In this document: one piece after another, positions 1 through 64,000 of the stretch
Position numbering within the stretch: the first letter of the stretch is position 1
Layout: every line of letters begins with the position of its first letter
IMG/VR virus record: IMGVR_UViG_3300022744_000020
Coordinates: 62,001-126,000 of that record
From: a virus
Reading direction: 5' to 3' (one strand)
Length of the DNA stretch: 64,000 nucleotides
Made by a program: the position numbers and the translations under genes
The notes under the pieces: model-generated
Seen by the model: only the letters and a program-made list of their open reading frames with translations
Databases searched by the model: none
Told to the model about the DNA's origin: nothing

Positions 1-126
1 GGGATCAGCGAGGCCATGAGTCAGAATCAAGGTGCCAACATGGACGTGAAGGAAGCGGCGCTGTATTCCAAGGCTTCCTACATCGTGGACTTCCTGCTGG
101 ATCAAGTCGAACTCGTGAGCATCTAA
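1..126 (+). CDS. 3' end of an unrecognised gene (5' end outside window)
   Basis: The frame is open from the first base and ends with TAA at 124-126, giving the last 41 residues of a protein (ending VELVSI). The downstream gene starts at the very next base (TAAATG), so the two are probably translated together. The next genes are for head maturation, so a virion protein is possible, but the fragment has no diagnostic motif. Confidence 0.7.
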   Translation, partial: GISEAMSQNQGANMDVKEAALYSKASYIVDFLLDQVELVSI

Positions 127-849
127 ATGCAATCCACCTCCTACGTCAGAAACCGGCAAGCAGTTCTGGATGATCTGGTTTTGGGGGAGGACTCGCGGAT
201 GATCACCAAGCAAGGTTGCAAAATCCACATACCCACCCGGTATGTGGAGTACAAGCTGGGTCAAATCGGCTTGACCAACCTGATCCTTGGTATCCATGCA
301 ATCATCGTCGGGAATCAGTACGCTGTACGCATCGTGGATGCCATGATGCGGATCCGTCCAACGACCACGACGAAGATCAAGGTGGATGACGAAGATTACT
401 ACGAGTTCGATTTCCCTCCTGGCTCTGTGGTTTACGAGTCGACCGATCTCGTGAAGACGCCAACCCTGGTGTACTTCATTCAGACTCCGTTCTTTACCCG
501 AGGAAAAACTCCTTGGTTCATGAACTATCTGGATCGGGCTGAAATCTTCAGCACTGCTCAAAAGCACGCCGGTGCTGCGATTGGTCTGAACCGGGAAATT
601 CCGGAGTTTCTGGTCTCTCTGACCTCTCGAGACGCCCAGGATCAATCAGTCGAATATCGTCACGCGATCAAGAGCATTGATGACGTCTACCGCCGGCCTG
701 CGATGACAGTCCCGGTTCGTAACGTTTCGACTTCGGCCAGTGGCACCTTCAGCAAGCTTGGAGGCGCCTACATGCGTCAAGGGGTGGTGTCGGCCCTGGT
801 CAAGCCCAGTGAGCGCTCTAGCGACATTGAGACGATTCTGAGACAGTAA
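127..849 (+). CDS. Hypothetical protein, 240 aa, possible virion or assembly protein
   Basis: I do not recognise this protein. It is soluble-looking with mixed alpha/beta composition, and a Ser/Thr-rich stretch at about residues 198-210 precedes a C-terminal region ending ETILRQ. The ATG abuts the stop codon of the preceding gene, which points to translational coupling. A strong hairpin terminator follows at 864-902, so these two genes close one transcription unit just before the prohead protease gene. A structural or assembly role is suggested only by that neighbourhood. Confidence 0.75.
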   Translation: MQSTSYVRNRQAVLDDLVLGEDSRMITKQGCKIHIPTRYVEYKLGQIGLTNLILGIHAIIVGNQYAVRIVDAMMRIRPTTTTKIKVDDEDYYEFDFPPGSVVYESTDLVKTPTLVYFIQTPFFTRGKTPWFMNYLDRAEIFSTAQKHAGAAIGLNREIPEFLVSLTSRDAQDQSVEYRHAIKSIDDVYRRPAMTVPVRNVSTSASGTFSKLGGAYMRQGVVSALVKPSERSSDIETILRQ

Positions 850-863
850 TCCAATCACCGTTC

Positions 864-902
864 ATACGCTACCTGCACGGTAAACCCGTGCAGGTAGCGT
901 AT
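864..902 (+). terminator. Rho-independent terminator
   Basis: A 16-17 bp perfect stem (ATACGCTACCTGCACGG with its complement) and a short AT loop are followed by TTGTGATTTTATTTT. It lies 15 bases after the stop of the 127-849 gene. Confidence 0.88.
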
Positions 903-963
903 TGTGATTTTATTTTATAGACTGCGCTCTCTTCGACTCTTTTCTTTTAAGGACCTTTATCAC

Positions 964-1761
964 ATGGTAATAACAAGGCCACTTGGTGCTGCGAAGCCCC
1001 AGAAAACCTTATTCTCTTGCACGGCACTACCGGCAAACAAAGCCGGTATTCTCAAAAAGGACGAGTTCGGTTATTTCGAGATTCCCATCGGGGGATTGAA
1101 TTGCTTTAATTCTGCGGGTCATTGGTACACCGCCGATCAAACTGCTGAGCTGTTCGCTAAGAGCTCCCACCTGAATCGAAGAATCGAAGACGGCAGACTC
1201 TTTGCAGAGGCGGGCCATCCGAAGCGCCTTCCCGGTCAGTCTGAAGACGACTATATCCAGCGCATCCTCACCATTGAGGAATCTATGGTGGCTGGACATT
1301 GGGCCAGCATCCGATTGGACTATGACTCCATCAAGGATGAAAGAGGCCGTCCGGTTGTGGCCATGATCGGCAAGGTCAAAGGTGAGGGGAAATTCGGTCC
1401 GGCACTTGAAAGTAGTTTGCTCAATCCCAAGATCAACACCGCGTTTTCGATTCGGTCTTTCACTGAGGACAGTTTTGTCGCAGGTGTTAGAAACCGAATT
1501 ATCCGTCAGATCATCACGTGGGACTGGGTCATCGAGCCGGGTATCTCGTTTGCGGGCAAATACAACAGCCCGTCTCTGGAGGGTCGCCGACTGGCGGTCG
1601 ATCTGGAGTCTGCTGAAATGACCCGTGAGGTCATTCAGCGAGCCATGCGCAAGCCTGTGTTGGCTGGCATGGAGTCCTGCCGTCTGATGGGCGTGGAGCT
1701 GTTCCAGCAGCTTGGTTGGAACATGGACGTGGGCGATCTTCCAAGTTACGCCAAGTGGTGA
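964..1761 (+). CDS. Prohead maturation protease (T4 gp21 / phiKZ gp175 type)
   Basis: This serine protease (265 aa) would cut scaffold and capsid proteins inside the prohead. The family signature is visible: GRLFAEAGHP with the candidate catalytic His at residue 85, then about 75 residues later FSIRS, matching the S-x-R nucleophile motif (Ser162), followed by IITWDW. ATG 964 was chosen because AAGGA (949-953) lies at a good distance. The frame is open from GTG 904, but that codon lies next to the upstream terminator. A bidirectional terminator follows at 1781-1815. A shorter relative lies at 3790. The family call is firm at motif level; the phiKZ gp175 equivalence is from memory. Confidence 0.8.
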   Translation: MVITRPLGAAKPQKTLFSCTALPANKAGILKKDEFGYFEIPIGGLNCFNSAGHWYTADQTAELFAKSSHLNRRIEDGRLFAEAGHPKRLPGQSEDDYIQRILTIEESMVAGHWASIRLDYDSIKDERGRPVVAMIGKVKGEGKFGPALESSLLNPKINTAFSIRSFTEDSFVAGVRNRIIRQIITWDWVIEPGISFAGKYNSPSLEGRRLAVDLESAEMTREVIQRAMRKPVLAGMESCRLMGVELFQQLGWNMDVGDLPSYAKW

Positions 1762-1780
1762 TGGCCAAAAAATAAACCAG

Positions 1781-1815
1781 AGGTATCTGGCTCCCACAAA
1801 GGGAGCCAGATACCT
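1781..1815. terminator. Bidirectional terminator hairpin
   Basis: A perfect 15-bp stem (AGGTATCTGGCTCCC and its complement) has the loop ACAAA. It ends the protease gene on the plus strand, and it touches the stop codon (1815-1817) of the small minus-strand gene, so it probably serves both convergent genes. Confidence 0.82.
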
Positions 1816-1967
1816 TACTTTGATCGTCCGGTGCTTACGCGCTCCCATGGACCAGAGCTGCTTTTGTTGGTGAACCAAATGCAAAATCCGATGACAAGCG
1901 AAGCCACACCAATTAAGACCAGAAGAAGAAAAACCAAATAAATCTCAAGTTCGTTCAATGGCTGCAC
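1815..1967 (-). CDS. Small single-span membrane protein, 50 aa
   Basis: On the minus strand a GTG at 1967 opens a 50-codon frame ending with TAA at 1815. GGAG lies 6 bases before the GTG. The product has a short N-terminal part (MQPLNELEIY), one hydrophobic helix at about residues 10-32 (LVFLLLVLIGVASLVIGFCI) and a polar basic tail ending TGRSK. It is convergent with the protease gene and its stop lies against the shared terminator. The function is unknown; the topology is compatible with a holin-like or membrane-modulating microprotein, but nothing specific shows this. Confidence 0.68.
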   Translation of the reverse strand: MQPLNELEIYLVFLLLVLIGVASLVIGFCIWFTNKSSSGPWERVSTGRSK

Positions 1968-2043
1968 AGTCGACTCCAGGTAGAGAAAATAAAGAACTAA
2001 TTCGATACGGTATTAAATGTCTTTATTTTACTGGAGTATGGCA

Positions 2044-2364
2044 ATGGACACTGGGGCGGCATTATCTTTCGACAAGATGATCCAATTCGTGAATAAAATG
2101 ATCCCGATCTTGGATCAGAGCACCAAGTCTTCTGACTACCCTTCTGCCGTTGATTGGCTTTCGGCGTTAGGTCAAAAGAAAAGAAGCCTGGAAACGATTC
2201 GGGCTCTGCTGCAAGAGTTTCGCCTTTACGATGATTTTCCAGGGCTCGATGGAAGATGTCTATCGGAAATCAGCAGAGTCGTCAAGGAATTAGGGATCCT
2301 GAAGAAAATGGAGAATGGAACTCCGTTCTCGGCCTTTGATGTTTCTCTGGCCTTCAAACACTGA
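2044..2364 (+). CDS. Hypothetical protein, 106 aa
   Basis: This is a small, probably helical soluble protein (MDTGAALSFDKM...) with no recognised motif. ATG 2044 is preferred because TGGAG (2032-2036) lies 7 bases before it; an in-frame ATG at 2038 would be too close, and a frame from 2017 has no ribosome site. It is divergent from the 50-aa minus-strand gene and ends just before a strong terminator. Confidence 0.65.
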   Translation: MDTGAALSFDKMIQFVNKMIPILDQSTKSSDYPSAVDWLSALGQKKRSLETIRALLQEFRLYDDFPGLDGRCLSEISRVVKELGILKKMENGTPFSAFDVSLAFKH

Positions 2365-2375
2365 AGGAGCTAACC

Positions 2376-2412
2376 TTACTCCTCCATCGCCGTAAAAGCG
2401 ATGGAGGAGTAA
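2376..2412 (+). terminator. Terminator hairpin
   Basis: A perfect 15-bp stem (TTACTCCTCCATCGC and its complement) has the loop CGTAAAA and lies 11 bases after the 2044-2364 gene. The U-tract is poor, so it may instead act as an RNA-stabilising 3' end. Confidence 0.7.
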
Positions 2413-2433
2413 GTAATCTGCAGTTTTTTATGG

Positions 2434-2443
2434 TCATATATTG
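2434..2443 (+). promoter_or_regulatory. Putative phage promoter (TCATATATTG)
   Basis: An AT-rich core of the ACATATATTA type lies directly after a terminator and 44 bases before ATG 2487. It belongs to the repeated motif set described in the findings. Confidence 0.45.
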
Positions 2444-2486
2444 TTTTGGTGAATCTCCACCTAAACTCCTGAGTAAAGGAACTCTC

Positions 2487-2837
2487 ATGACCTGGAACTT
2501 CTTCTCCCTCCTCCTTCGCGCTCTTCATTCGCTGTCGGATTTGATTTGGATGGCCCTGATGTACTTGAGTGACTACGACGCGATCGTGAACGACTATCAC
2601 AATCGCGTCGACCGTCTACACGATCTGATCTGCCACCGGCGGGTAGGTCGCAAGGCCAACGCCCTTCCCGGCTGGTCCGTCCAGAAGGAACTCGAAGAAC
2701 TTGACAGCATCCGTGAGGACCTTCTGCGTGATGCTGCGAAGCTGTATTCGGGACGAGAGGATATGGAGTCGTTTGTGAAGTCTTACGACCTCATGCTGGA
2801 GGCTGTTCGAACCCACCTCACTTGGAGTGCCAAGTGA
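2487..2837 (+). CDS. Hypothetical protein with N-terminal hydrophobic segment, 116 aa
   Basis: The start is ATG 2487 after AAGGA (about 2475-2480). The first 28 residues (MTWNFFSLLLRALHSLSDLIWMALM...) are hydrophobic and could anchor the protein in the membrane. The remainder is charged and helical, suggesting a coiled region (KELEELDSIREDLLRDAAK). The gene has its own promoter-like site and terminator and sits beside several other small membrane proteins. The function is unknown. Confidence 0.7.
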   Translation: MTWNFFSLLLRALHSLSDLIWMALMYLSDYDAIVNDYHNRVDRLHDLICHRRVGRKANALPGWSVQKELEELDSIREDLLRDAAKLYSGREDMESFVKSYDLMLEAVRTHLTWSAK

Positions 2838-2860
2838 ATCGAGTGACTCGTTGGTGAGAG

Positions 2861-2890
2861 AGAAAAGGGGCTCGTCTCCCCTTTTCTTTT
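2861..2890 (+). terminator. Rho-independent terminator
   Basis: The stem AGAAAAGGGG / CCCCTTTTCT has a 7-nt loop and is followed by a T-rich tract (TTTTTAC), 24 bases after the 2487-2837 stop. Confidence 0.8.
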
Positions 2891-2925
2891 TACTAACTAA
2901 AATCCACATTCCAATTATTTTCAGT

Positions 2926-2936
2926 CACATATAACC
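2926..2936 (+). promoter_or_regulatory. Putative promoter (CACATATAACC) for the microprotein cluster
   Basis: The AT-rich core lies 71 bases before ATG 3007. The following bases (AACCAATGTGAATCGA) are almost identical to those after the promoter-like site at 59422, so core and leader seem conserved as one unit. Confidence 0.5.
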
Positions 2937-3006
2937 AATGTGAATCGAGTACAAATCGTGTATTCGAGCAACATTTCCCAAACCACTCCTGAGAAAAGGA
3001 TTTGAA

Positions 3007-3111
3007 ATGAAGTCTCTCCTCGTCCACCTCTTCGTCGATCAGTGGGAAAAATGGGTCGGCGCAGTGACCGTCGGCGTCTTCTTCGCTGTTCTCATCGCTC
3101 AAGGAGCTTAA
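3007..3111 (+). CDS. Membrane microprotein, 34 aa
   Basis: ATG 3007 follows AAAAGGA (2994-3000). The 34-residue product has a polar N-terminal part (MKSLLVHLFVDQWEKWVG) and a hydrophobic C-terminal helix (AVTVGVFFAVLIAQGA). It is the first of three consecutive tiny genes, each with its own strong ribosome site. No family is recognised; the clean ribosome sites argue that it is translated. Confidence 0.6.
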   Translation: MKSLLVHLFVDQWEKWVGAVTVGVFFAVLIAQGA

Positions 3112-3113
3112 AA

Positions 3114-3215
3114 ATGAAAGCATTCGACATCACTGTTCAAGCAGCTTGGGTCGTGATTGGCCTGAGTATCGCCGCCAAAGGCGTGCAGATGATCCTGACC
3201 ACTGGCAACAAGTAA
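3114..3215 (+). CDS. Membrane microprotein, 33 aa
   Basis: ATG 3114 follows AAGGAG (3101-3106), which lies in the end of the previous frame, so the two are probably coupled. The product (MKAFDITVQAAWVVIGLSIA...) is a single amphipathic or hydrophobic helix with a short basic tail (TTGNK). The function is unknown. Confidence 0.6.
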   Translation: MKAFDITVQAAWVVIGLSIAAKGVQMILTTGNK

Positions 3216-3225
3216 GGAGCCAAAG

Positions 3226-3324
3226 ATGTTTCGTATTCTCATTGGATGCTTTCTCGTCGCCGTCGGCGCTGGCATCGCTCGTGACGCCCTTGAAGAGATC
3301 GGAGAGCTGATGGAAGACAACTGA
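3226..3324 (+). CDS. Membrane microprotein, 32 aa
   Basis: ATG 3226 follows AAGGAG (3214-3219), which overlaps the stop of the previous gene. The product has a hydrophobic N-terminal helix (MFRILIGCFLVAVGAGIA) and an acidic tail (LEEIGELMEDN), so a membrane-anchored peptide with an acidic soluble end is likely. It is the third member of the cluster; the function is unknown. Confidence 0.6.
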   Translation: MFRILIGCFLVAVGAGIARDALEEIGELMEDN

Positions 3325-3386
3325 CACCCATCTTCCTCTCTTCAACACCCTTCTCTCTTTTCCTACCACACTCCCGGAGCAACACC

Positions 3387-3689
3387 ATGACCCAAGCTGA
3401 AACCAACGCCCAAGCCACCAACGAAACCAACAACGGCACCCCTCCCTTCAACGAAGAACAAGCAAACGCTGCCTATGAGGAAGCCACGCGCAAGACGCGC
3501 GAAGCCGAGGAGAAGGCTGCCGCTGAAGAGGCGGCACGCATCCGCAAGAACCTCCTGATCGCAGCCGGCAGCTTCGCTGCTGGTGCTGCCTCGGCCGTGG
3601 GCGTCGCCTACGCCTGCTGGAAGTTCTTCGGAAGCAAGAGCGGTGACGCTCCTGCCACTGCTGCTCCGACCGACGTCCCGTCGGCTTGA
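3387..3689 (+). CDS. Single-span membrane protein with coiled-coil-like N-terminus, 100 aa
   Basis: The start follows CGGAGC (3374-3379). Residues 1-25 are polar, 28-54 form a highly charged Glu/Lys/Ala helix (REAEEKAAAEEAARIRK), 55-80 are a transmembrane segment rich in Ala and Gly, and the tail is Ala/Pro/Thr-rich. GC-rich codon choice suggests strong expression. It closes the membrane-protein cluster and is followed by two hairpins. Spanin or holin-accessory roles are possible but unproven. Confidence 0.72.
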   Translation: MTQAETNAQATNETNNGTPPFNEEQANAAYEEATRKTREAEEKAAAEEAARIRKNLLIAAGSFAAGAASAVGVAYACWKFFGSKSGDAPATAAPTDVPSA

Positions 3690-3694
3690 GCCAT

Positions 3695-3738
3695 GAGCCC
3701 TACGGGGCTCACCAAGAACGGTAACCCCGTTCTTTTTT
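3695..3738 (+). terminator. Tandem hairpins ending in a U-tract
   Basis: GAGCCCTACGGGGCTC (3695-3710) is followed by AAGAACGG/CCGTTCTT (3714-3734), which runs directly into TTTTTTATTT. Confidence 0.85.
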
Positions 3739-3789
3739 ATTTGTTCTGACTATTTTGTAGCTAAACCCCTACCCCAGGTGCCTGACTTT

Positions 3790-4281
3790 ATGTTTGTCAA
3801 CATCCCACTCGCCAGAGTCACTTCTCCTTCTTCTACTCCTGAAGAAGCACCTCTAGTCAACATCACTGGAGTTATCTACGACAAAGGAAACAGATCTGTT
3901 GGGTGTAAGCTATCCTTCCCACCAATGAAGGACTATCGCAATCAATCCAAAGAATCTTCTCTGGGGGAGATTACCTCAGAGCAAGCAAGTAGGATGATCG
4001 AAAGAGGGCAAGCATTTGTCGAGATGCATCCACCGACCGATGATCGAATCTGCCGTATGGTCACCATTGATGATCGCAATGTTGCTGGTACGATGGAGAA
4101 TTTCAATTTAGAAGGAGACGTACTTATCGGAGATTTCCGACCATTGAACAAGAAAGTCTGCGATTTATTTTCATCCGGCCAAGTAAGTTTTGGCATCCGC
4201 TCTTACCGTGACGAGGACAACAAACCCGTCATTGTTACCTGGGACCTTGTCCCTTCTTCCACCCAACCCAACGAGGCTTAA
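3790..4281 (+). CDS. Second prohead-protease-like protein, 163 aa, possibly inactive
   Basis: This protein aligns by eye with the protease at 964. His80 in VEMHPP matches GHP, GQVSFGIRSYRDE matches NTAFSIRSFTED, and VTWDL matches ITWDW. The S-x-R nucleophile position reads G-I-R here (Gly135), with Ser133 two residues earlier, so it may be catalytically dead or use a shifted serine. ATG 3790 follows AGGTG; a GTG at 3778 is an alternative. It overlaps nothing and ends 3 bases before the next gene. A scaffold-like, regulatory or independent protease role is open. Confidence 0.6.
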   Translation: MFVNIPLARVTSPSSTPEEAPLVNITGVIYDKGNRSVGCKLSFPPMKDYRNQSKESSLGEITSEQASRMIERGQAFVEMHPPTDDRICRMVTIDDRNVAGTMENFNLEGDVLIGDFRPLNKKVCDLFSSGQVSFGIRSYRDEDNKPVIVTWDLVPSSTQPNEA

Positions 4282-4284
4282 GCC

Positions 4285-4905
4285 ATGACCCAAGATCAAA
4301 TCACCCAAGACCAAGCCACTCCCGTCACGACTGACGAGGCTGCGTCCACGAATCAAAGCAACCCCATGGAGCCGGTCTACGATCGCTACAACCGCACGAT
4401 CCTGACGAACGTCAATCTGCGCCTGCCCTATGTGGATGTTGTGCTCAAGGACAAAGAAAACCCTGTCTTCCACTGCTTCCGACTGAACACGGGTCTGATC
4501 AATTCGGTTCACAAGGACCGTGAACTGCCGGAAAAGTTCCTTACGGACGCCTCCAATCCGTCGGTCGTGATGTCGGAGTACGTTTTCAATGAATCGAACA
4601 TCCTGGAGATCCTCGAGCTGGAACTGGTGGAGGGGGTTCTCGCGCCTACCGTGTATCAAGGAACGCAAGAAGTGGATCCCACTTCGGAGCTTTACGGTGC
4701 AACCCGTCCGACCTATCCCAAGAAGGACGAAGACACATTCGGTCTGAGCCTGCTGGTCCAGATCACGATCGATCAATCCACGGGCGTGCTGGGTAGCTAC
4801 ATCGATCATTTCGAGGTCAACTCGAATCGCTGGACAGTTGCTGAAGATCGCTACCAAAATCTCCAGCCGATCCAAGTGCGAATCGACTTCAGTGCCAAGC
4901 GCTGA
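4285..4905 (+). CDS. Hypothetical protein, 206 aa
   Basis: The gene begins 3 bases after the protease-like gene, with GAGG (about 4272) as ribosome site, so the two form an operon. The N-terminal 30 residues are Gln/Thr/Asp-rich and probably disordered. The rest reads as beta-rich (LRLPYVDVVLKDKENPVFHCF; SYIDHFEVNSNRW). A perfect 20-bp terminator follows. Pairing with a protease homologue suggests head assembly, but I do not recognise the family. Confidence 0.75.
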   Translation: MTQDQITQDQATPVTTDEAASTNQSNPMEPVYDRYNRTILTNVNLRLPYVDVVLKDKENPVFHCFRLNTGLINSVHKDRELPEKFLTDASNPSVVMSEYVFNESNILEILELELVEGVLAPTVYQGTQEVDPTSELYGATRPTYPKKDEDTFGLSLLVQITIDQSTGVLGSYIDHFEVNSNRWTVAEDRYQNLQPIQVRIDFSAKR

Positions 4906-4920
4906 TTTCTGAAGACAGCA

Positions 4921-4964
4921 TACGCCCCCCACCATCCCGATTTCTCGGGATGGTGGGGGGCGTA
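4921..4964. terminator. Bidirectional terminator between convergent genes
   Basis: A perfect 20-bp stem (TACGCCCCCCACCATCCCGA and its complement) has a TTTC loop. It separates the plus-strand gene ending at 4905 from the minus-strand gene ending at 4970. Confidence 0.85.
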
Positions 4965-4969
4965 CCTAT

Positions 4970-5914
4970 TTATTTGTACTTCTTCTTCGCTCGGTTCAAT
5001 GCATTGACTGCCTTGCTGAAGGTGTATTGATTCGACGACGAGACATTGATCAGCACCTTGTCCGAATTGCCGAAATGAACCGTCACGGATCCAAGACCTT
5101 CGACAACAGCCTCGATTTCACGGACGCGCTCCGCGGGAATGACAAAACCCACGTGGCGTCCGAGGGGATAGACCATAGCCACGTCTGCTGGCGTCTCAGG
5201 GGTAGCGTCTCCGAGAGGGGCTTGTGCGGCGTCGGAAGAGGGATTATCGTGGATGATGGGCATGGCCTTACCTTTGTCTTGGGTTTCTTTGAAAAATGCC
5301 GTCAGTGTGGAAAAACTTTCAGGCGTGACTTCGAAGCCAACTTGGCCTCCGAATACTGGCTGAGTGGTGGGCTCAGGAGTTTCTTGGACTTCTCTCCACT
5401 CAGTGGTGGTGTGTATTGGACCAGCAGAGGTCCAGGTCAAGGGGATGTCGACAAACTGTGGGTCGACGATAACTTCGCTTACCTCTTTGTTCGGCGCTAT
5501 GGGGAACTTCACCACGGCGGCACTTGGAGGTTCTTTGGAGTCTGACCATTCCCAGTCGATGCTGGGTATCTGATAAAACCAAATACCCTCGTTGACTACC
5601 CCACATTGGAGATGATGCTTCTTCATCAACTTTGCGTAATGACCGACGAAAAAGTTTTTCAGCGGCACAGTAAAGTTGATCTCTAACGGAAAGCTACTGC
5701 CGTCCTTCGGTAAACGAATCGAGAAACTTTGGAGACTCATCCGAAAGTGGCAATGATGGCTCCAGAACTCTTGAACGATTTCGTACTCAGGAGAGCCAGG
5801 TTTGAGAATCGAGTCAAGCATACCATCTTGGAGGGCTTGACTGACCGGTATTTCTTTAGTGCCTGTTTTTCGGATTGCGTTGAAAAGGAATCGGGTCATG
5901 GACATAGTGAGCAT
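4970..5914 (-). CDS. Hypothetical protein, 314 aa
   Basis: I do not recognise this protein. The N-terminal half is mixed alpha/beta. The centre carries an acidic Pro/Thr-rich linker (about residues 180-245), and the C-terminus has a compact stretch VTVHFGNSDKVLINVSS followed by a Lys-rich tail ending KKKYK. ATG 5914 has only a weak AGAAAG site; in-frame ATGs nearby are alternatives. It is a single minus-strand gene among plus-strand genes. Confidence 0.7.
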   Translation of the reverse strand: MLTMSMTRFLFNAIRKTGTKEIPVSQALQDGMLDSILKPGSPEYEIVQEFWSHHCHFRMSLQSFSIRLPKDGSSFPLEINFTVPLKNFFVGHYAKLMKKHHLQCGVVNEGIWFYQIPSIDWEWSDSKEPPSAAVVKFPIAPNKEVSEVIVDPQFVDIPLTWTSAGPIHTTTEWREVQETPEPTTQPVFGGQVGFEVTPESFSTLTAFFKETQDKGKAMPIIHDNPSSDAAQAPLGDATPETPADVAMVYPLGRHVGFVIPAERVREIEAVVEGLGSVTVHFGNSDKVLINVSSSNQYTFSKAVNALNRAKKKYK

Positions 5915-5979
5915 CGCTTTCTTGAAAGACCACGTGTCCTAAGACACTAGATAATTTATTTAACTGCATTTTTTTAAAA

Positions 5980-5990
5980 ACACATATTAC
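5980..5990 (+). promoter_or_regulatory. Putative early-type promoter (ACACATATTAC)
   Basis: The CATATTAC core is one base from the phiKZ early consensus TATATTAC as I remember it. It is preceded by A/T tracts and lies 38 bases before ATG 6028. Confidence 0.6.
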
Positions 5991-6027
5991 TTTTTAGAAT
6001 AGTCCATTTAACCGACGGAGAACACTC

Positions 6028-6714
6028 ATGGCCGACCGCCTCAATCTCAAGAAACCCCTCATCACCCCGAAGATGCTCGTCAATACCTACGAAGCCGTTT
6101 ATTCGGGAGGGGTTAAATACCCCCGTGAAGGAACGCAAGCCATCAGTCTAATCCGTCAGCTCTATGAGCTGTACGTTGGAGTGGTCGAGGTGAGGAATCA
6201 CGAAATTGGAGGGGTGAAGATGAGTACCATCGAAATCCCGATTTCCAAAGCTGCGGGACACTCCAAGCCGTACCTGGAGATGCTAGTTCTCAATATGCAG
6301 CAGTCGGCAAAATGCCCGTTTTTAATTGTTAGCGACGCTGAGATGGTTTGCTTGTCTTGGCACCACACTGATTTCGAAGACGCTTCTCTGTTCCTCTCCA
6401 AGCAACTCAAACGTTTGGATTATGCCAGAGGCATTACCCAGGGAAATCGCCTTTTGATGGACGACCCCCGCGTGCAGGAAAGCGCGGAAAGAATCATTCG
6501 AGTGATCGGCTTCCCGGAAACAATTAAGATATGCTCGAGCAGTTTACTGACAGGCATCTTAATCGTTGAGTTCACCCTCTCACCGGTCAAGAACGTGCAG
6601 CGCAGTGAGTACATGCGCACTAAGGTGCGAGATGCCTTCGATGGCCACTGCAGAGATTTCAGTATTCGGAAGACTCCAGGACTCCCTTCTTTCCGCGTGG
6701 CAATTCATCTCTGA
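6028..6714 (+). CDS. Hypothetical protein, 228 aa
   Basis: ATG 6028 follows CGGAG (about 6016-6020). The protein is mixed alpha/beta with several isolated cysteines and a basic profile; no motif is recognised. It has its own promoter-like site and terminator and so is a single-gene unit. Confidence 0.72.
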   Translation: MADRLNLKKPLITPKMLVNTYEAVYSGGVKYPREGTQAISLIRQLYELYVGVVEVRNHEIGGVKMSTIEIPISKAAGHSKPYLEMLVLNMQQSAKCPFLIVSDAEMVCLSWHHTDFEDASLFLSKQLKRLDYARGITQGNRLLMDDPRVQESAERIIRVIGFPETIKICSSSLLTGILIVEFTLSPVKNVQRSEYMRTKVRDAFDGHCRDFSIRKTPGLPSFRVAIHL

Positions 6715-6727
6715 GTCAGAGATGGCG

Positions 6728-6752
6728 GGGGGCTTCGGCCCTCTATTTTTTG
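6728..6752 (+). terminator. Rho-independent terminator
   Basis: The stem GGGGGC / GCCCTC with a TTCG tetraloop is followed by TATTTTTTG. Confidence 0.75.
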
Positions 6753-6772
6753 TTGATTCAAAAACTCTAAAA

Positions 6773-6782
6773 ACATACATTA
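6773..6782 (+). promoter_or_regulatory. Putative promoter (ACATACATTA)
   Basis: The site AAAAACATACATTATCGATG lies 86 bases before ATG 6868. The flank CATTATCGAT is shared with the site at 31728. Confidence 0.6.
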
Positions 6783-6867
6783 TCGATGTAACCAACAGCT
6801 TAAAAAACGAAAACACTGAGGTATTGTTTAATAGAGTATTCCCCACTCGATTCCTGCGGGAGAAATA

Positions 6868-7161
6868 ATGGCATTAACCCATGTCGTTGTTTTGCCTCCG
6901 GATCCATCGAAAGCATGTGAGGATGAACTTGTAGCGCAACTGGCTCGTGTAGAAAGTCTTGCAAAGGACTTGCTGTTAACCGCCGGAAATCTAAAACAGA
7001 TGGGGAATCTAGGTCATCCTCAAGACGCATGCTATCACGCAGGTCGTGTTAGAAGTATGGCCGATATGATCGCTATGCTCTCGACGCAACTGAAAATGAT
7101 GGACCCTACACAACAACACAAGTTTTTGGAAATAACGCTGTCACCAGAGATCCCGAAATAA
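6868..7161 (+). CDS. Hypothetical helical protein, 97 aa
   Basis: ATG 6868 follows GGGAG (6858-6862). The product is largely helical (EDELVAQLARVESLAKDLLLTA...), with two His residues near GHPQDACYHAGRV and a Met-rich helix after them. No family is recognised. Confidence 0.68.
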   Translation: MALTHVVVLPPDPSKACEDELVAQLARVESLAKDLLLTAGNLKQMGNLGHPQDACYHAGRVRSMADMIAMLSTQLKMMDPTQQHKFLEITLSPEIPK

Positions 7162-7223
7162 TTTTTAATCCCCCCAAGCGCATCTTATGCGTTACCCCCA
7201 CATCAACCGTCAAAGGACGTTCC

Positions 7224-7820
7224 ATGTCTCTGAGTCTCCACAAAACCCGCTCGATGCTGAGCATGATCGGCACCTGGGCTGCGCTGACCCCCGTCGTCAC
7301 CGGCCTGAGCAACACGCTGAAACTGACCCTGCCGAATGGCATCCCGATGGAAGTGACCGTGCTGCGTGCCGGTGACGTCACCAAGACCACCGTGTTCTCC
7401 TTCTCCAAGAAGGACATGACTGGCGACCACCTGCTCAGCCTGCGCAAGATCCCGGAAAACAGCCCCGCAGGGATCTATGAGACGGAAGATCGCGTCTACC
7501 TGGCCGCCGAAACCAACAACCTGGAACTCAGCCAAGCGGTTCTGGAAATGCTGATTCGCCTGCCGGCGACGGTTCACGGAACCGCGATGGCCCTGAGCGA
7601 CGGCCAAGTGGTCGAGATCGCCGACTGGAAGCGCGTGAACAGCGACGCTGGCGAGATCAACTTCCGCATGGACCTGGTTCGTGCCGTCAGCGTTCAGGAC
7701 ACGCTCCTGACCGTGATCTGCGAAGGTGGCATCAATCTGTCGCTGACCATGGCGCGGAAGGTGGACGCTCTGGCTGAAGCCAAGAAGATCCGTGCCGCGC
7801 TGCCGCTGACGATGCGCTGA
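7224..7820 (+). CDS. Hypothetical protein, 198 aa, probably abundant
   Basis: The start follows AAAGGACG (7212-7219). Codon use is strongly GC-biased (CTG, GTG, ACC, AAG), like the sheath and tube genes, which suggests high expression and perhaps a virion protein. The sequence is beta-rich in the first 150 residues (LKLTLPNGIPMEVTVLRAG; VYLAAETNN) and ends in a basic helix (MARKVDALAEAKKIRAAL). A 15-bp terminator follows. The family is not recognised. Confidence 0.75.
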   Translation: MSLSLHKTRSMLSMIGTWAALTPVVTGLSNTLKLTLPNGIPMEVTVLRAGDVTKTTVFSFSKKDMTGDHLLSLRKIPENSPAGIYETEDRVYLAAETNNLELSQAVLEMLIRLPATVHGTAMALSDGQVVEIADWKRVNSDAGEINFRMDLVRAVSVQDTLLTVICEGGINLSLTMARKVDALAEAKKIRAALPLTMR

Positions 7821-7849
7821 TTCACGATCGCGTCTGGCGATCAACCACC

Positions 7850-7884
7850 AATCGGGCGTTAGGGTTTTGCCCTAACGCCCGATT
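7850..7884 (+). terminator. Terminator hairpin
   Basis: A perfect 15-bp stem (AATCGGGCGTTAGGG and its complement) has the loop TTTTG and is followed by ATTCTC. Confidence 0.8.
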
Positions 7885-7916
7885 ATTCTCACGATTTCGT
7901 ATCTAGGAGCCCTTCC

Positions 7917-8372
7917 GTGGCAACTGTTCCCCAACCCGCAGCGATCCGAAGCACCTACGAGGTCGTTACCAAGTACGGCAAAATGGTGTCAGAACCGACG
8001 GCTCCTGTGTTCGTCGGACTCAACGACATGCTCAAAGGAGCTGTTGGTAACTACGTCACCGCGGCAAGCTCCAACCAGTCGGAAGTTCTGCTGATCGTCA
8101 GCGCTGGGACCCATCCGGTTCCTGGCGCCATCGCTCAGTCGAATCAGACTCAACTGCCCTGGCAATCGATCTGTATCGACATCACAGGCATGCGACCGCA
8201 CACCTACGAAACCCCTGGCGCTTCTAGGCTCAGCGAAATGAAACTACTGCGCAATGGCCGGGAATGGCTGTGCTACTTCTGGCATCCGAAGATGACCGCT
8301 GAAGACACCTCGGGCGTTTACGCCATGCTCAAGGAACACGTGCGTCAAGCCCCGATTCGTCGGTTCTCCTGA
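7917..8372 (+). CDS. Hypothetical protein, 151 aa
   Basis: The start is GTG 7917 with TAGGAG (7903-7908) upstream. The product is soluble and alpha/beta, with no recognised catalytic motif (segments SEVLLIVSAGTHPVPG and EWLCYFWHPKM are the most distinctive). It is flanked by terminators, so it is a separate unit. The function is unknown. Confidence 0.72.
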   Translation: MATVPQPAAIRSTYEVVTKYGKMVSEPTAPVFVGLNDMLKGAVGNYVTAASSNQSEVLLIVSAGTHPVPGAIAQSNQTQLPWQSICIDITGMRPHTYETPGASRLSEMKLLRNGREWLCYFWHPKMTAEDTSGVYAMLKEHVRQAPIRRFS

Positions 8373-8380
8373 CCAGAACC

Positions 8381-8419
8381 CCTATCCTCTCTTGCCCAAA
8401 AAAGGCAGGGGAGGATAGG
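8381..8419 (+). terminator. Terminator hairpin
   Basis: CCTATCCTC and TCTTGCC pair with GGCAGGG and GAGGATAGG around an A-rich loop. The hairpin is followed by TATTTATAT. Confidence 0.8.
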
Positions 8420-8476
8420 TATTTATATCGATGACCCATATTGCGTAACTGGGTTAGCTTTCAATGTGAGGAAAGA

Positions 8477-8932
8477 ATGCGACAAGATTTTGTTAAAGAT
8501 GGTGGTCTGCGTTCGGTTGCAGATTTTGTTCTTGGTGTCGACACCTTTCTGATGGCGATTGCCGAATCAGACGACCACTCGGTTGTGACTCTGACGCCGA
8601 ATCCGAGTCACTACACGGTCGGAGGAACCCCGCCGTATCTGTTCATGCTTGGCTATTTTGCCAAGATCCTTCCCGTCGCGGCGGCTGCCTGCGGTTTGGA
8701 TTTCCGACCGGTGGTCATCTCGGTTCGCAAGAACGATCTGGGCTTGACGGATCAGGTCAAGATGTTTGTGCCCAAGGGACTCACGCTGGCAAACGCCGAC
8801 CTCATGTACCTGGGTCGGCAAATGAAGACCCTCAAAGAAGCTGCGGTGATTTTTCACCAGAACTACACCGACTACTCCTCGAATTTCCAGGCACGGGAAA
8901 CCGTGCTGGCTCGTCAGGTGAAGGCTTTCTAA
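8477..8932 (+). CDS. Hypothetical protein, 151 aa
   Basis: ATG 8477 follows TGAGGAAAG (8465-8473); an in-frame TTG at 8441 has no ribosome site. The protein is alpha/beta with a GGTPPYLFMLGYFAK segment. Its size and position are similar to the preceding gene, but I see no sequence similarity. The function is unknown. Confidence 0.72.
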   Translation: MRQDFVKDGGLRSVADFVLGVDTFLMAIAESDDHSVVTLTPNPSHYTVGGTPPYLFMLGYFAKILPVAAAACGLDFRPVVISVRKNDLGLTDQVKMFVPKGLTLANADLMYLGRQMKTLKEAAVIFHQNYTDYSSNFQARETVLARQVKAF

Positions 8933-8942
8933 AAAAACAAAG

Positions 8943-8955
8943 GCATATATCATTA
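8943..8955 (+). promoter_or_regulatory. Putative promoter (GCATATATCATTA)
   Basis: The AT-rich core follows an A-tract and lies 38 bases before ATG 8993. It is a looser match to the ACATATATTA motif. Confidence 0.4.
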
Positions 8956-8992
8956 AGTTGAACAACCCCCCTTTTCAGAGAAACCAGAGTTC

Positions 8993-9325
8993 ATGAAATT
9001 CGATCCAAAGCTTGTGGACATCGCCATCCTCTTTGGGGGCGTGCGAAGCAGTAAAATCGCTCTGGAGCCGCCTCCAGAGCTGAAGATGGTGGAAGCTCCA
9101 CTGGTGAGCAATGAAGTCATTGTGACGCCGTTTGATGGCGTTCACTGGGTGATTGCTTGCCCTCGAGATTCCACTCTCGAAGATCTCACAGGTAAACCTG
9201 TCTACCTGTGTTCCCGGATGCTGTTGAAGAAAGCCATCAGCATCAAAGAAGCCTCCAACCCCTCGGTGGCTTCGACCGAAAACCAGCCTCGATTCGCTGG
9301 ACACCAAATGCACCGTCGGTGCTGA
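8993..9325 (+). CDS. Hypothetical protein, 110 aa
   Basis: This is a small protein with a Pro-rich stretch (EPPPELKMVEAPL) and a basic His-rich C-terminus (GHQMHRRC). The ribosome site is weak (GAGAAA or CAGAG, 8977-8990). It may share a transcript with the next gene, 28 bases on. The function is unknown. Confidence 0.65.
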   Translation: MKFDPKLVDIAILFGGVRSSKIALEPPPELKMVEAPLVSNEVIVTPFDGVHWVIACPRDSTLEDLTGKPVYLCSRMLLKKAISIKEASNPSVASTENQPRFAGHQMHRRC

Positions 9326-9353
9326 TTCACTCCACCCTGAAGAAAGAAGAGTC

Positions 9354-9812
9354 ATGAAGAAAGATCAAGAAGTCCTCATCGCCCCGTTTCGCGCCGCCGT
9401 CAAGGACGCTGTCAAGCACAGTCCGGAAACCGGATTCGAAGTGGCACCGGGCACTTACGACAAGGCACTGGAAGCAGTCGGCCTGACGGTCGAAGCTGCC
9501 GGCAAGCTGCAGGCAGCCAACGTGCTGTTCGGCGCCGCCATCGGTGAGGAGTTCGGCGTGAAGGGCGCGCAGTTCCTGAAGGACAACCCCGACGCCAAGA
9601 TGGTCGTGCTGAAGGCGAACATGGCCAACGGTCAGGCCGTCGACTGGATCATGGAACGCAGCCGTCATCGCCCCGCGACCGGCGCCGTCCCGGAAGTCAC
9701 GACCGTGGGCTACACGACTGTGAGCTTCACCAACACTGCCGGCGAAGCCGAAGGTGTGCTGAAGGCTGTCCGCAAGGCCATCATGGCCAATGCCGCCTCG
9801 CAACTGGGCTGA
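9354..9812 (+). CDS. Hypothetical protein, 152 aa, probably abundant
   Basis: The start follows GAAGAAAGAAGAG. The product is Ala/Val-rich and alpha/beta, and GC-biased codons point to high expression. It is followed by a textbook terminator at 9837-9868. A minor virion or DNA-associated role is possible. No family is recognised. Confidence 0.72.
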   Translation: MKKDQEVLIAPFRAAVKDAVKHSPETGFEVAPGTYDKALEAVGLTVEAAGKLQAANVLFGAAIGEEFGVKGAQFLKDNPDAKMVVLKANMANGQAVDWIMERSRHRPATGAVPEVTTVGYTTVSFTNTAGEAEGVLKAVRKAIMANAASQLG

Positions 9813-9836
9813 CCGAGTTCTGCTCTTTCGAGGGCA

Positions 9837-9868
9837 GAGAAAGGGACCATCTGGTCCCTTTCTTTTTT
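9837..9868 (+). terminator. Rho-independent terminator
   Basis: The stem GAAAGGGACCA / TGGTCCCTTTC has a 2-nt tip and is followed by TTTTTTATTC. Confidence 0.87.
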
Positions 9869-9885
9869 ATTCGTTCAAATTAAAA

Positions 9886-9896
9886 ACATACATTAC
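9886..9896 (+). promoter_or_regulatory. Putative promoter (ACATACATTAC)
   Basis: This is an exact copy of the motif also found at 22943, preceded by TTAAAA. It lies 48 bases before ATG 9944. Confidence 0.65.
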
Positions 9897-9943
9897 AAAT
9901 TGGAGTACCTCCTCATTTCCTGAAACAAAACCGGAATACGAAT

Positions 9944-10366
9944 ATGTCCATCCCTGCAAGAAACATTCCTGGCAACTTCATGCGTCGCTTTGCCGAAGGC
10001 AAGCTGACCGTCGGGGGTCAAGAGATCAAGACCATTGCAGATCTCGGTCAGCTTCTCAACCGTGGAATCATTACCCCGAATCAATGTCTGAATTATTCGG
10101 TTCAGTATTTTAAATACCTCAACGGCTTGGTGCCGGGCATGTCTGAAGATCAGCTCAGATTGACTCGCATGACTGTTGTGAAGATGTTGAAATTTCTTCG
10201 CCTTTACCTGGGCTCGTCGCACCTGTCGCTGTTTGTCGATTTGCAGCCAAGATCACTTCACGTTCAGCACTGGAGAAACTTCTTCATGTCGCTTGGCGAG
10301 CACGACCAGTACGACCCGTACGAGCTGTGGAAGTTGATCGTGAAGAACAGTCACCATGATCACTAA
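9944..10366 (+). CDS. Hypothetical protein, 140 aa
   Basis: ATG 9944 follows a modest CGGAA site. The protein is helical and basic and starts MSIPARNIPGNFMRRFAEG. Its last 11 bases overlap the start of the next gene, so the pair is co-translated. The function is unknown. Confidence 0.7.
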   Translation: MSIPARNIPGNFMRRFAEGKLTVGGQEIKTIADLGQLLNRGIITPNQCLNYSVQYFKYLNGLVPGMSEDQLRLTRMTVVKMLKFLRLYLGSSHLSLFVDLQPRSLHVQHWRNFFMSLGEHDQYDPYELWKLIVKNSHHDH

Positions 10367-10697
10367 CCGATTCAGTAATTGTGTTGAAGCCTATGGTTCA
10401 AGAAAACCTCTAGGGGTGAGCCTTCGATTTCAATGCGCTAGCGATGCTCTTCATGCGTTGTTCAACGACTACGTGAGAAGAGGCTGGTGGTGTGACCAGC
10501 GCGGTTGGGTGTTTGACGATCCAGACATGTCTGACGCTCACGAGCTTCGATCCGTCAAAGAAGAGTTTTTTCAAGCTGCTGACGAACTCTCAGAACTTCG
10601 GCGTCGGCACCTGCTGCGCAAATGCGGTTGGTTATTAGTAACCGATCCAAAATACGGGGTTGTTCGTCAATCCGACGGTTGCAGTTTGTACTTTTGA
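10356..10697 (+). CDS. Hypothetical protein, 113 aa
   Basis: ATG 10356 lies inside the end of the preceding gene. The product is rich in Trp, Arg and Asp (RRGWWCDQRGWVFDDPDMSD) and probably soluble. It is the second gene of a two-gene unit ended by the terminator at 10712-10743. The function is unknown. Confidence 0.68.
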   Translation: MITNRFSNCVEAYGSRKPLGVSLRFQCASDALHALFNDYVRRGWWCDQRGWVFDDPDMSDAHELRSVKEEFFQAADELSELRRRHLLRKCGWLLVTDPKYGVVRQSDGCSLYF

Positions 10698-10711
10698 ATG
10701 ACCGACATAAT

Positions 10712-10743
10712 ACTACCAGGGAGCCTTTCGGCTCCCTGGTAGT
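10712..10743. terminator. Bidirectional terminator between convergent genes
   Basis: A perfect 14-bp stem (ACTACCAGGGAGCC and its complement) has a TTTC loop, with a T-rich stretch on the plus side (TCTTTTTATTTT). It separates the 10356 gene from the minus-strand tail tube gene. Confidence 0.85.
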
Positions 10744-10786
10744 TAGGTCTTTTTATTTTGGTAGACCAAGAACCAAATCAGCGACT

Positions 10787-11671
10787 TCAGGCGCCCGAGG
10801 TCATGACCGTGTCAGCGCCCAGGTCTTCCATCGTGGCCTTGTAGCCGCCGGCCATGTTGTCAGCCACGAAGGCGTCAACGGCTTCGATGTGTGCCCGACG
10901 CAGGAACGGGTTGGCGTTGGCGAGCTGCATACCGTCGACCACGGTTTGAGCCATGGCGTCGATACCCAGACCGCTGACGGCCCAACCGGTCCACTCGATG
11001 TCGAACTCCTTGAGTTCGCCAGGAGCGGTCATGTCGCGGATGCCTTCGATGTCGCCCGTTCCCGTCTTGGGAGCGAAGTTCACCACGAGCCAGCTCTTGG
11101 CCACCTTCGTGTGGGTCGGATCCAGCTCGTAGGCCAGGATCGTGCCAGCGTAGGTGTCGGCCAGTTGGTCGTCGGGCTTGTAGCCGGCGATCGTCGACAG
11201 CATCGGAATGCCGGTATCCGGATCGGCGATCAGGTAGCGCGTGTAGTCGTCCAGGAAGTTCTGAACCGGGCGACCAGCCAGGTCCGTCACCGAGCACTTC
11301 GGCACGGTCTGTGCGCGAGTGACCTTGGTCCAGTCGTGCCACTTCTCGCCACCACCACCCACGGCGGTTTCGGCCCACTCGATGGTCAGGCCACGGTTGA
11401 AGCCTTCCCAGCGCTTGGCTTGGGTTTCGATCAGGGACTTCCACGCCGAGATCATGAACTCGGAATTGGGCATCCGATGGAATCCCGTCGGGGCTTGGAA
11501 AGCCAGAACGACGAGGTTCTTGCGAACGTATTTGGTCGCGCTGACCCATTCGTTCGCATTCGGAGCGTAGCCGTGGGTGCCACCGAACTGGAGATCCAGC
11601 GGCTTGACGTTGCGGCCTCGGGCAAAGGCTTGCGTCTTCATGACTGCATCAGCCAGTCGTGCTTGTGCCAT
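10787..11671 (-). CDS. Tail tube protein (phiKZ gp30 type)
   Basis: This 294-aa protein is the inner tube of the contractile tail. The call rests on its position immediately downstream of the sheath on the same strand, its length close to the phiKZ gp30 tube, and very GC-rich codon use expected of an abundant virion protein. The sequence is beta-rich (LDLQFGGTHGYAP; KSWLVVNFAPKTG; EFDIEWTGWAVSG). A GGTG site precedes ATG 11671. A hairpin lies between sheath and tube, which may let their levels differ. Confidence 0.72.
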   Translation of the reverse strand: MAQARLADAVMKTQAFARGRNVKPLDLQFGGTHGYAPNANEWVSATKYVRKNLVVLAFQAPTGFHRMPNSEFMISAWKSLIETQAKRWEGFNRGLTIEWAETAVGGGGEKWHDWTKVTRAQTVPKCSVTDLAGRPVQNFLDDYTRYLIADPDTGIPMLSTIAGYKPDDQLADTYAGTILAYELDPTHTKVAKSWLVVNFAPKTGTGDIEGIRDMTAPGELKEFDIEWTGWAVSGLGIDAMAQTVVDGMQLANANPFLRRAHIEAVDAFVADNMAGGYKATMEDLGADTVMTSGA

Positions 11672-11712
11672 ATAACACCTATGAAAAAAGAGAAGAAAAG
11701 AAAAACGTTGGA

Positions 11713-11752
11713 GCGAGTAGGTTTGATCATTAGCTAATCAAAGTCTACTCGC
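11713..11752 (-). terminator. Hairpin between sheath and tube genes
   Basis: GCGAGTAG pairs with CTACTCGC, and inside it TTTGAT pairs with ATCAAA. Read on the minus strand it is followed by CGTTTTTC. It lies 3' of the sheath gene and 5' of the tube gene, and could be a partial terminator or an mRNA processing or stability element. Confidence 0.72.
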
Positions 11753-11763
11753 CCCTGGCGCGC

Positions 11764-13878
11764 TTAGCTGGCGACGTAATCCGACATGCGGAAAGCACCC
11801 AGGTTCAGCGTCTGAACGGTCTTGGCCACGTTGCCGTAGAAGTTGATCGACAGCGTCCACGAGTAGCCGCGCATCGAGTCAGCCGAGGTCACGCGGCAGA
11901 CCGGTTCGATGCGGTACAGACCCGCGAAGCGACCCACGGTCCGCTTCTCGACTTCGGCGTTGATCACGTCCTCGAGCTGGCGCTCGGTGTAGCGGATCGA
12001 ACCGGTGAACGAACGCTGAATGGCGTCGCCGACCTTCTGCAGGGTGGTCTGCAGGCAAGCCGAGAAGTAGTTGTTGAGGATCGACGTGTCGTTGTCGTAC
12101 ACCGTCTGCAGGGCCGGGAAGTAGTTCACCGAGCGCGAGAACGCCGACACCCAGTTCATGCCGTTGTCCCAGTCTTGGTTGCGAACCGAAGCCGGGGTGA
12201 ACAGCACGTTGATGTCCGTGAACATCTTGATCTGGTTGTTCGGCGAGCGATCGAAGATCTTGCCTTCGTTCCAGATGCCGTCCGAAGCGCCCATCATCTC
12301 GGCGCTCATGCGTGCCAGCTCGATCGACAGCGGCAGCTTGTGGCGATACTGCGAGGAGACCATACGGCCCGAACGCGGCATCAGCAGGCCACGCGAAGTC
12401 TGGGTTCCGTAGAACTCCGACTCCGGGAAGTTGCGCAGGCGGTTGCGCAGCATCAGACCCAGCGAACGCTCTTCAGCGGCCGTCAGGTCCGGGCCACCAA
12501 CGACGTGCGTGACCACGATCGGCAGGAGATCCTTGCGGATCGCCAGCACTTGGCACATGTCCTTCTTCGCATTGATACCGAAGCCGGTATCGTAGAAGTG
12601 GCTTTCCACATTGACCGCGTTCTCTTGAACCGGATCGTTCGGATCGGCGTAGCGGCGCAGTTGTTCGCCCACCAGCGCGTCGAACTTGGCCAGCGACATC
12701 TCGCCATCAGCACCGCCGGCGGCGTAGTGCGTGGTCTGATCCGACATCAGGACCGATTCAGCCGACGAAGTGTCCACTTGGTAGGACAGGTACTCAGCAC
12801 CACCAGCGTTTTGACCGCTGACGAAGTTGAAGAACCATTTCTCGTCGCTGTCGCCGACCAGGTCGGTACCGACTGCACCACCAGCAGCTTCGATCGCAGC
12901 GCGCTCCGCGGCATAGAAGCGATCGACCAGGTCTTCGATCACTTCCGAGTAGACCTTCAGGCCACCGAAGTCGCCATAGATCTTCGAGAAGCGCGGATCG
13001 TCGACTTGCTGGTAGCGGTCGATGAAGGTGTCCGACAGCGAGAAGTTCGCGTCGGTGTTGGGGTTGATCACGCCTTCACGGAACGAGAATTCGACGAAGG
13101 GCTCGGCAAACTTCGTTTGCACGATGGTGCCGGTGGTCTTCTCGTTCGGACGACGGATGACCGCCATACGGAACGGGTAGGCGCGGACGGCTTCCATCAC
13201 CTTCTTGTTCATCGGGGACGTACCGGTTTCGGTCGGAGCCCACAGACGAATGCCACTGTTGTTGTAGACCTTGCCGTAGCTGGAGGCCCACAGTTGAGCG
13301 ATCGGATACAGTCGCGACTGCTTGGTGCCGTCCGCGCTCGTCAGCGTGCCAGCCAGTTCCGCCAGAGCGCCGAACGAAGATTCGTCGGCATAAGCGGTTT
13401 TGCGCTTGATGACCCAGCGAACCTTGAAGCCGGGGACGAATGCGGCCGGCGTTGCCAGTTGCGGCTCGTTCAGCTCATCACGCAGGATTTCGCCGGCAGT
13501 GGTACGCTTGTAGACCGGGATCTGCTCTTCGAGCACTTCCAGATACAGCGCCAGGTTGGCACGCGGGCCCAGGCCGTGTTCGGGCTTGGGGAACACACGT
13601 TGGATCATGTGCGAGTTCGCTGCCTCCATCAGAACGTTCGACAGAACCGTCTGGTGGGTAGCGTACGCACTGCGCTCGTCGAAGGTCGTGCTGCCGAAGA
13701 TGGCTTCGCGCGTCTTGCTGTTGACCAGCACTTCGTGCATCGGACCCTTCTCGGCGTAGATGTACACCTTCGGAAGGTGTTGCGGGTAATTTTCCGGCTC
13801 AACGACCGGGACACGGAAAGACTTATCTTCCGTACCCAGCGCATAGGACATTGGCGCGGCGTTGACAATGGAACTCAT
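11764..13878 (-). CDS. Tail sheath protein (phiKZ gp29 type)
   Basis: This 704-aa contractile sheath subunit polymerises around the tube and contracts at infection. Its length matches the large phiKZ-type sheath (about 695 aa). The C-terminal domain, the conserved part of sheath proteins, is visible: RYTERQLEDVINAEVEKRTVG, then GYSWTLSINFYGNVAKTVQ. Codons are strongly GC-biased. The start is ATG 13878 with GAGGA upstream. The tube gene follows on the same strand. The overall call is strong from context and sequence style. Confidence 0.85.
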   Translation of the reverse strand: MSSIVNAAPMSYALGTEDKSFRVPVVEPENYPQHLPKVYIYAEKGPMHEVLVNSKTREAIFGSTTFDERSAYATHQTVLSNVLMEAANSHMIQRVFPKPEHGLGPRANLALYLEVLEEQIPVYKRTTAGEILRDELNEPQLATPAAFVPGFKVRWVIKRKTAYADESSFGALAELAGTLTSADGTKQSRLYPIAQLWASSYGKVYNNSGIRLWAPTETGTSPMNKKVMEAVRAYPFRMAVIRRPNEKTTGTIVQTKFAEPFVEFSFREGVINPNTDANFSLSDTFIDRYQQVDDPRFSKIYGDFGGLKVYSEVIEDLVDRFYAAERAAIEAAGGAVGTDLVGDSDEKWFFNFVSGQNAGGAEYLSYQVDTSSAESVLMSDQTTHYAAGGADGEMSLAKFDALVGEQLRRYADPNDPVQENAVNVESHFYDTGFGINAKKDMCQVLAIRKDLLPIVVTHVVGGPDLTAAEERSLGLMLRNRLRNFPESEFYGTQTSRGLLMPRSGRMVSSQYRHKLPLSIELARMSAEMMGASDGIWNEGKIFDRSPNNQIKMFTDINVLFTPASVRNQDWDNGMNWVSAFSRSVNYFPALQTVYDNDTSILNNYFSACLQTTLQKVGDAIQRSFTGSIRYTERQLEDVINAEVEKRTVGRFAGLYRIEPVCRVTSADSMRGYSWTLSINFYGNVAKTVQTLNLGAFRMSDYVAS

Positions 13879-14044
13879 GTCGAATCCTCGTGGAGAAAAA
13901 AGAAAATGATCAACTATTCCGACGCTTTTTGATCGCCGGTAGGCTCGAAACCTTAAACATAATAACTTCTATCCATAAAAAGTTATCACGCTCAGATTAT
14001 AAGGTGGCTCCGTTTCGACGGAAAACAACACACCAGATAAGAAA

Positions 14045-14066
14045 ATTCAGTCCAGAGGGACTGAAT
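14045..14066. terminator. Hairpin in the divergent region upstream of the sheath
   Basis: The stem ATTCAGTCC / GGACTGAAT is followed on the plus side by GTACTTTATTTT. It lies between the sheath start (13878) and the 14133 gene. No gene precedes it on the plus strand, so it may shape the sheath leader or stop read-through. Bases 13879-14044 show no further gene. Confidence 0.5.
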
Positions 14067-14082
14067 GTACTTTATTTTGATG

Positions 14083-14091
14083 CTATATTAC
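14083..14091 (+). promoter_or_regulatory. Putative early-type promoter (CTATATTAC)
   Basis: The site contains the exact octamer TATATTAC, the phiKZ early promoter consensus as I remember it, 42 bases before ATG 14133. Confidence 0.65.
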
Positions 14092-14132
14092 CTAGCTGCA
14101 TTAGACCACAACCGCTGAAAAGGATCCCTGGC

Positions 14133-14870
14133 ATGCTTGAAATCTTAAATCCGCAATCCATTCCCGACATCGATTTCAACGAAAAAGAACTCCAAGAGAT
14201 CGAGACCATCACGGAACTGATGCCGTATCTAAAGAAAGCCCTGGAGTACCTTCATGGGGTTTCGAAGCTTCTCGGGATCAAAGGCTGGTACTGGCCGGAG
14301 AAGTACGATAAATTTCGAGAAGCACTTGGATGCTCATTGAGCCGCATCATTCGAGAGCTCCCGGAGAAAGAACGGGATCTTTCCCTGGTGGAGAGCTTAC
14401 GGCTCGACGGGTTCAAGGTGCAATCCTTTTTGATATTGGAAGACGAACCCACAATGCACCGGGTGATCAGCACCACCCCGCCTTGCCCCTACGCCATTGC
14501 GTATTTTGATCCAAACGAGGTTGAAATCATGAAGAAAGTCAAAGAAAGCATCGCCGAGATCAACCCGAAGGGTGTGGTCCTTCGTACCGAACATCTGATC
14601 CCGCTGCTGGTTCTCGGTGCGGAGTATCTGGAGCGACACAAGGAGGAGCTCGACATCACCGGAATTCCCCCAGACTACATCGATTATCGATTCGCCTTGG
14701 AAGTTTTCTGTACGTTGTATCTGCTGAACCCGGATCATACCCCGAATGAAGTCGAAATGGAGAAGGTCCGGAAGAAAGGATTCACCATCATTCGTTCACA
14801 TCGAGAAGGAAAGGTCGAGTATGCGATCTATCGAAATAGCTTCTGCATTGTGATCTTTCAAGGCTCGTGA
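14133..14870 (+). CDS. Hypothetical protein, 245 aa
   Basis: ATG 14133 follows AAAAGGA (14118-14123). The frame is open further upstream but crosses the promoter-like site and the hairpin. The protein is acidic and helical and starts MLEILNPQSIPDIDFNEKEL, with a mid-section ILEDEPTMHRVISTTPPCPY. It is a single-gene unit and may be expressed early. The function is unknown. Confidence 0.7.
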   Translation: MLEILNPQSIPDIDFNEKELQEIETITELMPYLKKALEYLHGVSKLLGIKGWYWPEKYDKFREALGCSLSRIIRELPEKERDLSLVESLRLDGFKVQSFLILEDEPTMHRVISTTPPCPYAIAYFDPNEVEIMKKVKESIAEINPKGVVLRTEHLIPLLVLGAEYLERHKEELDITGIPPDYIDYRFALEVFCTLYLLNPDHTPNEVEMEKVRKKGFTIIRSHREGKVEYAIYRNSFCIVIFQGS

Positions 14871-14881
14871 TTGATGAGCAA

Positions 14882-14912
14882 GAGGAGCCCTTCGGGGCCC
14901 TTTATTTTTTGT
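14882..14912 (+). terminator. Rho-independent terminator
   Basis: AGGAGCCC / GGGCCCTT with a TTCG loop (one mismatch) is followed by TATTTTTTG. Confidence 0.75.
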
Positions 14913-15010
14913 CTTTACGTCTGCTGTCTTCCATCCTTTAGACGGGGTTAGCCTCAATTTTGTTGCAGTTTTCCAGCAACCTTTTATCCTCCTTGAAGGA
15001 GTCAGAGAAC

Positions 15011-16000
15011 ATGTCTGTTTTTCAAACCGCCTACGACACCACGACCTGTGCCGGATATGTCCTGGACACCATCCGAGCCAAATGTGCTGAAGCACTCAGC
15101 CGCTCTTTTCTGCCTTCGTTCAAGGCAAGCAGCATCTACAGCGAAGAGGCACTCAGCGTCTTCCTGATTCGAGGCGGTGAAGTGGCTCAGGATGTGATCC
15201 CGTTTTTTCACCATCCGATAATGGTGGATCTTCCTGGACTGGATGTGAAGCAAGGGTTGTTCGTTGACGTTCGCCCGTATGGTGCATTTGTCCCGGCCCA
15301 GAATTTCTTCCGACTGCGTAACGTCGACGAGTACATCTGGACTGTCAAGAAGGCTGCACTCGGAGCTGCTTGGCTGATCAACCGCCAGGAGAAGATTCGT
15401 GACCTCTCCCCACTGCCCGCCCAGGTCTACTCAACCGTTATCTCTCAAGTGCTGACGACCCGGTTCGCACTGGAGATTGGGGATCAGCTCAAGATTCGAG
15501 CCGCGGCTTGCTGGTTCTACCTGAGTCTGTTCTCGCAAGCTGACGACTACGACGAATTCCAACGCAACCAAATGATCGGCCGCGTTGCTCAGATCACCAA
15601 GATCCCAGCAGGCACCGTCTACGAGATCCTTGGGGATGAACCTCCGGTTTGGAAGGACCTGAACGAGTTCTGTGAAGGCGTGAAGAATCTCACGGGCAAT
15701 ATCCGCCTGCAGAAGTTTGAGCGTGGTCTTCTTATCGAATGCGTCAGCCGTATTTGGTACGGTAACAATTCGGCAGAAACAATCGCCGTAGGACTGGAAC
15801 ACCCTCCGACGTGGATCATGATCATCTACGGCTGCGTCGGTCAAGCGTCTTTCAAGCGCAGCACGATCTTCAAAACTGTAGACAAGTACGCCAAACAAGG
15901 CGTGGGTGAGACGCTTCTCAAGCAAATCGACCGGGTAATGGATCCCGATGGTGAGCTTGAAGAATTCCTCAATCCGAAAGAAAAGTTTCAACTGATCTAA
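15011..16000 (+). CDS. Hypothetical protein, 329 aa, possible virion protein
   Basis: ATG 15011 follows AAGGAG (14995-15000). The protein is mixed alpha/beta with long helical segments. It ends 11 bases before the large 16012 gene, so the two and the 18604 gene form an operon. Linkage to two large probable structural proteins near the tail genes suggests a virion or assembly role; no motif supports a more precise call. Confidence 0.68.
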   Translation: MSVFQTAYDTTTCAGYVLDTIRAKCAEALSRSFLPSFKASSIYSEEALSVFLIRGGEVAQDVIPFFHHPIMVDLPGLDVKQGLFVDVRPYGAFVPAQNFFRLRNVDEYIWTVKKAALGAAWLINRQEKIRDLSPLPAQVYSTVISQVLTTRFALEIGDQLKIRAAACWFYLSLFSQADDYDEFQRNQMIGRVAQITKIPAGTVYEILGDEPPVWKDLNEFCEGVKNLTGNIRLQKFERGLLIECVSRIWYGNNSAETIAVGLEHPPTWIMIIYGCVGQASFKRSTIFKTVDKYAKQGVGETLLKQIDRVMDPDGELEEFLNPKEKFQLI

Positions 16001-16011
16001 GGAGCAAGACA

Positions 16012-18585
16012 ATGACCTGCGATTATCTCCTCGAACACGCTCTCAAAAACGTGTGGTGTTCCCCGGAACAAGATAACCAGGTCATATTGAAACCAGCCAG
16101 GCTCACTCCATCGACGGGTGTGAGCCTGGCTTTCAGTTTCTCTATGACCCAATTGAGAATGCCCGATACCGGGCGCTTCCATCTGTTTCAGATTGGCCTG
16201 GTTCATCCGGCTCTGCTGAGTTTGAAAGCTGTTAAGAATCGCTGGATTCTTTTCTCTAGCGTTTGCGAAAAACTCAACACGATTTACGATCTGTACACGC
16301 AAAACGGTTTGCAGCTTGCGCGGACCCAATCTTGGTACATGGTTACTGAAAACCGTAACTTGATCATTGCGGTCAAGGAGCATCCTCGCGTCCCGGCAAG
16401 ACTGGGAATCGAGCCGCTGTTCCTGAGAATCTACCAAAATCACTACCTGGTTGATCTGGCCGATAGTGTTGCTGATTTTGGACTAGAGGTAAAGATTGAA
16501 GGCGGGATGCTGCCAACGCTGAACGAAGTAGTCGCGCTTCAAATGAAATACGAGGCCGCCGTCGCTCAAGCCAAAGCTACTCAGGGACATGTCTATAGTT
16601 TCTGCAATGGACATCTCGTTAAGAACATTTCACTTTTGACGGTCACAGGTGGGGATGTTGCGGAATTTGTTTATGATTCTTCCATCACGGAAGTTTTGGA
16701 TTTTCCGGTAACCGATCTGAAGATGTTCACCTCGACTTTAGACCGCCGAGGAAAATATCTTCTCCATCCACCAAAGACCGGAGTGGCTCAGATCAATTTC
16801 CAGGATGATGTCGATGTGTTTTTGATGGATGCCAATACCAAAAAAGGCATTTGGTATCACAAGAACCGAGAAGATGCTCTTAGAAACGTCACTCATCGGG
16901 ACTACTCGACGCCGGTCGAACATGTCGAGCAGTTTGTGCTGGCTCATTCAAGTTGGCTCACCAATGCGAATGCGGTTATTCGGCTACATGTTCGCTCCAC
17001 TGGGGTCGTGCGTGAATTAATTCAAGACCATGCACGAGTTCACGAACTCTACCGACTGCCTGATAGCGAGATCGTTAACTGCTTAACAAATGCTCAAGCC
17101 TCCATCTCGACGTGGAGAGCGGCGTCTTTGGAAGCTGGGGCTTACACCAGACTGATGAAGGTCCCCTCCGCTGAGATAACAAAGCCATTGGTGGCCAGCG
17201 CGTATGGCTATAACTACAGCGCCAAGCTGATTGGTAAAACCCATCACCGGGTAGAGGCGGCCCCTGGGGTTCGTAAAGTGGAAGTACCTGAGGCTTATCG
17301 TCCCAGATCCACTGTGCTGGAGCATGATGCCGAAGGACATTTGATTGGGTGGAGCTTATTGACGAACTCAACCACCTACGACTGTAAGAGTCCAGATGCT
17401 CGGATTGTGGAGTTTGTTTTTGGTCATGCGGGTACAGATCTTGACGAATGCGTCGACAAGAAATCCTGCACGGTCGAAGATTCCGAGTACGACTACCGTC
17501 TCTATGCCTGCCCAAAAACCTCCAACGACCAAGAAGAAGATTGGCGAGACGTCACAGGTGACAATAGCTTCTACCAGATCGTCAATGGCGTACTGACCTG
17601 GAAGACCACCGCCGACTGGAGAACGATTTCCAGATCGAATAAGAACTGCCTGATCAAAGAGATCGAACTCGATGTCAGCGATGGACAGATGGTGGTGACT
17701 TTGAGTAATCGGCAACTCAAAGCTGACGGCTTCTTTGAAGAGAAAGTGATGGAAGTCCCTCTCGGGGAACTTCATGTCTGGGTCAATGGAAGACCCTGCA
17801 TTGACGGGGTGGACTACCATTACAAATTCCCGCACATTCACTTCTGGAACAAAGAGTTTCTGATTGCGGGGAAGCAAAAGATCACGATTCTGCACAAGGG
17901 ACTGTGTGATTCGAATCTGCAACTGTCCGACCAATCAGAATCGGGGTTCGTCTACCGTGGGCGGTTGAGTGTGGATCAAAAATTCAGCACACGAAACGAT
18001 CGACCCATTCACATTGTCGTCGCCGGCTCCATCAAATTACCGGAAGATGTGGTGTTTGATGAGGACACGGAAACCTTCGATCAGAACAGCCCTCTTAACG
18101 GGAAACCGTACTGTGTTCGTGAAGGGGTGGTGCCGATGCGTTGTCAGTCTGGTAAAGACACGTACAAGTTTCGTGACGAGTCCAGAACGGTAGATAAGGA
18201 AATTTCAGGTTACCTTAGTCTGAAACTGCCCCAACAAAATCCTACGGATGTCAATCCAGTCAACGGCTACTGGAGAATTTATTCCCCGATGCTCAGTAAG
18301 GTCATCTACGATCTGAAGATGGGCACGTTCCTGCCAGCGTGCTTGACAAAACCAAACTACGGGGACAACGACATTCTGTTGGACTTGAAACGATATGAGT
18401 CGTTATACCTCGTGGATCCATTGAATCCTGAACTTCGACCGAACACTGGGTTTGTACTTATCGAACCACATCCGTGGGCGGGTGTCGTCTCGGTGAGTCT
18501 GAGTCACTACGTGTTCTTGAACAAGGTGGTCAAACTTTTGGCTGCCAACGTGGTTAACTTGGCCACCAGCGTCCGAATCAATTAA
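16012..18585 (+). CDS. Large probable virion structural protein, 857 aa
   Basis: The start has an excellent AAGGAG site (16000-16005). The 857-residue product is largely beta-rich, with repeated short domains in the C-terminal two-thirds (ELHVWVNGRPCIDGVDYHY; HIHFWNKEFLIAGKQKITIL), which is typical of tail or baseplate proteins. It sits between a 329-aa and a 575-aa protein in one operon near sheath and tube. A 12-bp hairpin lies inside codons 27-42 (see separate entry). I cannot name the phiKZ counterpart with confidence. Confidence 0.65.
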   Translation: MTCDYLLEHALKNVWCSPEQDNQVILKPARLTPSTGVSLAFSFSMTQLRMPDTGRFHLFQIGLVHPALLSLKAVKNRWILFSSVCEKLNTIYDLYTQNGLQLARTQSWYMVTENRNLIIAVKEHPRVPARLGIEPLFLRIYQNHYLVDLADSVADFGLEVKIEGGMLPTLNEVVALQMKYEAAVAQAKATQGHVYSFCNGHLVKNISLLTVTGGDVAEFVYDSSITEVLDFPVTDLKMFTSTLDRRGKYLLHPPKTGVAQINFQDDVDVFLMDANTKKGIWYHKNREDALRNVTHRDYSTPVEHVEQFVLAHSSWLTNANAVIRLHVRSTGVVRELIQDHARVHELYRLPDSEIVNCLTNAQASISTWRAASLEAGAYTRLMKVPSAEITKPLVASAYGYNYSAKLIGKTHHRVEAAPGVRKVEVPEAYRPRSTVLEHDAEGHLIGWSLLTNSTTYDCKSPDARIVEFVFGHAGTDLDECVDKKSCTVEDSEYDYRLYACPKTSNDQEEDWRDVTGDNSFYQIVNGVLTWKTTADWRTISRSNKNCLIKEIELDVSDGQMVVTLSNRQLKADGFFEEKVMEVPLGELHVWVNGRPCIDGVDYHYKFPHIHFWNKEFLIAGKQKITILHKGLCDSNLQLSDQSESGFVYRGRLSVDQKFSTRNDRPIHIVVAGSIKLPEDVVFDEDTETFDQNSPLNGKPYCVREGVVPMRCQSGKDTYKFRDESRTVDKEISGYLSLKLPQQNPTDVNPVNGYWRIYSPMLSKVIYDLKMGTFLPACLTKPNYGDNDILLDLKRYESLYLVDPLNPELRPNTGFVLIEPHPWAGVVSVSLSHYVFLNKVVKLLAANVVNLATSVRIN
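16092..16127 (+). repeat. Terminator-like hairpin inside a coding region
   Basis: The arms GCCAGGCTCAC and GTGAGCCTGGC (about 11-12 bp, perfect) flank a short loop about 80 bases inside the 16012 gene and are followed by TTTCAGTTTCTC. Coding sequence runs through it in frame. Confidence 0.7.
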
Positions 18586-18603
18586 CTTTAGAGAGAACGC
18601 AAT

Positions 18604-20331
18604 ATGAGCACCACCGGAAATCCGTTGGCCATTGTCGGTACGGATGGTTTCAGTCCCATCTATAACCCGGAAGGCCGTTTTCAACAATGGGATAAAGCCC
18701 AGATCTACCTGGGCCGAGAAGGAAAGAATAAGTACGTCCCGAACGTGCGGGACCACGTGGTCGAGACCATTGGTCGTCGGATCATGAAGTACATCGTTAC
18801 CAGCCTTTCTGTGGAGTTGGTGCCCACGCTGGAAGCGGAGGATCAGACGCTGTATTTGGGAGACATGTCCCAATACGACTGGTTGGTGGGCGTAGGGTTG
18901 GGGGCTCGAAGCGATTACTACCTTGCCTATGTCGATAAGCGAGTGAAGCCGAATCGCCTGTGCATCGACACTCGTTTGGTGGTTCCAGGCTCCGCTGCCG
19001 CCTACTGCAAGGTTTTCCGCGGAGCTACGCTGGATGACTCTGGCGTGGTGGTGAGTCGAGTCTATTCTCCGGGTGGTCAGTTCCTCAGTGAAAACATTCC
19101 TTTGGAATTGGTGGCGACTGGAACAATGAACAATCTGGCGATCAAGACACCGGTTGCGGCACACACCAATTTGGACCTCATCAACAACGAAAGACTCACG
19201 GCGGTCTTCTACGACAACAACGGCACGCCGATGGACCGGAGAAATCTGGTTGTGCACGAAACGGGCTACATTCGTAGTTTGGATGCTGGTAAGAAATACA
19301 TCATCAGCGTCGAACTTGAATCTCCCTTCATCGATCGTGGTAATCCGAGATTGATCAGCTATCCGATCAACCTTCCGCTTCAGGGTTTGAATCTGACGGC
19401 TGTCGTGACATATTCGAACGGTACGCAAACGGAGGTCAAGCGATTCGGGATTGATCAATCGAAGGTTGAGCTGTTTGGCTTCAGTCAGTACGTTTCTACA
19501 CGAGTGGGGAGAAAGTTCGAAGTGGTTCTGAAGTACCACCTCGGCGCAGATGAGATTTCCTACGATCTCAACAACGTGGGAAACACCTCCATCACCGTGA
19601 AGTACAACGCGGTAACGCTCAACGCCGATGGCGTCTACGGTATGCAGCTTTACGCATATCCGGTTTGGAAGGATGCCGTCTCTGGCTACTCGCTGAAATG
19701 GTGGATGTACAACTTGAGACGAAACGTTTTCTTCGACGTGACGGACCAGGTTCGAATCAACACAACGCTATCGGCTTTCAATCCTCTCAGTTACGGTGTT
19801 CTGCAGCGACTGTCGGTGTCGATCAATCTGAGAGACGTGAACCCGATGTACCGCAGCTACGTTCACACGCAAGTCATGGACGTGGTGCTCGAAGCGCCGG
19901 GATCAGATCGTAGTGGCACCAATTGGAGCGTGGGGTTTGTCCCAACGCAGGAAGCTCGGTACGGGATCGGTATCCATGCAACGACGCAGTACCTCTCTGC
20001 AGGTCGGTGGAATCTGAACATAACTTCCGGAATCACCAAGAAGTCGGAATGGATCGAGAGAATCTACAGGGCTACTCAACCACTGAGCGATCCGGGTACG
20101 GAATATGCGGCTCCGGAACCAACTCATTTCGTGCTGGTGGTTGGAGATTTGTCGGTGGAATATCCGATCGATCAGTGGAATTCGAACTTCACTGTGACGG
20201 CAGAGATGAGAAACAGTCAAAGCGTGTTCATCCGCTTCATTCATCGCACTCCTACCGATGATCTTCAACTCAGCATTGCTGGGATGATCGTCTATCAGTT
20301 GGATGCGACCGGAGCGGTTCTGGGCGTATAA
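18604..20331 (+). CDS. Probable virion structural protein, 575 aa
   Basis: ATG 18604 follows AGAGAG (about 18591-18597), 18 bases after the previous gene. The product is almost entirely beta-rich with many Asn, Tyr and Thr residues (YIRSLDAGKKYIISVELE; LNLTAVVTYSNGTQTEV), the profile of a tail, baseplate or fibre-like protein. It closes the 15.0-20.3 kb operon, which ends in a perfect 15-bp hairpin. The exact part of the virion is unknown. Confidence 0.65.
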   Translation: MSTTGNPLAIVGTDGFSPIYNPEGRFQQWDKAQIYLGREGKNKYVPNVRDHVVETIGRRIMKYIVTSLSVELVPTLEAEDQTLYLGDMSQYDWLVGVGLGARSDYYLAYVDKRVKPNRLCIDTRLVVPGSAAAYCKVFRGATLDDSGVVVSRVYSPGGQFLSENIPLELVATGTMNNLAIKTPVAAHTNLDLINNERLTAVFYDNNGTPMDRRNLVVHETGYIRSLDAGKKYIISVELESPFIDRGNPRLISYPINLPLQGLNLTAVVTYSNGTQTEVKRFGIDQSKVELFGFSQYVSTRVGRKFEVVLKYHLGADEISYDLNNVGNTSITVKYNAVTLNADGVYGMQLYAYPVWKDAVSGYSLKWWMYNLRRNVFFDVTDQVRINTTLSAFNPLSYGVLQRLSVSINLRDVNPMYRSYVHTQVMDVVLEAPGSDRSGTNWSVGFVPTQEARYGIGIHATTQYLSAGRWNLNITSGITKKSEWIERIYRATQPLSDPGTEYAAPEPTHFVLVVGDLSVEYPIDQWNSNFTVTAEMRNSQSVFIRFIHRTPTDDLQLSIAGMIVYQLDATGAVLGV

Positions 20332-20343
20332 GCTCAATCAAAT

Positions 20344-20386
20344 TACGCCAACGCAGCCATGGGGAAACCCAGGCTGCGTTGGCGTA
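20344..20386 (+). terminator. Terminator hairpin
   Basis: A perfect 15-bp stem (TACGCCAACGCAGCC and its complement) has a 13-nt loop. There is no strong U-tract directly after it. Confidence 0.72.
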
Positions 20387-20417
20387 TGCTGAAACCTTAT
20401 TGGAAGTTATAATGACC

Positions 20418-20426
20418 CTATATTAC
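20418..20426 (+). promoter_or_regulatory. Putative early-type promoter (CTATATTAC)
   Basis: This is the second exact TATATTAC octamer in the window, 50 bases before ATG 20476 and right after a hairpin terminator. Confidence 0.65.
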
Positions 20427-20475
20427 TTACGTGAGTAATTGATCAAACGTCTCTTCCACCACCGAGGTAATCCTC

Positions 20476-21252
20476 ATGACCCGTAATTGCATTTTCCCCG
20501 CTACTGCTGAAGACTTCGAGCGTCCCTATTACGGTGGGGTAAAACGAAAGATCTTCACCTTGAAGGAAGCCAACGAATATCTGAAGACTGAACAGCAACT
20601 CATCACTCAAAGCAGCTCTACCTGGGGCGTTCATTTTTACTGCAACGATCATTTGTTTTCGGCTGTTAGAAACAAGGGAGAGGAAACTCTCTGGCTTCTG
20701 CCAGAGTATTTTTGTCCCAGCACCCATCGATTAACCCAAGGTCGGCGTCACGTTGTTCCTCGCGCCGGTCTGGAAGACGGCGTGGTCGATAGCGTGGAAA
20801 AATATGAATTCATTTTCCACCACGATAGCAGACTCCTTACAACTTTAGAAGAGTTGATTCATTTCATCAACGTGGAGCAGCCACGGATGGCCAAAGAGAT
20901 CGCTCTCAAGATGCTGCGAAATAAACCAAAAAGCGTCACCTATCAGGACAACTTCCTTGGTGTTCCGGTCCACCAGATTTTGGCAGATAAAAGGATCCCG
21001 ATTTCAAAGATCGTCGCGGACAAGTCCGGATCTATCTACCGCCTACATGGCTATCGCTACGAGTGCGGCGATGTCTATTGGCACTCACGCGAGATGGTGG
21101 AAGTTGGGCACCAATACTGGCTTCGAGTGACAGCAACGTACGGCTCTCTGAAAAGAAAGAACAAGAACCTCAAACACATCCAGACCCGACTGGACAAGAA
21201 GGCGGAAAAGCATCTGCGCGAAGCCGTCATCGACTACATCGAGAGGAAGTAA
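20476..21252 (+). CDS. Hypothetical protein, 258 aa
   Basis: The start follows CGAGG (20461-20465). The protein is basic, rich in His, Arg and Tyr, and ends in a Lys/Arg-rich helix (KRKNKNLKHIQTRLDKKAEK), so nucleic-acid binding is conceivable. It leads an operon with two small basic genes. An exact early-type promoter precedes it. No family is recognised. Confidence 0.7.
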   Translation: MTRNCIFPATAEDFERPYYGGVKRKIFTLKEANEYLKTEQQLITQSSSTWGVHFYCNDHLFSAVRNKGEETLWLLPEYFCPSTHRLTQGRRHVVPRAGLEDGVVDSVEKYEFIFHHDSRLLTTLEELIHFINVEQPRMAKEIALKMLRNKPKSVTYQDNFLGVPVHQILADKRIPISKIVADKSGSIYRLHGYRYECGDVYWHSREMVEVGHQYWLRVTATYGSLKRKNKNLKHIQTRLDKKAEKHLREAVIDYIERK

Positions 21253-21256
21253 GGTC

Positions 21257-21658
21257 GTGAACCAAAAAGAAATTCTCCAATTCGTTCAGAATCGTCCAAA
21301 GAACCTGCATGGTTTCGATGATTGGTTCAGAACCGACATGCACGAAATCTTAACGCGAGGTATCCGCGTCAAGCGGCTGAGAATTTACCGTGTTGTTTGG
21401 CACGATTCGTCCGGTCGGGAGTTTATCCAATATGAAGTGGAATGCGAGACCGGCCGCCGACATCACGATGGTCGGATTGAGTGGTTTCAGAACGGATGTG
21501 CGGTGGGGGTTTTTCCGCACGACGACCGAAGAGGGAACCGCAGCTATAGGAAAGCAAAGCGCCACGTCAACCAACTCTCGAAGACCTGGGCGAACCGGGC
21601 CAAGAGGCAGCTTTCTGAAGAGCTTCAAAGCAAGAAATGGATGCTTCTCGTTCAGTAA
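21257..21658 (+). CDS. Hypothetical basic protein, 133 aa
   Basis: The GTG start is at 21257 with GAGGAAGTAAGG just upstream, 4 bases after the preceding stop. The product is very basic (Arg, Lys, His), with RIYRVVWHDSSGREFIQYEV in the middle and an Arg/Lys-rich C-terminal helix. Its style resembles the C-terminal region of the 20476 product. The function is unknown. Confidence 0.68.
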   Translation: MNQKEILQFVQNRPKNLHGFDDWFRTDMHEILTRGIRVKRLRIYRVVWHDSSGREFIQYEVECETGRRHHDGRIEWFQNGCAVGVFPHDDRRGNRSYRKAKRHVNQLSKTWANRAKRQLSEELQSKKWMLLVQ

Positions 21659-21714
21659 AAAAAAAACCAATCCCGCAAATATATAGAGCAACTCGTCTGG
21701 TACTTGGAGTAACT

Positions 21715-22002
21715 ATGACCATTTTGGAAAAACTCAGAAAGCTGCGCGAAACAAGCAAAGCGGATGTAAAATTGACAGTCTTCGACCTCGCCGATCGCAA
21801 GGACGAGTTGAAGAAAACGATCAACGAAATGCGGGTTGGTGATGTGGTTGGTGGTATTGCAACCATCAACACCATTTTGCAGAATGGACAGGTCGTCTAC
21901 GTCAAGGTCACGCATCTTCCGCAGAGTTTGAAAATTCGGAGATTCTGGCACTACGAAATCGATGCGGCGCTGGATCACGCCTTGACCCAGTACGGCGCGT
22001 GA
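21715..22002 (+). CDS. Hypothetical protein, 95 aa
   Basis: ATG 21715 follows TTGGAG (21704-21709); earlier in-frame codons overlap the previous gene. The N-terminal half is a charged helix (MTILEKLRKLRETSKADVKL) and the rest is beta-rich. A weak AT-rich site (AATATATAG, about 21677) could be a promoter. A strong terminator follows. Confidence 0.66.
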   Translation: MTILEKLRKLRETSKADVKLTVFDLADRKDELKKTINEMRVGDVVGGIATINTILQNGQVVYVKVTHLPQSLKIRRFWHYEIDAALDHALTQYGA

Positions 22003-22020
22003 GTTCTGCCGACGAATGAA

Positions 22021-22060
22021 CAGGCACTCCGGGGATTCCCCGGAGTGCCTGAATCTTTTT
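22021..22060 (+). terminator. Rho-independent terminator
   Basis: A perfect 14-bp stem (CAGGCACTCCGGGG and its complement) has the loop ATT and is followed by AATCTTTTTATTTTG. Confidence 0.88.
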
Positions 22061-22104
22061 ATTTTGTTGTTCAATCTTTAGAACCTCAACCACAAAGGTG
22101 CTTT

Positions 22105-22935
22105 ATGAATTACACCCTGAACATTGCCCACGTAATGGCCTGCGATCTCCCTGAGAAACTCCAAAGTCTCGGAATGGGGCATACACCCAAAGGACAAGTG
22201 CTAATGGAGGCACTACTTAACGTGGAGTTCTTTCGAGACTTTATTGTGGTGATTGGAAAGATTGAGGACGAGGAACAGCGGCATCACGGCTGGGTTGTTT
22301 CCATGTCGGCGTATCATCCAGGAACAATAGTCATCAAGAGAAACAAAGCTGTCTTCACCGGAGTTTATGGCGATCCTAAAGATCATCTATTCATAATTCA
22401 AATGGATTCCACAGATAGAGGGCTGCATTTAGGAGCATTGGAAGTTATTTCAAAGATAAGAAAAATTGCAAATTCTCGTGATAAAAACCAGGAAGCGACA
22501 GTCAATCAAGTTTTCGGTTTGCGGGCTCTTTTGAGAGAGTATTGCGTCTGTAATTCTGATGTTTCAGGCTCTACGGCATTTGCCCCTCCTTCAGTTTTTC
22601 TGATGCACTCGGTAAAAAATCAAGAAAACGCGAAGTATTACAGCGCGGCGGGAATCAGGATTGGTCCTAAGTGGATACGCGACGTGAGGGCGTGGGTTTA
22701 TGTCAGTCCCATCGGGCTTGTTTTCCGAGGAATGCATGTCGTCGCTGAAGATTCCAAGACCGGAGAGTTACGAACACACACTCGTTATGGAACGGAATAC
22801 CGAGTCGAAGACTCTTATAACGAGGCAACCCTCATGGCTTGGCTGATGGATAATTATCCTACGTTTGATCCGCATGGAAAAGATTTCTTTGAACACGGAA
22901 CCACCAAAGGTTGGAGTTTTTCCTATTCGGAATGA
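22105..22935 (+). CDS. Hypothetical protein, 276 aa
   Basis: ATG 22105 follows AAAGGTG (22094-22100). The sequence is mixed, with a beta-rich N-terminal part (DFIVVIGKIEDEEQRHHGWVV) and a C-terminal segment including TRYGTEYRVEDSYNEATLM. It is a monocistronic-looking gene between a terminator and a promoter-like site. The function is unknown. Confidence 0.7.
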   Translation: MNYTLNIAHVMACDLPEKLQSLGMGHTPKGQVLMEALLNVEFFRDFIVVIGKIEDEEQRHHGWVVSMSAYHPGTIVIKRNKAVFTGVYGDPKDHLFIIQMDSTDRGLHLGALEVISKIRKIANSRDKNQEATVNQVFGLRALLREYCVCNSDVSGSTAFAPPSVFLMHSVKNQENAKYYSAAGIRIGPKWIRDVRAWVYVSPIGLVFRGMHVVAEDSKTGELRTHTRYGTEYRVEDSYNEATLMAWLMDNYPTFDPHGKDFFEHGTTKGWSFSYSE

Positions 22936-22942
22936 ATTAAGA

Positions 22943-22953
22943 ACATACATTAC
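22943..22953 (+). promoter_or_regulatory. Putative promoter (ACATACATTAC)
   Basis: This is an exact copy of the motif at 9886, 35 bases before ATG 22988 and 8 bases after the preceding stop. Confidence 0.65.
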
Positions 22954-22987
22954 CTTAGTGCTTTCAACCAACCATAGAGGTTTTTCG

Positions 22988-23581
22988 ATGATTGATAATG
23001 ACCGCGTTGACACCCTGGCTGACGTTCTGAGTGGGTGGTGGAACAGGATTTGTCGCTGGATAACGAACAACCCTACGGCGGTAGACGCTGCAGCATTCGT
23101 GGCTGACCGCGACATCTCCAGCAAGACCGAAGATCGTCGTCCGCTTCACTGGACGGATGAGCATTTCCTGGGGTGTCCCGTCATCGTTTTGTCGGGAGAC
23201 AAGGGAGATGACATCTCTGTTGCGATTGGTTTCGCAACAGATATTTTCGAGCTGGGTACAAACCAATACACCCTGGTGATCGATAACTATCTGGGTCGCG
23301 GAAGCCCGGACAACGAAAAGATCATCTCGTTTGGTCGGATGTTTCCGTATTCGGAGAGTCTTCTGTGCGCTCTAAGCGTCCTCAGTCCTGATGAAGTCAT
23401 GACCATCACTGCCCGTGGTGGTTCTTTGATGATCGATCAGGAACAGCCGTGGAAGCTCCTGGTCCCTCCGAAGAATGCGGAGCCGCTGGTCGATTACGAC
23501 AAAGTGAAAGACGTCCTGAATCGTGAGGGTTTCTACGACCATGAGTTCTTCATGGAACCATGGAAAGACGGAGAAAATTGA
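22988..23581 (+). CDS. Hypothetical protein, 197 aa
   Basis: ATG 22988 follows AGAGG (22975-22979). The product has a helical N-terminus (MIDNDRVDTLADVLSGWWNR) and an alpha/beta remainder (GCPVIVLSGDKGDDISVAIG). It ends one base before the next start (TGAAATG), so it leads a tight operon of five genes to 25546. The function is unknown. Confidence 0.7.
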   Translation: MIDNDRVDTLADVLSGWWNRICRWITNNPTAVDAAAFVADRDISSKTEDRRPLHWTDEHFLGCPVIVLSGDKGDDISVAIGFATDIFELGTNQYTLVIDNYLGRGSPDNEKIISFGRMFPYSESLLCALSVLSPDEVMTITARGGSLMIDQEQPWKLLVPPKNAEPLVDYDKVKDVLNREGFYDHEFFMEPWKDGEN

Positions 23582-23582
23582 A

Positions 23583-23846
23583 ATGAAGCGAATCATCATC
23601 CAGCAAACTAAGGGTTGCTTTCGTCGATTCACGCTGGGCAAACGCCCGTTGTTGTTGCCCTTGTGGCCCATCGTGGGTGAGGATCATCCAGCATGGATCG
23701 TTCAAGAAAACATTAGTCGCTGGCCTCTCGGCGACAGCCTGCGCTGGAAAAGCGACTGCGGAATGATGCTATTCAAGGATCGTCGGCAAGCCAAGCGCTA
23801 CATCAATCGAAAAAGCCAGATGTTCAAACGTCATCGTCGAGACTGA
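23583..23846 (+). CDS. Hypothetical basic protein, 87 aa
   Basis: ATG 23583 follows GGAGA (about 23570) and sits one base after the previous stop. The product is small and basic (MKRIIIQQTKGCFRRFTLGK... KRYINRKSQMFKRHRRD), so nucleic-acid binding is possible. It is the second gene of the 22.9-25.5 kb operon. Confidence 0.66.
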   Translation: MKRIIIQQTKGCFRRFTLGKRPLLLPLWPIVGEDHPAWIVQENISRWPLGDSLRWKSDCGMMLFKDRRQAKRYINRKSQMFKRHRRD

Positions 23847-23891
23847 ACGTCGGATTAAAAACATCAACAGCGAAACAAAGAAGGAACAATC

Positions 23892-24596
23892 ATGACCATT
23901 TGGATAGCCTCCATCCCCCTCGAACATTGCCGTAAAGGAACGGTCTCCTGGACCCTTCCAGAGGCAGGTTGGAAAATGATGCGCCGCAAGCGCCCACTGA
24001 TCCTCAATCTGGATCCGGACGGATTTCTGAAGGAAGAACTTCAGGAACGCGCCAAGCTGGAGATGAATCTCTATCAGCTTCAAAGTCCGCAACACCCCGA
24101 AGCGATGGCGTATTTCGATGTGGTCGGTGATCGCACCTCCGGACCTTTCAGTGAAGAGGGCTTTGATCGCCAGAATTGCCTTCTGTGCCAGCTTGCTCTG
24201 GGAGTCAGTCAGACGCTGGAAGTCCGGACAAACCTTGCTTACTGGTGGAATTTGCCGGAAGGTCAGGTCCCGGACGAAGACGGGAAACAATTAGTTAATC
24301 CGTATCTTCACCTGAAAGGGGTGAATTATCTCCGGGCAAACGTTCTGACCTTCGAAACGCAAGCTCGTACGGCCGGCATGTCGCTGAAGGACGCAGCGAA
24401 TCATCGCAATCAGCTTGCCTCGAAAGTTCTGAAACTCCCACTGCTGACCAATCGCGTCCGTGAGCGAGCCATCCAGAACATCCAGCTTGGAGATGACATC
24501 GGCAAGGTCCTGGAAAGGACCAAGCTGCAATTACAGGCACTTGAAAATGCTCGGAGATCAATCGGCCGGGGTTTGGCCAACCACGAACCCTATTAA
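23892..24596 (+). CDS. Hypothetical protein, 234 aa
   Basis: The start follows AAGAAGGA (about 23878-23885). The protein is mainly helical. Residues 60-130 include two Cys close together (QNCLLCQLALG), and the C-terminal third is a long helix (IGKVLERTKLQLQALENARR). It is the third gene of the operon, 10 bases before the next. The function is unknown. Confidence 0.7.
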   Translation: MTIWIASIPLEHCRKGTVSWTLPEAGWKMMRRKRPLILNLDPDGFLKEELQERAKLEMNLYQLQSPQHPEAMAYFDVVGDRTSGPFSEEGFDRQNCLLCQLALGVSQTLEVRTNLAYWWNLPEGQVPDEDGKQLVNPYLHLKGVNYLRANVLTFETQARTAGMSLKDAANHRNQLASKVLKLPLLTNRVRERAIQNIQLGDDIGKVLERTKLQLQALENARRSIGRGLANHEPY

Positions 24597-24605
24597 GGAG
24601 CTGGA

Positions 24606-25358
24606 ATGTCTGTTCCATTCTATCGCAACATTTACCTCGAGACGACGCCTTACGCGTTTCGAGATCTGCCGATGAACATCAAACCGCCGGGGGAGCTCTG
24701 GGCGATTTATGGTCACGTCTTCCGGGAAGGAAGTTGTAGTTACGGCTTACTGGAATGGTGTTACGACCAAGCCGATGCCGAAAAGCTTCTGCTGGAGATG
24801 AAGAAGGATCCGGGGATCTACTGTCTGAAAGCTCAAAGCTATCAGGAATGGGAGTTCCAGGAGCGTGGACATGTCAGCAAGGAGCAAAGAAAGAAGAAGG
24901 CCATCGAGCGCCAGCGCAACGGAGTAAAGCTCTGCCGGCTGATATGCAAAGCGGTAGAGTCGATTCAAGCAGCTCGCGATCGCCATCAAGACTTCTCTGA
25001 AATGAAACGGTCCCCGGAGAAGTCCTGGACGGAGCTGACTACGCATCTAATCGAACTCGGTTTGCTGAGACCTCTTCCGGAAAACCCCTTCAGTGTCGAA
25101 CAATACGATTGGGATCGCTGTTACTGGGATGGTCTGATGGCTCTGCTTTATCAGATCGCGTGCGCTCGGGTGGCGATTTCCCCGGACTACGATTACATCC
25201 AGATCGATTTCGTAACCTCCGGCATTGCCCTGGCCGAGAGGACTCGTCGGGAAACGACACTGAAGTGTGAACTTCCTGATACTTCGATCTTCCTTCGCGT
25301 CCTGGTCGCAAACCACAACAGTCCAAGCAAGGAGCTCCCATGGACGATGAGAAAATAA
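24606..25358 (+). CDS. Hypothetical protein, 250 aa
   Basis: The start follows AAGGAG (24595-24600), which overlaps the stop of the previous gene. The protein is alpha/beta with a very basic helix at about residues 95-110 (SKEQRKKKAIERQRNG). Its last 19 bases overlap the next gene. The function is unknown. Confidence 0.7.
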   Translation: MSVPFYRNIYLETTPYAFRDLPMNIKPPGELWAIYGHVFREGSCSYGLLEWCYDQADAEKLLLEMKKDPGIYCLKAQSYQEWEFQERGHVSKEQRKKKAIERQRNGVKLCRLICKAVESIQAARDRHQDFSEMKRSPEKSWTELTTHLIELGLLRPLPENPFSVEQYDWDRCYWDGLMALLYQIACARVAISPDYDYIQIDFVTSGIALAERTRRETTLKCELPDTSIFLRVLVANHNSPSKELPWTMRK

Positions 25359-25546
25359 AAGTGCATCTATCTCTAGGCGGCATTCTCTTGGGTGTCGGTC
25401 TTGGTTTGGGCATGCTCATGGCTGCCAAACTTCAGGTAGAAAAAGAAAGGGCCGAACAACAAGATCGAAAGTTGCTCGAGCAACCGCGACTTCCCCTTAA
25501 TACCAGGAATCCAAAACCCTACCGCTACCGTCGATCGGTGAGGTAA
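25340..25546 (+). CDS. Small membrane-anchored protein, 68 aa
   Basis: ATG 25340 follows AAGGAG (25329-25334) inside the previous gene. There is one Gly/Leu-rich membrane span at residues 9-29 (HLSLGGILLGVGLGLGMLMA), then a charged helix (KLQVEKERAEQQDRKLLEQ) and a basic Pro-rich tail. This topology, an N-terminal anchor plus coiled segment, resembles an inner-membrane spanin, but no outer partner is seen, so this is only a possibility. It closes the operon. Confidence 0.66.
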   Translation: MDDEKIKVHLSLGGILLGVGLGLGMLMAAKLQVEKERAEQQDRKLLEQPRLPLNTRNPKPYRYRRSVR

Positions 25547-25567
25547 ATTCACCTGAATCCGTTGAGT

Positions 25568-25604
25568 GTTCGAACAGATACCCTCTGTTCGAACTACTTT
25601 CTTT
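25568..25604 (+). terminator. Rho-independent terminator
   Basis: The stem GTTCGAACAGA / TCTGTTCGAAC has a 5-nt loop and is followed by TACTTTCTTTTTG. Confidence 0.82.
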
Positions 25605-25618
25605 TTGCAAAGTAAAAA

Positions 25619-26215
25619 ATGAAACCAAACAACTGCGAAGGCGATCCCTTAGACTTGGGATCCAAGATCTCATCTTTCCGAGGATACGTTTTGAATCTGA
25701 ATCCATCGGACGATGTTTTTCTTTATTACCGAGAATTTGCATATCAGAAAGAAAGCGCATCGGGAGCACGGATAGACTGGGAGGGGCTGAAAGGGATCGG
25801 AATTTTGAAACCAACCCATGGCAGTGAGCCGGATTTTCCCTATGTTCGGACCTGGGTAACGACCTACTACTCTGTTATCAAAAATGGAGAAATCGTCGGC
25901 ATGTTCCTTCTGTATAAAGGAGCTTTGCACATGGTCTACATCGATTCAGAACACCGACGTAAAGGCTTACTCAGATGGGTGTGCAAGAAACTGGACATAA
26001 AAACGATTTTTTCTGCAGCGGATCGTGCTGTAGGGGCTTACGTTCATTTAGGATTTCGACCGATTGCAAGATGCCACTATGGCGGTGGATACGTGCTTTC
26101 GAAAAACTTAACTTGTGTCGCCGATGCAGCGGATTCATGGCCCGATTATTTTTCTTTCTTCCCACACAGATCAATGCCAGAAGTTGTCAATTATTCGTTC
26201 GAAGAATTCGAATAA
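25619..26215 (+). CDS. GNAT-type N-acetyltransferase, 198 aa
   Basis: This protein would transfer an acetyl group from acetyl-CoA to an amine of an unknown substrate. The GNAT core is visible: EIVGMFLLYKGALHMVYIDS (strands 4/5 and their link), EHRRKGLLRW at residues 111-120 matching the R/Q-x-x-G-x-x CoA loop in shortened form, and VGAYVHLGFRPIA at 138-150 matching the C-terminal Y-x-x-x-GF motif. The start has no clear ribosome site. It lies directly upstream of the terminase. Such phage enzymes may modify host proteins or counter toxins (inference). Confidence 0.6.
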   Translation: MKPNNCEGDPLDLGSKISSFRGYVLNLNPSDDVFLYYREFAYQKESASGARIDWEGLKGIGILKPTHGSEPDFPYVRTWVTTYYSVIKNGEIVGMFLLYKGALHMVYIDSEHRRKGLLRWVCKKLDIKTIFSAADRAVGAYVHLGFRPIARCHYGGGYVLSKNLTCVADAADSWPDYFSFFPHRSMPEVVNYSFEEFE

Positions 26216-26247
26216 CTTAGAGGCTTGTTTTTCTTCTTAATATGACT

Positions 26248-26278
26248 ACCCTATTAAGCCGTTTGAGCTTAATAGGGT
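26248..26278 (+). terminator. Hairpin upstream of terminase
   Basis: A perfect 11-bp stem (ACCCTATTAAG and its complement) has a 9-nt loop. There is no U-tract after it, so it may be an RNA processing or stability element rather than a full terminator. The terminase ribosome site follows within about 10 bases. Confidence 0.55.
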
Positions 26279-26297
26279 CCCTTATGAGGAGAATGCA

Positions 26298-28412
26298 ATG
26301 ACTATTCTTTTTTTGAACGATTGGTACAAGTACCCTGAAGCCGTCCTTGATTTGGAGACGAAAAATCGCTCCTGGATAGAGCTGGCTTATAAATACAAAT
26401 CGGTAGGCATTAAGAACCATAATTTCTTACTAGCGCTACATAACCCGCGACTAAGAGGGGTGGACCCACACGATCCGAATCTCACTGTTGAACAGATGGT
26501 GATGATCCAGGTGGAGTGCGAACAGAATTTTTGGTACTGTGCTCGCAATGTTTGGAGGGCGCCAGCGGACTCCGGTACTGAGACGGACCCCATCCGAGCC
26601 AATCGTGCCATCGTGAGTTACTGGTGGGGGTTTCTAAATCACATTTTCTACATCCTGACCCAGTGTCGACAAACCGGTAAGAGTTTCGGTTCTGACGTTT
26701 GTGACCTGACCACGATGAATTTCCAGGCAAGAAATATTCAAATCAACTTGCTGACAAAAGACGACATTCTTCGGGCACGAAACATTGAGCGACTGAAGCT
26801 CATTTACGACACCCTGCCGCCTTATCTTCATTATCGAACAAAAAACGACAGCAACAACACCGAAAACTTCACAATCAAAAAGCGCGGCAATAGCTATCTT
26901 GCTCACGTTCCTCAGTCGAGCGAAAAAGGCGCGTATAAGCTTGGTCGTGGTTTGTCTACTGCGGTGTTTCGAGTCGACGAACTTCCCTTCCAACCTCATG
27001 CACGCGTGGCCTTTGGCTCAGCCATTGGCGCAATGGGTGACGCTGCCGACAAGGCCATGAAGAAGGGTGAACCATACGGCATCGGAGTGACCACTACGGC
27101 GGGTAAGAAGGATGACCCTTCTGGTGAATTTGTTTACGAAATGATCCAAGAATCTGCTCCTTGGTCGGATCATTTCCTAGACGCCAACGATCCCACTCAT
27201 TTGGAACAAATGATCCGTAAGAACTCCCCTGGAAATGTTTTCCAGGTTTTCGGATGGTTCAATCATATCCAAACCGGTAAAGATGATCAGTGGTTGAAGA
27301 AACGTCTGGAAGACTCCAAACAATCCAGGCAAGATGCCAATCGAGATTACTTCGGTATTTGGACGAGTGGCTCGGCATCGTCCCCCCTCCCTACCGAGCT
27401 GATCGAGAGACTGCAAAATCACATCGCAACGGTGGCGTACGATCATCGCTGGCCTGAGGACGACTTCATTCTGAGCTGGTACATTCCGGCCAATCAAATT
27501 GCTTTGCGCACTCGCCGAGGAAAGCAAGTCATCGGGATGGACTCCAGTGATGCAATCGGCAGAGACAGCATCACGTTCTTCATGGTCGATGTCGAAACTG
27601 GTGAGACGCTCTGCACAGGAAGTTTCAATGAACGTAACCTCATGAGCTTTGCTCGGTGGTTGGTCAAAGTCATGGTGGCTTTTCCGGAGTCTGTGCTTAT
27701 CCCTGAGCGTCGAGGTTCTGGGGTTTATATCATCGACTACCTGCTGGACATCCTGCCGCCTCAAGGGATCGATCCGTTCAAGCGTATTTTCAACTGGGTT
27801 GTCAACGATCCAATTGCACATGAGTCGCTTTACGAAGAAGCCAAGCTCCCACTGCGTCGGCGTGAAGAAAGCTTATACGTTCGAGCAAAGAAGTATTTTG
27901 GGTTTGCCACGTCTGGGTCCGGTGATACGTCTAGAAGCCTGCTGTACGGGCATTTAGAGGGCTTCTGTGACCTTTTGTACGACGTCTTAAGGGATCGCAG
28001 ACTCATGCAGGAAATCTTTGGCCTGGTGCTGAAGAATGGGCGTATCGATCATGGCGCCGGAGGTCACGACGACATGGTGATTGCCATGCTTTTGGCTCAC
28101 TGGTTCTTGAGTAAAGGAAAAAATCTTTCCCATTACGGAATCGACCCCCAGACAGTTTTGGCCGATCGGAAGAGCACCAGCAAAGTGGTCCTGAGCGATT
28201 ACCAAGAGCAGTATCAACATCGGCTCCGAATGGAAATGGCGCAAGCGGTGGAGGATCTCAAGAACGAATCGGATTCCCTGGTTTACGATTTGATTGAACG
28301 CAAGATCCGCTTCTTGAACCGAAACCTCATTCAGGAAGACAGCGAAATTTTCTCGGTGGATGCCATCATCAACGAGATCAGAAAGAGTCGTGGTCGCAAA
28401 CGCGATCAATAA
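26298..28412 (+). CDS. terL: Terminase large subunit (ATPase and nuclease), phiKZ gp25 type
   Basis: This is the DNA-packaging motor (704 aa), which docks on the portal, pumps DNA by ATP hydrolysis and cuts the concatemer. It has Walker A QCRQTGKS at about residues 122-129 and Walker B FRVDE at 224-228. The RNase-H-like nuclease has GMDSSDAIGRD at 413-423, IPERRGSG at 468-475 and GGHDDMVIA at 588-596 with the last acidic pair. The length fits the phiKZ type. The start has GAGGAG (26286-26291). The long hairpin at 28421 ends it. Confidence 0.93.
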   Translation: MTILFLNDWYKYPEAVLDLETKNRSWIELAYKYKSVGIKNHNFLLALHNPRLRGVDPHDPNLTVEQMVMIQVECEQNFWYCARNVWRAPADSGTETDPIRANRAIVSYWWGFLNHIFYILTQCRQTGKSFGSDVCDLTTMNFQARNIQINLLTKDDILRARNIERLKLIYDTLPPYLHYRTKNDSNNTENFTIKKRGNSYLAHVPQSSEKGAYKLGRGLSTAVFRVDELPFQPHARVAFGSAIGAMGDAADKAMKKGEPYGIGVTTTAGKKDDPSGEFVYEMIQESAPWSDHFLDANDPTHLEQMIRKNSPGNVFQVFGWFNHIQTGKDDQWLKKRLEDSKQSRQDANRDYFGIWTSGSASSPLPTELIERLQNHIATVAYDHRWPEDDFILSWYIPANQIALRTRRGKQVIGMDSSDAIGRDSITFFMVDVETGETLCTGSFNERNLMSFARWLVKVMVAFPESVLIPERRGSGVYIIDYLLDILPPQGIDPFKRIFNWVVNDPIAHESLYEEAKLPLRRREESLYVRAKKYFGFATSGSGDTSRSLLYGHLEGFCDLLYDVLRDRRLMQEIFGLVLKNGRIDHGAGGHDDMVIAMLLAHWFLSKGKNLSHYGIDPQTVLADRKSTSKVVLSDYQEQYQHRLRMEMAQAVEDLKNESDSLVYDLIERKIRFLNRNLIQEDSEIFSVDAIINEIRKSRGRKRDQ

Positions 28413-28420
28413 AACAACAC

Positions 28421-28456
28421 AGACTGTACTCGGGGGTTGACCCCCGAGTACAGTCT
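28421..28456. terminator. Bidirectional terminator between convergent genes
   Basis: A perfect 16-bp stem (AGACTGTACTCGGGGG and its complement) has a TTGA loop. It separates the terminase gene and the minus-strand gene ending at 28468. Confidence 0.85.
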
Positions 28457-28467
28457 GGTTTATCAGG

Positions 28468-28881
28468 CTAGCTGATTTGCGTGGGTTTCCAGCTCTCACT
28501 ATCCTTGAGCTGCTTAGCCACCACCGAAAGGAAGTAGCTGATCGCCTGTTTTCTCCGACGTTGAGGAGAAGCCATCCAAATACACAGATCCGGAATAACG
28601 TACCGGTGATCGAGTCTTTGCCGAATGTCATTATCGATTATCCCAGTACAGCGCGAATTAATCTGGTAAATCGTTCTTTTGAAGGTCAGTGGCCAACGAC
28701 TGTGTCGGACGATGTAGACTCGCTCCAAACAAGTTAACTCTAACATTGCGGTGTCAGAGATTCGGAATTGGTGACTGGTGGAACTGGATTGATTCTCCGG
28801 CCTGGCTCTTATTTTTTTCGAGCCAAGCTTTTGATCGATCCAGTCAAAAGCCAACCGCACCAATGAGGGGTGGGTTTTCAT
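28468..28881 (-). CDS. Hypothetical basic protein, 137 aa
   Basis: ATG 28881 has a GAGAT/GGTC-type site and lies 9 bases after the stop of the 28891-30267 gene, so it is the last of a four-gene minus-strand unit. The product is Arg/Lys-rich and helical. No family is recognised; the association with probable virion or assembly genes is the only clue. Confidence 0.68.
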   Translation of the reverse strand: MKTHPSLVRLAFDWIDQKLGSKKIRARPENQSSSTSHQFRISDTAMLELTCLERVYIVRHSRWPLTFKRTIYQINSRCTGIIDNDIRQRLDHRYVIPDLCIWMASPQRRRKQAISYFLSVVAKQLKDSESWKPTQIS

Positions 28882-28890
28882 CTGACCATC

Positions 28891-30267
28891 TCATTTCTTA
28901 CTGTAATAATTCCGGGTGAAGGCTCTCAGAACCAAGTACAGGCAAACCGCCGTGCGAACAGATGCTTGCACCGAGGCTTGTTTGGTTCCAGTGGCTTCGC
29001 GAACAAAATCTTCCATGCCCGACTTGATCGTCATCAGCTTTTCATCCGAGGATCTCGAGGAGGTGTACGCACCACGGAGCTTCAGAATGAGCTGGCTCGT
29101 ACCCATCTTATCCAGCTCAATGTCTCGATTTTCATTGATGTAGAAAATCGCATGCTCCATCACCGAGTCCACTAGATTTTCAGCCTTCTGATCTCGGATG
29201 AAAGAGAAGTTCTTGCTCAGCCATTCCAAGGTCAGCTTGATGAGTCGCGGCGGGGCCGTCGGACAAATGTCCTCGATGATGTTCAGAAGCTCTTGTCGGA
29301 CAAAAGAAAAGTGGTCTGGAATGACCGTTCTCAAATACCGACTATAGCCCGTTCCTTTGTGAGCGCGGTCTTTCAGAATAGTTTCCCCATCCATCTCGAC
29401 CGTTGCGGCTGTAGAAGAAATCTTCGATCCTTGGACATGGAGTCGGTAGTGGACTTCGAAAATGTTTTTGATGAAATCCTTGATCCGACCCTGGGTGTCG
29501 TTGAGCATCTTCACCACACGGTAGTCGTCGTCCAGGGTTTTGATGACATCGTACCAAATCGAGCTTTTGCCCGTCAGGTCTGTAGATCGCACCCTCAGCG
29601 CTTTTCCCCAGGACCCTTCTGACTTCAGGATGAATCGATAGCTCAATGCCGCATAAGTGGCTCGAGCAATATCCGGATCCGCCGGATACTTGAAAAAGTT
29701 GTAGAGAATACTCGTCAGGAACCGGTAGTTCAAATACAGGGCGATTCGAATCTTGGCTTCTGCCTTCACCTTATCGTCCAGGTGAGGTGAGTTCTCAATC
29801 GCGTACATGATCCATACGCAAGAGATGTTGAAGATGTTGCTCGAAACGATTCGACTGGGAACGATATCCGGAAGATCGTGAATCTGATCTTCTAACGAAT
29901 GCTCGTCCACCATCAACAGCTCGCTGAAGATCAGATCCATGTCTTCTTGCGTGAACCGAACCACTTGCACCCCGGTGAGGCACCCTCCGAAAAACTCGAT
30001 ATGCTCAGCCTTCTTGGTCACAAACCGATTTTCAATCTCGAAGATCTTGCGAACAAACGCCATGTCCACCTTGACGTGGGAACATTCGTTGGCGTAGATT
30101 GCTTTGATCCCGGCATTCTTAACCGGGTTATTTTCCAGTGAAAGGTTTCCAGGGTAAGCGTGCGAATAGCTTTCGAACTGCTCAAATCCGGGGAATTGCG
30201 ACTCGAACCAAGACTCAAAACCACGACGATCAAGATCCGGTATTTCTAGAGTTTGATCGTATCTCAT
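28891..30267 (-). CDS. Hypothetical protein, 458 aa, possible virion or assembly protein
   Basis: The protein is mostly helical. ATG 30267 overlaps the stop of the gene before it (ATGA) with AAGGGG upstream. It contains a long central helical region (residues about 150-330) and a C-terminal segment with Ser-rich turns (GAYTSSRSSDEKLM). Its place in a minus-strand unit adjoining the terminase suggests an assembly or virion role, but no motif shows this. Confidence 0.68.
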   Translation of the reverse strand: MRYDQTLEIPDLDRRGFESWFESQFPGFEQFESYSHAYPGNLSLENNPVKNAGIKAIYANECSHVKVDMAFVRKIFEIENRFVTKKAEHIEFFGGCLTGVQVVRFTQEDMDLIFSELLMVDEHSLEDQIHDLPDIVPSRIVSSNIFNISCVWIMYAIENSPHLDDKVKAEAKIRIALYLNYRFLTSILYNFFKYPADPDIARATYAALSYRFILKSEGSWGKALRVRSTDLTGKSSIWYDVIKTLDDDYRVVKMLNDTQGRIKDFIKNIFEVHYRLHVQGSKISSTAATVEMDGETILKDRAHKGTGYSRYLRTVIPDHFSFVRQELLNIIEDICPTAPPRLIKLTLEWLSKNFSFIRDQKAENLVDSVMEHAIFYINENRDIELDKMGTSQLILKLRGAYTSSRSSDEKLMTIKSGMEDFVREATGTKQASVQASVRTAVCLYLVLRAFTRNYYSKK

Positions 30268-30821
30268 TTCTTGGCCCCTTCGAAATCATGAAGACTGCGA
30301 AACACCCGGATGCCGTGCTTCTTCGCAATCGATTCCAACTGCAAAGAGAATCGATTTTGTTCGATCATCTGCGGATCGGTGACCGCCCCATCTCCTTGAC
30401 CAGAATCAAGGATCAGCGCAGAAGCAGAGATCTCATCCGGGCGCAGTTGATGCACGATGGCCTTGAAGCGAAAAACGTCGGACGGGTTGGCTCTGGCGTA
30501 ATCCGCAGAATAAACATGCGAGACACGGTATCCGTTTTCCTTGAGTTTCTTTTTCCCGGCGTCTACCGCGACCATTCCGGCCACCGCTGCGCGCATGGTA
30601 AAGATGGCGCTTTCCACCCCAAGATTTTCCAACACCAGGCCGGTCTTTTCATCAACCTCCTTGGCGTAGATCTTCATCAAGCTGTCGGTGCATTGACGAA
30701 CAATGTTGCCTTCGCTGAAAACAGCCTGACCCTTTGCCGCAAGCACAATGGCGGCAAAGATGTCGGTGGCGGTGTTTTCCGGATCAGGGTTTTGTTCAAT
30801 GACGTTATTTTCTTTTGTCAT
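30264..30821 (-). CDS. Hypothetical protein, 185 aa
   Basis: The product is soluble with an Ala/Val-rich helical core (FTMRAAVAGMVAVDAGKKKL) and an alpha/beta C-terminal half. The start at 30821 lacks a clear ribosome site but is 20 bases after the upstream gene, so coupling is likely. The stop overlaps the next start by the ATGA arrangement. The function is unknown. Confidence 0.66.
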   Translation of the reverse strand: MTKENNVIEQNPDPENTATDIFAAIVLAAKGQAVFSEGNIVRQCTDSLMKIYAKEVDEKTGLVLENLGVESAIFTMRAAVAGMVAVDAGKKKLKENGYRVSHVYSADYARANPSDVFRFKAIVHQLRPDEISASALILDSGQGDGAVTDPQMIEQNRFSLQLESIAKKHGIRVFRSLHDFEGAKK

Positions 30822-30841
30822 GGTAGGTTGAATTGGGGGGA

Positions 30842-31675
30842 TTAACGATAGCCACCGATTGCCACCTTCATCAGGCGTCGATAGGATTCACGATCATTCA
30901 TCTTGGCTACTGCGCGCCAGACATCACTGAGGTAAGTCTGATAGTTCTCTTCGGCATCGGAGTAAGATTCCAGAACAGACAAGAACCGACCAATCTCTGC
31001 ACCGCCTTGGAGCTTTGCAGTGTCCACCGTCACGATGAGTGTGTTGTAGAGATAGGACTTTGCTGCCAATACACACAGTTTGCGAAAAGGCAGAATCGTT
31101 CTGGTTTGAAGGTTGTTGAGATTTTCGTCGTTGGCCAGAACAACTCGAATCGAGGACGTGGCCGGGATGGAGGCTCCTTCTCGGACCATGATGACGTTCT
31201 CACCCACCAGGCGACATTCGGCATTACTTGGTGTCACGACGTTGTCAATGGCCTGCATCATCCCGGCTGACGAAGTCATGATGGATCCATGATCCTGGAG
31301 GTTTCCAAGCTGACCATAATTGAGCTGAGCACCATACCCCCAAGCACCGAATCGATTTCTTGACACGTACACCAAACACAGAGGCGTGATGATCGATCGA
31401 TTTTGGGTAACTGACTTTGGGACCCGAAAGACCGTTTCCCCCGGATCTGAGGGGAGTCTTTGCATTTGGGAGACTGGGATCTCCACTTCGGTTCCACCAA
31501 CAATGTCCAGGTCAACCAGGATTCTCGGGACGATCAATTGAGTTCGAATCTGTTCATCCAAATTCGTCCCCAAACCAAAACGGAAGTCTCGGCTCTGATC
31601 CAGGAAACCAGCGTTGAGGATCGGCAAAGGAATGCTGTTTCTGATTGTGGCGATGGCGTTCGCAATGGCGTACAT
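30842..31675 (-). CDS. Hypothetical protein, 277 aa, possible virion protein
   Basis: ATG 31675 follows AAAGGGGA. The first gene of the minus-strand unit, it is beta-rich with many short Asn/Gly/Thr turns (FGLGTNLDEQIRTQLIVPRI; SIRVVLANDENLNNLQTR). The composition suits a tail or baseplate component. A divergent promoter region (31676-31788) separates it from the plus-strand cassette. Confidence 0.68.
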   Translation of the reverse strand: MYAIANAIATIRNSIPLPILNAGFLDQSRDFRFGLGTNLDEQIRTQLIVPRILVDLDIVGGTEVEIPVSQMQRLPSDPGETVFRVPKSVTQNRSIITPLCLVYVSRNRFGAWGYGAQLNYGQLGNLQDHGSIMTSSAGMMQAIDNVVTPSNAECRLVGENVIMVREGASIPATSSIRVVLANDENLNNLQTRTILPFRKLCVLAAKSYLYNTLIVTVDTAKLQGGAEIGRFLSVLESYSDAEENYQTYLSDVWRAVAKMNDRESYRRLMKVAIGGYR

Positions 31676-31727
31676 AGGGCAATCCCCTTTAAGTTTGAAA
31701 TACGAACCACGGTGTGGCTATTTATAA

Positions 31728-31737
31728 ACCTACATTA
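31728..31737 (+). promoter_or_regulatory. Putative promoter (ACCTACATTA)
   Basis: The site TTTATAAACCTACATTATCGAT is one base from the ACATACATTA core and shares the CATTATCGAT flank with the site at 6773. It precedes the small-gene cassette. The distance is 52 bases to ATG 31789 and 136 bases to ATG 31873. Confidence 0.55.
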
Positions 31738-31872
31738 TCGATAGGTAGTCGGGTTGATTTATAAATAGCCAAGTCATTATTTGCTTAGATGACCACTAGA
31801 GAACCTAGGAACCTCCTTCGATCTAGCATCAACTGGCCCTATTACAGGGCCTCAACTAATGGATGTCAGCCC

Positions 31873-32238
31873 ATGAACACCACCCCTATCAATCTCACAG
31901 AAGTCAAGCGGCAAGCCCTTGATTTTCTTATGACGCACGCGCATTTGATCCCTCCGGGTCGCCCGTTTTACTACTGCGTGACACTGTTGGAAAATCATCC
32001 GAGTAATCCGCGATTCGCTCTGGCTGTCTATGCCGAAGCGACAAGCGGGGAAATCGAACTGCTGAGACCGCTTCCTCGGATTGATTGGTTTTATCGCAAC
32101 CAACTCTGGATCGAACACGCCCCCTACGGGGATCCTGGACCCAACGGACAGTCAGTGATCTTTTCGATGGACATCTTACCGGAGTACGCTATCACGGCAG
32201 CTTTGGAAAAAACACCCAAATTGGTGCTGAACAACTAA
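31873..32238 (+). CDS. Hypothetical protein, 121 aa (cassette gene 1)
   Basis: ATG 31873 is chosen because GGATG lies 8-9 bases upstream; ATG 31789 is an in-frame alternative at the usual distance from the promoter-like site. The product is alpha/beta (MNTTPINLTEVKRQALDFLM; PFYYCVTLLENHPSNPRFAL), with no recognised motif. It opens a run of nine compact unknown genes. Confidence 0.62.
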   Translation: MNTTPINLTEVKRQALDFLMTHAHLIPPGRPFYYCVTLLENHPSNPRFALAVYAEATSGEIELLRPLPRIDWFYRNQLWIEHAPYGDPGPNGQSVIFSMDILPEYAITAALEKTPKLVLNN

Positions 32239-32311
32239 AAAACTACAAGATTTACCCATTGAGTGTAGTAAGGGACTTCTTTGATCTTCGTACTGTTTCA
32301 CCACCTCCATC

Positions 32312-33091
32312 ATGCAACAACTTGAATCCTTCTCCTTCAACGCCGGCGGCATCTTCTCCAAAATTCCTCCGGCGTTGAAGGCGGAGTTAATCGATTTGCC
32401 AGCGGGGTACTATTCGCTGAGAAACCACGAAGCTCGTTTCGTAGAGGGAAAAATTTATCGAGTCATGCTTGGTAACGCGGATCCGATGCGCGTGGTTTTG
32501 GAAGGCGATGTCGTCAAGATGCAAAGGTCTGATGGTTGCATTGCGACCACGCAGCGCCGGGTGTTTTGGGAACTGCTGATGAAGACACCCACGCATTTGA
32601 GAGTTCTGACCGACGATGAAGCGAACCAAATGCGCGTCTCCGGGACAGGACAATATTTCTCTCAAGAGCAAGTTAATTTTGTCTGCGTGAGAAGAATGCT
32701 TCGCTGTTTTTTGATTGAGCAATGTCTTACCCTGAGAGAGACGCATCAGCACAATCAAAAATACAGTATGTCATTCATGACCCATCTGAAAAAGGCTTAT
32801 GAGTTGTCAGGCATAGATCCAACCACCGGGCTGTTTCCGGCGGCTCGACAACTCAAAGACTGGGACTTAAAACATCAACACCAGGTGGATGTGATGTTAG
32901 ACCCTATTTGGTTGGCTGTCAGAGAGTTAATGGATCCCGTCCTGGAATGGGTGTACAAGCTGACCAAGAATTACCTTAACCACGTTCATCAGATCGACTT
33001 GGCTGGGAACATGTTCGTTCTTCGTCGTGGTCCTGATCATCGTGCATTGCTTTGGGAGATGAGCAAAATGATTTCAAGCGTTGAGGAATAA
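32312..33091 (+). CDS. Hypothetical protein, 259 aa (cassette gene 2)
   Basis: This is the largest cassette protein, mainly helical in the C-terminal half (VMLDPIWLAVRELMDPVLEW) and ending SSVEE. No clear ribosome site precedes ATG 32312. A 13-bp hairpin lies within codons 8-24 (see separate entry), so translation may be regulated by structure, or the start may lie downstream. The next gene starts at the base after its stop. The function is unknown. Confidence 0.6.
   Translation: MQQLESFSFNAGGIFSKIPPALKAELIDLPAGYYSLRNHEARFVEGKIYRVMLGNADPMRVVLEGDVVKMQRSDGCIATTQRRVFWELLMKTPTHLRVLTDDEANQMRVSGTGQYFSQEQVNFVCVRRMLRCFLIEQCLTLRETHQHNQKYSMSFMTHLKKAYELSGIDPTTGLFPAARQLKDWDLKHQHQVDVMLDPIWLAVRELMDPVLEWVYKLTKNYLNHVHQIDLAGNMFVLRRGPDHRALLWEMSKMISSVEE
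32334..32381 (+). repeat. Inverted repeat inside the start of a coding region
   Basis: CCTTCAACGCCGG (32334-32346) and its exact complement (32369-32381) flank 22 bases. It lies 22 bases after ATG 32312. Confidence 0.7.
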
Positions 33092-33454
33092 ATGAAGATT
33101 TACATCGATGTTCGACACTTGTCCGGGGAGTTGTATAGCACGCTCCTTGGCGGCGTCAACAACAGCCAGGACGACTCCTTGGCTAAAGAGATCAGCCTCA
33201 GACTGACTGATCTCTTGAGAATGATCTACGGAGGTAATCTGGATTACTCGCTAATTCGGAGTTACCTCAGGGAGGTCAATTTGATGATCTACGGACACCC
33301 GTGTTCGGAGATCCACATTGCTGATCAGTCTGATCGCATTCTCACCAGCATCACCTCCTACATCGGGGAAACTCTTCTGTGCGTGGGGGTACGTGAAACC
33401 CCACACCTGAAGTTCATATCCCTGGAACATGGAACTGCAACTTTTGAGCAATGA
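33092..33454 (+). CDS. Hypothetical protein, 120 aa (cassette gene 3)
   Basis: It starts immediately after the stop of the previous gene (TAAATG) and overlaps the next by 4 bases (ATGA). The protein has a short strand (KIYIDVRHL), a helical block (LAKEISLRLTDLLRMIYGG) and then alpha/beta elements. Size and layout resemble the following small genes. The function is unknown. Confidence 0.65.
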   Translation: MKIYIDVRHLSGELYSTLLGGVNNSQDDSLAKEISLRLTDLLRMIYGGNLDYSLIRSYLREVNLMIYGHPCSEIHIADQSDRILTSITSYIGETLLCVGVRETPHLKFISLEHGTATFEQ

Positions 33455-33759
33455 TTTACGTCCCTGACTGCAATAGTCTTGTTCAAGCCCTACGGATTCA
33501 CCTACCTGGTGAATCCGTAGACACTTTGATGTCAATCGTGGAGTGCCTACTGATCGAATGGTTTGTCACCGACATGGACCTGGTGATGGAGTCCCAACAA
33601 CACCTGGAATCTTGGTTCAACCCAGGGATCTTATTTATTCTCAGACACCATCTTCAAGAGCAGACTTTGGCAGCCTTGGATGAAAAAACTAAACAGATAA
33701 GAATACCGTGGTACCAAATACAACCACACCAAAACACATTCGCCATCCAGTTCAATTGA
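33451..33759 (+). CDS. Hypothetical protein, 102 aa (cassette gene 4)
   Basis: It overlaps the previous gene by ATGA. The segment SIVECLLIEWFVTDMDLVME matches in spacing and residues the DVVECCMIEAYTLTPNEIED of the next gene, hinting at ancient duplication. It is helical in the centre; the function is unknown. Confidence 0.62.
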   Translation: MIYVPDCNSLVQALRIHLPGESVDTLMSIVECLLIEWFVTDMDLVMESQQHLESWFNPGILFILRHHLQEQTLAALDEKTKQIRIPWYQIQPHQNTFAIQFN

Positions 33760-33771
33760 AGACGCAACTAA

Positions 33772-34194
33772 ATGTCTAGATTCTTACTCTCAATCGGAGA
33801 CTATCGACATTACTCGTTGATGTTGGAGCAGCAATTTCCCTGGGTTATGGATCGGCTAATAGGAAAGCTAGATGTGGTCGAGTGCTGTATGATTGAAGCA
33901 TACACACTCACGCCGAACGAAATTGAAGACTCGACGATTTGGGACTGTGTTGTTAACATTGTTGACACGGTGTCTAACTTTGCCGGAAATGGTAGGTGCG
34001 ATGAGTTGGATTTGTGCTCATTCAGCGGCACGAGTTGGTCTTTTTCTGTGTGTCTATACAACATCGTCTGTCACTATTTAGGGATCTTCCGTTCGGCGCT
34101 ACCAAACATGGCACATTCCGGGGGTTGCGTTGTCGATCATCACTTAACCCACATCGAGGTAGGTCAGCGTGAAAGCTCAACTCGTCCTTATTAG
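33772..34194 (+). CDS. Hypothetical Cys-rich protein, 140 aa (cassette gene 5)
   Basis: The ribosome site is weak. The product has about eight Cys spread through the sequence and hydrophobic alpha segments (VVECCMIEAYTL; SVCLYNIVCHYLGIF). Its last 26 bases overlap the next gene. It may be a diverged relative of its cassette neighbours. The function is unknown. Confidence 0.58.
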   Translation: MSRFLLSIGDYRHYSLMLEQQFPWVMDRLIGKLDVVECCMIEAYTLTPNEIEDSTIWDCVVNIVDTVSNFAGNGRCDELDLCSFSGTSWSFSVCLYNIVCHYLGIFRSALPNMAHSGGCVVDHHLTHIEVGQRESSTRPY

Positions 34195-34555
34195 TTTGAG
34201 AGGATTGGATAAATTCAAGCGACAGAGTCCGGATTGGAAATTCTGGATACAGCATCTCCTGGACTGGCTCTGGGAGGATCCTACGCTAACGCATCTCGAC
34301 CTGATAGACGCATTCGTTTCCAATACCACTGACTTCGGGTTTGAATCCACCACCTACCAAGAAATCAGCGCGTACTACCGTCATTGCTTGAAAGACATAG
34401 TTGATGAATTAAAGGATCGCATGGCCCAGGAGATAGACTCCGCCGTCCTCATGACTCATCCGTTCGCCAAACACACTCAGTTGGTGCTCAGTGAAATTGA
34501 GTTAAGCAACGCCATTGGTGTAAGAATTCATGCCTACAAAGACGAACTTCCGTAG
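34169..34555 (+). CDS. Hypothetical protein, 128 aa (cassette gene 6)
   Basis: GTG 34169 follows GAGGTAGG inside the previous gene. The protein is helical with an aromatic cluster (PDWKFWIQHLLDWLWEDPT) and a charged C-terminal half. It overlaps the next gene by 26 bases. The function is unknown. Confidence 0.62.
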   Translation: MKAQLVLISLRGLDKFKRQSPDWKFWIQHLLDWLWEDPTLTHLDLIDAFVSNTTDFGFESTTYQEISAYYRHCLKDIVDELKDRMAQEIDSAVLMTHPFAKHTQLVLSEIELSNAIGVRIHAYKDELP

Positions 34556-34973
34556 TCTTCCGACCCTTATCTTCACGAAGCCGCCAATCCAGGCTCTGGT
34601 TAAAGGTTTCTTAGACCCCTTGGGTTACGATTACGATGAAAAAGGATTCGAGGAGATGTGCTCAGAGATGATGTCCATCCTCTTCCATTCCGATGATTCA
34701 AAACTGGTTGATTTTGAGATTGCTGGATATTTCAGACTGGTATGGGCGCAGGTCTTGCCAGAGATGTCCTTGGAAGATACCCAGACTGCGCTGAGATACT
34801 TCCGCCGTCAGATTTTAGTAGAGTTTCAATCGACTCGGGAACTCATTAAGGCATACCTCAAGGGTCGTGAAATAACCACCTTGGTGTCCTTGTACCCGAC
34901 CGACCACCGAATTCGTCATTTTTATGTTATTGAGAAAGAAGCCTTCCATGCACACGCAAAAGAACCCGGCTAA
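34530..34973 (+). CDS. Hypothetical protein, 147 aa (cassette gene 7)
   Basis: The start lies inside the end of the previous gene. The product begins with a basic strand (MPTKTNFRSLPTLIFTK), continues with helices (GFEEMCSEMMSILFHSDDSK) and ends in a basic/His-rich tail. It overlaps the next gene by 26 bases. The function is unknown. Confidence 0.62.
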   Translation: MPTKTNFRSLPTLIFTKPPIQALVKGFLDPLGYDYDEKGFEEMCSEMMSILFHSDDSKLVDFEIAGYFRLVWAQVLPEMSLEDTQTALRYFRRQILVEFQSTRELIKAYLKGREITTLVSLYPTDHRIRHFYVIEKEAFHAHAKEPG

Positions 34974-35364
34974 GGCCCGGTACTCTGTGGATCTGTCGAG
35001 AGAACTAGGTCACTTCAGATCCGCTAAACGGGTTTGTTTAGAGCCCCCGGACCGGGTGAAAGAACTCACCGATTTGGCCGTCAATCAATCTTTAGAGGCC
35101 ATTGTGCTTGATCACAATGGTTTCTCAATACCTGCACTTTCTCTAATTCAGAAGTTTGATCCCTTTTGGGTGGAGTCCCATCCTGTCAGAGCTGCAAAGT
35201 TAAGAGACCTTAGCCTGACGTTCATTGTGTTGAAGTCGGACATTTTTGGTCAGCTTAAACTTTTGCGGATGAAAACAAATCAACCTTTCAAGCTCGGTAA
35301 GATCGCAGTGAAAAATCTTACTGAGAAAAACATCTTAACCTTCGAGGTGAAAGAAAATGAGTAG
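34948..35364 (+). CDS. Hypothetical basic protein, 138 aa (cassette gene 8)
   Basis: ATG 34948 follows GAGAAAGAAG (34932-34941); an in-frame ATG at 34924 is possible. The product is basic and alpha/beta, starting MHTQKNPAKARYSVDLSREL and ending FEVKENE. It overlaps the last cassette gene by 8 bases. The function is unknown. Confidence 0.62.
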   Translation: MHTQKNPAKARYSVDLSRELGHFRSAKRVCLEPPDRVKELTDLAVNQSLEAIVLDHNGFSIPALSLIQKFDPFWVESHPVRAAKLRDLSLTFIVLKSDIFGQLKLLRMKTNQPFKLGKIAVKNLTEKNILTFEVKENE

Positions 35365-35758
35365 TTTCGGCGCTAATTTGAAAGTAGGAAGCGTTTACGA
35401 CTTTCGCTTCCTGACCCCTAACCAGATGGGGTCCGGATATGACTCGGCCTTGGTGATCGGGATCATCGATCACCGAGAAGCTCAGCGCCTGGCTGACGTG
35501 GATGCCATCCATCGCAATCTTCGCGTAGGGAATCCGACACTCACCACGACCATCAACGGTCTGGAGTTTGTTCGCATTCTCACCAGCGCCAACGAAAAGC
35601 GGGTGTTCGCCAAGGACTGGCTGAAGACTGAACCCAAACTGGTACAGAAGAAGACCGTCCAGTTTGTGATCCCGAATGTGGAACACGCCGACATCACCGC
35701 GATCAAAGAAGCGCTCATCAGTTTGGGCTTTACCAGCTTCGAGTCGACGATTTTGTAA
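35357..35758 (+). CDS. Hypothetical protein, 133 aa (cassette gene 9)
   Basis: ATG 35357 follows CGAGGTGAAAG. The codon choice is more GC-rich than the preceding cassette genes. It is alpha/beta (VGSVYDFRFLTPNQMGSGYD; ALVIGIIDHREAQRLADVDA), with no family recognised. It ends at a region that folds as a long stem (35757-35889), so a structured RNA follows it. Confidence 0.66.
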   Translation: MSSFGANLKVGSVYDFRFLTPNQMGSGYDSALVIGIIDHREAQRLADVDAIHRNLRVGNPTLTTTINGLEFVRILTSANEKRVFAKDWLKTEPKLVQKKTVQFVIPNVEHADITAIKEALISLGFTSFESTIL

Positions 35759-35889
35759 TTATATGCGAAAAGCTTTATTTTTTGTCGAAAATTGAGTATG
35801 ATCTCAGTCAGAGGTTTCTCCCTTTCTTGGCCGACTGATTGAGCTTGGACCAAACCGGCAAAGAGTTTAGCGCTAATCGCATATGTAAT
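35757..35889 (+). ncRNA. Candidate structured RNA, about 130 nt
   Basis: The two ends pair: ATTATATGCG (35758-35767) with CGCATAT and TAAT (35878-35889), with one bulged G. Inside, TCAGTC (35804-35809) pairs with GACTGA (35833-35838), and AAAC/GTTT and AGC/GCT pairings are possible in the 3' part. A terminator follows directly at 35893. No open frame or promoter motif is evident, so it is probably cut or terminated from the cassette transcript. It could also be a 3' UTR element. Confidence 0.45.
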
Positions 35890-35892
35890 GGG

Positions 35893-35930
35893 GGCACGGG
35901 GCGAAAGCTCCGTGCCTCTTATTCTTTTTT
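35893..35930 (+). terminator. Rho-independent terminator
   Basis: The stem GGCACGGGGC / GCTCCGTGCC has a GAAA loop and is followed by TCTTATTCTTTTTTG. Confidence 0.88.
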
Positions 35931-35973
35931 GTGTCATTGCCTGATCGTCTGATAACCTCCAGCCAAACCACCC

Positions 35974-38190
35974 ATGAAAAACGTATTCTTCAAGTCAGCA
36001 AATCAGTACAAGCGAGATGTGAATCCGGTGGAGCACTGCCTTCAATCTCGGGCGGAAATGTTGAGCATTCAGACAGGAGATCCGGTAGAGAAGTGTTTGG
36101 AGTTTGTGAGAAGATCTCACTCAAAGACGGGGATTTACGGTAATCGCATCAAAGACCCGGTGGTCAATTATTTCCATCGTCCGAACGGGGAAGATCGGGA
36201 AAAGAAAACGACCACTCTGATGAACTACATCGGGGACTCTATTAAGCGTAAAGAGTTCATCGCCCCCACTCTGACGACGTACGTGAATCAGGAAGAAGAA
36301 CAAAGCGTCTTCTCTGACGACATTTTTAACAACAAGAAAAATCGAAGCAAAGCCAAAAAGAAAGAGTTTGACTTTCGAACGGCTGGTGACGCGATTAATC
36401 AGGCCATCCAATATTTGGCACAGACCGGCTTTAAGAGAAACAATAACGCACTGTCCGGTGCACGGCTGAGTCCGTCCACTCCTTTATTTAATCCGACCTG
36501 TCACTCGACACTAACGAGCATTTGTCGGATTACCAGCGGTTACGGTAACCTGAACAATGAGAAGTTCATTTCCGGTAATCGTCACTATTACCGGCTGGAC
36601 ATTGTGCTGAACAACATCGTCAGCATCGTGACTCATTCGGACTTGGAGTTAATTCAAAGGGTCATTGAACGGCACGGCCTGGAGTATCCCACTTTGGACC
36701 AGGTCTGCGATTTGATCAACCGCTCGCTTCGACTGTACATGATCGACCAGAAGGTCGAAGCCACTATCCGTGAATTCGTGAGTCATCTCACCCCACTTCA
36801 GCGGGCTGCTTTCACTTACGTCGGGGACCTCTACCACCTCCGAGTGGTCAACCCCGATTTCATGCGTAGGTTTTTGGATGAGATTACCATGCAGCTCGAA
36901 GGGACCCATCCGGATCCCATGACGACAGTAAAGTCGGCACCTGGAGAGTATTTGTTTTTTGCACATCAGATCTGCAACAACTATACACGTGGCATCGGCA
37001 TGAAGCATGAAAAGATTGCCGACGGCCCTGGCATTCATTCGCTGGCTTTGACGATTGAAAATATCGCACGTGTTTGCGAACACTACTCCGATTTGATCGA
37101 AGCGTTTTACATGACGAGCAATCTGCCGTCAACTGTGGCGGATCTTCCGCATTCGATGCGTCGGGTGGTCACGACCAGTGACACTGACTCTACGATTTTC
37201 ACGGTGATGGAATGGGTCGATTGGTATGCTGGCACGCACAAACGCTGTCAGAAAACCATCACCTGTACGGCTGCAATTGTTTTTCTGACGGCTTCTTCGA
37301 TTGTGCATATCCTGGCCACAATGTCGGCTAACCTGGGAGCCATTGAGAAGTACATCTTTGAAATCAAGATGAAGTCGGAGTTTGAATTCGATCCGTTCAT
37401 TCCTACGAATTTGGGCAAACATTACTTCGCTAACAAATGGTGCCAAGAAGGCCAAGTGTTTGCGCAAGCCGACCGGGAAGAGAAGGGGGTGTATCTAATC
37501 AACAGCGCTCTACCCGAAGAGTTGATGGCGAAAGCAAAAGCCATGCGCTGCAAGATCATGGACGCAATCAACAACGGGGAGAAAATCCGACTGATGGATT
37601 ATCTCAATGAAGTCGCTGAGGTAGAGAACAACATCGTGGCTTCAATCCAAAAAGGCGAGCCGACCTATTTGAGTGCTGGGACGGTTCGAGATCCAGCAAG
37701 TTACACCAAAGACAAGGAAAACTCTCCTTACCAGAACCACGTGTTTTGGAATTTTGTCTTTGGAGAGAAGTACGGAATTGTCCCAGAGCCGCCATACCAG
37801 ACGCTGAAGATTTCCCTGACGACAGACACTCGGTCCCGAATGATGGATTGGCTGAAGACCATGAAGGATCGAGGTATTGCGACTCGTTTGGTTGAGTGGA
37901 TGAAGCGAAAGGAAAAGACTGAGATTTCCACGATCTATTTGCCCAACATCTACTTGTCGTCCACTGGAGTGCCTGAAGAGCTCCTGGAGGTGATTGACTA
38001 CGAGAAGATGCTCGGACAGCTCTGTGGGCCTTTCTACCTGGCTCTAGAGACCATCGGCTACTACGGAAACGGTGAAAGAATCAAACGACTGGCTTTCAGT
38101 TCGTACAACTTGAAAGCACAGATTCCGAAGATTGATGAAATTGATCTAGAGATGGCTCAAGAGGCTTTCTCCGACCTGCAAGGAGAGTAG
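35974..38190 (+). CDS. Family B-type DNA polymerase, palm/C-terminal protein
   Basis: This 738-aa protein probably extends phage DNA. The palm motif C is visible as TTSDTDSTIFT at residues 400-410 (catalytic D403 and D405). About 60 residues earlier, QICNNYTRGIG (332-342) looks like a diverged motif B. Residues 165-205 (SPSTPLFNPTCHS... GYGN) form a well-kept region. No 3'-5' exonuclease or clear motif A is visible, so these may be on another gene, as split polymerases in phiKZ relatives suggest. ATG 35974 has no strong ribosome site. The function is inferred from motif C; confidence is moderate. Confidence 0.58.
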   Translation: MKNVFFKSANQYKRDVNPVEHCLQSRAEMLSIQTGDPVEKCLEFVRRSHSKTGIYGNRIKDPVVNYFHRPNGEDREKKTTTLMNYIGDSIKRKEFIAPTLTTYVNQEEEQSVFSDDIFNNKKNRSKAKKKEFDFRTAGDAINQAIQYLAQTGFKRNNNALSGARLSPSTPLFNPTCHSTLTSICRITSGYGNLNNEKFISGNRHYYRLDIVLNNIVSIVTHSDLELIQRVIERHGLEYPTLDQVCDLINRSLRLYMIDQKVEATIREFVSHLTPLQRAAFTYVGDLYHLRVVNPDFMRRFLDEITMQLEGTHPDPMTTVKSAPGEYLFFAHQICNNYTRGIGMKHEKIADGPGIHSLALTIENIARVCEHYSDLIEAFYMTSNLPSTVADLPHSMRRVVTTSDTDSTIFTVMEWVDWYAGTHKRCQKTITCTAAIVFLTASSIVHILATMSANLGAIEKYIFEIKMKSEFEFDPFIPTNLGKHYFANKWCQEGQVFAQADREEKGVYLINSALPEELMAKAKAMRCKIMDAINNGEKIRLMDYLNEVAEVENNIVASIQKGEPTYLSAGTVRDPASYTKDKENSPYQNHVFWNFVFGEKYGIVPEPPYQTLKISLTTDTRSRMMDWLKTMKDRGIATRLVEWMKRKEKTEISTIYLPNIYLSSTGVPEELLEVIDYEKMLGQLCGPFYLALETIGYYGNGERIKRLAFSSYNLKAQIPKIDEIDLEMAQEAFSDLQGE

Positions 38191-38195
38191 TAAAA

Positions 38196-38243
38196 CAAAC
38201 TAACAACCCCGAAGCCACAAAAGGCTCGGGGTTGTTAGTTTTG
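38196..38243. terminator. Bidirectional terminator between convergent genes
   Basis: A long stem (CTAACAACCCCGA with its complement, plus AGCC/GGCT) is flanked by A-rich and T-rich arms. It separates the polymerase gene from the minus-strand gene ending at 38244. Confidence 0.85.
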
Positions 38244-39341
38244 TCAGATACCACCCATTTCTTCAAGGGCATTGATATCGGTCAGGACCTCGCTCTGATA
38301 TGCGGGTCCGATGTTCTCTAAGATCATCGCTCTTGTTTCATAGAGCCTGAGGTTTCTCTCAAGGTCATTGAACAAATATTGGTTCTGAGACTTCGCGTCT
38401 TCACCAGCCATGTCCATTAACGTTCGCAGCACTCTTATCCGACTACTCAGAACCAACCAACTCACCTGTATATTGGTGGGGATCTTAGGAATCGTCAAAG
38501 CGTGATGCAGATTCTTGAGGCGCAAACCAGGCATTGCTGAAAGAAGATATGAGAATCGACCAGGAGTCTTTCTCAAGTTTTCTACGACTCTCTCAATTCC
38601 TTCCTTGTGGACTCGGTCGTGATTGGCCAGAGCGATCGGATGTCGAAAAGAACTGAGTTTGTCTACCTCAAGACCTCGACCATAGAAGCAGTTGCTGATC
38701 TGATTGAACAGGCTGATTTCTGCTTGACGTGGGAGCATGTTGGGAAGAACGTACCCACCCACAAACCTCGTCACGTCCTGAGTGCCGTCTTTGGTAATGC
38801 CTTCTTCTCTCAGCCAGGCACGGTACTGAACCGCCAGTTTGGGTACGTTGATCTTAATGACCGTGAGCCCATACTCGTTCGATTGTTTGTCACCCACTGG
38901 GATAGTGAGTTTGAAATCAGACCGAGGGTGAATGAGCGGTTCCACGCAAATGGCCTGTCTCCAATACCTATCAACCAGCACGGGATCAAACCACTCGTTA
39001 GTGGCCAGATAGAACTCGGGCATATTCTTCGAGTAAAACTTCCCAGGGTGTGGTTGCCCCTTAGAATACATCGAAGTCATCTTCATGAGGCTTGCTACTT
39101 CTAAGCTGATCTCCCGGATCTTGGAGGTGAAACCCTCCAGCGATTGGTTAGGACTAACATAGAGGTTCAGCAGCAACGCAACAATTGGGTGATCGGAGCG
39201 GCACGGTAGTCGAAGCTGTCTATAGTACCGAACGATCGCTTCGATGTTGGCACCAACGGACATTTGCACCGTTGGCCAGATCGGTGGAGTTAGCGACGCT
39301 ATCGAGACGTTCTCGATTTGTCGAAAAAATCTCATGGACAT
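38244..39341 (-). CDS. Hypothetical protein, 365 aa
   Basis: ATG 39341 follows AGGA (39350-39353); a GTG at 39389 would extend the frame across a 16-bp direct repeat and is less likely. The product (MSMRFFRQIENVSIASL...) is alpha/beta with no recognised motif. It is a lone minus-strand gene between the polymerase and the ChmA candidate. The function is unknown. Confidence 0.7.
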   Translation of the reverse strand: MSMRFFRQIENVSIASLTPPIWPTVQMSVGANIEAIVRYYRQLRLPCRSDHPIVALLLNLYVSPNQSLEGFTSKIREISLEVASLMKMTSMYSKGQPHPGKFYSKNMPEFYLATNEWFDPVLVDRYWRQAICVEPLIHPRSDFKLTIPVGDKQSNEYGLTVIKINVPKLAVQYRAWLREEGITKDGTQDVTRFVGGYVLPNMLPRQAEISLFNQISNCFYGRGLEVDKLSSFRHPIALANHDRVHKEGIERVVENLRKTPGRFSYLLSAMPGLRLKNLHHALTIPKIPTNIQVSWLVLSSRIRVLRTLMDMAGEDAKSQNQYLFNDLERNLRLYETRAMILENIGPAYQSEVLTDINALEEMGGI

Positions 39342-39367
39342 GTCAAAGGGTCCTATTGGGGGGAGTT

Positions 39368-39489
39368 GGCTGGCTGAAAGGCTAACCACGGTAGCAAAGA
39401 AAGTCTGGAGTCAGACAATAAAAAATTATGACTTTATTACCTATAGTCTGGTAGAAATCGAAAGGTTTTTACAGGCTGGCTGAAAGGCT
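39368..39489. repeat. 16-bp direct repeat pair in intergenic region
   Basis: GGCTGGCTGAAAGGCT occurs at 39368-39383 and again at 39474-39489, in the 291-bp gap between the divergent genes at 39341 and 39633. The pair brackets an AT-rich segment. The rest of the gap holds only the promoter-like site at 39545. Confidence 0.7.
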
Positions 39490-39544
39490 GGTCACAACAG
39501 GAGCAGGTATTTTCACAAACGCAAGAATGTAGAAAAATACGGGC

Positions 39545-39554
39545 ACACATTATT
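39545..39554 (+). promoter_or_regulatory. Putative promoter (ACACATTATT) of the ChmA candidate
   Basis: The core lies 79 bases before ATG 39633 and resembles ACACATTATA at 53360. Confidence 0.5.
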
Positions 39555-39632
39555 CTCTTGAGTAAAGCCGCCTAATTCCAGCCGGTGTTCTGCTCTTGGT
39601 TCTTCCCAACGCGACAAGAAAGGTCGTTCTCA

Positions 39633-41576
39633 ATGGCTATCAATTCCCCTTCGTTCGCCGGAATCCCTGGTGTCACCGATACCGCGATCGACATGTCGGC
39701 CCCGACCCAAACGGGTGCGGCAAATCCCTTCCCGTCCAGCACGAGCGCTGGCGGCTTTCGAGCCCGCGGCGGCCTGTCCAGCCTGGCTTCGATGGGTCCC
39801 TCGATCTTCCGCAACAGCGGCGACGACGTCACCAATGCGTTCGTCACGCACATGCGTGAAGCGGTCAAGACCACCGACCGTGCTGGTTGGCAGACCCGCG
39901 TGATCCCGATCACGCGTGCTGATCAACCCGACATCGCCTGGAGCGGCATCGCCATCGCAGTGCGCGCCGGCGAACAACCGGACGTGGCCGTGTTCGTGCT
40001 GATCATCGGTGGCAGCGAAGCCGGCCCGGCACCGCGGAGCATTCCGTTCCAAGGTCAGACCTGGCAGATCAAGTACACGCCGGGAGACGCCTGGGATGCG
40101 TCGTACGTCCAAGCCGTCAGCCAACACCTGCAGCGCACGCTGAGTGCAGCCTTCGGCGGCGTGCCGCTGAACGATCCGATCCTGGTCGGCGCGATGGCGG
40201 TTCCGCAGGAAGTTTCGACGGCGGACGTGGACCGGATCAACCAGATCTTGAGCAGCGCGCAGTACGCGGCCGCCCACGCACTGGTCCCGACCGAGCTGGA
40301 AATCGAACCCGGCGATCGCCTGACGTTCGCTCCGCGGTACCGTTGCCCCGAGCTGACCAACGTGGTTGGCATGCCTGTGCTGGCTCCGATCTGTGTGGAC
40401 ACGTCCACCGGCAGCGGTCGTCAGTCCCAGGACCAGACGACGATCAACCGTCAGACGGGCAACCGTCGTCTGGGTGGTGCGGGCGCCTACCTGCAAGCCA
40501 CCTACGTCGGTCGCATCCAGCAGCCGGGCAACTACGGCTTCGCTCCCCAGGTCAACAACCGCGTGTTCGCACCGGAGTTCGTGATCACTGCGGTGGAAAG
40601 CATGGGCGCGGCAACGATGCCGCTGCTGCTGCTGAATGCCTGTGGTTTCCTGAGCGTGTCGTCGAACCTGGCGTGGATGGAAGGCTTCCGACCGGATCCG
40701 AACATCCCTCCGGGCAACGTCGACCATCGTGACGTGGGCATCCTGGGACGAGTGGCCGGCTACGAAGCCGCCAGCAATGGTGGTCGTGGTCAGCGCGCGC
40801 AACTCAAGGGCGCAGGCGTGCAAGATCAGCACATCGGCGAGTTCCTGGAACGCATCTTCCACGACCGTCCGATGATCTCGGTTCGCGTCGAAGAAGCTGG
40901 CCCGATGACCTGGGCACTGGCTCCACTGGTGGAAATCGCATGTGGTGGCCCGGCTGCGGCTGAAGCCAACTCCATGCTGATCCAGCAACTGAACCAGTTC
41001 TGCCGCGGCAAGCTGATGGCTCGTCTGGCCAACGCTGGCGACCAGAACATGCCGATCATGATCGAGAACTGCCCGCGCGTTCACCTGGGGTACTACGTGT
41101 CCTCGGACGGCGTGCGTCACGATCTGGCCAACATCGGTCTGATCGCACTGGCCAACGCCAGTGGCTCCGATGGCTCGCCGACGCTGGTCGAAGCTGACTG
41201 GGTGCGCACGTTCGATCCGCAGTCCGCTCCGGAAGAAGTGCGTCTGCAACAGCGCCTGTCGCTGATCGAGCTGGCCACCCACGGCGTCCAAGTCACGGGC
41301 TACGCACGGGTGCCGACGTTCAACGGTGCGTTCCTCAAGTGCTTCACTGAAGCACTGGTCGACGCCGGCCTGTCGATGCAAGTCGCGGGCAACCAGTCGC
41401 GCATGCGTGCCCAGGAAATGTACGCTCCGGGCTTCTACGCAGCCGCAGCCGTCGGTTCGGTGAACTTCTACACCGCAGCCGATGCCAATGGCCAACACTC
41501 GGGCGCCGGCCGTGCGTTCTTCAACACGGGCTTCAACACCGGGATCGGCCAAGGTCACCCGACCGGCTTCCACTGA
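39633..41576 (+). CDS. Candidate nuclear-shell protein chimallin (ChmA), 647 aa
   Basis: ChmA assembles as a lattice around replicating DNA in nucleus-forming phages. Evidence here is positional and general: length near the roughly 610-630 aa of known ChmA, extremely GC-rich codon use expected of a very abundant protein, flexible Ala/Pro/Gly/Ser-rich N-terminus (first 45 aa), a Gly-rich C-terminal tail (GFNTGIGQGHPTGFH), and the RNAP beta'-N gene directly downstream, the phiKZ gp54-gp55 order. AAAGG precedes ATG 39633; codons back to 39585 are not supported. No residue-level motif is recognised, so a structure search is needed; a capsid-type protein is the alternative. Confidence 0.5.
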   Translation: MAINSPSFAGIPGVTDTAIDMSAPTQTGAANPFPSSTSAGGFRARGGLSSLASMGPSIFRNSGDDVTNAFVTHMREAVKTTDRAGWQTRVIPITRADQPDIAWSGIAIAVRAGEQPDVAVFVLIIGGSEAGPAPRSIPFQGQTWQIKYTPGDAWDASYVQAVSQHLQRTLSAAFGGVPLNDPILVGAMAVPQEVSTADVDRINQILSSAQYAAAHALVPTELEIEPGDRLTFAPRYRCPELTNVVGMPVLAPICVDTSTGSGRQSQDQTTINRQTGNRRLGGAGAYLQATYVGRIQQPGNYGFAPQVNNRVFAPEFVITAVESMGAATMPLLLLNACGFLSVSSNLAWMEGFRPDPNIPPGNVDHRDVGILGRVAGYEAASNGGRGQRAQLKGAGVQDQHIGEFLERIFHDRPMISVRVEEAGPMTWALAPLVEIACGGPAAAEANSMLIQQLNQFCRGKLMARLANAGDQNMPIMIENCPRVHLGYYVSSDGVRHDLANIGLIALANASGSDGSPTLVEADWVRTFDPQSAPEEVRLQQRLSLIELATHGVQVTGYARVPTFNGAFLKCFTEALVDAGLSMQVAGNQSRMRAQEMYAPGFYAAAAVGSVNFYTAADANGQHSGAGRAFFNTGFNTGIGQGHPTGFH

Positions 41577-41617
41577 TTGACAACCGCCGGGCTTGCTCGG
41601 CGTAGTCAATGAAAACA

Positions 41618-41651
41618 TTTAAGGCGGCTGGGGAAACCCGGCTGCCTTAAA
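41618..41651 (+). terminator. Terminator hairpin
   Basis: TTTAAGGCGGC pairs with GCTGCCTTAAA (one mismatch) and is followed by TTTATTTTCTTTT. Confidence 0.8.
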
Positions 41652-41735
41652 TTTATTTTCTTTTACTATAATTCTACAAGTGAGGGACATTGACTGTAAT
41701 CGCTTCGCTTTTCCCCGTGTAGCTGGAGACCTTTA

Positions 41736-43244
41736 ATGGGAAGTTTCTTAAGACTGATAGACAATGCAGACGCCTTTGCGGAGGTTCCTAATCCGATCTT
41801 CGTCAACGACGTGGGGCGAGCAAGTCGTGAAAAGAGAGCTCAGCTTGAAAAAGCCCTGACGACTGAAGTGACCGGGGTCTTCACGGAGATGCCGCCGTCT
41901 TGCGATTGCGAGCAGACAACGGACTACTCCAATCTGGGACTGATCTGTACCAACTGCAACACCCCGGTTATTCGCAGCGCAGATCGAGACCTGAGGTCAA
42001 TGGTGTGGATCCGTCGTCCTGGAGGCGTCTCCAAGCTGATGAACCCGATGTTCTTGAACATGCTCCTCAAGCTGTTCAAGAAGAAGAACTTCAACTACAT
42101 CTACTACTTGCTGGACTCATCGTACCGTCCAAACTGCAAGACTCCCAACGATGTGGATGAGTTGGCCGCCAAAGGAATCAAAAGAGGATACAACTACTTC
42201 GTCGACAATCTGGAGTTCGTGATCACTGCCTTGTTTGACATGAAGACCTTCCGGCAAAAAGGAAGGGATCGAAAGTCACTCATGCGACTGATCAAGATCA
42301 AGAGGGACAAGATCCTTCTTGAGCAGCTACCGCTGATCAACAAATCACTGTCTGTCGTTGAGAAAACAGAAAGCGACTCCTATGTGGATCCGACGGTCAT
42401 CATGATGATCGACGCGATTCGCACGATACAGGGGATCGACACGACGGAGAGAGTGCTCGGTAACCATGCCAAGCAGCAAAGAACAGCCAAGACGCTGATC
42501 ATGCTGACCGAAGCGTACGACGAAATGCGCTACGGCATCATCTTGACGAAGAAGGGGATTGTTCGCAAGAACCTCTGCGGTACAAGAACGGCTTTCTCCA
42601 TGCGGTTTGTGATCTCATCCATCACTTGGCCGCATGACTACGAGGGAATTGAAATCCCTTGGGCTGGTGCGCTGATGATGTTCTTCCTTCACTTGGTGTC
42701 GAAATTGGCCAAGAGGGGACTGTCAAACAACGAGTGCATCCGACGCATCGAGCTCGCTCGGTACAAATTTGACCAGGAACTCTATGATCTGCTGATTGAA
42801 ATCTGCGGTGAGTTTCCGGTGATTTGGGATGAAGACGACGACGAAGAAACCAAAGCCAAAATCGGCGGCCGTCCCTGGACAACGATCGGGCGCTTCCCGA
42901 CACTCAAGCGTGGCTCGATCCAAGCCATGCCGATCCTGAAGATCAAGAAGGACCCGTACGACCAAACCATCGGGATCTCACCCCTCTGCATCAAGGAGCC
43001 GAATGCCGACTTCGACGGCGACCAAGAAGTCGTGGTGCTTCAGCTTGATGAAGTGTCTATGCGCGCTATCCGTCCAATGCGTGCACACCTCACGCTTCCG
43101 AGCACCAATGGCCATCGACAACTGGGTCAGGCCATGTCTTTCACCAAGCCCGTCGTGGTGACGGTGAACAACTGGATCGAATGGGAAGATCTTGATGAAC
43201 CTCTCACCCAACAGCAGATCCATTACCTGGAAGGATTGAGTTGA
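41736..43244 (+). CDS. RNA polymerase beta' subunit, N-terminal part (phiKZ gp55 type)
   Basis: This 502-aa subunit carries the catalytic Mg-binding motif NADFDGD at residues 423-429 (Asp425, 427 and 429). Cys56, Cys58, Cys71 and Cys74 (CDC...CTNC) fit the beta' zinc ribbon. The fragment stops soon after the active site, with the rest of beta' encoded at 55570. In phiKZ the non-virion enzyme has this split, and gene order here points to that enzyme. TGGAG precedes ATG 41736. The next gene overlaps its stop. Confidence 0.88.
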   Translation: MGSFLRLIDNADAFAEVPNPIFVNDVGRASREKRAQLEKALTTEVTGVFTEMPPSCDCEQTTDYSNLGLICTNCNTPVIRSADRDLRSMVWIRRPGGVSKLMNPMFLNMLLKLFKKKNFNYIYYLLDSSYRPNCKTPNDVDELAAKGIKRGYNYFVDNLEFVITALFDMKTFRQKGRDRKSLMRLIKIKRDKILLEQLPLINKSLSVVEKTESDSYVDPTVIMMIDAIRTIQGIDTTERVLGNHAKQQRTAKTLIMLTEAYDEMRYGIILTKKGIVRKNLCGTRTAFSMRFVISSITWPHDYEGIEIPWAGALMMFFLHLVSKLAKRGLSNNECIRRIELARYKFDQELYDLLIEICGEFPVIWDEDDDEETKAKIGGRPWTTIGRFPTLKRGSIQAMPILKIKKDPYDQTIGISPLCIKEPNADFDGDQEVVVLQLDEVSMRAIRPMRAHLTLPSTNGHRQLGQAMSFTKPVVVTVNNWIEWEDLDEPLTQQQIHYLEGLS

Positions 43245-43870
43245 TGTTTTACTCGCACAATCAAATTGGCTCGGCCAAAATGATGGTGGATGCTTTACTG
43301 TACCCACAGCGACCGCCGGAGTTGGATCAGTATCTGGCTGATCAGTTTCGCCACGTGGATCAGTACGTGACGCCGGCCTCTCAAGCGTTCTTTCAACAAG
43401 CACAGCAACTTTACGCCGAAGCCAATCGTCCTGAGGTCGAGCAGTTCATGCATGAAATGCGCATGGACCATTTCGGCGTGCAGTCCATTCAATACATCGT
43501 GGTGTTGGATACGGCTGATGACTTCCAGCAGGCTGGACCTACTCAGCAACGCTGGCTGATGGCTTGCCCTGAGTTGCGCGTCATGGCGGAAGGAAATCGG
43601 ATCAACGCCTGGGCGGATACCTATTCTGATGTGAGTTTCTCTGTCCGGGGAAGGCTTCATGAGGAATGGCGAATGCTCAATGACGGAGTTGTGGAGTTTC
43701 CGGAGAAGGGGCCGGAAACGTGGGAGAATTATCCGGATGAGTTGGCTCCTTCGGATCGCCCGCTCACGCTGATGGAGAAGGTCACGACCTTCAACAACTG
43801 GGCGCGGCTGCAAAGTCTGATCCAGCTCGGCAAGGATGACCCAACCGATCCTTGCTCTGGGTCGCTGTAA
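43244..43870 (+). CDS. Hypothetical protein, 208 aa
   Basis: ATG 43244 overlaps the last base of the RNAP beta'-N stop (TGATG), so the two are coupled. The product is acidic and helical (YLADQFRHVDQYVTPASQAF), with no motif recognised. Coupling to the polymerase subunit gives a possible link to transcription. It ends in a strong terminator. Confidence 0.7.
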   Translation: MFYSHNQIGSAKMMVDALLYPQRPPELDQYLADQFRHVDQYVTPASQAFFQQAQQLYAEANRPEVEQFMHEMRMDHFGVQSIQYIVVLDTADDFQQAGPTQQRWLMACPELRVMAEGNRINAWADTYSDVSFSVRGRLHEEWRMLNDGVVEFPEKGPETWENYPDELAPSDRPLTLMEKVTTFNNWARLQSLIQLGKDDPTDPCSGSL

Positions 43871-43890
43871 TGATCACCAACTGGTGAGGT

Positions 43891-43926
43891 AAGCACACGC
43901 AGTGGGGAGACCCACTGCGTGTGCTT
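43891..43926 (+). terminator. Terminator hairpin
   Basis: A 16-bp perfect stem (AAGCACACGCAGTGGG and its complement) has a GAGA loop and is followed by TTAGCC. Confidence 0.83.
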
Positions 43927-43975
43927 TAGCCTTATCTTTATTCTTTGATTTTAGAACCCTTGCATAGGAACTCAG

Positions 43976-44377
43976 ATGAAAAACGCTATTCCAACCCTCT
44001 CTACACAAGGTTGGGTGGATGATCTACCGACCATGGTAGATCGTCAATTGGCCTACTACTACGTCTCGGATTACAACCAAACCTTTTTCTTTCCAGGTCA
44101 GGTTTACTCCTTAGGTCGAGACCTGCAGATCTCTGGCGGTAAAGTCGAAATCCTGATGGATCTAATCAAAACCAACATAACTGCACTTCTGAAAGAAATC
44201 AGCGGTAATGTTCGCGTGGAGGCTTCTTGTCCAGACTTTGACGATGAAACCTCTGGTAGAAAAGCAATCAACGTTCGAATGGCGATTGAATACAACGGTC
44301 AAGAACTCTTGGTGGGGCGAGTTCTTGAAATCAAAAATGGGAAACTCACCAACGTTCTTCGCATGAACAATGGGTAA
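43976..44377 (+). CDS. Hypothetical protein, 133 aa
   Basis: The start follows TAGGA (43963-43967). The product is alpha/beta (TFFFPGQVYSLGRDLQISGG; AINVRMAIEYNGQELLVGRV), with no recognised motif. It begins the unit that leads into the SbcD-like and SSB genes. Confidence 0.66.
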   Translation: MKNAIPTLSTQGWVDDLPTMVDRQLAYYYVSDYNQTFFFPGQVYSLGRDLQISGGKVEILMDLIKTNITALLKEISGNVRVEASCPDFDDETSGRKAINVRMAIEYNGQELLVGRVLEIKNGKLTNVLRMNNG

Positions 44378-44426
44378 TTTATCTTGTTGGTCAATTTTAT
44401 GTTGACCACCCAAACGGAGTTTCTCC

Positions 44427-44672
44427 ATGATCAATCTTGATGAAATCAAGCCTCCTCGCCTGTTCACGCCACAGGAATTGCATGAGTTGGCAGATAAGTT
44501 GAAAAAACTCTGCGAGAGCCACGCCAGACATTGGGAAGACCTGACGAATTTCGAACCGGTACTGGTCAATTCATTTCCGGAGAACTTCGGACCAGTCAAA
44601 TTCGTTCGTCCATCTGAAATAGCGCCGGTCAAAATCAAGCAGCCGGTGAAGATCTATAACAGTTTTTGCTAA
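44427..44672 (+). CDS. Hypothetical protein, 81 aa
   Basis: The start follows CGGAG (44414-44418). It is a small protein with an amphipathic helix (HELADKLKKLCESHARHWED) and a basic Pro-rich C-terminus (KIKQPVKIYNSFC). The function is unknown. Confidence 0.64.
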   Translation: MINLDEIKPPRLFTPQELHELADKLKKLCESHARHWEDLTNFEPVLVNSFPENFGPVKFVRPSEIAPVKIKQPVKIYNSFC

Positions 44673-44684
44673 CAAGAAAAGACC

Positions 44685-45281
44685 ATGAGCACTATTGACG
44701 ATCCCATCATTGCGGAAAACAGAAGACAGTTCATCGAGAGGCAAAAAACCTACATGCAGGCGTGGCAAAAAGCCATCGATGGTGGAACCACACATTTTCC
44801 GGAAGCGATTTTTAAGGAAGAATTTTTGCCGTTATTTTGCGGAGAAGATCACGTTGGTGTTTTAGAGAAGCTCGAACTCTGGAAAACAATCGCTCAAGGC
44901 TGGAGTCGTGGGGTCTGGCTGATTGACGGTCATAAGCGCCCGGTTCTTTTTGTCCCCCCGCTGGTTGCTTTCCAGATTCTGGAACCCATCAGCGAACGCA
45001 ATGCAGTCCCGATGGCTTTCCATGTTCAAATGGCTGGAACGCTGTCTGAGCGCGGCATAGGCGCCGGGGACGCCTACATGCGACAAAACATGCTTGATCA
45101 AATCAAGCACATGGCAAGAAACATCAAATCCAAGAGACCTCTGATCGAACAACAGTGGCGAAAAGTTTTTGAATTTTACGGAAAGTCCCCATCATTGGAC
45201 AGGCCGGAAGCCACCCAAGCGCCGGCAATTGAAAACCAGACCGCCCCCAACCCTGAACCGGATGATGAGTACGACTATTAA
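44685..45281 (+). CDS. Hypothetical protein with acidic tail, 198 aa
   Basis: The start follows AAGAAAAG, 12 bases after the previous gene. The core is helical, and the last 25 residues are Pro-rich and acidic, ending PDDEYDY. An acidic C-terminal tip resembles the protein-interaction tails of DNA-binding proteins, but the core is not recognised. It overlaps the start of the SbcD-like gene by 20 bases, so the two are linked in translation. Confidence 0.66.
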   Translation: MSTIDDPIIAENRRQFIERQKTYMQAWQKAIDGGTTHFPEAIFKEEFLPLFCGEDHVGVLEKLELWKTIAQGWSRGVWLIDGHKRPVLFVPPLVAFQILEPISERNAVPMAFHVQMAGTLSERGIGAGDAYMRQNMLDQIKHMARNIKSKRPLIEQQWRKVFEFYGKSPSLDRPEATQAPAIENQTAPNPEPDDEYDY

Positions 45282-46392
45282 CGGGTTGGTCATCGGGGAT
45301 GTTCATCTGAATCATCCCCGCACCTCCACGCTGCACATAGTCACTCGACTGAATGTCGAAGTGACTTGCGACCGAGTGTTTTCGCAGATTAATTTTTTGG
45401 TGATCAATGGAGATTTGTTAGATCGAGTCATTCTGAGATCTCGAAAAGAATCGGATCTGATTGATGGCTGGTATTCTCGTCTTCTTTTTCTGGCCAAGAA
45501 ACACAATGTTTGCGTGAGAGTAGTGCGTGGAACTCCTGGTCACGATTGCGATCAAAGTAAAGCCATTGCAATCATGGCTGAAGAGCATTATGGCTCTGAG
45601 ATTGATGTGGCTTACGTGGAAACTCTCAGCATAGAACACATCCCTCGATTTTCTGTGGATGTACTTTATGTTCCAGATGAGTGGCGGACCACGACCGAGC
45701 AAACTCAGAAGGAAATTCAGGAGCTTTTGGAAGCGCGCGGTATCGACAAGGTAGACTATTGCTTTGTTCACGGGGCTTTTCACTATCAGCTTCCAAAAGT
45801 CAGCAACCCCAACATCAAGTTTGACGAGCGATTCTTTCTTGATCGTTGTAGGAAGTACATTTTCGTCAATCACATTCACAAACCTTCCAGTTTTGAGCGA
45901 ATTTACGCTCCTGGAAGTTTTGATCGGCTGGCTCAGGGAGAAACCGAAGCCAAAGGCTTCATCCGATGGACTGCTGGGGATGTTGACCTAGTTCAGTTTG
46001 TGGAGAATAAGGGCGCTAAGATCTATCAGCGAGTCTATTGCTTGTTTGACGAGCTGGACGAAACGATTAAGCACCTCAAAACCCAAATCAAAAATACTCC
46101 GGATGACTCCTATGTTGAGGTTGTTCTCAAACAGTCTAGCCGATATCGATCGGCTCTGGATAAAGAACTTAAAGGCTGGTATCGACTAATCTTCAACATC
46201 GTTGAAGAAGACAATAAAGACAAGAAAGAATCCGGGAAGTCTAAAACAGAAAGAAAGTACGTCCCCATCGTCATTACGCCGTCTACCGTTGAGGATTTGA
46301 TGTTCAACGCGTTGGATTCCAAGGTGGATGACCCGGCGATTAAACTTCTTTCTCTCAAACTCTTGAAAGAAATGGTTCAGCATGTCAAGTAG
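45262..46392 (+). CDS. SbcD/Mre11-like metallophosphatase nuclease, 376 aa
   Basis: This is a DNA-end-processing nuclease subunit that would pair with the SbcC-like ATPase at 59838-62336 (T4 gp47/gp46 pattern). Metal-binding motifs are visible: GDVH (12-15), NGDLLD (49-54), GTPGHD (90-95) in place of GNHD, VHGAFH in the middle and VNHIHKP in place of GHxH. ATG 45262 is preferred over the longer open frame from 45169. The two changed motifs are typical of diverged phage members, so activity is likely but not certain. Confidence 0.75.
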   Translation: MMSTTINGLVIGDVHLNHPRTSTLHIVTRLNVEVTCDRVFSQINFLVINGDLLDRVILRSRKESDLIDGWYSRLLFLAKKHNVCVRVVRGTPGHDCDQSKAIAIMAEEHYGSEIDVAYVETLSIEHIPRFSVDVLYVPDEWRTTTEQTQKEIQELLEARGIDKVDYCFVHGAFHYQLPKVSNPNIKFDERFFLDRCRKYIFVNHIHKPSSFERIYAPGSFDRLAQGETEAKGFIRWTAGDVDLVQFVENKGAKIYQRVYCLFDELDETIKHLKTQIKNTPDDSYVEVVLKQSSRYRSALDKELKGWYRLIFNIVEEDNKDKKESGKSKTERKYVPIVITPSTVEDLMFNALDSKVDDPAIKLLSLKLLKEMVQHVK

Positions 46393-47257
46393 CTTAGCGG
46401 ATCGGGTAAAAAGCACATGGCCTGTCTCTATTGGCACCAGCCTGGCCATCGAGTCGATTGCGGTTGGACCGAACAAGAGTTATGACAACGCCCGAGTACC
46501 ACCACAGCAAATAGACCTGCGCAAATACGAACAGGTCTGGGTGAGTCTATATACCTTGTATAGAAATATCGTGTCCAGCTCACCCGAAAGGGGAGCTGAG
46601 AACCACACGCCAATGGAAGTTGCTGATGTCCTATCGGCTGAGATCAGCATCATCGACCAGATTTTCTCGGATCTCTCGAAGAAAAGAGTCAAGTGCGTTT
46701 TCTATCTTTGCAACTACGATGGTTTGAAGAAGCGATTTCCTCATGCCAAAATGCGTGAAGAGAATAGCGCAAAACAAAAGAGTTCGGCGGAACACTTTGC
46801 TCGGACCATGGAGTTGTTGATTCGTGGTGCTGAAAATCTGGATCAGGAAATCCGGATATTTGAAGGAGAGCTCTTCTCAGAAAAGAAGAGGACCATCATT
46901 TTGACAAGCGTGTGCTACGATTTGTTGAGTGAACCTAACTTCGGATCAGGGAATCTTCATCTTCTAGAGACCTACACAGGTAAGCTGAAAACGAAACCAA
47001 CGTGGTACACGAAGTTCTCTTCGAGCCAGGCGACAGCGCAGATTCCTTTCAACACGCTGTTTCTTCAGGTCTTCGGAGATTCGATGCTTTTCCAGCCGGC
47101 CCCCATCTCGGTCAGATTGACATGCGTTAATTTAGCGGCTCAGCATAATTGGTCCTACCTCACCACGATGGATCGGGTGAGGCTTTGCATCGGTTTGCTG
47201 CGATCTCAGGATCAAAAAGCCAAAGACTTTTTAGAGTTATTGCTTGGTAAGCTCTAA
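46382..47257 (+). CDS. Hypothetical protein, 291 aa
   Basis: It overlaps the SbcD-like gene by 11 bases, so it is co-expressed with it. The protein is alpha/beta, with a helical block KMREENSAKQKSSAEHFART and a C-terminal helix ending LELLLGKL. A partner in DNA repair or replication is suggested only by the neighbours. No family is recognised. Confidence 0.66.
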   Translation: MSSSLADRVKSTWPVSIGTSLAIESIAVGPNKSYDNARVPPQQIDLRKYEQVWVSLYTLYRNIVSSSPERGAENHTPMEVADVLSAEISIIDQIFSDLSKKRVKCVFYLCNYDGLKKRFPHAKMREENSAKQKSSAEHFARTMELLIRGAENLDQEIRIFEGELFSEKKRTIILTSVCYDLLSEPNFGSGNLHLLETYTGKLKTKPTWYTKFSSSQATAQIPFNTLFLQVFGDSMLFQPAPISVRLTCVNLAAQHNWSYLTTMDRVRLCIGLLRSQDQKAKDFLELLLGKL

Positions 47258-47311
47258 AAATAAACCACCACCAGCAATCCTGTGTCACACAACCCTGGAG
47301 AAATTCCAATC

Positions 47312-48046
47312 ATGGCGAATCCACCCAAAGCACTGACGCTGCTCAGCCAGCGCGAACTTTCCCAATCGGCAGCAAATCCCACGGTCAAAGGGAAGTTCGC
47401 CACGCTGCGCTGGAAGATCGAGCGAAACAATCCGGTACTGGAAGTGGCCACCAACGATCCGGCAAAGATGAACAAGGAAGGCAACTTTGGCAAGATCAAA
47501 GTCTCGCTGAATCTGTTCACGGCTGCGCTGATCTGCGAAACCCTGATCGTCGCGGCAAATGCGAAAGAGCCGTTCCGTCGGATCATTCAGTGCTTCAATC
47601 ACGAATGGATCAACAACCAACGCAACCAAGATCGCACGCACCTGCACGACATCATCATCAACCGAGACGATGGCGGCGTGGTGACGATGGCGGTCATCGC
47701 GAAGACCGGAAACTGGCCGACGATCAAATTCCCGATCGTTCTCCCCGACATGCGGTACCAGAAGTTCTGCAAGGCTGACGGCACTGCGGTGGACATCTCT
47801 GAGCTGACGCAGTCGTGCGCTCGAATCTACGGCAAGGTCATGCTGCCGGTGATCCAGCAACTGATGGTTCGTGACTATGAACCGCCGGCTCCTCCGGCAA
47901 ATCGCGGCGGTGGCGGAGGCTATGGCCAGCGACAGTCCTATGGGCAACGCGACCAAGGTGGTGGCGGATATGGTGGCGGTGGTGGACGAAGCCAAACAGC
48001 AATCTCCAGTGATGATGGAGATGGGGATGACGACATTCCGTACTGA
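47312..48046 (+). CDS. Single-stranded DNA-binding protein-like, 244 aa
   Basis: This protein likely coats single-stranded DNA at phage forks. The evidence is the C-terminus: a Gly-rich flexible linker (about residues 200-230, with GGGGGYGQRQ and GGGGYGGGGG) and an acidic tip DDGDGDDDIPY that closely matches the DDDIPF tip of bacterial SSB. The N-terminal 190 residues are alpha/beta and could be an OB fold, but I cannot confirm this. TGGAG precedes ATG 47312. The gene lies among SbcD-like and RNAP genes. Confidence 0.62.
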   Translation: MANPPKALTLLSQRELSQSAANPTVKGKFATLRWKIERNNPVLEVATNDPAKMNKEGNFGKIKVSLNLFTAALICETLIVAANAKEPFRRIIQCFNHEWINNQRNQDRTHLHDIIINRDDGGVVTMAVIAKTGNWPTIKFPIVLPDMRYQKFCKADGTAVDISELTQSCARIYGKVMLPVIQQLMVRDYEPPAPPANRGGGGGYGQRQSYGQRDQGGGGYGGGGGRSQTAISSDDGDGDDDIPY

Positions 48047-48074
48047 GACTACAAAGCTCTGAAGTAATGCATCC

Positions 48075-48101
48075 GACCAGTGGGGCAATAGCCCCCTGGT
48101 C
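48075..48101 (+). repeat. Inverted repeat after the SSB-like gene
   Basis: GACCAG(T)GGGGC and GCCCC(C)TGGTC pair around an AATA loop. No U-tract follows, so it is a stem-loop of uncertain role. Confidence 0.6.
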
Positions 48102-48131
48102 AGGAGGCTTTATGATGAAAAAATTACAGCG

Positions 48132-48139
48132 ATACATTA
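48132..48139 (+). promoter_or_regulatory. Putative promoter (ATACATTA)
   Basis: The core ATACATTATTG lies 29 bases before ATG 48168 and matches the ACATACATTA set in 7 of 8 key positions. Confidence 0.5.
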
Positions 48140-48167
48140 TTGATTAGGTACAATCAGGAGATTCCGC

Positions 48168-49712
48168 ATGGCAATGTTAGCAAGATTCGGCAACACTCAA
48201 GGAGCACGAGTATTTGCGATCGATCACGGCGACCGCGCCTGTGAGTTTGAAGGAGGTATCTACGAGAGACAAATCAAAGATGCCCCAGGGGCGGACAATC
48301 CGATTCGTCTTCTGAACGAATACTGGGAATATCTGGGACAGTACAGCCCGGAGAAGATCGAAAGGATCTTTGAAATATATCGGGTCATTCGAGGAATCTT
48401 CGACGACTACAACGATATCGATACGTTGCAGTATCGTTGTATTCCGCTGGTGTCTGAACTTCTGGACTTCCACGCTCCTGAAGACATGACTCGGTGGCTG
48501 ATGACGAAGACCAACATCGTCATCCCAGCCGATCTGCAAGTCGAGTATGTCCACAATGACGAGAAGCCCGGTAGTCGAGACAAGACGTATCTGAGAGGAG
48601 ACTATATCAAGCTGATCGGCATGTGCATGAGTCTGCGCTGCATGATTCCGGTGTGGTCACATTTCATCTGGCTGACCAAGGGAGATGCTGGAACGGATTG
48701 GAAGGAAGAAACGGCATTCCATCTGATCAGTCGGTCCTGCGTCTACAACTGCGAGGCCATGGTCAATCTTCGCAAGTACGCTCAAGAGATCGTCAACGCC
48801 GATCCAAACAACCTGGGACGAATCCTGAAGACCATTGGCACGGTGGACTATCCGGATTACATGGTGGCGTGCGTCTGCGTCAGTCGGTGCCCGGTGGTGA
48901 ACATTTCCGGACACAATGGCCGGAACATCATCAGTATCATCTATCCGTACCTGAATCCGAGAAACTCCACAATGAACACGATGGGCCGAAACGGCAACGT
49001 CGTGGCAAAGAGGCTCGATGGTTCCGGTGGTGATGACGGTGGTGACGGCAGTCAAATTGAATGCTACAAGGTCAGCCATCCCATCACGGTGGGCGAGCAG
49101 CGAATGGGTGACTATCGCTTCAGCGACAAGCCGGCGATCCTGACGACGCTCACTGGTCTGTTCGGAAATACCGACGACTATGAGTTGTTCATGGAGATCT
49201 GGGAGGCTGCAGAGCCTTTCCGGAAAAAGAGCATTCTGCCGTGTCAGAGAGTGCTCGCAAGTTACGCATTGACCAAATGGGTGAGTCCAACAGCCATCGG
49301 CACCATGGGCCGTGACTCGGTCATCAACGCGCTTTGCATTTCAGCAATCCATTACCTCAAGATGGATTTGCCGGACATCGCAGTGATCTGTACTGCCTGG
49401 AGCACGCAAAAAATGACCATCGGCTCGACGATGATTTCCGGTGCAGACGCACGACTGCGCCTGTCGGCTGAAACCCAACAAGCTCTGCTGGCAAACTTCC
49501 CCAACCTGAGATCAGCCCCTAATAAACGAGAGGTAAAGCCCAGAAATGTAGCAATCGAAGCGCTCCAACTTCTGGCCAGAGAACTGAGTCGTTGTGATTG
49601 GGCCATCACGTTACCCAATCGTCTTTTGCCCGAAAGACTCAAGACGGCGACTTACATGTCCGCTCCACCGGACATTTCCTCCAGACTGGCTAGAATTCTC
49701 CTGTCCCTGTAA
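48168..49712 (+). CDS. Candidate fifth subunit of the non-virion RNA polymerase (phiKZ gp68 type), 514 aa
   Basis: In phiKZ, gp68 (about 520 aa) belongs to the five-subunit non-virion RNAP and is needed for promoter-dependent initiation. Here the case rests on length and order: it lies between the beta'-N gene and the beta-C/beta'-C genes, as gp68 does. There are several Cys (CRCMIPV; CVCVSRCP) and an Asp/Gly-rich loop (GSGGDDGGDGSQ) at about residue 285. AGGAG precedes ATG 48168. No motif confirms the name, so this is inference. Confidence 0.42.
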   Translation: MAMLARFGNTQGARVFAIDHGDRACEFEGGIYERQIKDAPGADNPIRLLNEYWEYLGQYSPEKIERIFEIYRVIRGIFDDYNDIDTLQYRCIPLVSELLDFHAPEDMTRWLMTKTNIVIPADLQVEYVHNDEKPGSRDKTYLRGDYIKLIGMCMSLRCMIPVWSHFIWLTKGDAGTDWKEETAFHLISRSCVYNCEAMVNLRKYAQEIVNADPNNLGRILKTIGTVDYPDYMVACVCVSRCPVVNISGHNGRNIISIIYPYLNPRNSTMNTMGRNGNVVAKRLDGSGGDDGGDGSQIECYKVSHPITVGEQRMGDYRFSDKPAILTTLTGLFGNTDDYELFMEIWEAAEPFRKKSILPCQRVLASYALTKWVSPTAIGTMGRDSVINALCISAIHYLKMDLPDIAVICTAWSTQKMTIGSTMISGADARLRLSAETQQALLANFPNLRSAPNKREVKPRNVAIEALQLLARELSRCDWAITLPNRLLPERLKTATYMSAPPDISSRLARILLSL

Positions 49713-49732
49713 CTACAACGAAGCAAACCAAC

Positions 49733-51163
49733 ATGTACCCGAACCAAATCAAAATCGCCCGCATCATTCTGGCCCCCACCGGTACCTACCAGGATCACTT
49801 TCAAACCCCGATCGCACTGGCGTTCACCCCTCAGTCCGACAGCGTGCTGTCGGAGATGATCGGTCGAGGCACTACGACGGCTAGTCAGGTAGCCCGGCAG
49901 CTCAGCGACAGCATCGGTCTGGCCCATCTGCCGCACGCCGGAGTGAGCATCACCAATTCCTGGGCTGAGCGGCGTATGCGCTTCATCATGGAGATTCATG
50001 TCGAAGGACAACATGCCGGCACGAGCATCGAATACGTGATGGGTTGGACCTCGCACGTTGGTGTCACACCCAACGGCTTCATCGACCAGAACATGACGAT
50101 GGTGGTCAACAGTACGACCATGCTGCGCAACAGCATCAGCTTCGGCATGGATGGTCGCCGGCAAAACAACATCTTCGTGGCGGACAACTCCCACCTGCTC
50201 AGCAGCGGGATGAACGGACACGTTCCGATCGGACAACGCACGATTCGTCCTCAAGACGCGCTGGTGCTGGGCAACAACTCCCAGTTCCTGGACATGGGTG
50301 AGAACGTCATCGACGCACGTGGCCAACTCACCAACACGCCAGTCAAGACCGATCGCAGCAACGAGTCCCCGGCGCAATGGTTCGCGCAGTTCATCAACTC
50401 GTGGATGCAAGCATGTCAGTCCAATCGAAACGAGATGGACTACAGCCGAGAGGAGATGGTCGGTGCGGCCGTGGCGCAAACCGACGACAACTGGGTCGCC
50501 AACGATCCGTTCCTCGTGACGATCCGAGACCATAGTCAAACGCGAGGTAGCAGTTTCACCTGGGGAGATCTCCTCACCATCGACCCGAGTATCGTGCAGC
50601 GCGTCAGCATCATTCCGTGCAGCACTGATGTGTATCAAACCCTCAGCACGCGTGGGGGTGCGGCCAACTGGGACGACGGAACGACGGAGAACTACATCGC
50701 TCGTGTGATCGCCAACACCATTCCTGGGTTGATGCTGGCGTGTAACTACCAGTCGGTGACGTTCCAGTTCAACCACGTCGGGGAGTTCCTCTACTCCAAC
50801 CTGTCGAGTCTGACCAATCAGGACATCAAGATCAATGCTGAAAAGCTGAAGAATCGAATCCTGAGTGAGATTCTCCCGCTGATCAGCCCACAGCAGTCGG
50901 TCGGGTTTGTGGCCGTCTGCGCACTGGATGCCTACGGTGAATCTATCGTGGACGTGACCCTGGGCAATGACACGATGCGTTACGTCAGCGCCGGCTTCGC
51001 TGATGCCCTGTTCTCGACTCTGATGAGCACCAATCAGGAACACATCGTGGGCCTGGCACTCGGACTCGGACGAACCATGGACCGCGTGGCCAGCTACTAC
51101 TGCCCCTCCATGGCCAACAATCAAGCCTCCATGGGTGCCTTCTCTCCTTCGATGGAGTATTGA
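49733..51163 (+). CDS. Candidate nuclear import factor Imp1/PicA (phiKZ gp69 type), 476 aa
   Basis: phiKZ gp69 (Imp1 or PicA) brings selected proteins into the phage nucleus. The assignment here is positional: this gene follows the gp68-like gene and precedes a gp70-position gene and the beta-C gene. The sequence is beta-rich, with Asn/Gly/Met-rich stretches and strongly GC-biased codons, so it is probably abundant. It has no visible catalytic motif. The ribosome site is weak. A virion protein is an alternative. Confidence 0.38.
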   Translation: MYPNQIKIARIILAPTGTYQDHFQTPIALAFTPQSDSVLSEMIGRGTTTASQVARQLSDSIGLAHLPHAGVSITNSWAERRMRFIMEIHVEGQHAGTSIEYVMGWTSHVGVTPNGFIDQNMTMVVNSTTMLRNSISFGMDGRRQNNIFVADNSHLLSSGMNGHVPIGQRTIRPQDALVLGNNSQFLDMGENVIDARGQLTNTPVKTDRSNESPAQWFAQFINSWMQACQSNRNEMDYSREEMVGAAVAQTDDNWVANDPFLVTIRDHSQTRGSSFTWGDLLTIDPSIVQRVSIIPCSTDVYQTLSTRGGAANWDDGTTENYIARVIANTIPGLMLACNYQSVTFQFNHVGEFLYSNLSSLTNQDIKINAEKLKNRILSEILPLISPQQSVGFVAVCALDAYGESIVDVTLGNDTMRYVSAGFADALFSTLMSTNQEHIVGLALGLGRTMDRVASYYCPSMANNQASMGAFSPSMEY

Positions 51164-51175
51164 AGACCCGATTCA

Positions 51176-51227
51176 TTCAGACGCTTGCGTCTGATCCCAC
51201 ATGGCGCTCCATCTCGAGCGCCTTTTT
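51176..51227 (+). terminator. Tandem hairpins ending in a U-tract
   Basis: CAGACG CTTG CGTCTG is followed by GGCGCTC / GAGCGCC (51203-51222) and then TTTTTG. The second stem occupies the ATG at 51201, so translation from there is unlikely. Confidence 0.8.
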
Positions 51228-51236
51228 GAGACAGCC

Positions 51237-52904
51237 ATGTACGATCAAAAAGCATTGAAATTCCTCCGGGATATTCTACCCCTGGGTTCCATGATCGTCA
51301 CCCCAGGTGAAACCATTGACGCGCAAATCGGCAATGAGCGCGTTCAGATCTTGGTGGAAGGTCGCAAGATCATTCTGCCGGAAGAGCGTTACAACTCTTT
51401 GAGCACAGCGGAACGCGAGCAGTTTCACGTGTTCCTGCCGCTCCAGGAAAGCTCCGCTGTCGTCGCGGTTTCGAAAGCCACGGAAAAATGGATTCGAAAC
51501 TGCGTGGTCACCATCAACCTGAAGACCATCGGTCTGATTGGCGACCTGCTGCGAATCGCGCACAGCCGCTACGTCAACGACGCCCCGATCCAGTTCGCAC
51601 CGCTGCTGGTTGCTCTCAATGAGTGCGACCCCAACAAATCCAAGGTCAAGAAGGGAAAAGAAGGGGAGGTCGAAACGATCTCCCATAGCTGGATCGACAA
51701 GTGGGGGCAACTGAGTCGCAAGTTCACCGACAGCCAGTGGACTGCGGCTAACAGTCTGGTTTGGGGATTCTCCAAACGAAACGCTCGCGTGGATAACGTG
51801 AGCTACCTGCGCGCCTTCGTCACAACTTTCCCGCTCTACGAAGAGTTGGTGCTGGCTGAGACGCGGGAAAAGAAGGAGGTGTATGGGATCACCATTCCTT
51901 CGGCGCTGCGACGCACGATCCGGCAGATCTTCGAGGTGCTTTTCCCGAACCTGAACAAGGAAGGGGAGTATCTGTTCCGAACGAACTCCCATCATGCTCC
52001 GGTTCTGATCGTCTGCTTGCAGGCGATGCACAAGCTGTACTCGAAGATCAATGAGCTGATCGAGAGCGACTTCTACCAGAACACCATGCGTGCCCTGGGT
52101 GAAGATCCGGTTGAACCCATGAGCATGGAGTGGACAACCTGGTACTCGAATATCGAGCAGAACCTGGCAGACATCTCCAGCAAGATGGGTGTCAGCGTGG
52201 TGACCGCGAGCCAATCCGCGCAGGCTCGAAGCATTCCGGTCCCTGAAGTGAGCGTTCCTGTTGTTGTCCCGCCCCTGCAACAACAAGCTCAGATCACACC
52301 TCCGAGCCTTCCAATGAACCCGACCCAACCGGTGACCACCCCTGGGGTTCGTCGTATCGCAACGATCGATGGCGGATGGCGAGAAATTCAGGAAATCCGA
52401 CCGGTAACGCCTGGCATTCCAATCGGGGTTCAGGACCAAGGACCGGCCAATCTGGGAAGTTCGTTGCTGGTCAAACGTGCAGAGCAGGCCCAGGTACAAG
52501 CCGTCATGCCGGGCGTGGATTGGACTGATCTGACCGAGACGTTCATGCTTCCCCTGAATGCGCGGCAGGTCATTCAGGTACCGATTGAGCAAGCCGTTGC
52601 CCTGATGCAGCAAGGCAGTACGGTGTTCAACCGAATGGGGCTGCCGATCGAGATCGCACAAGGAAGAATCGGTTTGATCTTTCGTGTTCGACCTGACGCA
52701 CTCAAGGTCTATCAGGAAAGGATGGCGGCAGCTCAGCAGCAGCAGAATCTTTTCCCAGCACCGGCGTCCGGCTTCGGCGGAGGTGGTGGAGGCTTCGGGG
52801 CGGCAAACCCACTGGTGGCCAGCAATCCCTTCTCCTTCGCAAGCGCAAACCAAGTGGGGATGATGCCTCAGCGAACACTCATCAACAACCTGCCTCACTA
52901 TTGA
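51237..52904 (+). CDS. Hypothetical protein, 555 aa (gp70-position gene)
   Basis: ATG 51237 is preferred because the longer frame starts inside a terminator stem; a weak TTGAG site precedes it. The N-terminal 320 residues are alpha/beta, followed by a Pro/Gln/Val-rich flexible linker (PVVVPPLQQQAQITPPS). A short conserved-looking domain follows (VDWTDLTETFMLPLNARQVI), and then a Gln- and Gly-rich tail (GFGGGGGGFGAANP). It lies between the gp69-like gene and the beta-C gene. The function is unknown. Confidence 0.65.
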   Translation: MYDQKALKFLRDILPLGSMIVTPGETIDAQIGNERVQILVEGRKIILPEERYNSLSTAEREQFHVFLPLQESSAVVAVSKATEKWIRNCVVTINLKTIGLIGDLLRIAHSRYVNDAPIQFAPLLVALNECDPNKSKVKKGKEGEVETISHSWIDKWGQLSRKFTDSQWTAANSLVWGFSKRNARVDNVSYLRAFVTTFPLYEELVLAETREKKEVYGITIPSALRRTIRQIFEVLFPNLNKEGEYLFRTNSHHAPVLIVCLQAMHKLYSKINELIESDFYQNTMRALGEDPVEPMSMEWTTWYSNIEQNLADISSKMGVSVVTASQSAQARSIPVPEVSVPVVVPPLQQQAQITPPSLPMNPTQPVTTPGVRRIATIDGGWREIQEIRPVTPGIPIGVQDQGPANLGSSLLVKRAEQAQVQAVMPGVDWTDLTETFMLPLNARQVIQVPIEQAVALMQQGSTVFNRMGLPIEIAQGRIGLIFRVRPDALKVYQERMAAAQQQQNLFPAPASGFGGGGGGFGAANPLVASNPFSFASANQVGMMPQRTLINNLPHY

Positions 52905-52920
52905 GTTGAAGTGGCAGAGA

Positions 52921-52962
52921 TAACACCCGGCGAGCTTTCGCTCTGCCGGGTGTTATTTTTTT
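52921..52962. terminator. Bidirectional terminator between convergent genes
   Basis: TAACACCCGGC pairs with GCCGGGTGTTA around an inner GAGC/GCTC stem, and the plus side continues with TTTTTTTG. It separates the 555-aa gene from the minus-strand gene ending at 52964. Confidence 0.85.
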
Positions 52963-52963
52963 G

Positions 52964-53308
52964 TCAGATGCGATTACTCAAAGACGTTCGGTAATTTGTC
53001 AAGATTCGATTAACCTCTCGAACTGAGGGCACCAGGATCTCTTTGGTTTGCACCCCGAAATCAGCAGGTGATCGCATGAAACTAACCCGCATGATGGTCC
53101 AGTGGTATTGTGATTCGATCTTAGCTTCCCGACAATACCCGTAAAAGTCTCCACTGTAAATAATTGCTTTCTCCAAAGGAACCACTGCAGTTCTGGTCTC
53201 GGAAGAAGTTCGAAGGTAACTCAAATGAGCCTCTATCTCATTCATGAACCCCGGAGAGTAATAAAGATCTGGTCCCGAGGAGGTCATCCTGCTTAAGAAA
53301 GGCATCAT
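52964..53308 (-). CDS. Hypothetical protein, 114 aa
   Basis: ATG 53308 follows TGGGAA. The product (MMPFLSRMTSSGPDLYYSPG...) is alpha/beta and basic at the end, with no family recognised. It is a single minus-strand gene inserted between the 555-aa gene and the RNAP beta-C gene, divergent from the latter. Confidence 0.66.
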   Translation of the reverse strand: MMPFLSRMTSSGPDLYYSPGFMNEIEAHLSYLRTSSETRTAVVPLEKAIIYSGDFYGYCREAKIESQYHWTIMRVSFMRSPADFGVQTKEILVPSVREVNRILTNYRTSLSNRI

Positions 53309-53359
53309 GCTTGAAAATTCCCATTAAAATTAATACTGCTTTTGGCTAAATTTATAATC

Positions 53360-53369
53360 ACACATTATA
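53360..53369 (+). promoter_or_regulatory. Putative promoter (ACACATTATA) of the RNAP beta-C/beta'-C unit
   Basis: The core lies in an AT-rich stretch (TAAATTTATAATC before, AATTTG after), 50 bases before ATG 53419. Confidence 0.55.
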
Positions 53370-53418
53370 AATTTGACCACCTCAAGCGGTGTGTCTACCA
53401 CGAAAGGTCTGCATAAAA

Positions 53419-55554
53419 ATGATCAACATCGACGAACTGAGACATTGGGATTACAGCGCCTACCCTGCGAGTGAAGTAACTCGTGAGATGTTGGGGGTGG
53501 CTGGTTATAACCCTTTTGTCAATTACGACTCGGCCTCCCGTCAGCAGATGGGGGTCGTTCAGCGCGCCCAGACGCCTCCGGCTTCTGGCAGTGAAGTTCC
53601 AAGACTCATCACGGGGTTGGAGAGAGAGTTTGGGAAGTACACCCACAGCATTCGCATGCCTGCCGACGGCGTGGTGGTGGCCGTCATTCAACGCTATCCG
53701 GTACGTGTGGGGGAAAACAGTTTCAACGATGAGTCCATCGTCATCTATGAAGCCCCTGGCGGCGTCCTTGACAGCTTCATGATCCAACCCTACTGGCAGC
53801 GTCACCAGTTGGGTTATCGGTTCAAGCCCAAGCCTGAAGCTCTGAGGAAGCTCCAAGTAGGAAATCAGATTCCCGAGGGTACGATCTTCTACGACACGCC
53901 GAACATCGCTGATGATGGGACGCTCATGATCGGCAACAATGCGTGTGTAGCACGCATGACCATGCCGGGGGTGGCGGAAGACGGTGTGGTGGTTTCTGAG
54001 GAGTACCTGCAACGATTAGGGCTGACCACACTGGAGACGCGAGTCATCAATGTGTCTGGTACGGAAATCGCCAAGAACATGTACGGAGATGACAAGAACT
54101 ACAAAGTCTTTCCTGACATTGGTGATCACATTCGAGACGATTCCATCTTGATGTGTGTCACGGAACTCGGCGACCCACTGCTGGCTCCGGCTCTGTCTTC
54201 TCCGAGAATGCTGCGCGATGTGGATTACCTGAACGACAAACCTACGACGGTGGGGGATTCGTCCGGTGTGGTTGTCTCCATTCGTGTGGATTACGACGGG
54301 TACTCGGATGTGGGTGCGGAGTACGACGCCCAACTGATGAAGTACAGTCGAGCTCTGAAGCAGTACATGCAGAAGATCATCGACGTGTATCTGGAGTTCA
54401 AGCGTCGGCGGGCTCAAGAAGGCCGTGAGCTGGAGTTGGGCAACCACTTCCACCAGATGGTGGTGGAGGCAATGGGGATCACGAACTACACGGGTTCGGG
54501 TCGTCCTGAGCGTCTGAGTCTTCAGCACAAAAAGAATCCGATCAAAGGGTTCCGCGTAGAGATTGTGGTGATGTATGAAAACATCACTCCCAACATTGGA
54601 TTCAAACTGACTGAACCGGGTGGTGGAAAAGGCGTCATCTGTCAGCGAGTTCCTGCCTCTCACATGCCCCGAGATCAGTGGGGTCGAGTGGCTGACATCT
54701 GCATGGATCCGAACAGCACGTTTGCTCGGATGATTCCCAGTCAGTGGTTGAGTGCCTACTATCAAGACAGCCTCTTCCACTGCTTCCGGAATCTCAAGTC
54801 TCGACTGGGCATCAATCGCGACTTGACGAAGAAGGAGGCGCTCGACTACCTCAACCAAAAACCACGGGAAGAGGTCTACTCAGCAGCTTGGTACCTGCTG
54901 AAGTTCTATGCCATCGTGGCCAGTGAAATGCTGGAGTGGTTCAAAGACGCCGACGACACCAAGATCTACCACCACTTGGCTCAAGTCCTTCAGTACGGGA
55001 TCTACCTGTACGTCCCGCCCGAGCATCGAATTCCTGGATTCGATGTGATCCGAGCCATCAAAAACTCGGAGTACCGCCCACCGAAAGGAGTGGTCACGTA
55101 CATTGGGAATTCCGGTAAGCTCCGAACAACCAAAGTTCCCATCCGACTATCGACCATGGAGGTCCAACTGCTGGAGAAGATCGCCAACGACTGGAGTGCT
55201 ATTCACACGCCGAGACTGCACTATACTGGGGTTCCAGCCCCAATGAATCCGGACGACAAGAGCCGAAGGGCTTTCCGGATTCAGGCAGTCAAGGGGTACG
55301 ACGAAGCCGCCACGGCTTTGCTGCGGGCTGCGCTTGGGGCACATTACGTGGCGCGTCTGATGAACTTCAACAACAATCCCGACACTCTGATCAGTGCGGC
55401 CGATCAGATTCTTGGCTCGCCAACACCAGGACATTTCCACGACCTCACACCTGGAGATCCACACCTGGGTGGGGCACGACCCATTCGTCTGGTGAATCAC
55501 ATGTTTGCATGCATGGGGTTCGAAGTAGATTGGGCGGCAGCGCCTGCTCGGTAA
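53419..55554 (+). CDS. RNA polymerase beta subunit, C-terminal part (phiKZ gp71-73 type)
   Basis: This 711-aa protein holds the C-terminal half of beta. The switch and active-site region PGGGKGVICQRVPASHMPRDQWG (residues 400-422) corresponds to the GxxGxKG...P...DMP segment of bacterial beta, and DICMDPNSTFARM after it corresponds to the NPLGVPSRMN region. ATG 53419 follows AAAGG. The beta'-C gene lies 15 bases on. The beta-N part (phiKZ gp123 type) is not in this window. No intron is seen, unlike phiKZ gp71-73. Confidence 0.88.
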   Translation: MINIDELRHWDYSAYPASEVTREMLGVAGYNPFVNYDSASRQQMGVVQRAQTPPASGSEVPRLITGLEREFGKYTHSIRMPADGVVVAVIQRYPVRVGENSFNDESIVIYEAPGGVLDSFMIQPYWQRHQLGYRFKPKPEALRKLQVGNQIPEGTIFYDTPNIADDGTLMIGNNACVARMTMPGVAEDGVVVSEEYLQRLGLTTLETRVINVSGTEIAKNMYGDDKNYKVFPDIGDHIRDDSILMCVTELGDPLLAPALSSPRMLRDVDYLNDKPTTVGDSSGVVVSIRVDYDGYSDVGAEYDAQLMKYSRALKQYMQKIIDVYLEFKRRRAQEGRELELGNHFHQMVVEAMGITNYTGSGRPERLSLQHKKNPIKGFRVEIVVMYENITPNIGFKLTEPGGGKGVICQRVPASHMPRDQWGRVADICMDPNSTFARMIPSQWLSAYYQDSLFHCFRNLKSRLGINRDLTKKEALDYLNQKPREEVYSAAWYLLKFYAIVASEMLEWFKDADDTKIYHHLAQVLQYGIYLYVPPEHRIPGFDVIRAIKNSEYRPPKGVVTYIGNSGKLRTTKVPIRLSTMEVQLLEKIANDWSAIHTPRLHYTGVPAPMNPDDKSRRAFRIQAVKGYDEAATALLRAALGAHYVARLMNFNNNPDTLISAADQILGSPTPGHFHDLTPGDPHLGGARPIRLVNHMFACMGFEVDWAAAPAR

Positions 55555-55569
55555 AAGGAAATCGACAAG

Positions 55570-57636
55570 ATGATTAGAATATCCGCAAGAAAACTTCTGC
55601 TTCGCGATTCAGAAGAGCTGTGGGAAAACCTTCGGGGTCGCTTCATTCTGGTTTACGACGATCGTGAGGTCGTCACGCACTGGAAGGAAGCCATTCTGTC
55701 GTGGTATGGCCTTCGACAATTCAAGGAGTATCCGCACGTCCCTGTGGTGAGTAGTTGTCATTGCACGAACTTCATGCCGACCGGCGGCGTGAGCGTATCG
55801 ACGATGACTGAGATGTTGTGCCACGTGATCTTCCACATCTACGATCACAGCGCGCATCTGATTCGAGCGGATCATCCTGAGAACCGCTATAAGAATCGCT
55901 CGAAGTTCATGGAGCGGCTGTATCTGTTGATCTATCGGATCAACAACCGCGCCTACAACGAACTAATCATCAACCTGGAGGAGTTCGTCCACACCATCGA
56001 CCCTGAAGACATTCTGGAGATCTTGGATCACGAAGGAATTCGAGAAGTCAAGAGAACGGCAGAGCCGACGGTTGAAGGGACCAATGAGATCTACAAGGTC
56101 ATCACGGATGCGCTCAAGAACGATCCTGTGTTGAGGAAGAACGCCGCAGCCACGGCTGTTCGTCTGGGCACTGTCAATCTTCGTCAAGCGCTCCAGCTCT
56201 TCGGCCGACGAGGCTTCTTACCGGAAGTCAATGGACAGATCTTCCCCAATCCGATCAAGGGAGGGTTCTGCGATGGCTTCCGACTGCTGGTGGATGTCAT
56301 CATGGAATCCTCAGCTTGTGCTACGGCACTGATGGCTGCCGGGGACGATCTCAGAACCTCACAGTACGGCGCTCGGCGTCTGTCGATCAATGCAGGGGTG
56401 GTCGAGAAGATTGTCGATGAGGATTGTGGATCCGGGGCTTATCTGCTATGGAAGGTGCGCGGAGATGTCCGACATTCTCCGACGCAGGTGACACCTGGAG
56501 ATCTGAGGGGGTTGGCTGGCAAGTATTACCTGGACGATGACGGCCTCCTGAAGGTTGTTCGGAAAACAGACACGCACCTCATCGGGCGAACATTGAAGTT
56601 GCGTTCTCCCTTTACGGGTTGCGCCACGCGAGAACCTGGCGCCATCTGTGCGGTTTGCTTCGGTGAAGGCTACCTGCAAATCCCGGAGGGTACTGACATT
56701 GGTCCAACGGCCACCAACACCGTCACGGAAAAGTCAGCTCAGGAACTCCTCGGCAAGAAGCACGTCATTGCCTCCGAGGCCATGGAAGGTATTCGTCTCG
56801 ACCAGTTCACCAAGAAGTTCTTCACGGCCGAGTACAACGGATCGGTCTACTTCATCAATCCAAAGATCATCAAACCTGGATTGAAGATGCGGATCACGGC
56901 ACCACAAGTGTCCGGGCTTTCCGACATCCACTTGGAGAATGCGGTTCAGCGCATCAACATCTCGCGCGTCAGCTCCATCGTCAAGGTGGCGTTTGAACAC
57001 ATTGATCAGCACGGCGTCGTGACCATTGAAGACAACGTGAAGGTCAATGCGGCTAATCGCCAAGCCATGTTCACGCGAGAAGCTCTGGCCTATCTGCGTA
57101 ACGACCACTACGAGAACATGGGGACGTTCGTCGAGATCGATCTGTCGGAATGGGATCCCGCACTCCCGTTCTTCCAGTTGGACAACCAGCAAGACAGCGC
57201 AAGCGATCGACTCAAGAAGATCATGTCGATCATCGAGGGAACGGTTGCTAAGAGTGAAGAGCGGTCGACACAAGACCCTGCAGATCTCTTGGCTGAGTTG
57301 TTCGACCTCCTCAACGAGCGACTTGGTATTAGCCTGGCTTTGCTGGAAGTGATCATGCTTTCGGTCATGGCGACGAATCCGAGTCTTGGAAACTACACCA
57401 TCCCGAAGGAAGGAGACGAAAGGATTCCAACGGTTCTGGATACGGCGATTCAGAATCGCTCCGCTGCAGGCTATCTGTGCTACGAAGGCTTCAATAAGGG
57501 CGTGCAAAGCCCCGATAGGTTCCTGGTGGACCCGATAGGGAACCCCGCTTCGATCCCTGTCGATCACCCGCTGGACATGCTGATCAATCCACGGCAAGTG
57601 ATTGATCACATGCGCCAAACAGGTAAGTTGGTTTAA
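55570..57636 (+). CDS. RNA polymerase beta' subunit, C-terminal part (phiKZ gp74 type)
   Basis: This 688-aa protein completes beta'. Cys351, Cys360 and Cys363 (FTGCATREPGAICAVCFGEG) belong to the second beta' zinc cluster. The following TNTVTEKSAQELLGKKH matches the region of bacterial beta' that leads to the trigger loop (IAAQSIGEPGTQLTMRT, diverged). The far C-terminus carries TAIQNRSAAGYLCYEGFNKG. AAAAGGA precedes ATG 55570. It is cotranscribed with the beta-C gene. Confidence 0.85.
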   Translation: MIRISARKLLLRDSEELWENLRGRFILVYDDREVVTHWKEAILSWYGLRQFKEYPHVPVVSSCHCTNFMPTGGVSVSTMTEMLCHVIFHIYDHSAHLIRADHPENRYKNRSKFMERLYLLIYRINNRAYNELIINLEEFVHTIDPEDILEILDHEGIREVKRTAEPTVEGTNEIYKVITDALKNDPVLRKNAAATAVRLGTVNLRQALQLFGRRGFLPEVNGQIFPNPIKGGFCDGFRLLVDVIMESSACATALMAAGDDLRTSQYGARRLSINAGVVEKIVDEDCGSGAYLLWKVRGDVRHSPTQVTPGDLRGLAGKYYLDDDGLLKVVRKTDTHLIGRTLKLRSPFTGCATREPGAICAVCFGEGYLQIPEGTDIGPTATNTVTEKSAQELLGKKHVIASEAMEGIRLDQFTKKFFTAEYNGSVYFINPKIIKPGLKMRITAPQVSGLSDIHLENAVQRINISRVSSIVKVAFEHIDQHGVVTIEDNVKVNAANRQAMFTREALAYLRNDHYENMGTFVEIDLSEWDPALPFFQLDNQQDSASDRLKKIMSIIEGTVAKSEERSTQDPADLLAELFDLLNERLGISLALLEVIMLSVMATNPSLGNYTIPKEGDERIPTVLDTAIQNRSAAGYLCYEGFNKGVQSPDRFLVDPIGNPASIPVDHPLDMLINPRQVIDHMRQTGKLV

Positions 57637-57643
57637 GTAGCTG

Positions 57644-57686
57644 GGCAGCGTGGGGAGCAATCCTCGCGCTGCCTTTCCTTTATTTT
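57644..57686 (+). terminator. Rho-independent terminator
   Basis: GGCAGCG and GGGGA pair with TCCTC and CGCTGCC around a GCAA loop and are followed by TTTCCTTTATTTTT. Confidence 0.82.
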
Positions 57687-57693
57687 TAATGCA

Positions 57694-57741
57694 CATTGTT
57701 CTTAGTTCAGCAGACGGATCGTTTATAAACTAAGAACAATG
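57694..57741 (+). promoter_or_regulatory. 14-bp perfect inverted repeat in helicase leader
   Basis: CATTGTTCTTAGTT (57694-57707) and its exact complement (57728-57741) flank 20 bases, just upstream of the helicase gene. It could be an operator for a dimeric regulator or a leader hairpin. It lies after the terminator, so it is not that terminator itself. A promoter-like CACATTG is part of the left arm. Confidence 0.65.
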
Positions 57742-57765
57742 GGGTATGTATTGAGGACGGACTTT

Positions 57766-59349
57766 ATGCTGAAGCCAAATACCCTACCGACCTTGAAGGA
57801 CCACCGCGCCTTCAAGTACATGACGATTTATGTTCGCTCTCATCACTTTCTGGTGAGAACCTTTGAGCCTCTTGGAAGAGAAATTTGCGGGATACTGTCT
57901 AGACAACTGATTCAATTCAAGGTCTTCAAAACGAAATGGGGAGACATGAAGCGAGAGGCAACAAAAGTATTTGCCTCAAGCAACGCCTCTCGAACGGAGT
58001 TCCGGTACCATATCAACCTGTTGCCGGAATTCAAGCTGATCCTCCAGAACCGGATTCGTGACCCTAAGCTCTACGATTTTGTCATCGAGCCGGAGTACAC
58101 ACCTGATTCGGTTAGCTTCACCATCCAGCCCCAGTGGAGTGACCGGGATTATCAAGTCCCGATCATCGAGTATTTAGCAAGCTCGCCCGTTCGGAGAAGG
58201 TTCTTATCCCTTCAGACCGGTAGAGGTAAAAGCTACTGCGCCATGAGGGCTTGTGCTATTCTCGGGCAGCGAGTAGCCATCTTCGTTCTGCCGAAATACG
58301 CTGACAAGTGGGCTAAGGACATTCAGCGAACCTACGAGTGTGGGAAAAACGACATTCTGATCATCGCTGGATCAAAAGGCTTGAAGGACTTGCTCAGGTT
58401 AAGGGCTCTGGGCAAGATGGAAGCCAAGATCCTCATCTTCAGCATCCCAACGGTGCGTGAGTGGTATGGTCTTTACGAGAAGTACGGTAAAGCCCTCAAG
58501 GAGCTTGGCTACGAATGCTACCCTGAAGATCTGCTGAAGTTCCTTGGTGTTGGTGTACGCATCACAGATGAAGCGCATGAGCATTTCCATGCAAACACCA
58601 AGGTCGACTTCTACACGCACTGCCCCGTGTCAATTGGGCTCTCGGCCACACTGTTCAACCTGGATCAATTCACGGAGAGAATGTACCGGATCATGTATCC
58701 GCCCTCCGAGAGATGTCCTGAGTTAGAGCTGATCCGGTACATCGATGCTTTCTCTGTTTCCTACCGGTGGAAATATCCCGAAGAGATCAAAATCTCTGAG
58801 ACGGGACAGTCGATGTATTCCAACAATGCCGTGGAGTATTGGACGCTCAAACATCCAAAACTACTGAAAGGATGGCTGGAGTATGTGGTCTGGATCGTAG
58901 AGCACGGATATGCCAAAAGCAAAAGGAAAAACAGGAAGATGCTCCTGTACTTTTGGCGCGGAGACATGATCGATGCGGTAGTGAAATGCCTTGAAGGGAA
59001 ATACCCCGATCGCAAAGTCCAGAAGTACATGAGCGAGGAAACTCTGGATCAGCTTTTGGACTGCGACATTGGGGTAACGACCTATGGATCGGCTGGAGCG
59101 GCACTGGACATCCCGGATCTGACTGACGTGGCAATGTTTGTTGGTATTCGCAGTCAGCAATATCTGGTGCAGTTGTCTGGACGATTGCGAGAACTGAGGA
59201 CTCCTGGAGAAGATAATCAGACACGGTTTTACTACGCGGTTTGTTTGAACCAGGAAAAGAGCATGTCCTTTCACGCGAGCAATTATGAGTTATTAAAGCT
59301 CAGGGCCAAGACGGTTAATTGCTTGGACAGTGGAATAGTCATTGGCTAA
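57766..59349 (+). CDS. Superfamily 2 DNA helicase (UvsW/phiKZ gp75 type), 527 aa
   Basis: This ATP-driven DNA helicase or branch-processing enzyme probably serves replication and recombination. Motif I TGRGKS is at residues 151-156, motif II DEAH at 268-271, motif III SAT at 293-295, and motif VI QLSGRLRE at 469-476. A DYQ motif (RDYQVPIIEYL) precedes motif I, as in SF2 enzymes. ATG 57766 follows TTGAGGACGG; an earlier ATG at 57739 lies in the inverted repeat. It follows beta'-C, as phiKZ gp75 follows gp74. Confidence 0.88.
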   Translation: MLKPNTLPTLKDHRAFKYMTIYVRSHHFLVRTFEPLGREICGILSRQLIQFKVFKTKWGDMKREATKVFASSNASRTEFRYHINLLPEFKLILQNRIRDPKLYDFVIEPEYTPDSVSFTIQPQWSDRDYQVPIIEYLASSPVRRRFLSLQTGRGKSYCAMRACAILGQRVAIFVLPKYADKWAKDIQRTYECGKNDILIIAGSKGLKDLLRLRALGKMEAKILIFSIPTVREWYGLYEKYGKALKELGYECYPEDLLKFLGVGVRITDEAHEHFHANTKVDFYTHCPVSIGLSATLFNLDQFTERMYRIMYPPSERCPELELIRYIDAFSVSYRWKYPEEIKISETGQSMYSNNAVEYWTLKHPKLLKGWLEYVVWIVEHGYAKSKRKNRKMLLYFWRGDMIDAVVKCLEGKYPDRKVQKYMSEETLDQLLDCDIGVTTYGSAGAALDIPDLTDVAMFVGIRSQQYLVQLSGRLRELRTPGEDNQTRFYYAVCLNQEKSMSFHASNYELLKLRAKTVNCLDSGIVIG

Positions 59350-59354
59350 CAAAG

Positions 59355-59398
59355 TACAGGACTACCAGTAGAGCTTTCGCTCTACTGGTAGTCCTGTA
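59355..59398. terminator. Terminator hairpin
   Basis: A perfect 20-bp stem (TACAGGACTACCAGTAGAGC and its complement) has a TTTC loop and is followed by TGATTTATTCC. Confidence 0.85.
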
Positions 59399-59421
59399 TG
59401 ATTTATTCCAGTTTTTTACAA

Positions 59422-59433
59422 GCATATATAACC
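59422..59433 (+). promoter_or_regulatory. Putative promoter (GCATATATAACC)
   Basis: The core is followed by AACGTGAATCGAAGACAA, nearly the same as the leader after the 2926 site. The leader then folds as AAGAC/GTCTT. It lies 57 bases before ATG 59490. Confidence 0.5.
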
Positions 59434-59489
59434 AACGTGAATCGAAGACAATCTCGTCTTGCATGCTTGTAAACCGGAAAGAAATTGGA

Positions 59490-59774
59490 ATGCTTCCATC
59501 AACTTCGTATCCGTACTACGATCGACACGGATTGCCCGTGATCCTGGGTCGTTCTTGGATAGATCAGATCGTAGCAGAAACAGACACCGGAATAGAAGGC
59601 GTTGTCAAATACGTTGATCTGTTCAACATCGTAACTTTCGTACCATTGAAAGGGTCAGTCTATTGGGATGCTCCTCGTTGGATTCGTACCTACAAAGAAC
59701 TTTACCTTCTCCATCGCTTAGCGAAGCAATACGAAGCGGAACAGGCGAGGGCCCTTGCTGAGGAAGACTCCTGA
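59490..59774 (+). CDS. Hypothetical protein, 94 aa
   Basis: ATG 59490 follows GGAAAG (59476-59481). The product (MLPSTSYPYYDRHGLPVILG...) is alpha/beta with a charged C-terminal helix (RLAKQYEAEQARALAEED). It is convergent with the SbcC-like gene. The function is unknown. Confidence 0.62.
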   Translation: MLPSTSYPYYDRHGLPVILGRSWIDQIVAETDTGIEGVVKYVDLFNIVTFVPLKGSVYWDAPRWIRTYKELYLLHRLAKQYEAEQARALAEEDS

Positions 59775-59788
59775 CCGTTCTCGGTATA

Positions 59789-59838
59789 ACGCCTGACCTC
59801 GCGGTCAGGCGTAAGAAGATCGAAAGATCTTTTTTTTT
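59789..59838. terminator. Double terminator hairpin between convergent genes
   Basis: ACGCCTGACC/GGTCAGGCGT with a TCGC loop is followed by GAAGATC/GATCTTT and a run of T. It lies between the 59490 gene and the minus-strand SbcC-like gene. Confidence 0.87.
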
Positions 59839-62336
59839 TACGTTATTTCCACATGCTGGTTGTATGTATCCGGCATGAGAATATTCAAAGGACACAGAAC
59901 CGCGTATTCGATGTCTGAGATTCCTGAATACTGCAAGTAGTCGTGGCTAACTAGCCAGACCTGAGAGAACTCTCCTTGGTTAGCCAGTTCTGTAGCCAGA
60001 GCACCAAACTCCTCTCGATGTCCGTTGTCCAGGTTCCTACCTACCTCATCGAGGGTCAGTATGGTATCGCTGAATCCAAGCTCCCTCATCGCCGTAATCT
60101 TGAATGCTAGATTGAAGATTTCTCCCATGCCCTTGGAGCAATGAGAAACGTCATCAATTACGTCCATCTCCGCTCCACGCTCAACAGGGAACATGTAATC
60201 CAACTCAATGTCGTTAGGGTCTGACATTGCGCACGGGCGAATCTTCATCGGATACTTCCAAACTTTCCCGATGAAGTCATTCATTCCATCCAGGAAGTGC
60301 TCAATAAATCCAAAGAGCCCAGCGGCAATCAGTCCTTCGTTGGGAGATATCGCGCGCACGTTGGCTAGCCATGCTTTTTCCTGAAGTTCCAAATCCGCGA
60401 TGTGTTGAGTCAGGGAGGAGATGATCGACTTTTGCTTTTCCGATTGGTGAATGACGGCTTCCTTACTGGCCAAGAGCATTCTTACTTCGCGGATCACGCC
60501 GTTCAGGATCGTCCTTCGAGTGCTTTCCAGCAGATCATCCTGGACCTCGTTAAGACTATCTACGCATTTTTGCAGTTCTACTCTGTGCTTCTCAATTGCA
60601 AGGATCGTTTGCATGGATTGAGAAACCTCATCTTTTCTTCTCTCCAACTTAACCAGCTTGGTAGTGTGTTTCTCAATCTCCGATGTTATTCTTTCCAAAT
60701 CTTCGTAAAGTTCAGCCGTATTCGCAGGAAGTTCGGAGCATGAAAGCTCTTGAAGAATCTTGGACTTCTCTTGACACTCCGCATCCAGTTGGGTAATGGC
60801 GTGCCTGGTCTGTAGGTCTTTTTGTACCGACTCCAGCCTTTCAGAGCAAACCGAAGGGTCTTCAAATAAAAAGCCATCAGCTTTTACGAAATCCCAGTAC
60901 GGGCCAAGCTCAGAGTGGTTTTTAAACAGTCTTGCGACCACCAGATACTTATTGATGTAGTCGGAGCATTCGTCCTGGAAACGCTCATGCTCCTGAATTT
61001 TCTTGGCAATCTCGGACAAAGAAACGACCAGTGAAGACTTGTCCTTTTCGTCCCGCTCCACTTGCTCACGACTGCTGGAGAACTTAAAACTGTACTGGCA
61101 CTCAGGGCAAGTCACGTCAGAAACAGTAGCGTGCTCGGCAGCATGATTAAGTGCATGCTGTATTCTGCCCAGACGATCGTTCAGATCAGTTTGAATCACT
61201 CTCAGTCGGTTCAAGGTTTCTTTGACCTCACCCAGCGAGCGAGAGCCGTATTTACCATTTGGATTAACGGGCAGCTCTTGAAGTGCGAGGAAAACCGAAG
61301 ATTTGATCGCCGAGAAGATGTCGAGAAGGTTCTCTACATTTGCTTGAGAATCTAGCTCAACATCTAAAAGACTGACGCTGAGTTTATTTCTTTCACGAAT
61401 CGCTTCCATCAATCGGTTGGATAATGCGGTTAAGTTATTCTTCTCTATCTTTCTAGCCAGCTCGATTTTAGACTTTATTTTCTCAAGCTCAGTCGAATAG
61501 TTACTGACCGTGGTTTGGCTAATGGCTATTGCCCCGTGCAGTCGAAGCTGTAGTCTCCTGAGGCTTTCCGGCTTGGCGAAATCCGAACCCATTCGACGTT
61601 GCATCAGTCTCAGGTACCTCGATTTCAATTGCTCGAAGGAGGACAGCCTTTGTTGTCTGGTATAGGTGAGCTCTTGAATGGAGGAGTCCACCGGCATGGC
61701 ACGACTGCTCAGCCATTCGTATTCTTTTTTAATCTGGGATACTTCCTGCAGTAGGCGATCGTAATCGTCGAAGCCCAAAATCTTTGAAGTTTCCTGAGTG
61801 AGCTTGATGCGCAGAATCTTCAAAGACCCCTGGGTATCTCTGAGTTTTTCCCTGAACTCGTTGAACAGACGCAGAGCGTAGCTGTAGTTCACGCGATCGA
61901 GTCGCATGAACCATTTCTTTCTTTGTTCTGGTTTAAGCTCAGTGAAATTAACGGATTCAAACAGAAGCTGGTGAACGTCCTGATCAATTCCAAAATGCTC
62001 GAAAACTAAATCTTTCTGACGAACGGAAGTTCCCCAATTGTTCAGCACCTCTCCGTCGACTTCAAAGTAATAGCGAGCGCCTGGCTGAAAGGCCAGCTTC
62101 AACACATAGTCTCGACCATTGTGGTCAAACATCTGTATCTTTCCACCGCATTCTTTGTCGTACCACTTGATGTTTGTTGGAGGATAAGGGGAAACTTCTC
62201 CCAGCAATCTAGATTTTCCGGACCCGTTGGTTCCGAGTACGCACTGATTCTTTTTGCTTGGAGTAATAACGAATTTATTGATAGCGTTGAGATCAAAACG
62301 CTTAAATCCAACGATCTCCATGTGTTTCAGTTTCAT
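59838..62336 (-). CDS. SbcC/Rad50-like ATPase, 832 aa
   Basis: This SMC-type ATPase would partner the SbcD-like nuclease in DNA-end processing (T4 gp46 role). Walker A GTNGSGKS is at residues 35-42, long coiled-coil arms run on both sides of a zinc-hook CPEC (Cys410, Cys413) at mid-length, and Walker B ILTLDEVG (Asp763, Glu764) is near the C-terminus, preceded by CSKGMGEIFNLAF as the signature region. The start at 62336 has no strong ribosome site in view (GGAGCAAT is nearby). It is 13 kb from the SbcD-like gene and on the opposite strand. Confidence 0.85.
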   Translation of the reverse strand: MKLKHMEIVGFKRFDLNAINKFVITPSKKNQCVLGTNGSGKSRLLGEVSPYPPTNIKWYDKECGGKIQMFDHNGRDYVLKLAFQPGARYYFEVDGEVLNNWGTSVRQKDLVFEHFGIDQDVHQLLFESVNFTELKPEQRKKWFMRLDRVNYSYALRLFNEFREKLRDTQGSLKILRIKLTQETSKILGFDDYDRLLQEVSQIKKEYEWLSSRAMPVDSSIQELTYTRQQRLSSFEQLKSRYLRLMQRRMGSDFAKPESLRRLQLRLHGAIAISQTTVSNYSTELEKIKSKIELARKIEKNNLTALSNRLMEAIRERNKLSVSLLDVELDSQANVENLLDIFSAIKSSVFLALQELPVNPNGKYGSRSLGEVKETLNRLRVIQTDLNDRLGRIQHALNHAAEHATVSDVTCPECQYSFKFSSSREQVERDEKDKSSLVVSLSEIAKKIQEHERFQDECSDYINKYLVVARLFKNHSELGPYWDFVKADGFLFEDPSVCSERLESVQKDLQTRHAITQLDAECQEKSKILQELSCSELPANTAELYEDLERITSEIEKHTTKLVKLERRKDEVSQSMQTILAIEKHRVELQKCVDSLNEVQDDLLESTRRTILNGVIREVRMLLASKEAVIHQSEKQKSIISSLTQHIADLELQEKAWLANVRAISPNEGLIAAGLFGFIEHFLDGMNDFIGKVWKYPMKIRPCAMSDPNDIELDYMFPVERGAEMDVIDDVSHCSKGMGEIFNLAFKITAMRELGFSDTILTLDEVGRNLDNGHREEFGALATELANQGEFSQVWLVSHDYLQYSGISDIEYAVLCPLNILMPDTYNQHVEIT

Positions 62337-62404
62337 TTTTTATTGCTCCAATTAGCACACAACCCATGTAGTGATATGCTTAATTTACACCATAAGAGGA
62401 ATTT

Positions 62405-63268
62405 ATGCTGCCGGATGACCTTGCTTCCGCGTTGAGATTTTGGTCCGATGGCGTTGTTGCTCAGAATAAAAAACTGGGGTCCATGGTCATCGAAGTGATC
62501 CCATTGGAGAAGACACCGTATCTTGATAAGGATCTGTCGGCTACGCCGACTGTCGCTAAGACCACGGGCAAAGATGCGTTTGGAGGAGAATACAGCGTAG
62601 AAGCTGAGACTCGAGCAAGCATTCAAGCAACTTGGCTTCCTCTGGGGGGAAGCAACCGCATCACGGCACCAGATGTTCGTCGCGGAGAGCCGGTAAGTAT
62701 TGTTCGCTTTGCGAATCAAGACAAATACTACTGGGTGACGACACTCTTAGGTCAAAAGCTGCGTAAGCTAGAGACGGTAATTTTCGCATTCAGCGGCACT
62801 AAAGACGAGAACGCCGAGGTTAGCCCTGAAACGCACTATTTCCTAGAGATAAGCACCCACCGGGGACAGGTCACTTTTCATACGAGTAAAGCCAACGGAG
62901 AGCCCTACTCGTATGATCTGCAAATTGATACAAAGAACGGAAAGTTTCATTTCCAAGACGACGTCTCTAATTCGGTCTACTTGAATTCGGCACAAGCTCG
63001 ACTCAAGATGAGGAATACGAATGGGGCGTTCTTTGACATGTTAGCGGATGACATTACGATATCCGCGCCAAACAGAATCACGGTTAATTGTAAAGAGTAC
63101 GTTTGCTCTGCCTCCAGCTCTTATCAGGTAACAACGCAAGCATATACCGTTTCCAGCGGAACGGTAGGCTACAATTCTAGCGGAGCTTTCAGTATTGGTG
63201 CCAATGGCTTCTCGGTCGAGGGTGGAAGCTACGCAACGATCATGTCGATGAACACTATTGTGGAGTAA
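62405..63268 (+). CDS. Baseplate spike protein (gp5/VgrG-like), 287 aa
   Basis: This trimeric spike would sit at the tip of the tail tube and pierce the outer membrane. The N-terminal half looks like an OB-type fold, and the last 100 residues are short beta-repeats typical of a beta-helix (SAPNRITVNCKEYVCSASSS, VGYNSSGAFSIGANGFSVEG). AGAGGA precedes ATG 62405. The PAAR tip gene overlaps its stop by one base. No lysozyme domain is seen. Confidence 0.72.
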   Translation: MLPDDLASALRFWSDGVVAQNKKLGSMVIEVIPLEKTPYLDKDLSATPTVAKTTGKDAFGGEYSVEAETRASIQATWLPLGGSNRITAPDVRRGEPVSIVRFANQDKYYWVTTLLGQKLRKLETVIFAFSGTKDENAEVSPETHYFLEISTHRGQVTFHTSKANGEPYSYDLQIDTKNGKFHFQDDVSNSVYLNSAQARLKMRNTNGAFFDMLADDITISAPNRITVNCKEYVCSASSSYQVTTQAYTVSSGTVGYNSSGAFSIGANGFSVEGGSYATIMSMNTIVE

Positions 63269-63531
63269 TGATGGCCAGAAGAATCGCAGTCTTAGGGGAT
63301 ACGAGCAGCCATGGTGGCTCAGTTATTTCTGCCGGAGGTAAGTTTAGAATCGGTGGCAAATGGGTAGTGGTAGATGGTGACGCTCACGCATGTCCGAAAA
63401 GACATCACGGAATCACCCCGATTTCTGGAACTGGTTCCGTTAAGAGTGGTGGCCGACGAGCGGTAGTAGATGGCGATTCTGCGGCTTGTGGGGCCTCCAT
63501 TAACGCTAGTAGTAGCGTGGGTACCAAATAG
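63268..63531 (+). CDS. PAAR-motif spike tip protein, 87 aa
   Basis: This protein would form the sharp cone that caps the baseplate spike. The PAAR pattern is visible: GDTSSHGGSVISAGG at residues 10-24, VDGDAHACPKRHHG in the middle and VDGDSAACGASIN near the end, with paired His and Cys that can bind the stabilising metal. Start codons at 63268 or 63271 follow GGAG. It is translated together with the spike gene. Confidence 0.88.
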   Translation: MMARRIAVLGDTSSHGGSVISAGGKFRIGGKWVVVDGDAHACPKRHHGITPISGTGSVKSGGRRAVVDGDSAACGASINASSSVGTK

Positions 63532-63536
63532 TCATT

Positions 63537-63579
63537 ATAATCCACCACAGGAGCCTTGAGGGGCCCTGTGGTGGATTAT
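63537..63579. terminator. Bidirectional terminator between convergent genes
   Basis: A perfect 15-bp stem (ATAATCCACCACAGG and its complement) has a 13-nt loop. It separates the PAAR gene and the minus-strand gene ending at 63589. Confidence 0.83.
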
Positions 63580-63588
63580 GTGCTTGAT

Positions 63589-63999
63589 TTAATTGAAGTC
63601 TTTCCCAATCTCCAAAAAGCAAGCCCGAGAAAGCGTCGTGGCGCGTTGAGGATCTCTTGCGTCTGAATAGCTGATCAGGTTTTTCAAATTGGAACTGTGA
63701 TAAGCTCGCTTTTGATCGTAAGCATCTTTACACCAAAGGGTGTATTTCCCGAACTCGGAGGTTTTCCAATACTCAGGCATCCTCCCGCTTCCGGTCACGA
63801 TTGGCCATTTAGGATCTACCTGGGTGAGATACTGATTCGGGATCCCCACGTTGCGAAGATGGTGAGTGCACGAATACAGATGTTTGGCATTCACGATCAC
63901 GGCAAAAGACTGACTGAGCTTCAGGTACTTTGTCAAGAAAGCATCCGAAGTAATCTGAGCCATCGAAAACTGAGAGGGGTTGTGAGGGGAGCTGACCAA
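63589..63999 (-). CDS. Hypothetical protein, partial at window edge
   Basis: The frame is open to the window edge, so the 5' end is probably outside; an in-frame ATG at 63963 lacks a good ribosome site. At least 136 residues are visible, with a Trp/Tyr-rich middle (RMPEYWKTSEFGKYTLWCKD) and a basic C-terminal half. No family is recognised. Confidence 0.62.
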   Translation of the reverse strand: MVSSPHNPSQFSMAQITSDAFLTKYLKLSQSFAVIVNAKHLYSCTHHLRNVGIPNQYLTQVDPKWPIVTGSGRMPEYWKTSEFGKYTLWCKDAYDQKRAYHSSNLKNLISYSDARDPQRATTLSRACFLEIGKDFN

Positions 64000-64000
64000 T

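Follow-up and report, generated by a model that had tools for sequence, protein, structure and literature searches.

The DNA analyzed here, a window of 64,000 nucleotides (positions 62,001 to 126,000 of the 270-kb IMG/VR virus record IMGVR_UViG_3300022744_000020), carries upstream of an RNA polymerase (RNAP) gene an open reading frame (ORF) that raises the question of whether it encodes chimallin (ChmA), the self-assembling subunit of the phage-nucleus shell in Chimalliviridae. An initial annotation had proposed this from the GC codon bias of the gene, the flexible ends of its product, and its position. We consider the gene to be almost certainly chmA, as the call was borne out by profile searches, a PDB sequence search, the predicted fold, synteny, and genome context. 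The features of the locus are collected in Table 1; positions are those of the window unless the record is named.

Table 1. Features of the chmA locus and of the genes around it (window coordinates).
Feature	Position	Strand	Basis
Phage DNA polymerase	35974..38190	+	PHROG_2927, E 1.5e-221; 41% identical to FLC9
Opposite-strand neighbor, phiKZ gp52 / PhiPA3 gp51 family, no assigned function	38244..39389	-	PHROG_3938
Probable ribosome-binding site of chmA (GACAAGAAAGG)	39614..39624	+	Sequence; 9 nt before ATG
chmA, chimallin-family nuclear shell protein, 647 aa	39633..41576	+	PHROG, Pfam, PDB, and fold matches
N-terminal tail, residues 1-57, predicted disordered	39633..39803	+	pLDDT <50 almost throughout
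Folded two-domain core, residues 58-587 (predicted)	39804..41393	+	pLDDT mostly >90; Foldseek
C-terminal tail, residues 588-647, predicted disordered, CTS1/CTS2-like, ends HPTGFH	41394..41573	+	pLDDT <50
Hairpin resembling a terminator, with a stem of 16 bp and a T-rich tail, in the interval from chmA to RNAP beta'-N	41617..41652	+	
Non-virion RNAP beta', N-terminal part (beta'-N)	41736..43244	+	PHROG_2987, E 4.6e-119
PhiPA3 gp61 ortholog, nucleus-associated protein	47282..48046	+	PHROG_3284; same position as PhiPA3 gp61
PhiPA3 gp62 / phiKZ gp68 ortholog, putative non-virion RNAP subunit	48168..49712	+	PHROG_3209, E 5.5e-76; same position
PicA ortholog (PhiPA3 gp63 / phiKZ gp69)	49733..51163	+	PHROG_3141, E 1.1e-58; same position as gp63
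Non-virion RNAP gene	53389..55554	+	PHROG_3295, E 2.7e-142
Non-virion RNAP gene	55570..57636	+	PHROG_3015, E 7.2e-138

The gene is intact, running without internal stops from the ATG to a TGA that ends at 41576. The mechanical ORF begins further upstream, at an in-frame GTG (39585); a purine-rich AAGAAAGG is found 9 nt 5' of the ATG, and a start there agrees with the "MAI..." N terminus of the FLC9 chimallin. Terminator-like sites overall were not more numerous than in shuffled sequences, although the stem of the one behind chmA is long, and in the LucasX record a terminator is annotated at the same place. This hairpin suggests that chmA may be transcribed separately from beta'-N. The phiKZ-type early promoter motif is TATATTAC. 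Such a promoter 5' of chmA could not be established, the candidate at 39433 (TTTATTAC) having one mismatch and the exact motif being found there in 13 of 84 relatives.

The product matched the PHROG_4795 "nuclear shell protein" profile over residues 61 to 637 (E 8.6e-55) and scored 48 bits against Pfam PF25677 Chimallin_Phikzvirus, for which the curated cut-off is 27. A phmmer search of the PDB matched the 201phi2-1 chimallin at E 2e-12, and up to E 10 it returned only chimallins (201phi2-1 and Goslar, 7sqt, among them) or PhiPA3 PhuN. With tblastn, 44 phage records were found, all below 60% identity and with Burkholderia phage FLC9 as the best (24.7% over 87% of the query, E 5e-29); the features annotated under these matches are nuclear shell proteins or hypothetical proteins. 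Judged by its sequence, the product is a member of the chimallin family, and its gene is the one chimallin homolog in the 270-kb record (record-wide statements are based on profile searches).

An AF2 model built on an alignment of 63 chimallins had a mean pLDDT of 81.7 and a pTM of 0.81; folding from the single sequence, without alignment, was uninformative (pLDDT 36). Compared with the PDB by Foldseek, the model gave nine significant matches, all of them chimallin chains (E 9e-31 to 2e-27, TM-scores by target length of 0.75 to 0.83), the best being 7sqs_A (E 9e-31, TM-score by target length 0.82), and the tenth match had an E value of 0.069. The predicted two-domain chimallin fold, an N-terminal alpha-beta domain followed by a GNAT-like C-terminal domain, matched 7sqs, 7sqv, 8igg, and 8fne over 543 to 606 columns. 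Among predicted viral proteins, 19 matched the model at E <= 1e-3, and the named ones came almost all from jumbo phages. This evidence is not independent of homology, because the alignment given to AF2 contains the chimallins of 201phi2-1 and PhiPA3. The initial annotation had proposed comparing the predicted fold with the chimallin structure and had held that a capsid or tail fold would speak against its reading; it is chimallins that the predicted fold matches instead.

The flexible termini that had been claimed also appear in the model, residues 588 to 647 and nearly all of residues 1 to 57 having a pLDDT below 50. The chain, ending in HPTGFH, shares the aromatic tip of the family: of 66 relatives, 65 carry an aromatic residue among the last 6 aa, where shuffled tails averaged 34. 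The conservation of this tip is consistent with a CTS2 anchor; enrichment of a [GA][FYW]N motif at the C terminus was only weak. The core and tail layout is almost identical to that of 201phi2-1 ChmA, which has its core at residues 62 to 581, an NTS at 48 to 61 that interlocks tetramers, CTS1 at 590 to 611, and CTS2 at 622 to 631 (PMC9365700). By analogy, residues 1 to 57 may be the region equivalent to this interlocking NTS.

The position upstream of beta'-N was also confirmed, the next gene matching PHROG_2987. LucasX, pEa54, and Goslar have the same order as the window (DNA polymerase, opposite-strand gp52-like gene, chmA, beta'-N), and in FLC9, 201phi2-1, and PhiPA3 chmA is likewise followed by beta'-N, with one small gene between them in 201phi2-1. 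An exact-peptide search of IMG/VR with the ChmA protein alone gave no match, and an alignment of seven phage chimallins held no stretch conserved enough to be used as a query; IMG/VR relatives were obtained through alignments of beta'-N and of three chimallin sequences. Among 80 IMG/VR loci collected through beta'-N only, chimallin not being used, 78 have a chimallin ORF upstream of it; locus L035 ends at the contig edge, and L058 was rejected as an exception to synteny since it carries a frame-broken chimallin. The order chmA to beta'-N is found in all 79 testable loci. In each of the 91 loci where both were found, the opposite-strand PHROG_3938 gene stands upstream of chmA; its product in the window also has a weaker match to the virion-protein family PHROG_14481. 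The gene is a strong candidate for functional study. The beta'-N frame of four relatives ends at or inside the NADFDGD motif (L004, 9811-11082; L005, 9675-11051; L006, 7762-9172; L058, 5001-6308 of the respective loci), and the Goslar annotation places an intron and an HNH endonuclease directly after its beta'-N gene. Together these suggest an intron insertion site that is shared. The copy in the window is uninterrupted.

Downstream of chmA, the genes of the window match PhiPA3 gp60 to gp64 family by family and in the same order. They include the gp61 ortholog, which we take to be ChmC, the ortholog of PhiPA3 gp62 and phiKZ gp68, with a role as a putative non-virion RNAP subunit (PMC10643120), and that of PicA, which acts in nuclear protein import (PMC11087766). 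Both multisubunit RNA polymerases are represented: the window contains genes of the non-virion enzyme, and a subunit of the virion enzyme is encoded elsewhere in the record (record positions 59189-60298). Its ortholog in 201phi2-1 is the C-terminal subunit of virion RNAP beta (39% identity, E 1.3e-85), a subunit assignment that we infer from the position in 201phi2-1 and a Pfam RNAP match. Together with chimallin, the Chimalliviridae core genes found comprise the DNA polymerase, the gp52-like gene, the RNAP genes, SbcCD, the gp60 to gp64 orthologs, tail sheath, TerL, and the major head protein. By chimallin and these core-gene blocks, the 270-kb record belongs to Chimalliviridae.

The nearest named relative is Burkholderia phage FLC9, with a ChmA identity of about 25 to 27% and TerL, DNA polymerase, and tail sheath 41 to 47% identical; polymerase and sheath, both at 41%, likewise have FLC9 as their nearest. 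FLC9 gp382 belongs to the chimallin family and is followed by the same gene order as in the window, and it is annotated just as a hypothetical protein. ChmA identity was 14 to 25% to 62 relatives and 14 to 27% to any known chimallin. Megablast of 24 kb against 50,697 phage records gave no DNA-level match, and a scan of GTDB genomes found no host-linked relative. The suggestion that the phage might be undescribed was supported within the collections searched, as a divergent one of the nucleus-forming type. In a quick tree, which is all that the phylogeny comprises, the window sequence sits on a long branch (2.16) inside a group of 29 rows that includes FLC9 (97% SH-aLRT), its finer placement being unsure.

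The strong GC codon bias put forward initially is real, with a GC3s of 0.77 against a median of 0.60 (rank 4 of the 37 window ORFs of at least 190 aa), but it is not specific to chimallin, being similar in tail sheath and tail tube. Synonymous codon usage correlates with that of these two genes at r=0.81, the highest value among non-reference genes, and because of this resemblance the bias cannot tell a shell from a virion protein; we infer from it high expression or abundance during infection rather than chimallin identity as such. The GC content of chmA exceeds that of the adjacent beta'-N in every one of 66 relatives, by a mean of 0.078 and in genomes of varied GC, and the same holds for GC3 in 60 of them, making the GC excess a usable but unspecific signature. 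A virion protein made in large amounts, whether of the capsid, the tail, or the head interior, could mimic a shell protein in codon bias and position, and the sheath- and tube-like usage is what such a protein would have. As codon bias, tails, and position alone are insufficient against it, the homology and fold tests make the separation: chimallins are the sole sequence and fold matches, and the major head protein (record positions 264064-266187), tail sheath, and putative tail tube are encoded by genes apart from chmA, so that we regard a virion protein as highly improbable. GC and GC3 as high as in the abundant structural genes are also found in two small ORFs, 7224-7820 and 9354-9812. The former has no PHROG match and a codon usage resembling that of tail sheath (r=0.79), and it may encode an unrecognized abundant protein.

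It might also be argued that the gene is a chimallin homolog with a lost or changed role, a paralog or degenerate copy, and that another protein builds the shell. The window protein deviates at seven of 20 near-invariant positions (R250, D252, L456, F461, R499, D502, and L504, in family letters), including position 250, where 62 of 62 other chimallins have R and the window protein L, and position 252, which is D in 97% of chimallins. The known chimallin motif PIRAD reads PVLAP in the window protein. These replacements are not disqualifying, because other long-branch chimallins deviate at seven to eight near-invariant positions, and they are possibly offset by compensating changes within the core. 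Unusually fast evolution of ChmA was rejected, as its excess divergence over beta'-N ranks 21 of 67, in line with the neighboring RNAP gene rather than an outlier. With the gene intact, at the canonical locus, with a strong expression signature, and with no second homolog in the record, a changed role has in our judgment only a very slight chance, and we retain the identification as the chimallin of this phage.

The tubulin PhuZ was searched for across the record with the profile phrog_4733, without a match at E <= 0.1; this profile found PhuZ in 201phi2-1, Goslar, FLC9, and LucasX at E < 1e-69. A Pfam tubulin search of the record found none. In FLC9 and LucasX, PhuZ closely follows the counterpart of the gene at 30842-31675 and lies shortly before the DNA polymerase; in the equivalent interval of the window (31676-35973), no ORF matches it. 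This interval contains a 259-aa ORF (32312-33091) with zero PHROG matches up to E 1. ChmB was undetected in the record, as it was in FLC9 and LucasX. Up to a third of chimalliviruses are without PhuZ (PMC12908238; PMC11724907), so its absence here falls within variation already known. Like the record, the Asesino clade and Vibrio phage Ariel have chimallin without detectable PhuZ (PMC11724907). The record probably comes from a chimallivirus that lacks PhuZ and stands outside the Asesino clade, extending the set of phages that apparently manage without this protein. A separate loss is suggested by the presence of PhuZ in the nearest relative, FLC9, with a phylogeny too poorly resolved for proof. 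That the phage stands for a deep, undescribed lineage of chimalliviruses, with PhuZ lost independently of the Asesino clade and PIRAD and R499/D502 rewritten, is a tentative and rather doubtful reading; if true, the rewritten residues would imply altered contacts within or between subunits.

By analogy, the window chimallin would assemble into a shell, form a nucleus, and protect the phage DNA. In 201phi2-1 and Goslar, the NTS holds the tetramers and the CTS links them as a flexible square lattice, which encloses the replicating DNA as a shell (PMC9365700). The core of about 530 residues would likewise form C4 tetramers joined via the N-terminal tail, with adjacent tetramers tied by the C-terminal one into a lattice of the same kind. 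This shell would enclose the replicating DNA and keep host nucleases out, with mRNA exiting and selected proteins entering via shell-associated factors, possibly the PicA ortholog among them.

Metagenomic chimallins have already been reported (PMC10299810), and proteins of this type are well described; what is new is a divergent sequence from an undescribed phage, by which a 270-kb record of environmental origin joins the nucleus-forming phages. As one of the more divergent chimallins of the family, it helps to identify the shell residues that cannot be dispensed with. Compared with the chimallins of 201phi2-1 (gp105), Goslar, and PhiPA3 (gp53/PhuN), it has 20 to 23% identity and a length of 647 aa against 602 to 631 aa, and it resembles them in its predicted fold, predicted disorder of the tails, aromatic tip, and adjacency to beta'-N.
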